IMG/VR virus record: IMGVR_UViG_3300021389_000081
Span: 1-33,826 of that record
Origin: a virus
DNA length: 33,826 bases
Reading direction: 5' to 3' (one strand)
Part shown: in pieces, positions 1 through 33,826 of the stretch
Layout of the letters: every line of letters begins with the position of its first letter
How positions within the stretch are numbered: position 1 is the first letter of the stretch
Translations under genes and position numbers: made by a program
The notes under the pieces: model-generated
Told to the model about the DNA's origin: nothing
Seen by the model: the letters and a program-made list of their open reading frames with translations, nothing else
Database searches by the model: none

Positions 1-264
1 TCTGCCGATTTATACTTCAACACATACTCTGCCGCAGTACAACACGCAAAAGCACAAGCAGAGAAGAAAGGTTTTGAGGTAGTAGAAGACGATTGGTTCA
101 ACCAAGTAACTACGGGTAAAGGTAAACCTGGCCGTGGTAAGACTACACGTCATACACTGAAGTTGACCAAGAATGGTAAACCTGTACGTCGAAATTTGTC
201 TATCCAAGTCTACAATCGTGATACCGATAAGAACACATACGAACTTAACTTTTACGTGAGTTGA
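1..264 (+). CDS. Conserved phage protein, C-terminal part only
   Basis: The reading frame is open from the first base to a TGA at 262-264, so the 5' end lies outside the window; 87 residues are visible. The visible part is basic and hydrophilic, with a VVEDDWFNQV segment followed by a Gly/Lys/Pro-rich stretch and a beta-rich end (LSIQVYNRD, YELNFYVS). It resembles small proteins found among structural genes of marine T4-like phages, but I cannot assign a function. The next gene starts one base after the stop, so it is probably the first visible member of a late head-gene operon. Confidence 0.8.
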   Translation, partial: SADLYFNTYSAAVQHAKAQAEKKGFEVVEDDWFNQVTTGKGKPGRGKTTRHTLKLTKNGKPVRRNLSIQVYNRDTDKNTYELNFYVS

Positions 265-265
265 T

Positions 266-559
266 ATGAAAAAGTTTAGTCAATTCTTAGCAGAAGCGAA
301 GATCCGATGGAAGAAAGTTCCTGATGGTTATGCGGGTAATAAGAAAATCTTTAAACACGTAACCTCGGATGGTAAGTTTGAGATTCGGTTATCTGGTATG
401 GACTCTATGAAGTTCAATAAAGACGGTAGTCAGAAAGTGTTGCCTACGGTCTTTGATAAGAGCGGAGACACCCCGAGATACCCCGTAACTGGATATAAGA
501 ATGTTGCCACCGCTAAAGCTGAAGTCCAAAGATGGATAGACGATCATGAAGAAGTTTAA
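266..559 (+). CDS. Small protein with capsid-targeting-like N-terminus
   Basis: 97 residues. The N-terminus MKKFSQFLAEA resembles the leader of T4 internal head proteins (MKTYQEFIAEA-like). In T4 that leader directs proteins into the prohead and is cut by the gp21 protease after an (I/L)xE site; here LAE occupies residues 8-10. The rest is a basic, soluble domain with no motif I recognise. The start follows the upstream stop by one base, and the next gene overlaps the end by 14 bases. Inference: a small internal head protein packaged with the DNA. Seen: the leader-like sequence only; a cut site is predicted, not shown. Confidence 0.8.
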   Translation: MKKFSQFLAEAKIRWKKVPDGYAGNKKIFKHVTSDGKFEIRLSGMDSMKFNKDGSQKVLPTVFDKSGDTPRYPVTGYKNVATAKAEVQRWIDDHEEV

Positions 560-896
560 TCATTACAACGAAATAGATGAACACTGCGAATGCACTGACC
601 TGTTCGAAGACTTGGTAATAACCGAGTCCGAGTACCAAGGTAAGAAGGTCAAACTTAATGACCCCATTCGTACATCCGAGAACCCTAACAAGAAGTTCAA
701 AGTATATGTAAAGAACGAATCTGGTAAGGTTGTTGTGGTGAGGTTCGGTGATCCCAATATGTCAATTAAAAGGGACGATCCAAACCGAAGAAAGAGTTTT
801 AGAGCACGACACAATTGTGCAAACCCTGGCCCAAAATGGAAAGCAAGATATTGGTCTTGTTATCAATGGCGCGGGGGATCTAAAGTTGACAATTAG
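546..896 (+). CDS. Conserved T4-like structural-type protein
   Basis: 116 residues, starting inside the end of the previous gene. The N-terminus again reads MKKF and carries an IDE at residues 10-12 that fits a gp21-type cut site. The body has a highly patterned segment, KKFKVYVKN then VRFGDPNMSIKRDD, followed by RRKSFRARHNC and KARYWSCYQW. This pattern is recognisable as a family widespread in T4-like phages and annotated as virion or capsid-associated; its biochemical role is not known to me. Two conserved Cys residues in the C-terminal part could bind metal. A late promoter follows directly after its stop codon. Confidence 0.85.
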   Translation: MKKFNHYNEIDEHCECTDLFEDLVITESEYQGKKVKLNDPIRTSENPNKKFKVYVKNESGKVVVVRFGDPNMSIKRDDPNRRKSFRARHNCANPGPKWKARYWSCYQWRGGSKVDN

Positions 897-904
897 TATA
901 AATA
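897..904 (+). promoter_or_regulatory. T4-type late promoter TATAAATA
   Basis: Exact match to the T4 late promoter core, placed one base or so after the stop of the preceding gene. Transcription would begin about 6-8 bases downstream, around 910, which places the start at 919 on a very short leader and rules out the longer reading frame beginning at 748. Confidence 0.75.
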
Positions 905-918
905 CACCAATAGATCAA

Positions 919-1215
919 ATGGAATCCATGATGCCCAATAACGACACATCTAATCACCGATTAGACAGAATTGAACTTAAAATCGATAAGCTTGCCGAAG
1001 CTATGATTAGTCTCGCACGTACCGAGGAAAAGATCCTTTCTATGGAAAGAGAAAATCAAAATCACTTTGAACGTATGAATCGATTTTCTCAGAAATTAGA
1101 TTCTATTGAAACTAAAGTAAACGAAAATGCTCACACCGTGAGTATCATCAACAGACTATCATTTGTCGGTGTCGCTGCAATAATTGGCGCCATCGTTAAA
1201 ATGATGTGGTTCTAA
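919..1215 (+). CDS. Coiled-coil protein with C-terminal membrane anchor
   Basis: 98 residues. Residues about 12-75 form heptad-rich helices (HRLDRIELKIDKLAEAM, then a second run) and residues about 76-97 are a hydrophobic segment (VGVAAIIGAIVKMMWF), so it is a tail-anchored membrane protein. This topology matches XhlA-like and related phage families, some of which assist lysis; a holin-accessory role is possible but only inferred. A longer frame opens at 748 but overlaps the previous gene by about 150 bases and would start upstream of the late promoter at 897, so I chose 919. The leader lacks a clear ribosome-binding site, and 928 or 931 are alternative starts. Confidence 0.75.
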   Translation: MESMMPNNDTSNHRLDRIELKIDKLAEAMISLARTEEKILSMERENQNHFERMNRFSQKLDSIETKVNENAHTVSIINRLSFVGVAAIIGAIVKMMWF

Positions 1216-1229
1216 AACGGAGACTAAAA

Positions 1230-1955
1230 ATGTCAAATGAACTAAAGGGTACAATGGAGGCATATTTGTCAATGGTCTCCGAAGCAAAAAAGAAACTTGA
1301 TCCAGTAAGCGATGCAGAGAACGATAAGAAGTTCAAAGATCGTAAGGACAAGGACATCGATAACGATGGAGATGTTGATTCTTCTGACGAGTTCCTGCAC
1401 AAGAAACGTGCCGCAACTGATGACGCGATTGACGGTGGTAAGAAACCTGCCAAGGGCGTGAAGGAAGAGAAGGACGAAGAGGAAGAACCTAAGAAGAAAA
1501 TGCCACCCAAGAAAGATGGTGATGCAGACGAAGGTGAAACCGAAGCAGAAAAAGAAGACGATGATGCCGAAGAAGTAGAATCGGACGGTGAAGGTGACGC
1601 AAAGACACCAATTAAGAAGAAGAAGGCGACTGATACCAACCCTAAGACTTCTGATTCTACCGCAGAGATCTCTAAGATCGAATCTGTCAACCGAGTAAAC
1701 ACCCGTGAAGCATTCATCGAAATGTGGTCTAAGGTTGAAGAAGCTGTCGATCAGAAGAAAGGTGCAACTCCACCCGAAGAGATTGATTCAAAAGAATCAC
1801 CCAAGGGTAAAGAGTTCAAGGCAAAACACAAAGTGGATAAGATTTCCCACGATGAGTTGGAAAAGATCGAAGAACCTAAAGAACGTACTGTCAAGAAAGA
1901 AATGAAAGAGTACGAAGTCATCCGTCAAATCCTTTCTGGTAAAGCACCGGAATAA
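1230..1955 (+). CDS. Acidic, EF-hand-containing structural-type protein
   Basis: 241 residues, very rich in Asp, Glu and Lys and low in hydrophobic residues, which predicts a largely disordered protein. Residues 42-53 (DIDNDGDVDSSD) fit a calcium-binding EF-hand/dockerin-type loop with Asp at positions 1, 3, 5 and 12. The first 20 residues include AYLSMVSEA, a helix loosely like a head-targeting leader. The start at 1230 is chosen because CGGAG precedes it at good spacing; a start at 1206 would overlap the previous gene. Similar highly charged proteins with this loop occur in virions of marine T4-like phages. A core/scaffold or internal head role is inferred. Confidence 0.85.
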   Translation: MSNELKGTMEAYLSMVSEAKKKLDPVSDAENDKKFKDRKDKDIDNDGDVDSSDEFLHKKRAATDDAIDGGKKPAKGVKEEKDEEEEPKKKMPPKKDGDADEGETEAEKEDDDAEEVESDGEGDAKTPIKKKKATDTNPKTSDSTAEISKIESVNRVNTREAFIEMWSKVEEAVDQKKGATPPEEIDSKESPKGKEFKAKHKVDKISHDELEKIEEPKERTVKKEMKEYEVIRQILSGKAPE

Positions 1956-1967
1956 CGGAGAGTAATT

Positions 1968-2276
1968 ATGCAATGTCCTAAATGGTGTAAGAATGCAGTC
2001 CCAACCTTTCGTGGTTGGGCTGACCCCAAGACAGGTGAGTTGTTTGTATCAAAACGTTTCACCCAAGATCAGATTGACGAATACAATGGTGTTTCGTTGG
2101 TAACCGAAGAAGTTGTTGTTGAAGAACCACAATTACTTCAGGAAGCACCCGCGAACAACAAGTCTCTCGAAGACATGACTAAGACTGAACTGCAAGCAAT
2201 CGCAGAACAATCCGGTGTCGAAGTAAGTAAACGAGCTACTAAGAAGACTTTACTCGAACGTTTGATGTTGAAATAA
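1968..2276 (+). CDS. Small protein with C-terminal SAP/HeH-like domain
   Basis: 102 residues. The N-terminal part (MQCPKWCKNAVPTFRGW, then DPKTGEL) is a conserved phage segment with two Cys residues. A Val/Glu-rich linker leads to a C-terminal helix-extended loop-helix (about residues 68-101: LEDMTKTELQAIAEQ, then KKTLLERLM) like SAP, HeH or Rho-N domains that bind nucleic acid. GGAGAG lies just upstream of the ATG. It follows the EF-hand protein by 12 bases and probably belongs to the same late operon. A DNA-contacting structural role is inferred. Confidence 0.85.
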   Translation: MQCPKWCKNAVPTFRGWADPKTGELFVSKRFTQDQIDEYNGVSLVTEEVVVEEPQLLQEAPANNKSLEDMTKTELQAIAEQSGVEVSKRATKKTLLERLMLK

Positions 2277-2291
2277 CATCTAAGGTATATT

Positions 2292-3227
2292 ATGAAATTC
2301 TATTTGCTAACCTCTAATTCTTTAGAGGGTCTGACACGCAATACGAAAATAATCGATCCCCAAGATATGGTAGTTGTCATCAACACACTTGATGATGACT
2401 ACCGTAATTCCGCAGAACTCTTCTGTCAAGAAAAAAACATAGAATATTATATAACCCCTTCTGATGGCACTCCTGCCACCGGCAAGAACTCTGTGATCAA
2501 GTTATTTCTAGAGAGTGATAACGAATACATGGTACAGGTAGACGGGGATGATTTTATCACTCCTCTTGGATATAGATTGTATAAGTCAGTATCACAACAC
2601 CCAACTCCTCCTGATATGATAGTTCACTATCGACAACCAAGAATAATTACTGGATTAGATTCGGACTACATTCTAAAATTGTGTGAAGATCTGACTAAGT
2701 TAACCGAAGAAGATATTAAACTGACCGAGTTGACATATCCCTGTGACAAATCAGATCCTCGATATGCAACCCAAGTTTATGAAACTCTCCTATGGCATTT
2801 TATGAGAAATGGTAACATGGATGCGCTGACATCACACAAATGGTCTGTTGATAGAGTTGAGTTCAACCATGTCATGAACAAATTTTCTGAAGTTAAAGAA
2901 TATATGACCAGAATGGTTTTCTATTCTAGAAATATCGCTAAAGAAATTCATTTCGATAAAGAATTGACAATTGGAGAAGACACTCTACAGTTTTTGAAGA
3001 TAAAGAAAATGGCTCTTGAAGGAAAATATAATGTGGTTCGTAGAAAAGAAAATCGTTACCCCACATATATGACATCTCAAAATGACCAATCGGTAACAAT
3101 GATCAGAAAAAATAGTTGGGGATGGATGAGACCACTTATCGATAAGATAAATATTCTCGAAGAAAGAAATGAATTACCCCAACCTTATATGTCTTTACCA
3201 GAGTTTATAGATGATACTTACGCATAA
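2292..3227 (+). CDS. Glycosyltransferase, GT-A fold (GT2-like)
   Basis: 311 residues. Hydrophobic strands (MKFYLLTSNS, MVVVIN) alternate with helices, and a DGDD motif at residues 84-87 within YMVQVDGDDFITPLGYRLY is the metal- and nucleotide-sugar-binding site of GT-A transferases. EDTLQFLKIKKMAL later in the chain matches the position of the catalytic acid region in GT2 enzymes. It should transfer a sugar from a nucleotide donor; the acceptor is unknown. It lies among structural-type genes, away from the main glycosyltransferase run, so it may modify a virion protein or DNA. The next gene overlaps its end by 17 bases. Confidence 0.85.
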   Translation: MKFYLLTSNSLEGLTRNTKIIDPQDMVVVINTLDDDYRNSAELFCQEKNIEYYITPSDGTPATGKNSVIKLFLESDNEYMVQVDGDDFITPLGYRLYKSVSQHPTPPDMIVHYRQPRIITGLDSDYILKLCEDLTKLTEEDIKLTELTYPCDKSDPRYATQVYETLLWHFMRNGNMDALTSHKWSVDRVEFNHVMNKFSEVKEYMTRMVFYSRNIAKEIHFDKELTIGEDTLQFLKIKKMALEGKYNVVRRKENRYPTYMTSQNDQSVTMIRKNSWGWMRPLIDKINILEERNELPQPYMSLPEFIDDTYA

Positions 3228-3570
3228 AACATTTACAATATACGCAGCGAAGAACTATTACAATCCAACTTGTATCGATAGTGAAGAGTTCTTTAATGAC
3301 ATTAAAAGATTCAAGTATATAAAACGACTTTTGAATAAGTATGCACTTTCTGGTGAGTTGTCGGAGAGACTGGTACTGAATCATTTGATAGTTATATTTA
3401 ACTGTTGGGGATTCGAATCTGGTATTGAGATGCTTGCACTCAAGATTGATCCTCCACACTGGAATGCACTTAAACCATTCCTAATATTCTTGAAAGCAAT
3501 AGACATCAACCAAGACCTGACAGGTATCAGTCTTGATCCGGTGATTGTTGAAAAACTGAGAAGACTGTAA
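3211..3570 (+). CDS. Conserved T4-like phage protein, unknown function
   Basis: 119 residues, mostly helical: AKNYYNPTCIDSEEFFNDI, RFKYIKRLLNKYALSGEL and RLVLNHLIVIFNCWG. I recognise the pattern (an AxxNYxNP opening, then RFxYxKRLxNxY, then RLxxNHxIVxxN) as a small family conserved in T4-like cyanophages and relatives, with no known function. The start at 3211 overlaps the glycosyltransferase by 17 bases and gives a full-length family member. A late promoter follows its stop by ten bases, so it probably ends the operon. Confidence 0.85.
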   Translation: MILTHKTFTIYAAKNYYNPTCIDSEEFFNDIKRFKYIKRLLNKYALSGELSERLVLNHLIVIFNCWGFESGIEMLALKIDPPHWNALKPFLIFLKAIDINQDLTGISLDPVIVEKLRRL

Positions 3571-3580
3571 TTTGAAAAGG

Positions 3581-3588
3581 TATAAATA
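3581..3588 (+). promoter_or_regulatory. T4-type late promoter TATAAATA
   Basis: Exact late-promoter core between the stop at 3570 and the ATG at 3594. AAAAGG directly upstream (3575-3580) would be outside a late transcript but could serve as ribosome-binding site on read-through RNA. The late transcript would begin at or near the start codon, so it would be almost leaderless. Confidence 0.6.
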
Positions 3589-3593
3589 GACTC

Positions 3594-4187
3594 ATGGGAA
3601 TATTAAAATCAGCAGCAGACCTAGTATATACGATACGTTTCTTGAAACTGTTAGTCACACCGTTTGACAAAACAGATGCATTCAAGGCAGGTATCATAGA
3701 CGAAGATGGTCAAAAGAACAAAGACTTCGACCTGAACTCTACGGATGATCGGGAAGCTTACCGTTCGCATTACACTCCGTTCCACAGACTTGTTTTCAAT
3801 TTAAAACGTCTGATGGCAAAGGTGCCTGGCGGACAGTCGGTTGTTGCACGTTATGGTGCGGCACTCGCACTCATCAAAGAACATGGCGAACTCTCTGACA
3901 AGAACTTAAACAAGATTCATGCTGAGACTGGTATTGATGTTCTGGACTGTCTCGCCGAAGAAACTAAGTGGTTTATGTTAGAAGGCAATGAACTATCGCC
4001 TGGCATATACAAAATGAAGAATGAATCAATCACCACTAAGTGTGAAGAAATTGTGAAGAAAGGTGATCAAATTAGAATCTCAAAGACTCATCCAATCGAT
4101 GAAGTGCTCGGTCTACAGATTTACGAAGCGACACATTTGAAGTCCAACCAGAGGCTATATATTACTACTGCTGAGATAACCAAATGA
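3594..4187 (+). CDS. Conserved T4-like structural-type protein
   Basis: 197 residues. The N-terminal helix (AADLVYTIRFLKLLVTPF, then KTDAFKAGIID) and the following segment YTPFHRLVFNLKRLMAKVPGG are very characteristic of a protein found beside structural genes in marine T4-like phages. The C-terminal third is beta-rich and may be a small recognition domain. I know no experimentally defined function. It lies behind a late promoter and its stop overlaps the methyltransferase start (ATGA), so the two are probably co-translated late in infection. Confidence 0.85.
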   Translation: MGILKSAADLVYTIRFLKLLVTPFDKTDAFKAGIIDEDGQKNKDFDLNSTDDREAYRSHYTPFHRLVFNLKRLMAKVPGGQSVVARYGAALALIKEHGELSDKNLNKIHAETGIDVLDCLAEETKWFMLEGNELSPGIYKMKNESITTKCEEIVKKGDQIRISKTHPIDEVLGLQIYEATHLKSNQRLYITTAEITK

Positions 4188-4813
4188 CTTTGCAGGAAAA
4201 GTATAATGAACACTTCCCCAACTTGAAGGTGAGGGAAGGTCATATGTTATTGACGGATATTACCGTAGAAGAGTTCACCTCTATCTTTGATACTATTGCA
4301 CCCAAAAAAATACTAGAGATAGGATTTAATGCTGGACATTCCGCATTTTGTTTTCTGGAAGTACTCCCCGAAACAGTAGTACATTCTCTTGACTTGGGTA
4401 GACACAACTATACTCGACCATGCGCTCAGAAATTAAAATCCATATTCGGAGAAAGGTTTAAGTTTGGTATAAAGGATTCACACCATCTAACTCCGGATAA
4501 TATCATAGGTGAAAATTATGATATGGTATATATTGATGGGGATCATAGTATAGAAGGTATAATGAACGACTATGACTTATGCAAAAGGGCCGAGATTGAG
4601 TGGATCTTAATAGATGATGTTAACATCTTTCGACACATTCAAGCATTAGTAGATCATGTCCATACAAGTTCCCATCATCCGTATCGGATAGCGGCAACAT
4701 TACAATTTGATAATAACCAACTGATCAAGAATCCCCAAGCGAAAATAAATGATAGGATGACAACAGCTATGTTACTACAAAGAACAGGAACTACCGATGA
4801 AAACGTTCAATAA
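4184..4813 (+). CDS. Class I SAM-dependent methyltransferase
   Basis: 209 residues. Motif I is ILEIGFNAGHSAFCFLE (about residues 43-59), motif II is VHSLDLG, and YDMVYIDGDHSIEGIMNDY (about residues 112-130) is the motif IV region typical of the Methyltransf_24 group, which often acts on sugars or small molecules. It should transfer a methyl group from S-adenosylmethionine; the acceptor is unknown. It overlaps the preceding gene by four bases. Together with the glycosyltransferase at 2292 it suggests that some modification is made with late timing. A protein target, such as a virion protein, is an alternative. Confidence 0.88.
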   Translation: MTLQEKYNEHFPNLKVREGHMLLTDITVEEFTSIFDTIAPKKILEIGFNAGHSAFCFLEVLPETVVHSLDLGRHNYTRPCAQKLKSIFGERFKFGIKDSHHLTPDNIIGENYDMVYIDGDHSIEGIMNDYDLCKRAEIEWILIDDVNIFRHIQALVDHVHTSSHHPYRIAATLQFDNNQLIKNPQAKINDRMTTAMLLQRTGTTDENVQ

Positions 4814-4967
4814 ATTTAGCGAAGACACAACCACATCTTCTGTAGTTGGTACCGGAGACGATTCCGATACTGTCATCGTCCGTAAGAAGTACGACAAGAA
4901 ACGTAAACGTAAAGATCAAATTGCTATCCTCAAGCGATTGATGGGAAAGATCAACAAAACTTCTTGA
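4797..4967 (+). CDS. Small basic protein with MKTF leader
   Basis: 56 residues, starting within the last 17 bases of the methyltransferase gene. The N-terminus MKTFNKFSEDTTTS resembles the T4 capsid-targeting leader, though the expected (I/L)xE cut site is not clear (FSE instead). The C-terminal half is strongly basic (VRKKYDKKRKRKDQ), which suits a DNA-contacting internal protein. Its TGA stop lies inside the -35 element of the next promoter. Function is inferred only from leader and charge. Confidence 0.7.
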   Translation: MKTFNKFSEDTTTSSVVGTGDDSDTVIVRKKYDKKRKRKDQIAILKRLMGKINKTS

Positions 4968-4992
4968 CACCCCACCCCCACTCTGTTATAAT
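4964..4992 (+). promoter_or_regulatory. Consensus sigma70 promoter for the nrd operon
   Basis: TTGACA at 4964-4969, a 17-base C-rich spacer, and TATAAT at 4987-4992: both hexamers and the spacing are perfect consensus. The transcript would start near 5000, and TTAAGGA just downstream provides the ribosome-binding site for the ATG at 5019. This is expected to be a strong early promoter read by host RNA polymerase. Confidence 0.88.
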
Positions 4993-5018
4993 TACCCCTA
5001 TACATTAAGGAATATATC

Positions 5019-5384
5019 ATGAAAACGTTTGAACGTAAAGGGGTCAGTGTCTCTGTCTTTCAGGGAGACGAAGATCTGTCTGACCTACATATCCTACAAG
5101 ACAATTTGGGACTGGCTGGTCTCGAAAAAAATAAGATAATCTACGTATCTTTAGAAGGTACCGATGATAAATACCTTCACCCCGACAGATTTATAGTCAA
5201 AAATTACACAGCGTCTTTAATAAACCACTTCATGTGGGAGGGTTTACTGACGCAGAAAGAACAGGATGAACGATTATATCAGATGATAGATACCTTTATA
5301 GATACAGGTAAACAATATATCATTGAGGATTACGAGTTTGTTGAAGATGAACCATTTTACGATTACAGCGGTGGCAGAGAATAA
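5019..5384 (+). CDS. Unknown protein, first gene of the nrd operon
   Basis: 121 residues, acidic, with a central FIVKNYTASLINHFMWEGL helix and an acidic tail (DYEFVEDEPFYDY). No domain is recognised. It is the first gene after the perfect sigma70 promoter and ends directly against the ATG of nrdA, so it is co-transcribed with ribonucleotide reductase and probably made early. The N-terminus MKTFERKG superficially resembles a head-targeting leader, but no cut site follows and an early promoter is inconsistent with packaging. Confidence 0.82.
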   Translation: MKTFERKGVSVSVFQGDEDLSDLHILQDNLGLAGLEKNKIIYVSLEGTDDKYLHPDRFIVKNYTASLINHFMWEGLLTQKEQDERLYQMIDTFIDTGKQYIIEDYEFVEDEPFYDYSGGRE

Positions 5385-7367
5385 ATGAGAATAGATAAGA
5401 AGAAAGACGCTTTATTAGAAGATTATGCGATTGGTATGTTGAAGGACTTTTACTTACAAGATGGTGAGAAGAGTCCACAAGAAGGTTTTTTACGTGCAGC
5501 GAAGGCTTGGTCAACTTATAAGGAAAACTTAGACGTTGAACTCGCAGAAAGACTTTATAGTTATGTTAGTAACAAGTGGTTCATGTATGCGTCTCCTGTT
5601 TTATCTAACGCACCGGATGTTGGTAAGAAATCAAAGGCAATGCCTATCTCTTGTTTCCTTACCTATGTACCTGATACCCTAGAAGGATTGATCGAACACA
5701 CCGCAGAACTGCGTTGGTTGTCGGTCATGGGGGGTGGTGTAGGGGGTCATTGGTCGGATGTCCGTACCGTGTCTGACGTTGCGCCTGGCCCTATGCCATT
5801 CATACATACCGTAGATGCTGACATGATTGCGTACCGTCAAGGTAAAACACGCAAAGGATCTTATGCTGCATACATGGACGTGTCACACCCTGATATCATC
5901 GAGTTCCTGAACATGCGTATCCCTACGGGTGATGTACAGCGTAAAGCATTGAACCTTCATAATGCAATTAATATCACCGATGAGTTCATGGAAGCAGTTA
6001 AGTCGAACAGTCAGTTCGATCTACGTGATCCAAAAGATAATGGGGTTAAAGAATCGATCAATGCACGTAAGTTATGGGAACGTATCTTAGAGACTCGATT
6101 CCGTACAGGTGAACCGTACTTGAACTTTATCGATACTGCAAACCGTGATCTACCGCAACCACTGAAAGACTTGGGTCTCAAGATCAATGGTTCGAACTTA
6201 TGTAATGAGATTCACCTTCCTACAAACGCAGATCGTACTGCGGTATGTTGTTTGTCGTCTTTGAATCTTGAATACTTTGATGATTGGAAAGATACTAACA
6301 TTGTGGGTGATATCGTGCGAATGCTCGATAACGTCCTAGAATACTTTGTAGAGAATGCACCAGACTCGATCAGTCGTGCGAGATACAGTGCACAACGTGA
6401 ACGATCTATTGGTTTGGGTGCGATGGGTTTCCATTCACTTCTCCAGAAACATGGAGTTGCATGGGAGTCTGATAAAGCACGTGAAATGAATGATGTTGTA
6501 TTCTCACACATTAATATACAGGCAGTCGCAGAAACACAGAAACTGGCCCTAGAACGTGGCGAGTATCCTGATGGTATTGGTTCGGGTAGACGTAACAGTC
6601 ACTTGATTGCGATTGCACCTAATGCATCATCTGGTGTTATTTTGAGTACAAGTCCTTCTATCGAACCATTGAAGGCATGTGCATATACACATCGTACTCG
6701 TGCGGGTAGTTTCTTGGTTAAGAACAAATACCTTGATCGACTACTTACCGAGAAGGGTCAGAACAACGAATCCAACTGGACATCTATTATTACTAATAAG
6801 GGTTCGGTACAACATCTCCCATTCTTGACCGAAGGTGAGAAGTCTATATTTAAGACCGCACAAGAGTTAGATCAGAACTGGGTAGTACAACACGCAGCTG
6901 ATAGACAGAAGTATATCTGTCAAGGTCAGTCGGTGAACGTATTCTTCCCTGCTGGTGCACCTAAATCATACGTGAATAAGGTACATCTCAAGGCGTGGAA
7001 GGAAGGTCTTAAAGGTCTATACTATCTACGCACCGAGGCAAAGTCTCGTGCAGAGAATGTATCGGAGAAGGTAGAACGTGTTGCATTACAAGAAGATAGT
7101 CGCAGTATAGTATACGGTATTCCCAACTGTCCGTTCTGTGAACTTGCAAAGGAAGAATTGACCTTACGCGGTATTAATTATGACTATATCGATTTGAAAG
7201 AAATTGGTAAGTCTGCGGCTGAAGTGACTGGTCGTAGTGTTAAGACTGTTCCACAGATCTATATCCAAGGCAACTATGTCGGTGGTTACGAAGAACTAAT
7301 GTTGTTCTTGGGTAATGCGGACGCACCAGCACAAGAAGATAATGAGTGTAGAGCTTGCGAAGGTTAG
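5385..7367 (+). CDS. nrdA: Ribonucleotide reductase alpha subunit fused to glutaredoxin
   Basis: 660 residues; reduces ribonucleoside diphosphates to deoxyribonucleotides for phage DNA synthesis. No N-terminal ATP-cone is present, so overall activity control by dATP is probably absent. Active-site residues are visible: Cys90 (MPISCFL), Cys273 within NLCNE, Cys288/289, and the radical-transfer Tyr pair 546-547 (GLYYLRT). The body ends near residue 560 and is followed by a complete glutaredoxin-type domain, about residues 574-645, with CPFC at 582-585, TVPQIYI and GGYEEL. The chain then closes with the usual NrdA tail thiols, Cys655 and Cys658 (ECRACEG). The fused domain would be placed to reduce the tail cysteines during turnover. 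Next in the operon come an SGNH-type protein and nrdB. Confidence 0.97.
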   Translation: MRIDKKKDALLEDYAIGMLKDFYLQDGEKSPQEGFLRAAKAWSTYKENLDVELAERLYSYVSNKWFMYASPVLSNAPDVGKKSKAMPISCFLTYVPDTLEGLIEHTAELRWLSVMGGGVGGHWSDVRTVSDVAPGPMPFIHTVDADMIAYRQGKTRKGSYAAYMDVSHPDIIEFLNMRIPTGDVQRKALNLHNAINITDEFMEAVKSNSQFDLRDPKDNGVKESINARKLWERILETRFRTGEPYLNFIDTANRDLPQPLKDLGLKINGSNLCNEIHLPTNADRTAVCCLSSLNLEYFDDWKDTNIVGDIVRMLDNVLEYFVENAPDSISRARYSAQRERSIGLGAMGFHSLLQKHGVAWESDKAREMNDVVFSHINIQAVAETQKLALERGEYPDGIGSGRRNSHLIAIAPNASSGVILSTSPSIEPLKACAYTHRTRAGSFLVKNKYLDRLLTEKGQNNESNWTSIITNKGSVQHLPFLTEGEKSIFKTAQELDQNWVVQHAADRQKYICQGQSVNVFFPAGAPKSYVNKVHLKAWKEGLKGLYYLRTEAKSRAENVSEKVERVALQEDSRSIVYGIPNCPFCELAKEELTLRGINYDYIDLKEIGKSAAEVTGRSVKTVPQIYIQGNYVGGYEELMLFLGNADAPAQEDNECRACEG

Positions 7368-8143
7368 TAGTATTTGGAGATAGTTTTGTAGAAGGTTACA
7401 ATGCCATGCCTGAAGTGAAAGTGACACGTTTCAATATGTGTCACTTTTTAGAAAGGGAACTTGGTGTAGAAGTTGTCAACTGCGGAAGGAGAGGGGCTGG
7501 TAACGCATCTATCGCAAACAAAATATTCAGATATATACAGTCCAACGATATGACCAACACATCGATCTTGGTGGTTTGGTCTGGGGTAGATAGGTCTATG
7601 GAATTGAATCATGAGTATATAACTGATGATGACAAGTTCATGGACTTTGATTATCTCGACTATATAGTTGGTGGAACAAGACAGTTCGAGAAAGAAAGAC
7701 TTGAACTTGAAGAGTATCGAAATATATCTACACTACGATTGCAGTCAGAAATCTCATACCATTCGGTAAGAATGATTTGCCAAGACTATGATGTACCTGT
7801 TATAATGACCAATAGTTTCGATAATACTCTGATCGAAAGGAAACGAATGTATCAGAACAGAGTCCGAGACATTAATTATATTCACGGTAAAATAAAAGAC
7901 TGTTGGATAGAACCAGAACACCCTTCTAATACTTTACTTGATATAATTATAGGTGAGTGGTTAGAAGAAATAGATGACAAACCAATGTGGATACCCCAAA
8001 GGGTAGTAAGAGCAAAACATATAACTAGGTCAGACCCTAGTAAATATCCTAATATTACAATTTGTACTCACCCGACTGATTCGGGTAATGAACTTATAGC
8101 AAAAACATTAACACCATATATACTACCAATATTACAGGAATAA
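7355..8143 (+). CDS. SGNH-type hydrolase, TTG start
   Basis: 262 residues from a TTG at 7355, overlapping the end of nrdA by 13 bases; no in-frame ATG lies close enough to keep the first strand. The N-terminus LVVFGDSFVEGYN carries the block I GDS of SGNH/GDSL esterases (Ser at about residue 10), CGRRGAGNAS fits block II with its Gly, and HPTDSGNELIA near the end fits the block V His. Family members remove acetyl or other acyl groups from sugars or lipids. The central part is charged and more divergent. Its position between nrdA and nrdB is odd for an esterase. The fold is well supported; the substrate is unknown. Confidence 0.8.
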   Translation: MRRLVVFGDSFVEGYNAMPEVKVTRFNMCHFLERELGVEVVNCGRRGAGNASIANKIFRYIQSNDMTNTSILVVWSGVDRSMELNHEYITDDDKFMDFDYLDYIVGGTRQFEKERLELEEYRNISTLRLQSEISYHSVRMICQDYDVPVIMTNSFDNTLIERKRMYQNRVRDINYIHGKIKDCWIEPEHPSNTLLDIIIGEWLEEIDDKPMWIPQRVVRAKHITRSDPSKYPNITICTHPTDSGNELIAKTLTPYILPILQE

Positions 8144-8145
8144 AA

Positions 8146-9144
8146 ATGGCACTACTAGATTTTTCGAAGACATACAAACCCTTCCAATACCCATGGGCTG
8201 TAGAACTGACAAAGAAACACGAAGAGATTCACTGGGTTGAGGACGAGGCAGAACTGTCCGAAGATATTCAAGACTGGAGAACCAAACTCACCGAACAAGA
8301 GAAAGAGTTCATTACCCAAGTATTGCGACTGTTCACTCAGTCGGATGTGCAGGTAGGCGAGAACTATCACGAACTGTTGATCCCCAAGTTTAAGAACAAT
8401 GAGATCCGTAACATGTTGTCATCCTTTGCAAACCGCGAAGGTGTACACCAACGTGCGTATGCATTGTTGAATGATACTCTGGGTCTGCCAGACGAAGAAC
8501 ACTCTGCCTTTATGGAATACAAAGAGATGGCAGACAAGATTGACTTCATGAAAGAGGGTAACATCAACTCTCACACAGGTCTTGCACTTGTACTTGCACA
8601 GTCTGTATTCAATGAAGGTATGAGTCTATTCGCATCCTTCGTAATGTTGTTGAACTTCCAACGTTTCGGTAAGATGAAAGGTATGGGCACCATCGTTGAA
8701 TGGTCTATCCGTGATGAGACTATGCACGTGCAAGGTAATGCGAAGTTGTTCCGTGAGTTCTGTGAAGAACATCCACGTGTAGTAAACGATGAACTGAAGT
8801 CTAAAGTATACGAGATGGCAAAGAATGCTGTTAAGTTGGAAGATAGATTCATCAAACTCGCATATAAGTCTGGTGATATCGAAGGACTGTCCGAGGCAGA
8901 TGTTAAAGCATATATCCGTCATATCGCAGACAGACGTTTGTTGCAACTTGGTATGAAGCCTAACTTCAAGGTCAAGGATAATCCACTACCTTGGTTAGAC
9001 TGGGTACTGAACGGTGCATCACATGACAACTTCTTTGAGAAACGTGTTACCGAATACTCTGTAAATGGTATGGATGGTGATTGGGATTGGGAAGAAGAAG
9101 AACCACAGGTCTGTGGTCTAGACGGCGAGGGGTGCGCTGCATGA
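8146..9144 (+). CDS. nrdB: Ribonucleotide reductase beta subunit (class Ia)
   Basis: 332 residues; houses the di-iron site and stable tyrosyl radical and works with NrdA. Ligands line up with E. coli NrdB: Asp67, Glu98, His101, Glu157, Glu191 and His194, with radical Tyr105 in EGVHQRAY. The spacing E-x2-H-x3-Y is kept. The C-terminal tail, which docks into NrdA in this family, is acidic and carries two Cys residues (VCGLDGEGC), which is unusual to my knowledge. The start is two bases after the SGNH gene's stop, and the end overlaps the zinc-ribbon gene as ATGA. Confidence 0.97.
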   Translation: MALLDFSKTYKPFQYPWAVELTKKHEEIHWVEDEAELSEDIQDWRTKLTEQEKEFITQVLRLFTQSDVQVGENYHELLIPKFKNNEIRNMLSSFANREGVHQRAYALLNDTLGLPDEEHSAFMEYKEMADKIDFMKEGNINSHTGLALVLAQSVFNEGMSLFASFVMLLNFQRFGKMKGMGTIVEWSIRDETMHVQGNAKLFREFCEEHPRVVNDELKSKVYEMAKNAVKLEDRFIKLAYKSGDIEGLSEADVKAYIRHIADRRLLQLGMKPNFKVKDNPLPWLDWVLNGASHDNFFEKRVTEYSVNGMDGDWDWEEEEPQVCGLDGEGCAA

Positions 9145-9287
9145 AATTAAGATATGAAAACATCTGTCCTATATGTGACATAGAAAGTACTATCATAGTA
9201 CACTACGTTGACGATAGACCACAACACTGTCCTATGTGTGGTGAAGATGCAGAATTGGAACAGATTGAAGGGGTTGAAGAAGATTGA
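9141..9287 (+). CDS. Small zinc-ribbon protein
   Basis: 48 residues. Two CxxC knuckles, Cys9/Cys12 (CPIC) and Cys30/Cys33 (CPMC), are separated by 17 residues and should bind one zinc ion; the tail is acidic. The start is set by the ATGA overlap with nrdB, which makes translational coupling likely. Such ribbons bind nucleic acid or proteins; a partner role with the reductase is possible but unsupported beyond its position. Confidence 0.85.
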   Translation: MKLRYENICPICDIESTIIVHYVDDRPQHCPMCGEDAELEQIEGVEED

Positions 9288-9293
9288 TTTAAG

Positions 9294-9342
9294 TGTCTTA
9301 TATATAAGTCATTAGACCCCTTAATGGCAGTTATATAAGACA
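9294..9342 (+). repeat. 12-bp inverted repeat (hairpin) ending at a start codon
   Basis: TGTCTTATATAA at 9294-9305 is the exact reverse complement of TTATATAAGACA at 9331-9342. The 25-base loop contains a second small stem (CATTA with TAATG). The 3' arm ends on the base before the ATG at 9343, so in RNA the whole region where a ribosome-binding site should sit is paired. A translation-blocking hairpin is the simplest reading. Confidence 0.8.
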
Positions 9343-9798
9343 ATGTGGCACATCAACAATATAGAATTCAATCCTACCGAAGACGAACTCAGCGAATACG
9401 TTGGGTTCGTTTATCTTATTACAGAACGTGATACCGGAAAGAAATATGTCGGTAAGAAGTTCTTCTGGTCTACTCGCAGACTACCACCATTAAAAGGTCA
9501 GAAACGGAAACGCAAGGTTACCAAACAATCTGACTGGATGGACTACTATGGGTCATCCGAAGAACTCAAACTTCTTGTTGAATCAAAAGGTGGTGAAGCA
9601 TACTATCGTGAAGTTCTACACCTCTGCAAAACCAAAGGCGAGTGTTCCTACCTCGAAGCCAAAGAACAATTCAACCGTGACGTTCTGTTACGGGACGACT
9701 ACTATAATGCGTTTATTGGATGTAAAATTCACGCAAAACACCTCCCCGAGACATTGAAACCAATCCGTGGGCCCGAACCTTGGCATAATAGACCATAG
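9343..9798 (+). CDS. GIY-YIG-like endonuclease, probable
   Basis: 151 residues. YVGFVYLITERDTGKKYVGKK (about residues 19-39) has the two-strand GIY...YIG layout, with G-F-V-Y for GIY and Y-V-G for YIG. A Tyr/Arg/Lys-rich region and a conserved Glu within YLEAKEQF follow, fitting the catalytic Glu position. Members cut DNA, either as freestanding homing endonucleases or as host-DNA nucleases. It sits alone between the nrd operon and an early promoter, and its start abuts a hairpin. In T4, several homing endonuclease genes are held back by hairpins over their ribosome-binding sites. Whether it is mobile cannot be told here. Confidence 0.75.
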   Translation: MWHINNIEFNPTEDELSEYVGFVYLITERDTGKKYVGKKFFWSTRRLPPLKGQKRKRKVTKQSDWMDYYGSSEELKLLVESKGGEAYYREVLHLCKTKGECSYLEAKEQFNRDVLLRDDYYNAFIGCKIHAKHLPETLKPIRGPEPWHNRP

Positions 9799-9835
9799 TT
9801 ATACCCACTATTCATGAAATAAATGATAATAGTTG

Positions 9836-9864
9836 TTGACTTCTTGTTTTGATTATGAGATAAT
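9836..9864 (+). promoter_or_regulatory. Early sigma70 promoter, recurrent cassette copy 1
   Basis: TTGACT at 9836-9841, 17-base spacer, GATAAT at 9859-9864, preceded by TGA so that it also fits an extended -10 (TGnGATAAT). The spacer CTTGTTTTGATTATGA is nearly shared with the promoters at 10516, 14458 and 29792. The leader (9869-9897) ends in TTGAGAGAGA, the ribosome-binding site for the ATG at 9898. Confidence 0.85.
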
Positions 9865-9897
9865 ACTTGTACAGATTGAGTTGAGAGAGATTATATT

Positions 9898-10269
9898 ATG
9901 AATATACGAAAAGAGATAGACGAATTCGCGGCGAAAGATGATCGTCATATATTACATTGGTTATTTGATCGTTATAGTTTAGACACACAATGGCCGTTTG
10001 TTTCTACTTGTTCTTTCGAACGGTATGGAACACAGAGTTACGAAGTAAATCGTGTATGGTCGCCTACTATTGAGGGGCGGGTATTGTATAATGAAATGTC
10101 GAAGAGAGAATATATTATGAATGTGAATGACGAACTTGCAGAACTTTCCATCCTTTGGAATGACCTTGGTATGTTGGTTGACGCCCAAGAGTGTTACAAC
10201 GAGAGGTACTATAATTCAGAGTACAAGAGAATCACTAGTCGCATAAATGAAATTGGAGGTGTGAAATAA
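9898..10269 (+). CDS. Unknown early-type protein
   Basis: 123 residues with no recognised domain. It begins with a charged helix (IRKEIDEFAAKDDRHI), has an aromatic middle part (HWLFDRYSLDTQWPF) and ends in helices with conserved-looking Tyr/Asn. GAGAGAG lies eight bases before the ATG. The stop overlaps the next start as TAATG. Expression from an early promoter and small size fit the host-takeover genes of T4-like phages, but no function can be named. Confidence 0.85.
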   Translation: MNIRKEIDEFAAKDDRHILHWLFDRYSLDTQWPFVSTCSFERYGTQSYEVNRVWSPTIEGRVLYNEMSKREYIMNVNDELAELSILWNDLGMLVDAQECYNERYYNSEYKRITSRINEIGGVK

Positions 10270-10484
10270 TGAATGTAGATACACTAGCGAAAGTTGTTTA
10301 TATGTCGATTGCAGCTGCAATTGCGGTTCTCACGCTTGTTTATGTGGGTGACAATATTCTGGATCAACCAGACGTGCACTTCAGTAATTCTACTGGCGAA
10401 TGCGTCAAGGTTATAAACTATGGAGATGATGAATACTCCTGTGATGATCTACCAAAACGTTATAACCATGTATGGGTCTTATAA
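10269..10484 (+). CDS. Small single-span membrane protein
   Basis: 71 residues. A hydrophobic helix at about residues 8-26 (VVYMSIAAAIAVLTLVYVG) is followed by a polar domain with two Cys residues (GECVKV and YSCDDLP) and the ending KRYNHVWVL. The Cys pair could form a disulfide if this part faces the periplasm. I recognise the xCVxV...SCxxLPxxYxxVWV pattern from small proteins of T4-like phages, with no assigned role. Coupled to the preceding gene by a TAATG overlap. Confidence 0.82.
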   Translation: MNVDTLAKVVYMSIAAAIAVLTLVYVGDNILDQPDVHFSNSTGECVKVINYGDDEYSCDDLPKRYNHVWVL

Positions 10485-10515
10485 CAAATTGTTCTAAAGA
10501 AAGTTAAAATAAGTG

Positions 10516-10544
10516 TTGCATTATTGTTTTAGTTATGAGATAAT
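10516..10544 (+). promoter_or_regulatory. Early sigma70 promoter, recurrent cassette copy 2
   Basis: TTGCAT at 10516-10521, 17-base spacer, GATAAT at 10539-10544 with the extended TGA. The spacer has the shared TTGTTTTAGTTATGA core. An AACAAATTGTT palindrome lies about 20 bases upstream (10483-10493). Drives the gene at 10600. Confidence 0.82.
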
Positions 10545-10599
10545 GTCTTTGTTGGTTGGGGAGTGTCCCCGTTGTTTTTACTTTGAAAGAGACTATATT

Positions 10600-11157
10600 A
10601 TGAAAAATGAAATGATTGCTTTGTTCGCGAAACACGACCTTGTTCTTACTATTGACGAAGAACGTTTAGTTGCCAAGTGCGACCGTCCTGCTCCCCGTGC
10701 CCGTCTTGGGTTCAAGAATGAGTACCACGTTCGTTACCGTACTATTGAACGTATGTACGAAGCGCAACAAGAGTTCATTGATAATCGTCTTGCCGTGATT
10801 GAATACAAAATCAAAGCGAAAGAAGAACGCAAAGTCAAGGCAGTAGAACTTGCCGCCAACGTCAAGGTCGGTGACTTGTTCGTTGACTCTTGGGGTTACG
10901 AACAGACTCAAGTTGATTGTTACCAAGTCGTTGCGAAACCTACAGCGAAAACTGTCATTGTCCGTGAGGTTGCCACCGCAACTGTTGAAGGTAGTGAAGG
11001 AATGATGTGTCAAAATGTTCGTGCGGTTCCCAACTCTTTCGTTGGTGAAGAGATGAAGAAACGAATCGACAACTACGGTGGCTTCAAGACTTCTTCTCAT
11101 TCTTGTGCTCGTCCTACTACTGCGGAAGCTACTCACTACAACAGCTGGTACTACTAA
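10600..11157 (+). CDS. Unknown early-type protein
   Basis: 185 residues. The frame opens upstream at 10513, but that would overlap the promoter, and GAAAGAG precedes the ATG at 10600, so I chose the latter. The middle is a basic helix (IEYKIKAKEERKVKAVELA). It is followed by a beta domain, VKVGDLFVDSWGYEQTQVD then YQVVAKPTAKTVIVREV. This resembles a small domain seen in many phage and plasmid proteins of unknown function. The C-terminus is Ser/His/Thr/Tyr rich. I cannot name a role. Confidence 0.85.
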   Translation: MKNEMIALFAKHDLVLTIDEERLVAKCDRPAPRARLGFKNEYHVRYRTIERMYEAQQEFIDNRLAVIEYKIKAKEERKVKAVELAANVKVGDLFVDSWGYEQTQVDCYQVVAKPTAKTVIVREVATATVEGSEGMMCQNVRAVPNSFVGEEMKKRIDNYGGFKTSSHSCARPTTAEATHYNSWYY

Positions 11158-11169
11158 GGAGATTTTAAA

Positions 11170-11310
11170 ATGAGTGATTACGTTTACTACTTAGAAGAGG
11201 ATGGCGAGTTTCTTGCCGAAATGATCTTCGAAAGTGAACAGGATGCAATCGATTATGCCGAAGAAAAAGCAATGAAGAACTACAAGATTATCGAGTGGGA
11301 CTGTGATTAA
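11170..11310 (+). CDS. Small acidic protein
   Basis: 46 residues (MSDYVYYLEEDGEFLAE opening), acidic, with one predicted helix (EQDAIDYAEEKAMKNY) and an IIEWDCD end. AAGGAG lies 11 bases before the ATG, and the start follows the upstream stop by 12 bases, so it is the last gene before the terminator at 11365. No function recognised. Confidence 0.75.
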   Translation: MSDYVYYLEEDGEFLAEMIFESEQDAIDYAEEKAMKNYKIIEWDCD

Positions 11311-11364
11311 ACCAACGTTAAATTGGTAATGATTCCTGTGAGGGTTTAACCACGTTCGCTCTTT

Positions 11365-11389
11365 CCCCCGAGAAATCGGGGGTTTTTTT
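11365..11389 (+). terminator. Strong intrinsic terminator
   Basis: Stem CCCCCGA (11365-11371) with TCGGGGG (11376-11382), GAAA tetraloop, then seven T residues (11383-11389). It would end the early transcript from 10516. The 54 bases between the last stop and this stem also contain a weaker ACCAA/TTGGT hairpin (11312-11328). Confidence 0.95.
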
Positions 11390-11451
11390 ACATATAGATA
11401 CTAAGTGAAAACACAAAAAACCCTATATAGTTATAGTAAAGGTGAAATATA

Positions 11452-11886
11452 ATGGCCAACAATAGAACCCCCGACATTTTTGAAATCTTCGAAGAGTTTG
11501 GGAAACAAACAACTAAAACCAAAAGAAAGGATGTTCTGTTGAAATATCAGAATGTTGCTGCTTTAACAGATGTCCTCCGAGGCACTTTTGATGATACTCT
11601 TCAGTTCATCTTGCCCGAGGGCACTCCTCCGTATACCCCAAATAGACCTGAGTCAACCCCTTCTAGTCTCCTACGACTGCATAAAGAATTCGGTTATTAT
11701 GTTAAAGGTGGGCCAGGCAAAGATATGCAGGCGTTTAGACGCGAACTCAAATTCATGCGACTCTTGGAATCAATACATCCAAAAGATGCAGAGATAGTTT
11801 TGTCGATGGTGGCAAAAAAGTCACCAGTGAAATACTTAACCAAAAAACTAGTACAGGAGACCTTTCCAAAACTGATCCAGAAATAA
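11452..11886 (+). CDS. Conserved T4-like phage protein, unknown function
   Basis: 144 residues. I recognise the pattern ALTDVLRGTFDDTLQFILPEG followed by TPPYTPN, FGYYVKGG, RRELKFMRLLESIHPKDAE and KKLVQETFPKL as a family conserved across T4-like phages (a DUF6433-type protein). It is mainly helical and soluble; its function is not known. AAAGGTGA lies upstream of the ATG. It begins a new block after the terminator at 11365, but I see no convincing promoter in the 60 bases between. Confidence 0.9.
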   Translation: MANNRTPDIFEIFEEFGKQTTKTKRKDVLLKYQNVAALTDVLRGTFDDTLQFILPEGTPPYTPNRPESTPSSLLRLHKEFGYYVKGGPGKDMQAFRRELKFMRLLESIHPKDAEIVLSMVAKKSPVKYLTKKLVQETFPKLIQK

Positions 11887-11916
11887 CCATCCCTTTAACT
11901 AACAAACGAGGTGTTG

Positions 11917-12078
11917 ATGTCAGAAAAACAATTGGAACGCTTGAAGCGAGACCGTCAGGAATTGGATTATTATATCCAAAGAATGAAGAAGAAAGGAAGA
12001 GATAACTTGGTTTATAAACTAGCAAAGAAACAAGAGTATCTCAATCAAACTATTGTTGAACAACTAACGACTCAATAA
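11917..12078 (+). CDS. Small basic helical protein
   Basis: 53 residues, strongly basic and helical (LERLKRDRQELDYYIQRM, then KKKGRDNLVYKLAKKQEY). CGAGGTG precedes the ATG. A short coiled coil is likely. It lies between a conserved phage gene and a G/C-rich hairpin. No function recognised; a nucleic-acid or core protein would fit the charge. Confidence 0.7.
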   Translation: MSEKQLERLKRDRQELDYYIQRMKKKGRDNLVYKLAKKQEYLNQTIVEQLTTQ

Positions 12079-12099
12079 GGAAGGTGATCCGTATCTCTT

Positions 12100-12120
12100 C
12101 ACCCCCCCACTCGGGGGGTG
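12100..12120 (+). terminator. G/C hairpin without T-run, possible weak terminator
   Basis: CACCCCCC (12100-12107) pairs with GGGGGGTG (12113-12120) around a five-base loop. It is followed by TCGTATGG rather than a T-run, so it may be a processing or stability element rather than a terminator. Confidence 0.5.
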
Positions 12121-12144
12121 TCGTATGGAAAACAATAATAAATT

Positions 12145-12381
12145 ATGCCAATATATGAATTTAAAGATAATGAGACCGGCGAAGTAATCGAAGTCATGAT
12201 GAAAATATCAGAATACGATGACTACCGAAAAGATAACCCCCATCTAAATAGATGTTTCACTAAAGCGCCCGGTTTAACATCGGGAGTCAAATCCGCATTG
12301 ACAATGGCTGGTAGCGATTGGCAAGAACACCTAGGCAACATTAAGAAAGGTGCGGGTAAAGATAACAACATCAAAACATAG
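12145..12381 (+). CDS. Small conserved phage protein
   Basis: 78 residues. The opening MPIYEFKDNETGEVIEVMMKI looks like the first hairpin of FmdB-type zinc ribbons, but the Cys pairs are missing, so no metal site is expected. The middle (YRKDNPHLNRCFTKAPGLTSG) and the basic Gly-rich tail are like small proteins beside phoH in T4-like phages. Function unknown. The phoH start follows eight bases after its stop, so the two are probably one transcript. Confidence 0.85.
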   Translation: MPIYEFKDNETGEVIEVMMKISEYDDYRKDNPHLNRCFTKAPGLTSGVKSALTMAGSDWQEHLGNIKKGAGKDNNIKT

Positions 12382-12389
12382 AGAACTTA

Positions 12390-13073
12390 ATGCAAAAACC
12401 ACAAACGTTAAAGATCGATCATCTTTTGACAGTCGATCCAATGACTACTGGCCAAGAACAAGTGTTCTCTGCCTACAAGTCTGGTTCGCACTTGGTACTG
12501 AATGGATCTGCGGGGACGGGTAAAACTTTCAGTGCACTGTATCTTGGACTAGAGACTGTACTTGATAAAGGTAACCAGTTTTCATCTGTAGTTATCTGTA
12601 GGTCTATCGTACCTACCCGAGAGATTGGATTCTTGCCAGGAACTCTAGAAGAGAAGATGGATGCATATACCGCACCCTACAAATCAATATGCGCGGAACT
12701 ATTCGATGATCCGGAAGCATACCGAAAACTTTCGGAGAACAAGACGGTTGATTTTATCTCAACGTCACATATTCGTGGAACTACAATCAACGATGCAGTT
12801 ATCATAGTGGATGAGATGCAGAACTTGACATTCCATGAATTAGATAGTATCATTACTAGAGTTGGTCAGAATTGTCGGATCATATTCTGTGGTGATTATT
12901 ATCAATCAGACTTCGTAAAAGAAGGTGATAGGAAAGGTATCGTGAAGTTTATCCAGATACTTGAGTTGATGAAGAACTTCACTGTAGTAGAATTTACATG
13001 GGCAGATATAGTACGTTCGGATTTCGTGCGAGACTATATAATGACTAAAGAACTAATAGAGGAAAAGAAATGA
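12390..13073 (+). CDS. phoH: PhoH-like ATPase
   Basis: 227 residues. Walker A is GSAGTGKT at residues 39-46, Walker B is AVIIVDE at 136-142, and IIFCGDYYQSDF (about 164-175) is the sensor-like motif of PhoH proteins. The family binds and hydrolyses ATP and is linked to RNA handling; in marine phages it is a common accessory gene whose role in infection is unsettled. It is PhoH-domain-only, shorter than bacterial PhoH2 fusions. The stop overlaps the lysozyme start as ATGA, which couples the two. Confidence 0.95.
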   Translation: MQKPQTLKIDHLLTVDPMTTGQEQVFSAYKSGSHLVLNGSAGTGKTFSALYLGLETVLDKGNQFSSVVICRSIVPTREIGFLPGTLEEKMDAYTAPYKSICAELFDDPEAYRKLSENKTVDFISTSHIRGTTINDAVIIVDEMQNLTFHELDSIITRVGQNCRIIFCGDYYQSDFVKEGDRKGIVKFIQILELMKNFTVVEFTWADIVRSDFVRDYIMTKELIEEKK

Positions 13074-13516
13074 ACAGACAAGAAGTATTCGAAACATTAA
13101 AAGTGGACGAAGGAGTCAAGTATGAAATCTATAACGACCACCTTGGCTATCCAACCTTTGGTGTCGGCCATCTCGTACTCGAAACCGATCCAGAACATGG
13201 ACAACCAGTCGGAACCTCAATCAGCGAAGAAAGAGTCGCAGAGTGTTTTGACAACGACCTCAATACAGCAATATCAGAGTGTCACGCTTTATACGGACAA
13301 GGGTCTTTTGACGACTTACCAGACGAAGTACAAGGTGTACTTGTTAATATGATGTTCAATATGGGACGTACTCGTTTGAGTAAGTTCAAGAACTTCAATG
13401 GTGCAATTGCAGAAGGTGATTGGAAACGTGCAGGTGTAGAGGGACGTGATAGTCTCTGGCATCGACAGGTTACAAACCGTGCAGAAAGACTAATGGTAAC
13501 CTTAGAGAACGTATAA
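13070..13516 (+). CDS. Endolysin, T4-type lysozyme (GH24)
   Basis: 148 residues. The catalytic triad layout of T4 lysozyme is kept: Glu14, Asp23 and Thr29, in KVDEGVKYEIYNDHLGYPTFG, with spacing 9 and 6 as for T4 Glu11, Asp20 and Thr26. GVGHL follows. It cleaves the N-acetylmuramic acid to N-acetylglucosamine bond of peptidoglycan. There is no signal peptide or signal-anchor, so it needs a holin to reach the wall. The spanin pair lies 11 kb downstream, so the lysis genes are split. Preceded by AGAGGAAAAG as ribosome-binding site. Confidence 0.96.
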   Translation: MNRQEVFETLKVDEGVKYEIYNDHLGYPTFGVGHLVLETDPEHGQPVGTSISEERVAECFDNDLNTAISECHALYGQGSFDDLPDEVQGVLVNMMFNMGRTRLSKFKNFNGAIAEGDWKRAGVEGRDSLWHRQVTNRAERLMVTLENV

Positions 13517-13525
13517 GTAATTAGT

Positions 13526-13672
13526 ATGGCCAAGTACAGTCGTCACGATAGTAGAAACAAGAAACGTAATAAACATAAACAGATGACCTTGAATGGGAAC
13601 TCTGATACACGAAAAGTGAGAGATAATGAAAAACGCGATTTTTCAATACATGATCGTCAACGACAAGGTTGA
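13526..13672 (+). CDS. Small very basic protein overlapping the next gene
   Basis: 48 residues (MAKYSRHDSRNKKRNKHKQM opening), about one third Arg/Lys/His. It starts 10 bases after the endolysin stop and runs 47 bases into the glycosyltransferase gene in another frame. Its opening looks like small basic proteins of T4-like phages, but the overlapping end may be accidental. A nucleic-acid-binding role is inferred from charge only. Confidence 0.55.
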   Translation: MAKYSRHDSRNKKRNKHKQMTLNGNSDTRKVRDNEKRDFSIHDRQRQG

Positions 13673-14450
13673 TGAACGTGGTGATATCGAAGGTAGAAAG
13701 AGAAGTCAAGTGTATCGAGAGTGTGCGGATATATCTCGCAATTCATTCTTACAGTACGCAGATCACGTAGATGCGGATTATCACTATTCCGATGAAGCGG
13801 TGTATTGTAAGGACGATCATTCAACCGGAATATTGTTTGAATGTTTACGTGTAATCTATGACCCGATGTTCGACCAGTACGACAAGGTACTCTTTGCTGA
13901 TACTGATATAGTAGTAAACACCGATGAAAACATCTTCGACATCTGTGAAGACGGAGATGTTTTCGGTGTACTTGAGAGTGATATCGTCACCGCTGATGGT
14001 GGTGGATATAACTCTTGGGATTATAAACAAAGTACCTATCTCGACTTTGTAAACAAGTTCCAGATGCACGGCATTCCGGTCGTGCCTTCTATGCCACCTA
14101 GCAGACCATCCAAAATAACCATACTGAATACCGGTGTGGTTGTATGGACACGCGAGGCACGTCTACGTGCACGTGAGTTGTTTATGCCTTGGAAAGAATG
14201 GTTCTACGCTAAACCCGAATTCCATATGTCTGTAATGAATGATCAACCATACATCTCTGGTCAGTTGATGCAACATGAATTTGATCTGGTCACCATAGAC
14301 CAGACATGGAATGATTCCCCCCACTACGCTACCGAAGAAGAGTTCTTCGAGAAGGCGAAGTTCTGTCACTATACTGGCGGAGGATGGAAGATCCTCATGC
14401 TAGACCACTATCACTCAAACAAATTCCGACTATCACCAAAACAAATGTAA
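13626..14450 (+). CDS. Glycosyltransferase, GT-A fold (GT8-like)
   Basis: 274 residues. YDKVLFADTDIVVNTDENIFD carries a DxD motif (Asp92 and Asp94) that binds metal and nucleotide sugar. ITILNTGVVVW, a NDQPYISG segment and the closing HYTGGGWK are the acceptor-side motifs of GT8-type enzymes. It should be a retaining hexosyl- or glucuronosyl-type transferase; donor and acceptor are unknown. GAGAGATA lies before the ATG. It follows the endolysin and precedes a block of early genes, apart from the main run of transferases that begins near 18161. Confidence 0.88.
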   Translation: MKNAIFQYMIVNDKVDERGDIEGRKRSQVYRECADISRNSFLQYADHVDADYHYSDEAVYCKDDHSTGILFECLRVIYDPMFDQYDKVLFADTDIVVNTDENIFDICEDGDVFGVLESDIVTADGGGYNSWDYKQSTYLDFVNKFQMHGIPVVPSMPPSRPSKITILNTGVVVWTREARLRARELFMPWKEWFYAKPEFHMSVMNDQPYISGQLMQHEFDLVTIDQTWNDSPHYATEEEFFEKAKFCHYTGGGWKILMLDHYHSNKFRLSPKQM

Positions 14451-14457
14451 ATAAGTG

Positions 14458-14486
14458 TTGACATCTTGTTTTAACTATGAGATAAT
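14458..14486 (+). promoter_or_regulatory. Early sigma70 promoter, recurrent cassette copy 3
   Basis: TTGACA at 14458-14463, 17-base spacer with the shared CTTGTTTTAACTATGA core, GATAAT at 14481-14486 in extended -10 context. The leader contains GAGAGAGAGAGG before the ATG at 14519. Confidence 0.88.
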
Positions 14487-14518
14487 GGGTACCTAATTGA
14501 GAGAGAGAGGTGTTTATT

Positions 14519-14713
14519 ATGAAAGACAGAATATTCAACTATGCCCAAACCGAAGATACTAATGTGTTCTACTACAATCGCGTTGCTGACAAGTTCACTA
14601 CCAAGATTGATTGGTATGATAAAGATGACGTTGATATGATAGTTGTTGATGCGACTAATACCACACAAGAGACTGACAACATATTCTCTTTCATCTACCA
14701 GACAGCACCTTGA
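14519..14713 (+). CDS. Small unknown early-type protein
   Basis: 64 residues, acidic (DWYDKDDVDMIVVDATN). A GTG at 14510 is in frame, but AGAGG is correctly spaced for the ATG at 14519. The only gene between two strong promoters, with its TGA stop lying inside the -35 hexamer of the second. No domain recognised. Confidence 0.78.
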   Translation: MKDRIFNYAQTEDTNVFYYNRVADKFTTKIDWYDKDDVDMIVVDATNTTQETDNIFSFIYQTAP

Positions 14714-14738
14714 CATGTGTTTCAAAAAGAAGTATAAT
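14710..14738 (+). promoter_or_regulatory. Consensus sigma70 promoter
   Basis: TTGACA at 14710-14715, 17-base spacer, TATAAT at 14733-14738: perfect consensus. The leader 14743-14774 is nearly identical (2 differences in 32) to the leader at 9869-9900. Confidence 0.9.
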
Positions 14739-14771
14739 GACTGTACAAATTGAGTTGAGAGAGAATATATT

Positions 14772-14966
14772 ATGAATTATGTAGAAACTGGTGTCATTGT
14801 TACAAAGATGATCGAACTTATTCGTAAGGATAACGATAATCCAAATTATGCAATCGGTTACCTAGAAGCTATGATGAGAACTCTATGTGTGAAATTTCCT
14901 GAAGTTGCCGAAGAATTTATCGAAACTATTGATTATTTAGAAAACAAAAACAATGAGGTAGTATAA
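14772..14966 (+). CDS. Small unknown early-type protein
   Basis: 64 residues, helical (TGVIVTKMIELIRKD, then AIGYLEAMMRTLC and EVAEEFIETIDYLENK). Preceded by GAGAGAGA and ended by a TAATG overlap with the next gene. Expressed from the consensus promoter at 14710. No function recognised. Confidence 0.8.
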   Translation: MNYVETGVIVTKMIELIRKDNDNPNYAIGYLEAMMRTLCVKFPEVAEEFIETIDYLENKNNEVV

Positions 14967-15172
14967 TGGCAATATTTGATTACTGGCATGATAACCCACC
15001 ACCACCGTTTAATCCTGATTACAAACCACATGCTATAAAAATTAGTAATGAAACTACGAAGTATATGGAAAGTCGAGGATATTATGACGGCGGATATACA
15101 CGAAAAGAACTTGCCAAGATACGTGAACAAGTGTATGATAAGTTAATGAAAGAATATGAGGAAAAAATGTAG
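14966..15172 (+). CDS. Small unknown protein
   Basis: 68 residues. Aromatic and proline-rich start (FDYWHDNPPPPFNPDYKP) and a charged helical end (KELAKIREQVYDKLMKEYEEKM). Translationally coupled to the preceding gene (TAATG). No domain recognised; it shares a transcript with the HAD-fold phosphatase gene that begins one base after its stop. Confidence 0.8.
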   Translation: MAIFDYWHDNPPPPFNPDYKPHAIKISNETTKYMESRGYYDGGYTRKELAKIREQVYDKLMKEYEEKM

Positions 15173-15173
15173 T

Positions 15174-15755
15174 ATGAATAAAGAAAATGTAATTTTGACT
15201 GATATTGATGGTGTTGTTCTGAACTGGGAATATGCCTTTGGTGTTTGGATGAACGAACACGGTCACAAGTTAGTTGACCCAACAAACCCAGTCTATGATG
15301 TCAGTGAAGCCTATGGTATTGACAAGGCGACTGGTAAGATGTTAGTTCGTATGTTTAACGAGAGTGCCCATATCGGGTTCCTTCCCCCACTACGTGATTC
15401 TATGTACTACATGAAGAAACTGCATGAAGAACATGGTTATGTGTTCCATGCGATTACTAGTCTGAGTGACAATCCTAATGCACAGAAGTTGCGTATCCTA
15501 AACCTCCAGAAGTTGTTCGGTGAGACTTTGTTTGAGAAGTTCATTATCCTTGGTTGTGGTGATGACAAAGACGAAGCCTTAGAACCTTACCGTGACACCG
15601 AATGTCTATGGGTAGAAGATAAAGTTGAGAATGCCGAACTAGGTGTTGAACTTGGTCTGGAGAGTGTGTTGATGGCTCACGGGCACAACCGTTACGAGAA
15701 TAAGGTTCCCCGAGTTCAGAACTGGAAAGGCATCTACGAAAAACTGGTTGGTTAA
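15174..15755 (+). CDS. HAD-fold phosphatase, nucleotidase-like
   Basis: 193 residues. Motif I is ILTDIDGVVLNWEYAF (Asp10 and Asp12, counting from 15174), motif II lies at HAITSLSDN, and CLWVEDKVENAELGVELGL is the motif III/IV region with its acidic pair. This fits haloacid-dehalogenase phosphatases of the 5'-nucleotidase type, which could recycle nucleotides or remove phosphates from sugars. The frame also opens at 15156, but that overlaps the previous gene. Last gene before the hairpin at 15765. Confidence 0.85.
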   Translation: MNKENVILTDIDGVVLNWEYAFGVWMNEHGHKLVDPTNPVYDVSEAYGIDKATGKMLVRMFNESAHIGFLPPLRDSMYYMKKLHEEHGYVFHAITSLSDNPNAQKLRILNLQKLFGETLFEKFIILGCGDDKDEALEPYRDTECLWVEDKVENAELGVELGLESVLMAHGHNRYENKVPRVQNWKGIYEKLVG

Positions 15756-15764
15756 AATGTGACT

Positions 15765-15796
15765 AAATATCCTCATACAATCTATGAGGTATATTT
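15765..15796 (+). promoter_or_regulatory. Hairpin hiding the ribosome-binding site of the carbamoyltransferase
   Basis: AAATATCCTCATA (15765-15777) pairs with TATGAGG (15783-15789) and ATATTT (15791-15796), giving 13 base pairs with a single bulged T at 15790 and a five-base loop CAATC. The GAGG ribosome-binding site (15786-15789) is inside the stem, and the 3' arm ends on the base before the ATG at 15797. Translation should be low unless the stem opens or the RNA begins inside it. Confidence 0.8.
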
Positions 15797-17293
15797 ATGC
15801 GTTACGTTGGTTTCAGTGAGTATTATCACGATGCAGCACTATCAATTATAAACAAAGACGGTACTGTGGAGTTCGCTTCACAGGCCGAACGTTTTTCTAA
15901 GAAGAAGAACGACCCTATCATTCCCGAAAGTCTCTGGGAATATGTTAACGACAACGATCATGTATCATTCTATGAAGACTATGCACTTCGAGAAAAATAC
16001 CGAGATACTTATCGAGGTTTAAAGGGCAGAACACTCCAAAGAGATATTTCTACACACGAAGAAATACCAATCGGTGAAAGTCTTGTCTATGACAACTTCC
16101 ACGAACATCACATATCACATTGCGCAACCGCATTCTACACCCGCCCTTGGAAAGACAAAGAAGATACTGTTATGGTGTCTATCGATGGTGCAGGCGAATA
16201 TCAAACTGCGGTCATCTACGACCACAACTTCAACCTAATCAAAGAATGGCATTACCCCAAGTCTATAGGACTAGTCTACACTAGTGCAACAAAAACGTTG
16301 GGTTTACGTCCACTTGAGGACGAGTATGTTGTTATGGGATTGTCATCATACGGCACTGCACCTCCAGAGATGGTACAATGGTTGATTGATTGGTGGGAAG
16401 ATACTCCTGATGTTTCGACTGGAGTAGGTAAAGAGGTTTTGCTAGATCATCCGGATAGTCCGGAGTATGTAGGATTTCAGAGGATGCGAAATAAACTAAT
16501 CGAATTCGCGGAACAGTACGGAGATAAAGATTTCGCAGCCGGTATTCAGAGGTTTGCAGAGTATGGTATTATGCAGATCATGCATATTGCAAAACAACAC
16601 GGAAACAAGTTAGTCTACTCTGGTGGTTGTGCACAGAATGTTGTTGCCAATTCAATGATACACGAACTATTTGATGGTCAAGTGCATATTGCAGTTGCAC
16701 CTACAGACGCAGGATCTAGTCTTGGTACTGCCGCAATGACATGGGCAAAGGAAACGGGAAAGGATCGATTAATTTGGTCGCCCTATTCCGGTTACAACAT
16801 AGATAGAGAGGTAAACGTACAGGAAGTAGTCGATCACCTCTTAGAACACCGTGTGTGCGGTCTGGCTAACGGTAAAGCGGAGTTTGGCCCACGTGCACTA
16901 GGTAACAGGTCTTTGATCGCAGATGTGAGGTATGACGTAAAGGATACGGTGAATGGTATCAAACGTAGACAGAAGTACCGACCATTCGCACCCGCAATCC
17001 TAGAGGAACATGCACACGAGTACTTCGAAGGGCCTATGAATGAGTACATGCAATACACCTCTATAGCAAAACATCCTTATACGTCAGTCACTCATGTAGA
17101 TGGTACTGCTCGTGTTCAGATAGTAAAGAAAGATTGTCCGTCTATATTCCGTAAGATTATCGAAGAATATTACGCAAGGACGGGCGTTCCGATGTTACTA
17201 AATACCTCATTGAACATCCGCGGCCGTCCGATCGTCAACGATGAACATGACGCAGAATTGTGGGAACAAAAGTACGGAGTGAAGGTTTTTTAA
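15797..17293 (+). CDS. O-carbamoyltransferase (NodU/CmcH/TobZ family)
   Basis: 498 residues. N-terminal Kae1-like domain: HDAALSII (11-18), AERFSKKKND, HHISHCATAFY (104-114), VSIDGAGEY, and EDEYVVMGLSSYG. Then LVYSGGCAQNVVANSMI and PTDAGSSLGTA. The C-terminal YrdC-like part follows EFGPRALGNRSL (about 361-372), with YRPFAPAIL, TARVQIV and PMLLNTSLNIRGRPIVNDEHDAE. All family signatures are present. It uses carbamoyl phosphate and ATP to carbamoylate a hydroxyl group, usually on a sugar. It opens the long glycan-type run and overlaps the next gene (TAATG). The leader hairpin suggests translational control. Confidence 0.95.
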   Translation: MRYVGFSEYYHDAALSIINKDGTVEFASQAERFSKKKNDPIIPESLWEYVNDNDHVSFYEDYALREKYRDTYRGLKGRTLQRDISTHEEIPIGESLVYDNFHEHHISHCATAFYTRPWKDKEDTVMVSIDGAGEYQTAVIYDHNFNLIKEWHYPKSIGLVYTSATKTLGLRPLEDEYVVMGLSSYGTAPPEMVQWLIDWWEDTPDVSTGVGKEVLLDHPDSPEYVGFQRMRNKLIEFAEQYGDKDFAAGIQRFAEYGIMQIMHIAKQHGNKLVYSGGCAQNVVANSMIHELFDGQVHIAVAPTDAGSSLGTAAMTWAKETGKDRLIWSPYSGYNIDREVNVQEVVDHLLEHRVCGLANGKAEFGPRALGNRSLIADVRYDVKDTVNGIKRRQKYRPFAPAILEEHAHEYFEGPMNEYMQYTSIAKHPYTSVTHVDGTARVQIVKKDCPSIFRKIIEEYYARTGVPMLLNTSLNIRGRPIVNDEHDAELWEQKYGVKVF

Positions 17294-17793
17294 TGCAGTA
17301 CATACGCAAATATAAAATTGATGATTGGGAAAGTGTTCAGGACAAGATATTACTTGCTATCGAAATGATAAAAGATAACAACGTATGTGAATATGCTAAC
17401 ATGTCTCATTCTGATTACAAGGTTGATGCAAAACCTTTGTATTGGGAAGTATTCGAGAATGCTGTTCGGCCAAGTCTAGAGGAATATATGTCTAGTTGGA
17501 AGTGTACCGACATACGCATAGGTAATATGTGGTTTGCAGAATATAGTGAACATGGTGCAGACTTCAACTGGCACACCCATGAAGGTGCGAACATGTCCGG
17601 TGTCCTTCAAGTAGTATTAGAAGATCCGGAAAACGGAACACAATTATTAGGAACACCAATAGATTTGGAAGAAGGGGATCTTGTAGTATTCCCTTCGATG
17701 TTACCCCATAGAAGTCCTATGATAACCGATAGTAAGAAACTAGTTATCGGTTTTAATTGGGACATACATGGTAGTGAATTGCACGAACATTAA
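17293..17793 (+). CDS. 2-oxoglutarate/Fe(II)-dependent oxygenase
   Basis: 166 residues. FNWHTHEGANMSGVLQVVLED carries the first iron ligand His (94 or 96), and GDLVVFPSMLPHRSPM carries the distal His (139), with KKLVIGFNWDI closing the jelly-roll. The arrangement matches the phage 2OG-FeII_Oxy_5-like group. It should hydroxylate a substrate with O2 and 2-oxoglutarate. The frame opens at 17260, but the TAATG overlap with the carbamoyltransferase sets the start at 17293. Coupled to the carbamoyltransferase, it may create or alter the hydroxyl that is carbamoylated; that link is inference. Confidence 0.85.
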   Translation: MQYIRKYKIDDWESVQDKILLAIEMIKDNNVCEYANMSHSDYKVDAKPLYWEVFENAVRPSLEEYMSSWKCTDIRIGNMWFAEYSEHGADFNWHTHEGANMSGVLQVVLEDPENGTQLLGTPIDLEEGDLVVFPSMLPHRSPMITDSKKLVIGFNWDIHGSELHEH

Positions 17794-17807
17794 ACTAGGA
17801 GAATAAA

Positions 17808-18161
17808 ATGTCAGAAGAAAAAAAGAAGGTACAACTTACCGCAGACAGTGATGGGTTTTTAGCGGGAGCTGATGCGGACGGTGATGGTCACATTACCGAA
17901 CAAGAACTACAGATGCACTTAGAGTTCAAACGAAAGGAACTCGAAGACGCAGATGCTATGCGAGATGCGCAAAGAAACATGGCCTGGTTTGCATTGTTCG
18001 GTATGTTACTCTATCCATTCTCGGTTGTACTCGCATCCTTGATAGGATTAGACCAAGCAGCAAATACGTTAGGTTCTATGGCACCGACATACTTTGTATC
18101 TGTTGCCGCAATTGTTGCAGCGTTCTATGCGAAGGAAGCTGTCGGTAACAAGAATAAGTAA
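17808..18161 (+). CDS. EF-hand two-span membrane protein, holin candidate
   Basis: 117 residues. Residues 22-33 (DADGDGHITEQE) are a canonical calcium-binding EF-hand loop, with Asp at 1, 3, 5, Gly at 6, Ile at 8 and Glu at 12. A charged helix follows (LEFKRKELEDADAMRDAQ). Two hydrophobic helices lie at about 59-79 and 92-108, with a short loop between and a basic tail. TAGGAG precedes the ATG. Small two-span proteins with charged ends are typical class II holins, and no other holin is evident in the window. A calcium-sensing holin or membrane regulator is inferred, not shown. Confidence 0.85.
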   Translation: MSEEKKKVQLTADSDGFLAGADADGDGHITEQELQMHLEFKRKELEDADAMRDAQRNMAWFALFGMLLYPFSVVLASLIGLDQAANTLGSMAPTYFVSVAAIVAAFYAKEAVGNKNK

Positions 18162-19051
18162 TGGAACTTATTACTTGGCGAGGTACGCCAGGAGTTGGTG
18201 ATTTCATGTGGGCACTTAATTGTGCCCATAACTTTTCTTATACCGAAAACAAAAAGGTCACTTTAGAGTTTCATTGGGAACATGAAGAAGACCATCTACA
18301 CCACTTCGAAGATCCAGAAACAATCATAGAGAGACTAGAGTACATCCATAACTTCTATCATAGAAAGGATGATGTGACGGTCATACACGTGTATAATGAA
18401 CAGACACGTTACAGTGATTGGAGATATAACGATGATGTTACCAGAGAGGACGATGGTAGTCTCAGAGTCATGGCCATAAGCCGACCCAAGAAGAATAGGT
18501 TTTGGTTTCAGAGTGGAAAGTATTCGGATGAGGTAGGAGGAGATATCCCCAACAGTGATTGGATATTCCGGAAGGATGCATTCCGAAAAGTTGACAATAA
18601 TAAGATTGTTATATGGAGACCGCTGTTTAATGCAGAAACTCCAAAAACATGGAAAAGACAGTTGACAAATGACAAATGGGATGTTATAATAAATCAGTTG
18701 GTTGCGGCGGGATTACATATAACAGAATTGACCTATAGAACTCCTGTTTCCGAAGCACTCTATCATATCTCTACGTGTCGTCAAGTCATATGTTATGATG
18801 GTATGTGGCATTACATTGCTCGTAACTTATATAGACCTACGATAGTTATAAGTAATGAGGGTATAACACGTTATCATACGCCTCATTGTGTACGAACTAC
18901 ACACGATGAAAATGAAGAAATGAGTATATTTTGGTGGGTGAATAATATCCCCGAGATGTTAGGTAGCACCAAGAGAAAAGCAATAGAACATGAAACTAAA
19001 GCGAGAGGATTTTTCAGTGAAAGAAATAAACATAGACAGAGCAGTAATTGA
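18161..19051 (+). CDS. Probable glycosyltransferase, GT-B/GT9-like
   Basis: 296 residues. It opens with ITWRGTPGVGDFMWALNCA, the Gly-rich loop of ADP-heptose/GT9-type transferases, which often read GxGDxxxALxxA. Near the end, QVICYDGMWHYIARNLYRPTIVIS resembles the donor-binding D-x-x-x-x-H-x-A segment of the same group. These two signatures support a GT-B fold that transfers a sugar to a lipopolysaccharide-like acceptor. The middle is divergent, so the call is moderate. The start overlaps the preceding stop (TAATG) and the radical SAM gene begins inside its end. Confidence 0.65.
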   Translation: MELITWRGTPGVGDFMWALNCAHNFSYTENKKVTLEFHWEHEEDHLHHFEDPETIIERLEYIHNFYHRKDDVTVIHVYNEQTRYSDWRYNDDVTREDDGSLRVMAISRPKKNRFWFQSGKYSDEVGGDIPNSDWIFRKDAFRKVDNNKIVIWRPLFNAETPKTWKRQLTNDKWDVIINQLVAAGLHITELTYRTPVSEALYHISTCRQVICYDGMWHYIARNLYRPTIVISNEGITRYHTPHCVRTTHDENEEMSIFWWVNNIPEMLGSTKRKAIEHETKARGFFSERNKHRQSSN

Positions 19052-19997
19052 AGTACAGGGTGGCTGTAATTTTGATTGCACAATGTGTCCTCAAGATAAA
19101 CGTACCGGAGGTAGACACAAAGGTTTCTTAACCAAGATGTCACTGATCGAGTTCGAAGATAATGTTCAAGACTGTGCACGACATGGACTGAATGTTGTCA
19201 ACCTAGATGGTTCGGGTGAAGCAACCATGAATCGTAACCTACCAGAATATATAAAAATCGTTAAGAGGTATGATGCAAAAGCAGTCATCTTCTCTAATGG
19301 TTTTCGTATGCATGGTCAATTCATGAAGGACTGTGTGGACGCAGGATTGGACTTCTTCCGATTCTCTTTCGTTGGTTCTACACCAGAGAAGTATCAAGAG
19401 TGGATGAATAACACTCGGGGTAGCACTTATGAGTTGATAAAGAAACATGTAAAAGAAATGATGGACTATGTAAAAGAGTCTGGATCTGATTGTGTTGTGG
19501 AGACATACCACTTGATCACAGACAATGATAATATTGAACAAGAACTAGAACAGTACAAGGCCTTAGTAGAAGAACTTGGTTGTAAGACCGAGATCTGGAA
19601 AATGCACAACTGGTCTGGTGCATATGATATAGGTGAAACAAATGCTAGAACTGGTAATGTCAAAACTTGTGGTCGTCCTTTTTCTCCTGACGTTGTTATC
19701 CGTGCTGGTGGGGTGGATGGTCATCGGGGTGCAGTTCATCCGTGTTGTCAAGTACTTGGTCGGGATGAAGAAGCAGTTCTCGGACATACATCCGTCAATA
19801 CGATAGAAGAAATTATTCGAGGTGAAGAGTACTCTGCATTACGCGAGTCTCATAGAACTGGAGAATACACGGATTATTGTAGAGATTGTGATTTTCTACT
19901 TGACACTCCGGAGACATTGGTGTATACTAATAACTCAAGATCAGAAATGAAAATGATTGGAACTTCTTTCGATCTTAATGATTATAGGAACGTTTAG
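18990..19997 (+). CDS. Radical SAM enzyme with SPASM-type C-terminus
   Basis: 335 residues from the ATG at 18990. The radical SAM cluster motif CNFDCTMC (Cys26, Cys30, Cys33) binds the 4Fe-4S cluster that cleaves S-adenosylmethionine. NLDGSGEATMN matches the GGE-type SAM site. The C-terminal part has further cysteines (KTCGRPF, VHPCCQV, YCRDCDF), which fits a SPASM domain holding auxiliary clusters. SPASM enzymes modify peptides or sugars. A GTG at 19017 with GAGAGG eight bases upstream is an equally good start and would reduce the 62-base overlap with the previous gene. Substrate unknown; neighbours suggest a sugar. Confidence 0.9.
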   Translation: MKLKREDFSVKEINIDRAVIEVQGGCNFDCTMCPQDKRTGGRHKGFLTKMSLIEFEDNVQDCARHGLNVVNLDGSGEATMNRNLPEYIKIVKRYDAKAVIFSNGFRMHGQFMKDCVDAGLDFFRFSFVGSTPEKYQEWMNNTRGSTYELIKKHVKEMMDYVKESGSDCVVETYHLITDNDNIEQELEQYKALVEELGCKTEIWKMHNWSGAYDIGETNARTGNVKTCGRPFSPDVVIRAGGVDGHRGAVHPCCQVLGRDEEAVLGHTSVNTIEEIIRGEEYSALRESHRTGEYTDYCRDCDFLLDTPETLVYTNNSRSEMKMIGTSFDLNDYRNV

Positions 19998-19998
19998 T

Positions 19999-20595
19999 TT
20001 GAATGACTCTAAACCACCGGTGTGGATGATCGTGATGAGTGGGAATCCCATCTCCGATTACTATAGAAAACTTGCATTACCTTCTTGGTTGAAAGCTGGG
20101 TTCGATGTTAATTTTTTCGAAGGTGTTACACCCGAGACTTACAAAGATCATTTTGATTTGCTCTTTGGCAACAAACATAGTAAAAGCACTCCGGATGGTG
20201 TAATGTTCACTGTCTCTGAAAAGTGTGTGTGGTACGGTCATTACTATCTTTGGAAAAAATGTATTGATACTGACACTCCTATGATAGTGTGTGAACATGA
20301 TATTGAATTGGTTATGGATATTCAACCTTCAATATTCACTACACCTATGGCGTGTTTGGCTCACGATCCTCCGGACATACACAAAGAGAAACGTACATCT
20401 CTTGCGGGTGGTGCATATTATATAACACCAGATGTTGCAAAGGTGTTAATAAGAATAAGCGAGGATCGTATTAGACTCAACTCTGATGGTTGGATCTGGG
20501 AAGTGTGTAAGGAACATGGATACTTTCATTATGACAAGTGTTCGCATATAAAAGATTATTCTGTCGGATTTACGACCAAACATAACAAGAGTTAA
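19999..20595 (+). CDS. Glycosyltransferase, GT25-like
   Basis: About 198 residues from a TTG at 19999 (AGGA lies 9 bases upstream); the frame is open from 19957, and an ATG at 20026 is the other choice. WMIVMSGNPISDYY is the first strand, and TPMIVCEHDIELVMDI corresponds to the acidic D-x-D-like site of GT25 (LPS biosynthesis) transferases. AGGAYYITPDVAKVL is the conserved acceptor-side segment (G-A-x-Y-x-I-x-P). It is a relative of the products at 22141 and 23130, so the run contains at least three GT25-like genes. Donor and acceptor are unknown. Confidence 0.78.
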   Translation: MNDSKPPVWMIVMSGNPISDYYRKLALPSWLKAGFDVNFFEGVTPETYKDHFDLLFGNKHSKSTPDGVMFTVSEKCVWYGHYYLWKKCIDTDTPMIVCEHDIELVMDIQPSIFTTPMACLAHDPPDIHKEKRTSLAGGAYYITPDVAKVLIRISEDRIRLNSDGWIWEVCKEHGYFHYDKCSHIKDYSVGFTTKHNKS

Positions 20596-20598
20596 ACA

Positions 20599-20787
20599 AT
20601 GTATAACATAACATTCAAACACTATCGTACTGGCGTTGAACTCACCTTGACTGGGTACCCAATGGACGACTATAATAAACGCAAAGATTCTGAGATGTTC
20701 ATATTCTATGATACTCTCAATGAACGAATCGAAGCCATTATAAGGTCATCCATTGTGTCCATGTTGGCATATGAGGATGAGTTGTGA
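20599..20787 (+). CDS. Small unknown protein
   Basis: 62 residues. A short beta hairpin opening (MYNITFKHYRTGVELTLTGY) is followed by a helix (LNERIEAIIRSSIVSMLAYEDEL). Its stop overlaps the GTG start of the next gene (GTGA). No function recognised. Confidence 0.72.
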   Translation: MYNITFKHYRTGVELTLTGYPMDDYNKRKDSEMFIFYDTLNERIEAIIRSSIVSMLAYEDEL

Positions 20788-21578
20788 AAAGACTGATATA
20801 TCAGGTTTGTCTGGGAAAACAGATAGATTCTAAGTTGTATGCGAAATGTATCGAAAGTGTTTCTAATTATTGCCAAAAGCATGATATTGTACATTATACG
20901 CAACAAATTCCCAAGTTAAAAATTAAACCCGATCCGTTCACAAGTAACCGTAGTACCGAGAGTTGGCAGAAACACGGTGGGTTCTTACCTATCTATGAGA
21001 AAGAGAATGCGTTTGATCTGTTAGACGAATACGATCAGATTGCAATCATCGATGCAGACATTTATATTCGTGAAGACGCTGAGAATATCTTTGACAATAT
21101 GTTAGACGATTATGCGTTTGGTTGTGTGTTTGAACGTGAGATGCCTATCACCGCTAAGTATGCAGAGAAAATCAAAAACTACTCTCGTATGCAGTACGAA
21201 CAATTACAGAACTATAATCGTACACAATTTAACCCTAATCATCTGGGTTATGAGTTTGCCAACATGGGTATGATTGTGTTAAACTGTAAGAACTTCAAAC
21301 CGTACTTGCAAGGTCAGACCGCAAAAGAGTTTCTGACTCGGATGGAGTTCAAAGACTTTGTTGATGGTATAGGCCCTTGGAAGTGGTCAACAGACCAAAC
21401 TTTGTTGAACTACTTTCTGAAGAAGTATGATGTACCAACTCAATCATTACACTGGAAGTGGAATGGACTGTATGGTGCAAACACTAAGATCGAAGAGTGT
21501 TCCTTCATACACTTCTTCCTGAAAGACTTGTTACCAAATCAAGGGGAGAATGTGGAGGAGTTGATGAAGAAGATATGA
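20784..21578 (+). CDS. Glycosyltransferase, GT-A fold, GTG start
   Basis: 264 residues, beginning with a GTG that overlaps the upstream stop; GAGGATGAG is the ribosome-binding site. YDQIAIIDADIYIREDAENIFD carries the DxD (Asp90, Asp92), NMGMIVLNC and STDQTLLNYFL follow, and FIHFFL closes the domain. The layout matches the GT8-like enzyme at 13626, although the two are well diverged. It should use a nucleotide-sugar donor with a metal ion. The next gene, a methyltransferase, overlaps its stop. Confidence 0.85.
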   Translation: MKRLIYQVCLGKQIDSKLYAKCIESVSNYCQKHDIVHYTQQIPKLKIKPDPFTSNRSTESWQKHGGFLPIYEKENAFDLLDEYDQIAIIDADIYIREDAENIFDNMLDDYAFGCVFEREMPITAKYAEKIKNYSRMQYEQLQNYNRTQFNPNHLGYEFANMGMIVLNCKNFKPYLQGQTAKEFLTRMEFKDFVDGIGPWKWSTDQTLLNYFLKKYDVPTQSLHWKWNGLYGANTKIEECSFIHFFLKDLLPNQGENVEELMKKI

Positions 21579-22144
21579 AGTTGTATGATTATGAAAATTA
21601 CGAAGAGTATCGAAAACTACAGATAGCAGCGAACAAACAAAAGTTACATGCTGTCTGGTGTAGTGAAAGTACTGTTGAAAAGGTGTGCGAGATGCACCCC
21701 AACAGTAAGAATATATTGTGTCACGGTGCACGTAATGGTAGAGAAGTTGAATGGTTTATTAAGTATTTCCCTGATGCGACTGTGACAGGAACCGATATAT
21801 CTCCGACAGCGAATGAATTTTCTAATATGTTTGAGTGGGATTTTCATGACAGAAAGGAAGAGTGGGTTGGTAAGTTTGATCTATTGTACTCTAACTCATT
21901 CGATCATTCTTACTATCCAGAAAAGTGTTTGAAGACATGGACAGATCAACTGACCGAGGAAGGTATTCTTTGTGTGGAGTTGATGGTTGGGGACAACAAT
22001 GTTTCATCTCGCATGGATCCCCTACAGATAAGTAAAGGCGAGTTTCTGGGGATTATAGATGACTTAGGATTCGAAGAGGTTGTCGCCTTCAACGTGACAG
22101 CTAAACATGGTTCAAGTAGAGTAGTGGTGTGTAAAAGAAAATGA
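21575..22144 (+). CDS. Class I SAM-dependent methyltransferase
   Basis: 189 residues. The frame opens at 21497, but the ATGA overlap sets the start at 21575. Motif I is NILCHGARNGREVEWF (about 45-60), motif II VTGTDISPTA, motif IV FDLLYSNSFDHSYYP, and post-motif TEEGILCVELM, all as in class I enzymes. The variant CHGARNG in place of the usual Gly-rich loop with D/E is acceptable in phage and sugar methyltransferases. Probable role: methylating a sugar or its carrier in the same pathway. Coupled by ATGA to genes on both sides. Confidence 0.85.
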   Translation: MKLYDYENYEEYRKLQIAANKQKLHAVWCSESTVEKVCEMHPNSKNILCHGARNGREVEWFIKYFPDATVTGTDISPTANEFSNMFEWDFHDRKEEWVGKFDLLYSNSFDHSYYPEKCLKTWTDQLTEEGILCVELMVGDNNVSSRMDPLQISKGEFLGIIDDLGFEEVVAFNVTAKHGSSRVVVCKRK

Positions 22145-22854
22145 TTAAAGCATATGTGATAAGAATTGATGGACAAGAGAAGTCAGTTGAGAGGTTGTCT
22201 GAGAGTATCGTCAAGACCGAAAGTGATATCGATCTGAACATCTTCGAGGGAACTGTACCGAAGACGATACAGTCTCACCTAGAACGAGAGTTCACGTCTT
22301 TCGATACTTCTAACTATAGATGGAACTGGCCCAAAGATCCTTCGGAAAACCACATGGATTTGCGGACTGGTATAATGAAGACTGCGTATCTCGCATCGAA
22401 TCAAGAGAAAAAAGAGGCATGTTCGATCAGTCATATGCGTCTATGGGATCTATGTCTGACTATCAACGAACCTATAATTATATTTGAATCGGATGCCCTC
22501 ATGACTCGAAAGTTTGATGTCAGTGACGTGGAAGGATATAAACTGGTTGGGTTGAATGATCCTAGAGGTGCGACAAGACGAGCAGGATTGTTTCACCAGA
22601 TCGTTGCTTCTACACCAGATGTCCAACCCGCACCACGTATTAATGATCTAGGCGAGATGTCTCCCCAAGGTATTGCAGGTAACAGTGCATACTATATAGA
22701 ACCAGATGGCGCATCTATGTTACTTGAGAAGGTCAAGGAATATGGAATGTGGCCCAACGATGCGTATATGTGTCGTGAATTATTTCCTTGGATACGAGTG
22801 GTGTATCCATATTATACTAAGGTGCAGGGAACTGTATCTACAACAACAAGGTGA
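22141..22854 (+). CDS. Glycosyltransferase, GT25-like
   Basis: 237 residues. KAYVIRIDGQEKSVERL is the first strand and loop; KEACSISHMRLWDLCL and PIIIFESDALMTRKF are the A-C-x-x-S-H-x-x-x-W and E-S-D-A motifs of GT25 (LPS-type) glycosyltransferases. GIAGNSAYYIEPDGASMLLE is the acceptor-side segment. It is a paralogue-like relative of the genes at 19999 and 23130. Coupled to the methyltransferase by ATGA. Sugar and acceptor unknown. Confidence 0.85.
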   Translation: MIKAYVIRIDGQEKSVERLSESIVKTESDIDLNIFEGTVPKTIQSHLEREFTSFDTSNYRWNWPKDPSENHMDLRTGIMKTAYLASNQEKKEACSISHMRLWDLCLTINEPIIIFESDALMTRKFDVSDVEGYKLVGLNDPRGATRRAGLFHQIVASTPDVQPAPRINDLGEMSPQGIAGNSAYYIEPDGASMLLEKVKEYGMWPNDAYMCRELFPWIRVVYPYYTKVQGTVSTTTR

Positions 22855-22859
22855 TTTGA

Positions 22860-23129
22860 ATGAAAGTTTTACACGATAATGTTTTATTGACAGAAGATGA
22901 TGCAAAAGAAACAACTACTGCCGGTGGACTGATTCTTTCCGCAGATATTACGACAGGTAATAAACCTGCTCGTGTTGTTGCGATGGGACTAGAAGTTGCA
23001 AATAAGAAAGAGATTGCAGCAGGTGATAAGGTATATTGTAATTGGTCAGAAGCAATGCCAGTAGAGATTGATGGTAAGAAGATGGCGATTATTAAGTACG
23101 AATTTATCCGGTTGAAAGTGGACGGATAA
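22860..23129 (+). CDS. GroES-like co-chaperonin
   Basis: 89 residues. MKVLHDNVLLTEDD, TAGGLILSADITTGNKPARVVAMG, GDKVYCNWSEAMPVEIDGKKMAIIKYEFI are the signatures of the Cpn10 beta-barrel; residues about 17-32 form the mobile loop that contacts GroEL. T4 and relatives supply their own co-chaperonin (gp31, or CocO in RB49) so that the host GroEL folds the major capsid protein. It lies between two glycosyltransferase genes, which is an odd place. The loop lacks an obvious long insertion like gp31. Role in capsid folding is inferred from the family. Confidence 0.9.
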   Translation: MKVLHDNVLLTEDDAKETTTAGGLILSADITTGNKPARVVAMGLEVANKKEIAAGDKVYCNWSEAMPVEIDGKKMAIIKYEFIRLKVDG

Positions 23130-23783
23130 ATGAAGTCTTTCGTTATTACGATTGAAGACAATCACCTATCCCAACAAGCTGCGGATAGGTGTATTGCAAG
23201 TGCCAAACGATACGGTATCAAAGTTGAGAAGTGGTATGCAGTAACACCTAGACATCCAGACTTCGAGTCTATGGTCAAGGATGCGGGTCTTCAAGTTCAT
23301 ATGTTTCAGGGCGGTTATTCCAAGACCGAGAATGCACTTGCGTGTTTCCTTTCACATATGTCACTATGGAAGTATTCGGCCGAGACCAAACAAGATGTGA
23401 TGATATTAGAACACGATGCAATATTCACTGGTCGTGTTCCGGTATTGTTTGGATTCCATAAGTGTGTCACAATTGGACAACCTAGTTACGGTAAGTTTAA
23501 GACACCGATGACACTAGGTACGTCTCCGTTAGTACAGGCAGATTACTTTAAGGGTGCACACTCTTATATTGTCAGACCTTCTGGTGCAGAAGAGTTTCTA
23601 GAAAAGGTCTCTGACTATTCTCGACCCACAGACATCTATCTCAATATAATGAACTTCCCTTGGTTAGAAGAGTATTACCCATGGCCTGTAGTGGTCGATG
23701 ATTCTTTCAGTACTATTCAGAATCAACAGGGTTGTTTAGCAAAACACAACTATGGAAAAGGGATACACTTGGTAGAAGCATGA
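23130..23783 (+). CDS. Glycosyltransferase, GT25-like
   Basis: 217 residues. KSFVITIEDNHLSQQAADRC opens the fold; ALACFLSHMSLWKYSAETK and DVMILEHDAIFTGRVP are the GT25 motifs (C-x-x-S-H-x-x-x-W and E-H-D-A), and GAHSYIVRPSGAEEFLEK is the acceptor-side segment. Starts directly after the stop of the GroES-like gene and overlaps the next gene (ATGA). It has the cleanest GT25 signature of the three relatives here. Acceptor unknown. Confidence 0.87.
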   Translation: MKSFVITIEDNHLSQQAADRCIASAKRYGIKVEKWYAVTPRHPDFESMVKDAGLQVHMFQGGYSKTENALACFLSHMSLWKYSAETKQDVMILEHDAIFTGRVPVLFGFHKCVTIGQPSYGKFKTPMTLGTSPLVQADYFKGAHSYIVRPSGAEEFLEKVSDYSRPTDIYLNIMNFPWLEEYYPWPVVVDDSFSTIQNQQGCLAKHNYGKGIHLVEA

Positions 23784-24496
23784 TTAACTTAATTACTGTA
23801 TGTACAGATCAATATCCTATGGAGTATGCCCGCAAGTTGATCACTCGATTCAAAGAGTTGAGTGGTTATAAAGTGGAGGCGTGGTGCATCACCGACCGAC
23901 CAGATGAGATTTCGGATATCGCAAATACCATCGAACCACCTTTTGGTGCAGGTAAAGGTTGGTGGAATAAGATGAAAGCATATGACTCATTCTATGATGG
24001 ATATGCTGTCTATCTTGATATCGACACTGTACTAATCAAGAACTTTGATGATGAGATACGAGAGGCAATCCTTGCACTAGAGAGTGAGGTTGTTAAGATC
24101 GCATGTGTATCCGATGCCATTGGTTGGAAAAATAATAAGTTTAGTTCTTCGATGATGGTTCTGAAGAGTGGTAAGATGCAAGAAGTGTATGACATCTTCT
24201 CACTAGAAAGTTGGAGATTGTTTGAATATGATGGGGGTGACCAAGTATGGACGGGTCGTCTGCTCGAAGAGTGGAAACCAGGCGGTTACTCTGAGATCTA
24301 CTATATGGACGAAGAGTTCAATCAAAACCTCAAACTCAATCTGAAATTCCATCTAGGAAGTAAGGTATTGGGTAATTGGATATTCCCTAAATATATCCCA
24401 AGTGGGTGCAAGATTGTAGATTGTGGTGGTAAACCAAAACCACACGAACTAGAATACTTGCCGTATATAAAAGAGGCGTGGCACGATGTTCAGTAA
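23780..24496 (+). CDS. Glycosyltransferase, GT-A fold
   Basis: 238 residues from the ATG at 23780, set by an ATGA overlap; the frame opens earlier at 23732. INLITVCTDQYPMEYARKLI is the first strand, YAVYLDIDTVLIKNFDDEI carries the DxD, and SSSMMVLKSGKM with GGDQVWTGRLLEEW fit the acceptor side. The closing HLGSKVLGNW and PYIKEAWHD resemble phage glycosyltransferases. Sugar and acceptor are not predictable. The i-spanin gene starts inside its last 11 bases, linking sugar transfer and lysis genes on one transcript. Confidence 0.87.
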   Translation: MINLITVCTDQYPMEYARKLITRFKELSGYKVEAWCITDRPDEISDIANTIEPPFGAGKGWWNKMKAYDSFYDGYAVYLDIDTVLIKNFDDEIREAILALESEVVKIACVSDAIGWKNNKFSSSMMVLKSGKMQEVYDIFSLESWRLFEYDGGDQVWTGRLLEEWKPGGYSEIYYMDEEFNQNLKLNLKFHLGSKVLGNWIFPKYIPSGCKIVDCGGKPKPHELEYLPYIKEAWHDVQ

Positions 24497-24881
24497 AATA
24501 TTATTAGGAGTGGTACTTTGTATGGGTATCACGTTTGCAGGATTCTACCAGTTCATACACAAACCTTTGTTGGGTCAAGTTGCACAACAACAGGTACTTC
24601 TTGCGGCACAAGAGTTGCGTGAACAAGAACAAGTAAAGACGATAGAAGCATTGCAGAATAACCTACAGAAGACTTCCGAAGCATTGAATGCGATGTCCTC
24701 TCGTAATGCAGAGATTGAGGCAGAGTCTAAACGATACCTTGCAATCTTTGCACGACATAACCTATCACGACTTGCAGCTGCAAAACCGACTCTGATAGAA
24801 ACAAGAATCAACCGAGGAACTAAAGATGTATTCGACAGTATCGAAAACGACACTGCTGTTATTGATAACACTGATAAGTAG
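24486..24881 (+). CDS. i-spanin (Rz-like inner-membrane lysis protein)
   Basis: 131 residues. An N-terminal hydrophobic anchor (about 4-23: KILLGVVLCMGITFAGFY) is followed by a long Gln/Glu-rich coiled coil (about 30-90: QQQVLLAAQELREQEQ and so on) that would reach across the periplasm. This is the shape of Rz-type i-spanins, which fuse inner and outer membranes in the last step of lysis. The next gene, in another frame and starting inside its end, encodes a lipoprotein, as expected for an o-spanin partner. Sequence alone gives the topology, not the activity. Confidence 0.85.
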   Translation: MFSKILLGVVLCMGITFAGFYQFIHKPLLGQVAQQQVLLAAQELREQEQVKTIEALQNNLQKTSEALNAMSSRNAEIEAESKRYLAIFARHNLSRLAAAKPTLIETRINRGTKDVFDSIENDTAVIDNTDK

Positions 24882-25242
24882 TGGTTGTACAACACTAGGT
24901 AACTGGGGTAAAGTACCAGAACCTATACCAGTAGAGATTAAGACGGTAGAGATAAAAGTTCCTATTATCCATCCCGCAATGCCTAGACAGATTGACCTCA
25001 AAGATCCTCGGTGGTATGTGGTCAGTGACAAGAACATTGACACTTTTCTAGAAGATATTACGAAACGACACGAAGGTCAGTTGGTCTTTATTGCAATGTC
25101 GGTAGGTGATTATGAGTTGATGTCATATAACATGCAGGAACTAAAACGATATATAAATCAACTAAAAGAAGTTGTGATATACTATCGCACTATGAATACA
25201 GATGAACCAGAGGTTGTAGAGAATGAGAAAACAGATAATTGA
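24826..25242 (+). CDS. o-spanin (Rz1-like outer-membrane lipoprotein)
   Basis: 138 residues. A signal peptide (TTLLLLITLISSGC) ends in a lipobox-like SSGC, with the lipidated Cys at 21; Ser at -3 is not the usual Leu, so the site is weaker than average. A Pro/Val/Lys-rich segment follows (KVPEPIPVEIKTVEIKVPII), typical of o-spanins in T4-like phages, then a helical C-terminal domain. It overlaps the i-spanin by 56 bases in a different frame, the arrangement found for Rz/Rz1 pairs. The two would bridge the periplasm and fuse the membranes after the wall is cut. Confidence 0.85.
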   Translation: MYSTVSKTTLLLLITLISSGCTTLGNWGKVPEPIPVEIKTVEIKVPIIHPAMPRQIDLKDPRWYVVSDKNIDTFLEDITKRHEGQLVFIAMSVGDYELMSYNMQELKRYINQLKEVVIYYRTMNTDEPEVVENEKTDN

Positions 25243-25420
25243 GTCGTTGACATCCCATGCGGTGGGTAAGATTAACAAACATAAAATGAACGTGGAAGTT
25301 TACTTGGCCAATCCTACCGGTATTGGTGAACATCCTGATGTGATGGAAGCGATAGAACACGAGTTGAAGATCATTGCGGACTACCATGAACAGTTAGAGA
25401 TTTTGGAGAGGTACTTTTAA
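25223..25420 (+). CDS. Small conserved T4-like phage protein
   Basis: 65 residues, helical (GKINKHKMNVEVYLANPTG and a helix of IEHELKIIADYHEQLEILERYF). I recognise the xxKHKxNVEVYLxNPTGIGEHPDVM pattern as common in marine T4-like phages, without known function. It overlaps the o-spanin by 20 bases and the nuclease gene by TAATG. Confidence 0.88.
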   Translation: MRKQIIESLTSHAVGKINKHKMNVEVYLANPTGIGEHPDVMEAIEHELKIIADYHEQLEILERYF

Positions 25421-25848
25421 TGTATGAATATTCTTGCAAAATTGTTAGAGTTGTTGATGGGGATACTGTGGATATTGATATCGATCTCGGTTTCGGTATT
25501 ATTTATGCTAATCAGCGTATTCGTCTGTATGGTATTGATACTCCCGAATCTCGTACTCGTGACCCTATCGAGAAAAAGTTTGGTAAACTCGCCGCCAGAT
25601 TCCTTGCGGAATCACTGGGAGAAACATGTGTCCTCCGTACAAGACTCGACAGTAAAGGAAAGTACGGCCGAATCCTCGGAGAGTTCCTCGTCTATGACGC
25701 AAAAACCGACCGACAAATGACCGTTAATGAGATTATGATTCGAGACCATCTTGCGGTTGCGTACCACGGACAATCCAAGGATGATATCGAAGATGAACAT
25801 TTGCGTAATCGTAAAATATTAATTGAACAATATGGATTCGAAGCATGA
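25420..25848 (+). CDS. Staphylococcal-type nuclease (thermonuclease family)
   Basis: 142 residues. VVDGDTVDIDID supplies the metal-binding Asp (20 or 22). RIRLYGIDTPES has Arg35, Asp40, Thr41 and Glu43, at the same numbers as the catalytic residues of S. aureus nuclease, and KGKYGR holds Arg84 (Arg87 there). There is no signal peptide, so it should work in the cell. It would hydrolyse DNA or RNA in a calcium-dependent way, perhaps helping host DNA breakdown. Start overlaps the preceding stop (TAATG), and the next gene starts four bases before its end (ATGA). Confidence 0.95.
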   Translation: MYEYSCKIVRVVDGDTVDIDIDLGFGIIYANQRIRLYGIDTPESRTRDPIEKKFGKLAARFLAESLGETCVLRTRLDSKGKYGRILGEFLVYDAKTDRQMTVNEIMIRDHLAVAYHGQSKDDIEDEHLRNRKILIEQYGFEA

Positions 25849-26474
25849 GATGGAATGTCTTAGGTAATGGCGATAATGCCTTTCGGTATGAGAGAGGTAC
25901 GCCGGGTAAACTTCTTATTTGTAATATGCCTCCGTTCGAGATTCCTAACAATGAAGTCTTTGCTACATGTATGGTTGACTATAAGATGATGGTTGCACTT
26001 GCTAATAAACATATCAAGTTGGATATGTACGATTGGATACTGGGTACCCGTCCACGTCACTGGATGGAAATGCAACCACAATTCTATCTGAAGTATGCGC
26101 AGAAGATCAAGGCAATGCACACACATATCCCGTCTTATGCGAAACTACAAGGACAGAACGAAGCACAGGCTGCGACAAATTACTCGTGTGGTCATATGGC
26201 AGTAGACTACGCATGTCGTGTACAGAAGGCGACTGAAGTCCACATCTACGGATTCGACTCGATGTTCGATACAAGTCTCCGTAGTTATACCGACTTGTTA
26301 TTAGAATCAGATCGAAGTTCTCAGAACACACATCGTCTCGCAAATAACTGGAGACCTATTTGGACAAAGATGTTCGAAGAGTTTGACAATACGCAGTTTT
26401 TCCTGTATCATAGTCATAGTAAACTGAAATTCCCTGTAGGGGATAATGTCAAAATAGTTGTGGAGAAAAAATAA
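25845..26474 (+). CDS. Probable glycosyltransferase, GT42/sialyltransferase-like
   Basis: 209 residues. WNVLGNGDNAFRYE resembles the GNG-x-S nucleotide loop of GT42-type sialyltransferases and MptE-like pyrophosphokinases. CNMPPFEIPNNEVFATCMVDY follows the CN-x-F pattern of these enzymes, and SCGHMAVDYACRVQKATEVH ending in IYGFD matches the S-x-G-x-x-x-x-x-x-A-x-x-x-G-x-x-x-I-x-x-x-G-x-D segment. No catalytic activity can be proven from sequence. It closes the transferase run; its stop overlaps the next start (TAATG). Confidence 0.7.
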   Translation: MRWNVLGNGDNAFRYERGTPGKLLICNMPPFEIPNNEVFATCMVDYKMMVALANKHIKLDMYDWILGTRPRHWMEMQPQFYLKYAQKIKAMHTHIPSYAKLQGQNEAQAATNYSCGHMAVDYACRVQKATEVHIYGFDSMFDTSLRSYTDLLLESDRSSQNTHRLANNWRPIWTKMFEEFDNTQFFLYHSHSKLKFPVGDNVKIVVEKK

Positions 26475-26623
26475 TGCCTAGTATAGATGATGTGATAGAA
26501 ATCAGTAAAAAGTTCGGTGAGTTTATAAAGTACACTTGGGTTGATTTTAAAGCTGTTTGGGAGTTCCGACCCAACGTACTTATTTGGTGTGGTATTGCAT
26601 TCTTGATTGCCTGTTTTGTATAA
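26474..26623 (+). CDS. Small C-terminally anchored membrane protein
   Basis: 49 residues: a polar helix (IDDVIEISKKFGEFIKYTW) followed by a hydrophobic end (VLIWCGIAFLIACFV). Its TAA stop lies inside the TATAAATA late promoter at 26619. Coupled to the preceding gene by TAATG. Could be a small lysis or membrane-associated protein; no family recognised. Confidence 0.72.
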   Translation: MPSIDDVIEISKKFGEFIKYTWVDFKAVWEFRPNVLIWCGIAFLIACFV

Positions 26624-26626
26624 ATA
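26619..26626 (+). promoter_or_regulatory. T4-type late promoter TATAAATA
   Basis: Exact late-promoter core 35 bases upstream of the ATG at 26661. The late transcript would start near 26632. The core overlaps the stop codon of the upstream membrane gene. Confidence 0.85.
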
Positions 26627-26660
26627 CACTTATAAAATAACATTCGGGAACATAATTTAA

Positions 26661-27533
26661 ATGCAATCTTTTAACACATTCTTAAAAGAAGAAACTTTCC
26701 TCTCAGAAGAATCGGAAGCGTTACTTGAAAAACTCATTACCTTTGGTGGTAAAGCATACCCTAAGTTTGGTAACATTGTTATCATGGCCGGTGGTGCGGG
26801 TTCTGGTAAAGGATTCATTCTGAGTAATCTGGTAGGTATCGAAGGAAAGACTTTCGATGTGGATGAGTTGAAGAAACTTGCATCTAAGACACCTGCTATC
26901 CAGAAACGAGTCATGGATGAACTCGGTGTGGATATTTTTAAATTGTCACAGAACCTAAAAGACCCCGAGAACGTTGGTAAACTTCATGACATCATTGGTA
27001 ACTATCTAAAGACCGATAAGAACAAAGAGAAGTTATTCTATCGTTCTGTGTTGACCGCACCTGTTGATCGTAAACCAAACATCATCTTCGACATGACCTT
27101 CAAGGAATTGTCTAAGTTGGAGAAGGTTGCGAATGATGCGTCTAAGTTGGGTTACGACAAGAAGAACATCCATATCGTATGGGTTGTGAATGATATCGAA
27201 GTTGCGAAGGCACAGAACTTAAAACGTGCACGTGTTGTACCTACCGAGATTCTTGTCAATACTCACCGTGGTGCAGCTAACACTATGGGTGATATCATCA
27301 ACATGGGTAACAAACTCAAGAAGTATATGGATGGGGATATCGTATTCGCATTCAACAAAGTTGGTGTAGATGCGAATCTGGCGAAGTCTGGTAAGGGTGG
27401 TTCATACGTCAAAGACGCAAACTACTTCTATGTCAAGAGAGCAGGTAAGGCACCTACTCCCGTTGACAAATTAGATAAAGAGATTCGTTCTAAGATCGCA
27501 GGTTATGTACCTAAGAACGTAGACTGGAACTAA
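26661..27533 (+). CDS. P-loop (kinase/zeta-like) protein, probably head-packaged
   Basis: 290 residues. The N-terminus MQSFNTFLKEETFLSEE resembles the capsid-targeting leader of T4 internal proteins, with LKE (residues 8-10) and LSE (14-16) as possible gp21 cut sites. A Walker A loop follows at 44-51 (GGAGSGKG), with FDVDELKK (65-72) as the zeta/kinase-type acidic motif, KPNIIFDMTF as a Walker-B-like strand, and an Arg-rich lid (KAQNLKRARVVP). The layout is close to zeta-toxin/kinase P-loop proteins that phosphorylate small substrates. A late promoter drives it. Its stop overlaps the stop of the opposing gene by two bases. If packaged it would be injected into the next host. Confidence 0.85.
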   Translation: MQSFNTFLKEETFLSEESEALLEKLITFGGKAYPKFGNIVIMAGGAGSGKGFILSNLVGIEGKTFDVDELKKLASKTPAIQKRVMDELGVDIFKLSQNLKDPENVGKLHDIIGNYLKTDKNKEKLFYRSVLTAPVDRKPNIIFDMTFKELSKLEKVANDASKLGYDKKNIHIVWVVNDIEVAKAQNLKRARVVPTEILVNTHRGAANTMGDIINMGNKLKKYMDGDIVFAFNKVGVDANLAKSGKGGSYVKDANYFYVKRAGKAPTPVDKLDKEIRSKIAGYVPKNVDWN

Positions 27534-28405
27534 CCTTTGTGACACCGGATCATGTCATTGAGTATCGAATATTCAATGGCACGATCCTCTTCTGACATTT
27601 CTCTGAACTTACTGTCCCAAATAGAACGGTTCACAAACACCTGATTCAACCATTCACTATTCTCTTCTATCGCGCCTTCAATATACTTTGCTTTGTCTGG
27701 GTCTTGATAATTGATATCTATTATATCAAAAGATTCATCACAGTACGGTGCGAATACTGATTTCACATGATGGTAAGTGAAAGCGGTATCTTCGGTCTCT
27801 TTGGGAACACCTGCAAGTATAACACAATCATATGTTGTATCTGGTGGTGGTGTTAGTCCAAGGGTTTCTTGGCCACCTTTGTATTGTTTATCTGCCGGTA
27901 TCAAATCGATTTCATATCTTTTATATAAAGAGTGCATCAATTTTCTATGTCTGAGTTCGGTTGGTACTACAGTATGCATTTCTATGTTATATTTGTATTC
28001 CATCTTAACAATGGGAATAAACTGTGTCCACACGTTGGGATCTACCATAGTATCTTCGAGAGACTTCACCGAAGGAGTCTTATGTATCTGGCGATCACTA
28101 CCACGTTGGAATGTCCAACTAGTCTGTGCCGAATTGTAATGACCGACAAACAGTATCTTACGGTAACCCTTTAGTGCGATATAGTTTAATATCATAGGGA
28201 CATAGTTAAACACGTCATTGACAGTATTTGCATCCGCGTCATGCCATCTCAGGTTCAAATCGTTTTTTCTAACTTCGCCCCCTATCAGAAAGTTGAGTCT
28301 ACCCCACACATCCTTTTTCATGTCACGGTGAATATATCTACTCATAGATGTACTATTCACTCTAGGTGAATTGATAACGAGCTCGTTTGCTGTCCTATAA
28401 TACAT
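27530..28405 (-). CDS. Unknown protein of a minus-strand late operon
   Basis: 291 residues with no family I recognise. GYRKILFVGHYNS and YDCVILAGVPK look like beta strands ending in loops of an alpha/beta (Rossmann-like) domain, and an acidic C-terminal helix follows. AAAGGG lies before the ATG, two bases after the upstream stop. It converges with the plus-strand P-loop gene, and the two coding regions overlap by four bases with no terminator between. Antisense RNA from the two late transcripts is possible. A sugar- or nucleotide-binding enzyme is only a guess. Confidence 0.82.
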   Translation of the reverse strand: MYYRTANELVINSPRVNSTSMSRYIHRDMKKDVWGRLNFLIGGEVRKNDLNLRWHDADANTVNDVFNYVPMILNYIALKGYRKILFVGHYNSAQTSWTFQRGSDRQIHKTPSVKSLEDTMVDPNVWTQFIPIVKMEYKYNIEMHTVVPTELRHRKLMHSLYKRYEIDLIPADKQYKGGQETLGLTPPPDTTYDCVILAGVPKETEDTAFTYHHVKSVFAPYCDESFDIIDINYQDPDKAKYIEGAIEENSEWLNQVFVNRSIWDSKFREMSEEDRAIEYSILNDMIRCHKG

Positions 28406-28408
28406 GGG

Positions 28409-28672
28409 TTACCCTTTATAAATGTTTTGTATATGGTCTTCGAATTGTTCTATTTTCTCAAGACGATTAGGCCACAGAATATAATCTTTCTGGGGATTCT
28501 GTTTCAAGTTGTTTAGTAGAGGTTGTACCGCATTGAACAGATTGTCTAAACGTTTTTCGAGTTCGCTAACAGTCGTAGAATTCTCATTGGCGGCTGTCTG
28601 CGCCTCTTGAACCGCATCCAGTTCATCCTCGTCAACTATAGTGAAACCGAAATCAAAAATGTTGTCACTCAT
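28409..28672 (-). CDS. Conserved T4-like phage coiled-coil protein
   Basis: 87 residues. Acidic start (MSDNIFDFGFTIVDEDELDAV) followed by a coiled coil (TVSELEKRLDNLFNAVQPLL) and a conserved end, KNPQKDYILWPNR then KIEQFEDHI. I recognise this last pattern from T4-like phages, where it is a conserved small protein of unknown role. The frame extends to 28693, but AAAGG before 28672 sets the start there. A late promoter lies 29 bases upstream. Confidence 0.85.
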   Translation of the reverse strand: MSDNIFDFGFTIVDEDELDAVQEAQTAANENSTTVSELEKRLDNLFNAVQPLLNNLKQNPQKDYILWPNRLEKIEQFEDHIQNIYKG

Positions 28673-28700
28673 ATTTATACCTTTATTTTTCATTTTCTTT

Positions 28701-28708
28701 TATTTATA
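28701..28708 (-). promoter_or_regulatory. T4-type late promoter TATAAATA, minus strand
   Basis: TATTTATA on the plus strand is an exact TATAAATA on the minus strand. The late transcript would begin near 28694, giving a leader of about 22 bases with AAAGG before the ATG at 28672. It is the only promoter seen for the minus-strand pair. Confidence 0.8.
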
Positions 28709-28710
28709 TG

Positions 28711-28739
28711 TTGCCTTACCTACAGAAATACTATATAAT
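28711..28739 (+). promoter_or_regulatory. Early sigma70 promoter, divergent from the late promoter
   Basis: TTGCCT at 28711-28716, 17-base spacer, TATAAT at 28734-28739. It is back to back with the minus-strand late promoter, three bases away. Drives the gene at 28766, whose ribosome-binding site is GAGG. Confidence 0.82.
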
Positions 28740-28765
28740 TATCTAAGATAACTGAGGAAAGTATT

Positions 28766-28954
28766 ATGTCTGCAATGGGTACATTAGTATTAGAAATTCA
28801 AGAGTTTGTAGATCCACTCGTCTATATGGGTGCAACAAACGAAACTATCATGGAGCAGTTCGAAGCTCTCTTTAAGAACCATCCACACTACAACTACATG
28901 AAAGAAACAATTCAGAGACAGATCGGTGTTAGGCAATTCTTGAGAGAGGGTTAG
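28766..28954 (+). CDS. Small unknown early-type protein
   Basis: 62 residues, helical (MGTLVLEIQEFVDPLVYMG, then MEQFEALFKNHPHYNYM). CTGAGGAAAG precedes the ATG. First gene of an early block running to about 29139. No domain recognised; the pattern is like small proteins of marine T4-like phages. Confidence 0.85.
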   Translation: MSAMGTLVLEIQEFVDPLVYMGATNETIMEQFEALFKNHPHYNYMKETIQRQIGVRQFLREG

Positions 28955-28959
28955 GAGGT

Positions 28960-29139
28960 ATGAGTAAGTGGTGGAGAATATGGGCGAAGAGTCTAGGTGA
29001 AAAGGTCGGAGAAACTGATACCCAAGCTAATACTGTTGCTGGCATTAGGACTGTGTGGTGGTGTACTCATATGGCGACTTGTATCTTTATCATCCTCAAT
29101 GCTATAGCGAATCACGGGTGGGGTCTCATTGGACTTTGA
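28960..29139 (+). CDS. Small conserved membrane protein
   Basis: 59 residues. WWRIWAKSLGEKVGETDTQA is an amphipathic N-terminal part, and IRTVWWCTHMATCIFIILNAI is a single hydrophobic span. TAGGAGG lies just before the ATG. I recognise the WWRxWAKSLGEK opening from T4-like cyanophages, with no assigned function. It is the second gene behind the promoter at 28711. Confidence 0.85.
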   Translation: MSKWWRIWAKSLGEKVGETDTQANTVAGIRTVWWCTHMATCIFIILNAIANHGWGLIGL

Positions 29140-29208
29140 CGTTGAAACTATTATCGTTCCATATTCGAAAAGGTTATAAGCATATAACAAAATGTTCTGA
29201 AAAAGGGG

Positions 29209-29237
29209 TTGTGCGATACATAGAATGGTGGTATAAT
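29209..29237 (+). promoter_or_regulatory. Early sigma70 promoter, recurrent cassette copy 4
   Basis: TTGTGC at 29209-29214, 17-base spacer, TATAAT at 29232-29237. The -35 is weaker, but the downstream leader is shared with the promoter at 29792. Confidence 0.78.
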
Positions 29238-29263
29238 AGTACCCTATTGAGATGAGAGAGAAA
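29233..29263 (+). repeat. 31-base direct repeat, copy 1 (-10 and leader)
   Basis: Runs from inside the -10 to the ribosome-binding region and is identical over 31 bases to 29816-29846. It contains GATGAGAGAGAAA as the ribosome-binding part. Confidence 0.95.
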
Positions 29264-29269
29264 ATGATT

Positions 29270-29452
29270 ATGATTAAAGTTGGTGATAAAGTTTATTGTA
29301 ACTGGGGTGCGATGCATCCGACCGAAGAACGTACTGTCTTAAAGATCGAAGGTGATCGTATGTGGTGTGACGAAGGTTTCACCATGTTACTTGCCGACTT
29401 ACGTGACATGAACGAGAACTACAGAAGTCCTATCGGTGTTTATCGGTTATGA
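29270..29452 (+). CDS. Small unknown early-type protein
   Basis: 60 residues starting MIKVGDKVYCNWGAM; VGDKVYCNW is a beta-barrel-like opening, and the rest (HPTEERTVLKIEGDRMWCD, then FTMLLADL) fits a small SH3-type barrel. ATGs at 29252 and 29264 are in frame, but the first lies within the ribosome-binding repeat and GAGAG is best spaced for 29270. Stop overlaps the next start (ATGA). Confidence 0.78.
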   Translation: MIKVGDKVYCNWGAMHPTEERTVLKIEGDRMWCDEGFTMLLADLRDMNENYRSPIGVYRL

Positions 29453-29526
29453 GAGAAGTGAGTAGATTTTTATTTCAGTTGACAATCATAGTGATAGTGA
29501 GTGTCCTCTCCCTTCAATATCTATAG
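29449..29526 (+). CDS. Tiny membrane peptide
   Basis: 25 residues, with a hydrophobic stretch (FLFQLTIIVIVSVLSL) that would span the membrane. Overlaps the upstream stop as ATGA. Very short, so it may be non-functional; kept because of coupling and composition. Confidence 0.45.
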   Translation: MREVSRFLFQLTIIVIVSVLSLQYL

Positions 29527-29536
29527 AGGATATGTT

Positions 29537-29746
29537 ATGAGTAAAACAATTAAAAAGTTTATAGCAAGAGCTGATCATGGCGGTTGTTACTTTGAAGTTG
29601 AAGCAGAGACATTTGATGAAGCAAGAGAACTGCTCAAACATGATGGATTCAGCGGTTACTTGTACGAAGAAACATATCAACTGATTAGCACAACACCGCA
29701 CATAGTTGGAGAAGTAGAGAGATCGTTCGCACAATATAATTATTAG
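29537..29746 (+). CDS. Small unknown early-type protein
   Basis: 69 residues: an alpha/beta layout (FIARADHGGCYFEVEAETFDE, then a helix EARELLKHDGF). ATAGAGG precedes the ATG at 29537; the frame also opens at 29501, which lies in the upstream peptide gene. No function recognised. Confidence 0.8.
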   Translation: MSKTIKKFIARADHGGCYFEVEAETFDEARELLKHDGFSGYLYEETYQLISTTPHIVGEVERSFAQYNY

Positions 29747-29791
29747 GTATATGCATATAACACAACGGTATAAAAATAAGTGAAATAGTTG

Positions 29792-29820
29792 TTGCATTAT
29801 TGTTTTGGTTATGAGATAAT
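29792..29820 (+). promoter_or_regulatory. Early sigma70 promoter, recurrent cassette copy 5
   Basis: TTGCAT at 29792-29797, 17-base spacer with the shared TTGTTTTGGTTATGA core, GATAAT at 29815-29820 in extended -10 context. It is nearly the same as the promoter at 10516. Confidence 0.88.
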
Positions 29821-29846
29821 AGTACCCTATTGAGATGAGAGAGAAA
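29816..29846 (+). repeat. 31-base direct repeat, copy 2 (-10 and leader)
   Basis: Identical to 29233-29263. The two copies lie 583 bases apart and each precedes a small gene. Confidence 0.95.
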
Positions 29847-29849
29847 GTT

Positions 29850-30011
29850 ATGAATTATCAAGTCGGTCAAGAAGTTTGGGTCAAGTGTGCTGGTTCTGAT
29901 ACTTGGGTCGCTGGTGTTGTCACTGGTTTGACTGCCAAACGTGTTCGAGTCTTCAACGAAGTCCGAGGTCTTGAAGGTCTGTATTCTCCCCATAATGTCG
30001 AGGTGAAGTAA
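29850..30011 (+). CDS. Small beta-rich protein
   Basis: 53 residues (VGQEVWVKCAGSDTWVAGVV, then LTAKRVRVF). The alternating pattern fits a small SH3/KOW-like barrel. GAGAGAG precedes the ATG and its stop overlaps the next start as TAATG. No named family. Confidence 0.78.
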   Translation: MNYQVGQEVWVKCAGSDTWVAGVVTGLTAKRVRVFNEVRGLEGLYSPHNVEVK

Positions 30012-30178
30012 TGGAAATCTTAACTAATATACTAACTCTTGCATTGGCAATCCTATTTTGTATTGTCGCTATCGCCGGTTCTCTGGCTGCGATGTATGAA
30101 AGGGATGAAATTAAAAAAGGTATGCGTGAAGGTAAAAACGACTACTATGGTAATAAAATTGAAGAGGAAGATAAATAA
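30011..30178 (+). CDS. Small N-terminally anchored membrane protein
   Basis: 55 residues: a hydrophobic helix (ILTLALAILFCIVAIAGSLA) then a charged cytoplasmic tail (ERDEIKKGMREGKN, EEEDK). TAATG overlaps at both ends couple it to its neighbours. Function unknown; small early membrane proteins often affect host physiology. Confidence 0.72.
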   Translation: MEILTNILTLALAILFCIVAIAGSLAAMYERDEIKKGMREGKNDYYGNKIEEEDK

Positions 30179-30534
30179 TGTTTAATCAATATACTTGTAA
30201 TGTTGTGTACGGTTCTACTGGTGAACGTTCTATGTTCATGGGAATGGACTTAACTTGTGACTTCAAAGTCGCTCACGTCCTTGGTGAACGCCCTGTCGTT
30301 GACAAAGAAATCATCCACGAGAAGAGTACCCATGTTGTCTCTGACCTTCTTCGTGATGTGAAGTACATGAAATACGACCTAATCCTTCGCATGATGATGA
30401 AAGATGGTACCATCGACTATAACACTAAAGTCAAGGTCGGTTACAATGGTCGTCTTCGTGAAGTCTTCCTTGTGAAAGAAAAAGAAGCTTACCGCATCTT
30501 TGGTAAGACTTACTATGGGTTGATTTCAGAATGA
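30178..30534 (+). CDS. Unknown early-type protein
   Basis: 118 residues, mixed alpha/beta (YTCNVVYGSTGERSMFMGM, then VVSDLLRDVKYMKYDLILRM). No family recognised. Coupled to the gene before (TAATG) and after (ATGA), on the transcript from 29792. Confidence 0.82.
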   Translation: MFNQYTCNVVYGSTGERSMFMGMDLTCDFKVAHVLGERPVVDKEIIHEKSTHVVSDLLRDVKYMKYDLILRMMMKDGTIDYNTKVKVGYNGRLREVFLVKEKEAYRIFGKTYYGLISE

Positions 30535-30635
30535 TTAGTGGTGAGTTTCTTTTTTCTGATATTATTTCTCTTGCCATATTCTGTTTACTTATGGTACTAT
30601 GGTGGGAGATAAAGGGGATGGGAGATGACGAATAA
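30531..30635 (+). CDS. Tiny single-span membrane protein
   Basis: 34 residues with one hydrophobic helix (DIISLAIFCLLMVLWW) and an acidic tail. ATGA overlap with the previous gene and an 11-base overlap with the next. The tight coupling supports a real gene, but its size leaves doubt. Confidence 0.55.
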   Translation: MISGEFLFSDIISLAIFCLLMVLWWEIKGMGDDE

Positions 30636-30798
30636 AAAGAAACATGGATTGGGTAAGACATCCAATCCTGTCGCTAAGTTTGCTAAACGTTTCAACAAGT
30701 CTGCGGTTATGGTTGACCGAAAGAAAGAAGAGAGACGTACTGGTGGACGTTGGAACCTTGATGATGATTTTTATGATTCCGCTGGAGGAAAAGAATAG
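30625..30798 (+). CDS. Small basic conserved phage protein
   Basis: 57 residues, basic (NKKKHGLGKTSNPVAKFAKR, then FNKSAVMVDRKKEERR). I recognise the NPVAKxAxxFNKxxVxxDRKK pattern from T4-like phages, where it is a common small protein of unknown role. GGGATGGGAG precedes the ATG. Followed directly by the gene at 30799. Confidence 0.82.
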   Translation: MTNKKKHGLGKTSNPVAKFAKRFNKSAVMVDRKKEERRTGGRWNLDDDFYDSAGGKE

Positions 30799-31344
30799 AT
30801 GAATGTATTTCGATTAGATGATGATCCCGTGAAAGCTGCGCAGTTGATGTGTGACAAACATGTAGTCAAGATGGTTATCGAGTATGGTCAACTACTGTCT
30901 ACCGCACACCGAGTCATAGACGGTACCATGTACCTCGGTAAGACTAAGAATGGTCGTAACATCAAACGATGGAGACTCGATGGTACAGCGCAAGAGGAGG
31001 TCTTGTACAAGGCATCTCACGTGAATCATCCATCAAACATCTGGTGTCGTGAGAATGACAAGAACTATCGTTGGTTATACAAACACTTTGTGGCCTGCGC
31101 AAAAGAATATCAACATCGTTATGGACGTGTACACGCGACCTTCGATAAACTCAATGGGTTTGTGTGGTTCGCACCTCGCAAAATCAAACAGACCGCTCAC
31201 GAGTCCGTGATGCCACAGTGTATGCCTGACGAATGTAAGCGGGATAGTGTGGTTGAAGGATACCGTACCTACTACGTACAGGAGAAAAAGTACTTTGCCA
31301 AATGGACAAATCGCGAGACACCAACTTGGTTTGTATCTCCTTAG
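30799..31344 (+). CDS. Phage protein often annotated as pyrimidine-dimer glycosylase
   Basis: 181 residues. The opening MNVFRLDDDPVKAAQLMCDK, HVVKMVIEYGQLLSTAHR, HVNHPSNIWCRENDKNYRWL and KHFVACAKEYQHRYGRVHAT match a widespread phage family often labelled pyrimidine-dimer DNA glycosylase or endonuclease-V-like. I do not see the established T4 DenV active-site layout, so the label is provisional. Several His and Glu residues could be catalytic. It would act in DNA repair if the label is right. Confidence 0.85.
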   Translation: MNVFRLDDDPVKAAQLMCDKHVVKMVIEYGQLLSTAHRVIDGTMYLGKTKNGRNIKRWRLDGTAQEEVLYKASHVNHPSNIWCRENDKNYRWLYKHFVACAKEYQHRYGRVHATFDKLNGFVWFAPRKIKQTAHESVMPQCMPDECKRDSVVEGYRTYYVQEKKYFAKWTNRETPTWFVSP

Positions 31345-31348
31345 AGTG

Positions 31349-31459
31349 ATGTTAATATTTTGGTTGGCGTTTAGTGTAGACAATGAGGATGACCTATATG
31401 GAGTGATGTCGAGTATTCGTAGATTGAATGAATGTAAAAAAGTGGTAAATTTAACTTGA
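31349..31459 (+). CDS. Possible small protein
   Basis: 36 residues with a hydrophobic start (MLIFWLAFSV) and a mixed rest. It begins 4 bases after the upstream stop, and its TGA stop is inside the -35 hexamer of the next promoter. Weak ribosome-binding site; a doubtful gene. Confidence 0.4.
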   Translation: MLIFWLAFSVDNEDDLYGVMSSIRRLNECKKVVNLT

Positions 31460-31484
31460 CAGTGATAAGGAAATGATATATAAT
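31456..31484 (+). promoter_or_regulatory. Consensus sigma70 promoter
   Basis: TTGACA at 31456-31461, 17-base spacer, TATAAT at 31479-31484: perfect consensus. Would start RNA near 31491 and drive the genes up to gp33. Confidence 0.88.
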
Positions 31485-31653
31485 GTCTAAACAAATGAGA
31501 TATCTTAAACTCAGATCTGCGCAACAAAGATTAGAGAGTCAAAGAAGATCACGAAGAATGCTAATTATGCATGAACAAGAAATTAATAAAATTGAAGGAG
31601 AAGACCCGTTATGTCCTACACCGAAAAGCAGTTCAAAGAAGACGTTGAAGTAA
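31483..31653 (+). CDS. Possible small basic protein overlapping the next gene
   Basis: 56 residues, rich in Arg and Lys (MRYLKLRSAQQRLESQRRSR). The first ATG lies in the -10 hexamer, so if translated it would start at the second ATG, 31495, with almost no leader. It runs 43 bases into the next gene in another frame. Doubtful, but its composition is not random. Confidence 0.4.
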   Translation: MSKQMRYLKLRSAQQRLESQRRSRRMLIMHEQEINKIEGEDPLCPTPKSSSKKTLK

Positions 31654-31931
31654 CTAAACGTATTCTGAAAGACACTTATGTCAATAACATCATTTACGTC
31701 CAAGAACGTATTAAAGATGGTGCTGATGAAAGTGAGTTAAAAAACATCGAAGATCTTATCATTGCAAACGAACGATTAATCGTTTACTTTGATGAGGGTG
31801 ATGATTGGGTAAAACAACTACATGAAGAGGCCTCAGGGTCAGGAGATGATAATGGAACAAGCAGTGAACGAACTAACACCGGAGATGATGAAGAAGCAGT
31901 CGCTCGAATTGAAGAAGCAAGGAATAGTTGA
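31611..31931 (+). CDS. Unknown protein with coiled-coil start and acidic tail
   Basis: 106 residues: helical and acidic (FKEDVEVTKRILKDTYVNNI and so on), then a Ser/Gly/Asp-rich tail (GSGDDNGTSSERTNTGDDEE) that is likely disordered. GAAGGAG lies before the ATG. The next gene starts inside the tail. No function recognised. Confidence 0.85.
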   Translation: MSYTEKQFKEDVEVTKRILKDTYVNNIIYVQERIKDGADESELKNIEDLIIANERLIVYFDEGDDWVKQLHEEASGSGDDNGTSSERTNTGDDEEAVARIEEARNS

Positions 31932-32160
31932 TGCTTTGAAACAGGGTCTTGTCCACCTACAATTCAAGAAGGTGAACGGTGATCTTCGTAATATGATTGG
32001 TACTTTAAGTCCCGAACATATTCCAGAAGACAAAGTACCCGAAGAAGGTAAAGAACGTAAGAGTAACGAAGAACTTGTTGTTCTGTTCGATGCCGAAGTC
32101 AATGACTGGAGATCTTTCCGTACCGAAAACCTTGTAGAATATCGGTGTGACGCATGGTAG
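31852..32160 (+). CDS. Small SH3-like phage protein (DUF2693/WYL_2-like)
   Basis: 102 residues. A helical start (ELTPEMMKKQSLELKKQGIVD) leads to LVHLQFKKVNGDLRNMIGTL and LVVLFDAEVNDWRSFRTENL, the two-part barrel seen in DUF2693/WYL_2-like phage proteins. The frame opens at 31822, but AGGAG is spaced correctly for 31852. Function unknown; the fold is Sm/SH3-like, so nucleic-acid binding is plausible. Confidence 0.85.
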   Translation: MEQAVNELTPEMMKKQSLELKKQGIVDALKQGLVHLQFKKVNGDLRNMIGTLSPEHIPEDKVPEEGKERKSNEELVVLFDAEVNDWRSFRTENLVEYRCDAW

Positions 32161-32717
32161 TAAAACGCAAACGTAAACCAATGTCCGAAGAGCAACGTGC
32201 AGCTGCGAGTGAAAGACTCGCAAAAGCACGAGAAGCTCGAGGTCACGATGGTTCCAAATCTGTCCATCCTTTATTGTTGGATATGGATGAGGATAGTCCG
32301 ATACATTGGAGAAAGGTTCGCGAGTGGGTCAAAGAGATAGGTGTGGAACTTCGATCCAAGAAGGCACAACGACTGTCGAAGGATTCTAAGGAAAGACATG
32401 AGTATCAGACACTAGAGGTATATCTCGGAAACCTGAAAAGGTATCTCGACTCTAGTATCTGGTTAGATGCACGTTATGGAAGACATCGAGAAGGTAAGAT
32501 GGGTACTGTCGTTCATGCTATTGCATACTTTCCTAGTGGTCGTCCCAAGAGAGTTGTGGGATGGTTTTATAAAGATATCGGTGAATACACCGAGGAGATG
32601 AAAGAGAATGACGATAGAATTTACGGTACCGAATCTGAGTACCGAAGAGACGAACACAAGCGAAAACTTCATGAACAAGAAGAGGTTCTCGAAGATGGTG
32701 GAGAGGACGGTACGTAG
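32154..32717 (+). CDS. Conserved T4-like phage protein, basic N-terminus
   Basis: 187 residues. VVKRKRKPMSEEQRAAASER, then LAKAREARG, is a basic helix-rich opening that I recognise from T4-like cyanophages and relatives. The middle and C-terminal parts (YLDSSIWLDARYGRHREGKM, then VVGWFYKDIGEYTEEM) are conserved in that family. No function known; position just before gp33 and gp32 suggests replication or late transcription. Overlaps the previous gene by seven bases. Confidence 0.87.
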   Translation: MVVKRKRKPMSEEQRAAASERLAKAREARGHDGSKSVHPLLLDMDEDSPIHWRKVREWVKEIGVELRSKKAQRLSKDSKERHEYQTLEVYLGNLKRYLDSSIWLDARYGRHREGKMGTVVHAIAYFPSGRPKRVVGWFYKDIGEYTEEMKENDDRIYGTESEYRRDEHKRKLHEQEEVLEDGGEDGT

Positions 32718-32880
32718 TTCCGGACTTAACTATATGGACTCGATTGTTCATATGTGCGAGAAGAATAACATGGAAGTTGAAGATGTTAAGAAGTACTTGA
32801 CGCCTTCAATTATAGATTGTCTTGAAACCGAGGCGATGAATTTGAACTTCCTAGAGAAAACTAATTCTCTGGATGTTTAA
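32608..32880 (+). CDS. 33: Late transcription co-activator gp33
   Basis: 90 residues. The core FSKMVERTVRSSGLNYMDSI, VHMCEKNNMEVEDVKKYL and IIDCLETEAMNLNFL matches gp33 of marine T4-like phages, which bridges the sliding clamp and the late sigma factor gp55 to RNA polymerase at TATAAATA promoters. The start at 32608 has GAGGAG ten bases upstream, but overlaps the previous gene by 110 bases; ATG 32671 (69 residues) is an alternative. Its place beside gp32 matches the grouping of these genes in T4 relatives. Confidence 0.85.
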   Translation: MTIEFTVPNLSTEETNTSENFMNKKRFSKMVERTVRSSGLNYMDSIVHMCEKNNMEVEDVKKYLTPSIIDCLETEAMNLNFLEKTNSLDV

Positions 32881-32887
32881 ATAACAC

Positions 32888-32916
32888 TTGACTTATGTGT
32901 ATAAATAGGTTAGAAT
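32888..32916 (+). promoter_or_regulatory. Early sigma70 promoter of gp32
   Basis: TTGACT at 32888-32893, 17-base spacer, TAGAAT at 32911-32916. The spacer contains an exact late promoter (32900-32907). The leader to the ATG at 33006 is about 82 bases and holds several A-rich runs, which might allow gp32 to bind its own mRNA as in T4. Confidence 0.82.
32900..32907 (+). promoter_or_regulatory. T4-type late promoter inside the gp32 early promoter
   Basis: Exact TATAAATA embedded in the spacer of the sigma70 promoter. It would start RNA near 32914, about the same place as the early -10, so the two promoters cannot be used at once. Confidence 0.75.
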
Positions 32917-33005
32917 ACTATGGTACAATCAAGAAACAATTGAAAATACGCTGTGTAAAAAAACTGTAAATAAACTGAAAACGCTGAACATACTGGAGAA
33001 AACAT

Positions 33006-33826
33006 ATGTCTTTTGCAAACCTAAAAAGTCGTTCTACCGACATTTCTAAATTAGTATCTGCCGCTCAAGAAGCATCTGGTACTAACACCAAAACCAATAA
33101 GTACGATGACGAACGTAAGTGGAAACCAACCGTTGATGATAACGGCAATGGTTACGCAGTAGTCCGTTTCCTTCCTGCAATGGAAGGTCAAGATATGCCT
33201 TGGGTACGTTATTGGGATCACGGATTCAAAGGCCCTCAAGGTCAATGGTACATCGAGAAATCGTTGACTACCATCGGTCAGAAGGATCCTGTATCCGAAC
33301 TGAATTCACGTCTGTGGAACTCGGGTATCGAAGATGACAAAGAAACTGCACGTAAACAGAAGCGCCGTCTTCACTACGTGTCTAATATACTTGTGGTAAA
33401 CGATCCTGCAAACCCATCGAACAATGGTAAAGTATTTTACTATGAGTTTGGTAAGAAGATCTTTGACAAGATCATGGATTTGATGCAACCACAATTCCCT
33501 GGCGAGACTCCGGTCAATCCTTTCGACTTCTGGAATGGTGCTGACTTCGAACTGAAGATTCGTAATGTTGCGGGTTACCGTAACTATGATAAGTCGGAGT
33601 TCAAGTCCACTTCTGCATTGTTTGATGCGGATGAGACTAAACTCGAAGCCACTTACAATCAACAGTATGATTTGGGTGAGTTCGTGGATCCTACTAACTT
33701 CAAGTCTTATGATGAATTGGAGTCACGTCTAGAATTGGTATTGGGTACTGCGGTAGGTGCTAATACCACTATCCGTAACGAAGCATTAACTCAGACTGCG
33801 GAGTCGAACGTTGGACGTTCTGCACC
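33006..33826 (+). CDS. 32: Single-stranded-DNA-binding protein gp32, 3' end missing
   Basis: 273 residues are visible before the window ends; the acidic C-terminal tail is missing. The N-terminus MSFANLKSRSTDISKL is the basic domain for cooperative binding. NGNGYAVVRFLPA, the HGFKGPQGQWYIEKSLTT segment, SNILVVNDPANPSNNGKVFYYEFGKKIFDKI, and FELKIRNVAGYRNYDKSEF are the gp32 core (OB-fold). It coats single-stranded DNA in replication, recombination and repair. The Cys residues that hold zinc in T4 gp32 (C77, C87, C90) are absent here. GGAG lies 8 bases before the ATG. Confidence 0.97.
   Translation, partial: MSFANLKSRSTDISKLVSAAQEASGTNTKTNKYDDERKWKPTVDDNGNGYAVVRFLPAMEGQDMPWVRYWDHGFKGPQGQWYIEKSLTTIGQKDPVSELNSRLWNSGIEDDKETARKQKRRLHYVSNILVVNDPANPSNNGKVFYYEFGKKIFDKIMDLMQPQFPGETPVNPFDFWNGADFELKIRNVAGYRNYDKSEFKSTSALFDADETKLEATYNQQYDLGEFVDPTNFKSYDELESRLELVLGTAVGANTTIRNEALTQTAESNVGRSA

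Follow-up and report, generated by a model that had tools for sequence, protein, structure and literature searches.

A densely packed run of 18 genes, at positions 15797 to 26474 of a viral DNA of 33,826 nucleotides (IMG/VR record IMGVR_UViG_3300021389_000081, the whole of which is called the window here), may chiefly redecorate a glycan on the envelope of the host cell, with the core of lipopolysaccharide or lipooligosaccharide (LPS/LOS) as putative acceptor. We hold this reading tentatively, with a little less than even confidence. Eleven of the 18 genes encode a carbamoyl-, glycosyl- or methyltransferase, an oxygenase or a radical SAM enzyme, and three of the 18 (carbamoyltransferase, GT9-like and radical SAM), with a GT8-like and a HAD gene directly upstream of the run, form a core that stays constant among relatives while tail genes are swapped, even between near twins. 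Glycosylation of the virion is a close rival, and the evidence leans, though not strongly, toward the envelope.

All genes of the window described here lie on the plus strand. Thirteen of the 17 junctions in the run are overlaps of 1 base (TAATG type), 4 bases (ATGA or GTGA type) or 11 to 62 bases, and the remaining four have gaps of 0, 3, 5 and 14 bases, counts that depend on uncertain starts for the radical SAM gene (18990) and the GT25 gene at 19957. A sequence-only reading of this DNA had described packing by TAATG, ATGA and larger overlaps over about 10 kb, and this is borne out, with coordinates and frames correct. Comparison with three relatives revealed an excess of substitutions at the third codon position in nearly all sufficiently changed genes. 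Against relative L018, substitutions at codon positions 1, 2 and 3 number 52, 27 and 161 in the radical SAM gene and 128, 82 and 259 in the carbamoyltransferase gene; the methyltransferase gene, compared with relative L010, shows 9, 1 and 4, without a third-position excess. Judged from these sequences, the genes of the run are real coding sequences. Scans of the window for tRNAs and Rfam families found none.

The first gene of the run (15797..17293) encodes a predicted O-carbamoyltransferase of the NodU/TobZ type. Both its N- and C-terminal carbamoyltransferase domains exceed the Pfam cut-offs (PF16861 and PF02543; 153 bits for one, cut-off 27, and 105 bits for the other, cut-off 24), and the protein matches phrog_1601 and the solved novobiocin carbamoyltransferase 9s2t (7e-44). 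Its translation, aligned to 9s2t, carries EFGPRALGNRS and EHHISHCATAF, the latter containing HHxxH, which we take to be the metal motif of these enzymes. The radical SAM/SPASM-type enzyme (18990..19997) is likewise above cut-off for its radical SAM domain (PF04055, 57 bits, cut-off 29.5) and its SPASM domain (PF13186, 33 bits, cut-off 21.5), and its CX3CX2C motif and residues C227, C252, C253, C297 and C300 are invariant in 19 of 19 sequences. Among NCBIfam models, its best profile, TIGR04317, and the twitch-type NF033640 (2e-8) both score far below the model cut-offs; matches to solved structures are weak, the best being to tetraether synthase (3e-4). Three GT25 glycosyltransferases (19957..20595, start uncertain; 22141..22854; 23130..23783) match the first half of PF01755 at 37.7, 45.4 and 45.6 bits (cut-off 24). 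A 2OG-Fe(II) oxygenase (17293..17793; phrog_81, 5e-18; PF13759 below cut-off) and a class I methyltransferase-like protein (21575..22144; Methyltransf_12, 22.7 bits, cut-off 30) agree with the sequence-only reading despite falling below the Pfam thresholds, as do the carbamoyltransferase, radical SAM and GT25 assignments above them.

The remaining transferases vary in how firmly they can be placed. The GT8 protein at 20784..21578 is above cut-off for PF01501 (28.4 bits, cut-off 24.3) and has its DxD motif as DAD; the GT8-like protein that opens the core (13626..14450), with a DTD motif, falls below it at 21.4 bits. A GT-A type glycosyltransferase with a DID motif (23780..24496) matches phrog_1962 (1e-8) and has no Pfam match. 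The gene at 18161..19051 had been called GT9-like, a call that finds support in structure and none in family profiles: PHROGs and NCBIfam gave no match, and Pfam, at E up to 0.1, gave one unrelated weak match. Its AlphaFold2 model (pLDDT 89) has a heptosyltransferase fold, with WaaC (Z 11.6), WaaF (11.3) and TibC (11.1) heading the fold comparison, other GT-B proteins within 1-2 Z of these rows, and a Foldseek match to TibC at 9.7e-5. The GT42-like call at 25845..26474 stands similarly, though less firmly. No profile in Pfam, PHROGs or NCBIfam matches this protein and Foldseek alone returned nothing significant, while fold comparison of its model (pLDDT 87) gave Maf (5mu5, Z 10.7) and CstII (9.2-9.9), followed by archaeal HPPK and SteA (8.9). 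It is a probable glycosyltransferase with a putative GT42/Maf fold.

Several genes had been passed over in the sequence-only reading. Within the run these are a membrane protein with an EF-hand (matches below cut-off) and two hydrophobic segments by eye (17808..18161), small ORFs of 62 aa (20599..20787; no match in Pfam or PHROGs) and 65 aa (25223..25420), a GroES-like co-chaperonin outside the glycan set (22860..23129; PF00166, phrog_3188), the lysis genes for i-spanin Rz (24486..24881; phrog_739) and o-spanin Rz1 (24826..25242; phrog_812), which overlap out of frame, and an SNase-type nuclease (25420..25848; PF00565, phrog_452). Directly upstream lie the GT8-like gene and a HAD/NT5C-like phosphatase gene (15156..15755; PF06941, 18.4 bits, below the cut-off of 24.8), both members of the conserved core.

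This core emerged from viral contigs that encode relatives of the radical SAM protein. Of 347 such relatives, the best 80 were examined and 40 of these had enough flanking sequence; the contigs come from overlapping samples and some are near-identical, so that the counts are not independent. The GT8-like, HAD, carbamoyltransferase, GT9-like and radical SAM genes are each present in 38-40 of the 40 (GT8-like and HAD in 38, GT9-like in 40), and a carbamoyltransferase of at least 45% identity lies at most 6 kb upstream of the radical SAM gene in 37. Less constant are the GT8 gene at 20784 (29 of 40), the EF-hand protein gene (27) and the GT42-like gene (26), and fewer than half of the relatives have the oxygenase (12), the methyltransferase (8), the first GT25, GroES or the spanins. 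Tail cargo elsewhere includes a sulfotransferase, a HAD-nucleotidyltransferase fusion, a methyltransferase and an extra GT8. In 70 of 74 loci the GT9-like gene is followed by the radical SAM gene, whose product is the better conserved of the two in all 56 loci picked by GT9. The radical SAM gene is not the best-conserved gene of the run, an idea we rejected: the EF-hand protein and the nearby lysozyme are level with it and NrdB is higher. A glycan-decorating gene set, as the sequence-only reading had proposed, is well supported. This support does not extend to the whole run as one system, since genes for lysis, a chaperone and a nuclease are scattered through it and the conserved unit takes in only part of the set. 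A sugar-nucleotide epimerase-family gene occurs in all four relative records longer than 140 kb and in 9 of 18 records overall; the sugar-nucleotidyltransferase family PF00483 occurs in only 2 of the 18, so any full donor-sugar pathway is putative.

The GT9-like and radical SAM heart of the core is frequent in ocean virus DNA. Among 50,697 phage records, each of these two proteins, as well as the GT42-like protein and the GT8-like protein at 13626, matches a single record, that of phage C48C1 (OQ984149; tblastn, E 1e-3, or 1e-5 for radical SAM), and the GT8 protein at 20784 matches none at E 1e-3. C48C1 has syntenic GT8-like, HAD, carbamoyltransferase, GT9-like, radical SAM, nuclease and GT42-like genes, with identities of 67% for the GT8-like protein, 65% for the carbamoyltransferase and 56% for the small ORF at 25223, and its genome encodes a UDP-galactopyranose mutase. 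Unlike the window, it has no orthologs (E 1e-4) of the oxygenase, the EF-hand protein, the three GT25 proteins, the GT8 at 20784, the methyltransferase, GroES or the spanins. One scan of cellular genomes for the radical SAM protein found two loci, both adjoined by PhoH and other module genes or by phage lysozyme, and these are therefore probably phage DNA binned with cells.

A sigma-70-type promoter motif precedes the module in the window (14710..14738) and in C48C1 (at 94615), matching the consensus at 12 of 12 positions in both. Sites with at least 11 of 12 matches lie within 120 bases upstream of the HAD gene in 19 of 37 distinct relatives, against 0.4 in base-shuffled sequence; across the whole region sigma-70-like sites are no commoner than chance (62 vs 57.7 in shuffles). 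The exact late motif TATAAATA was not found from 3581 to 26619 in the window. It occurs inside the C48C1 module, at 99833, and upstream of the carbamoyltransferase gene in 8 of 50 distinct relatives, against 0.6 in shuffles.

From these observations we infer an acceptor, sugars, an order of reactions, a timing and a purpose. The run would be an early or middle transcription unit of a marine T4-like phage. On the cytoplasmic face, the GT8-like, GT9-like and GT42-like transferases would load sugars onto the acceptor, most simply LPS/LOS core oligosaccharide; the radical SAM enzyme, neighbour of the GT9-like protein, would epimerise or oxidise a sugar carbon, and the carbamoyltransferase would cap a sugar hydroxyl. 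Exchangeable GT25, GT8, methyltransferase and oxygenase genes may diversify the outer decoration, with the spanins, GroES and nuclease as co-travelling genes with separate jobs. The altered envelope glycan might keep other phages from adsorbing. A constant core with an exchanged tail resembles serotype variation, WaaC and WaaF are among the closest solved folds of the GT9-like protein, and the GT8, GT9, GT25 and GT42 classes each have members that act on LPS/LOS core. The tail cargo of relatives, the epimerase-family genes, the UDP-galactopyranose mutase of C48C1 and the sigma-70-type promoter, with no exact late motif between 3581 and 26619, also favour this reading; the late motifs in C48C1 and some relatives, the scarcity of PF00483 and the chance-level frequency of sigma-70-like sites across the region weigh against it. 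The same idea has been argued for pelagimyophages, in which GT8 is the commonest family according to passages of one study (PMC7029224).

Against the envelope stands the high rank of TibC and Maf in the fold comparisons. Both are protein glycosyltransferases, and they favour the possible, though less probable, alternative that, inside the cell, proteins of the capsid, tail or fibres receive a carbamoylated, radical-SAM-modified glycan. Capsid glycosylation has been suggested for a mycobacteriophage. In favour of a virion target, C48C1 encodes, a few genes upstream of its module, two large proteins that look like fibres or adhesins, one of 1480 aa with FG-GAP repeats and the other, cadherin/Ig-like, of 933 aa. 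Against it, no such gene adjoins the module in the window on reading of the translations, and in C48C1 the genes annotated as head or tail are more than 10 kb away, except for a module-adjoining lysozyme gene with a baseplate label. That the module's promoter is not of late type also speaks against a virion target, yet an early-type promoter is compatible with one. The oxygenase could, as in collagen, supply hydroxy-residues to GT25. All three GT25 proteins match the first part of phrog_61 (named 2OG-Fe(II) oxygenase, 689 positions), which suggests that fused GT25-oxygenases may exist in phages. However, the oxygenase is limited to those 12 relatives and lacks a C48C1 ortholog, and we rejected a collagen-like substrate because no (Gxx)7 repeat occurs in C48C1 ORFs of at least 50 aa.

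It is doubtful that the run is simply a mixed operon for separate takeover and lysis tasks, in which the GT9-like and radical SAM pair would make a small molecule or alter a nucleotide sugar for the phage's own use. The interleaved GroES, spanin, nuclease, HAD and EF-hand genes fit such an operon, as does the patchy distribution of the oxygenase, methyltransferase, first GT25, GroES and spanins; the recurrence of the five core genes and the 11 of 18 genes with carbamoyl-, glycosyl- or methyltransfer, oxygenase or radical SAM assignments argue against it. DNA, also named as a target in the sequence-only reading, is disfavoured, and hypermodification with sugar and carbamoyl groups on 5-hydroxymethylpyrimidines is very unlikely. 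A metagenomic carbamoyltransferase of the same superfamily, found by MetaGPA, does modify 5-hydroxymethylcytosine, but in the excerpts consulted the carbamoyltransferases of modified contigs accompany thymidylate-synthase-type genes, whereas those of unmodified contigs adjoin genes such as glycosyltransferases (PMC8670742). Searches of 18 relative records, mostly fragments with four exceeding 140 kb, found neither the thymidylate synthase/dCMP hydroxymethylase family PF00303 (controls positive 9/14) nor the C5-methylase family PF00145 (controls positive 10/14). Among the 18, a TET/JBP gene occurs in C48C1 alone, 45 kb from the run, and is absent from the other three records above 140 kb. The T4 beta-glucosyltransferase family was uninformative, with 0 of 18 relatives and the controls also negative.

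The run is a variant of the "LPS" gene clusters of marine phages. Transferase sets rich in GT8 recur in pelagimyophages, together with radical SAM cassettes, and carbamoyltransferases, 2OG-oxygenases and LPS clusters in cyanophages (the P-SSM2 and S-SSM7 clusters), as described in parts of two studies (PMC7029224, PMC3037559); it differs from those clusters in the GT9-like, radical SAM, GT42-like and 13626 GT8-like proteins, which among the phage records match C48C1 only. The best solved relatives of the carbamoyltransferase, TobZ, GdmN and the novobiocin enzyme, share its domain make-up, but the phage gene sits amid glycosyltransferases, whereas their substrates are small antibiotics. With BtrN the radical SAM protein shares a few-cysteine auxiliary-cluster region and, through its weak profile match, a twitch-type affinity, yet BtrN is absent from the eight solved sequences that match it at E up to 1. 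BtrN is a twitch radical SAM dehydrogenase that oxidises a cyclitol, according to part of one paper (PMC9012708).

For glycan genes of marine T4-like phages generally, one suggestion, in the excerpts of PMC3037559, has been "stuffer DNA". Searches of open-licence literature turned up no phage radical SAM enzyme described as acting on a glycan. There is a slim chance that the GT9-like protein and its dedicated radical SAM enzyme form a pair by which a sugar is transferred and, once attached, rewritten by radical oxidation or epimerisation before it is carbamoylated, that this sugar would be new to phages and bacteria, and that the core belongs to a lineage of marine T4-like phages that is widespread and for the most part uncultured. 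The small GT9-like and radical SAM core, with its 347 radical SAM relatives, provides a defined target and would make the question of envelope versus virion testable.

NrdA/B, PhoH, phage lysozyme and gp32, recognised via translation, orthology to phage C48C1 or profile, mark the 33.8-kb virus record as a T4-like phage; its translated NrdA (5385-7367) has an apparent C-terminal glutaredoxin-like fusion domain (CPFC). The run comprises 18 genes on one strand from 15797 to 26474, with 13 of the 17 gene junctions overlapping and the other four leaving gaps of 0-14 bases, and a third-position excess in comparisons with relatives supports nearly all of these genes being real. Profile searches support the carbamoyltransferase (15797), 2OG-Fe(II) oxygenase (17293), radical SAM/SPASM protein (18990), three GT25 enzymes (GT25a, 19957; GT25b, 22141; GT25c, 23130), GT8 (20784) and one GT-A (GTd, 23780), and also placed GroES (22860), a spanin pair (24486 and 24826) and an SNase-type nuclease (25420) inside the run. 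The methyltransferase claimed in the sequence-only reading (21575) has a profile match, albeit a weak one. The proposed GT9-like (18161) and GT42-like (25845) transferases have no profile match and are instead placed by predicted structure. The 18161 model (pLDDT 89) groups with WaaC, WaaF and TibC (WaaC, Z 11.6, 4.0 A across 207 residues), and the 25845 model (pLDDT 87) groups with Maf and CstII (Maf, Z 10.7, 3.7 A across 168 residues). Because Foldseek by itself found nothing significant for the 25845 model, and archaeal HPPK and SteA score 8.9 as well in the structure comparison, the modelled protein is graded only a probable transferase.

Among 50,697 phage records, the sole match to the radical SAM, GT9-like, GT42-like and upstream GT8-like (13626) proteins is phage C48C1 (OQ984149), a complete 156-kb genome whose record gives no host; the GT8 at 20784 matches none. 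For the carbamoyltransferase there are 144 matching records, of which 117 carry the name Synechococcus phage, Cyanophage or Prochlorococcus phage; its identity is 65% to C48C1 and less than 60% to the remaining 143 (38% or less for 59 of these, as listed). C48C1 keeps the window's order of GT8-like, HAD (15156 in the window), carbamoyltransferase, GT9-like, radical SAM, nuclease and GT42-like genes, whereas most other run genes lack a detectable ortholog there.

Radical SAM relatives are encoded by 347 stretches of viral contigs, of which the best 80 were examined; gene content was counted by best label in the 40 loci that extend 5.5 kb or more ahead of the radical SAM gene and 7 kb or more behind it. 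The GT9-like (40), radical SAM (40), carbamoyltransferase (39), GT8-like (38) and HAD (38) genes are near-constant, and a carbamoyltransferase of at least 45% identity lies no more than 6 kb upstream of the radical SAM gene in 37 loci. Any GT25 is present in 32 of the 40, GT25c and GT8 in 29 each, EF-hand (17808) in 27, GT25b and GT42-like in 26 each, nuclease in 25, GTd in 21, GroES in 17, GT25a in 15, spanins in 13, oxygenase in 12 and methyltransferase in 8; the GT25 labels overlap with no clean separation, and the GT25b and GT25c counts are slightly higher without best labels. The module also occurs in contigs binned to a Sphingobacteriales MAG (L291) and a Euryarchaeota MAG (L292), contigs that probably come from phages and not from the hosts. 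Against its near twin L010 the window differs by 4 bases in GT25b and 163 in GT8, which points to local exchange. Other gene clusters surrounding the radical SAM gene were compared with Pfam through 20 representatives; 10 gave no match, and among the matches were a sulfotransferase, a HAD-nucleotidyltransferase fusion, cupin, GATase, methyltransferase, GT8, a Zeta-toxin-like protein and another radical SAM. The fusion (L060 10063-11466) and the sulfotransferase (L072 16475-17191) lie 3' of the radical SAM gene.

The GT9-like and radical SAM genes occur as a pair. All 80 radical SAM loci examined (best 80 of 347) carry the GT9-like gene and, in loci collected via the latter, the radical SAM gene follows 3' in 70 of 74, at 100 bases or less in 59 and at 141-668 bases in 11. 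As for the four exceptions, one contig stops within the GT9-like gene (L249), one contains the start of the radical SAM gene (L261) and one stops 26 bases short of the radical SAM start site in its 98.8%-identical relative L274 (L275); in L273, 749 bases 3' of the GT9-like gene hold no radical SAM match. Compared with the window, the radical SAM protein has a median identity of 72%, the carbamoyltransferase 64% and the GT9-like protein 46% (48 loci below 80%); since these loci had been picked by the radical SAM protein itself, the comparison was redone on loci picked via other genes. In the GT9-picked set (57 loci with radical SAM below 90%), the radical SAM protein is more conserved than GT9-like in 56/56, carbamoyltransferase in 47/48, PhoH in 43/44, EF-hand in 31/45, lysozyme in 15/30 and NrdB in 0/8; in the GT42-picked set (26 loci) the corresponding values are 23/23 for GT9-like, 6/14 for EF-hand and 1/7 for lysozyme. 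By these identities, it is the best conserved glycan-type enzyme, though not the most conserved protein of the whole region.

Its CX3CX2C motif and C227, C252, C253, C297 and C300 are kept in 19 of 19 sequences. Two-cluster SPASM enzymes usually have more cysteines, and the protein would hence be nearer the twitch type. Twitch-type members differ in chemistry, BtrN oxidising a cyclitol alcohol and MoaA cyclising GTP (PMC9012708). Because of this difference, and because all 24 NCBIfam matches fall below cut-off (best, a tungsten-enzyme maturase), sugar oxidation or epimerisation is a guess from context.

A sigma-70-type promoter (12/12) lies 5' of small ORFs preceding HAD both in the window (14710) and in C48C1 (94615), and 19 of 37 distinct relatives have a promoter of at least 11/12 no more than 120 bases from where HAD starts (0.4 in base shuffles). 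Region-wide, sigma-70-like matches show no excess (62 versus 57.7 in shuffles); three further sites of 11 or 12/12 inside run genes (18662-18690, 19900-19928, 20647-20676) may act as internal promoters or have arisen by chance. Of the 29 C48C1 genes listed, 5 are preceded by the exact late motif TATAAATA: gp13, a tail tube gene, gp48, gp25 and one at 141011. In the window this motif occurs at 897, 3581, 26619 and 32900, and on the opposite strand at 28672 and 28701, with none within 15797-26474. Counter to a non-late reading, it lies ahead of the carbamoyltransferase in 8 of 50 relatives and at 99833 within the C48C1 module. The site at 26619 precedes a gene for a Zeta-toxin-like P-loop protein (26661-27533; phrog_5268, 4e-109), upstream of which the motif recurs in 8 of 9 distinct relatives.

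The best explanation, a tentative one, is that the run acts on a host envelope glycan. That its transferases instead target virion proteins is a close, somewhat less likely rival. At 83637-92443, a little 5' of lysozyme and the module, C48C1 carries genes for an FG-GAP repeat protein of 1480 aa, a protein of 495 aa that has no match and a cadherin/Ig-like protein of 933 aa. The FG-GAP and cadherin/Ig-like products are probable fibres or adhesins, and their proximity slightly lowered our confidence in the envelope and slightly raised that in the virion as target. DNA is an unlikely modification target, as it fails the partner-gene test in 18 relatives, mostly fragments. In C48C1, 49583-53030 holds a TET/JBP-family gene (3e-19) that UDP-galactopyranose mutase follows two genes later, possibly a separate DNA-modification locus; neither a C5-cytosine methylase nor a thymidylate-synthase-type gene was found in this genome. 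It additionally encodes a MauG-like di-haem peroxidase (L005 7990-9411) and an isocitrate-lyase-family gene (L003 44175-45416).

We found no report of the GT9-radical SAM pair or of this gene combination in the open-licence literature searched. Pelagimyophages are known to carry glycan clusters that combine transferases with radical SAM cassettes, and these have been proposed to change the host O-chain (PMC7029224).
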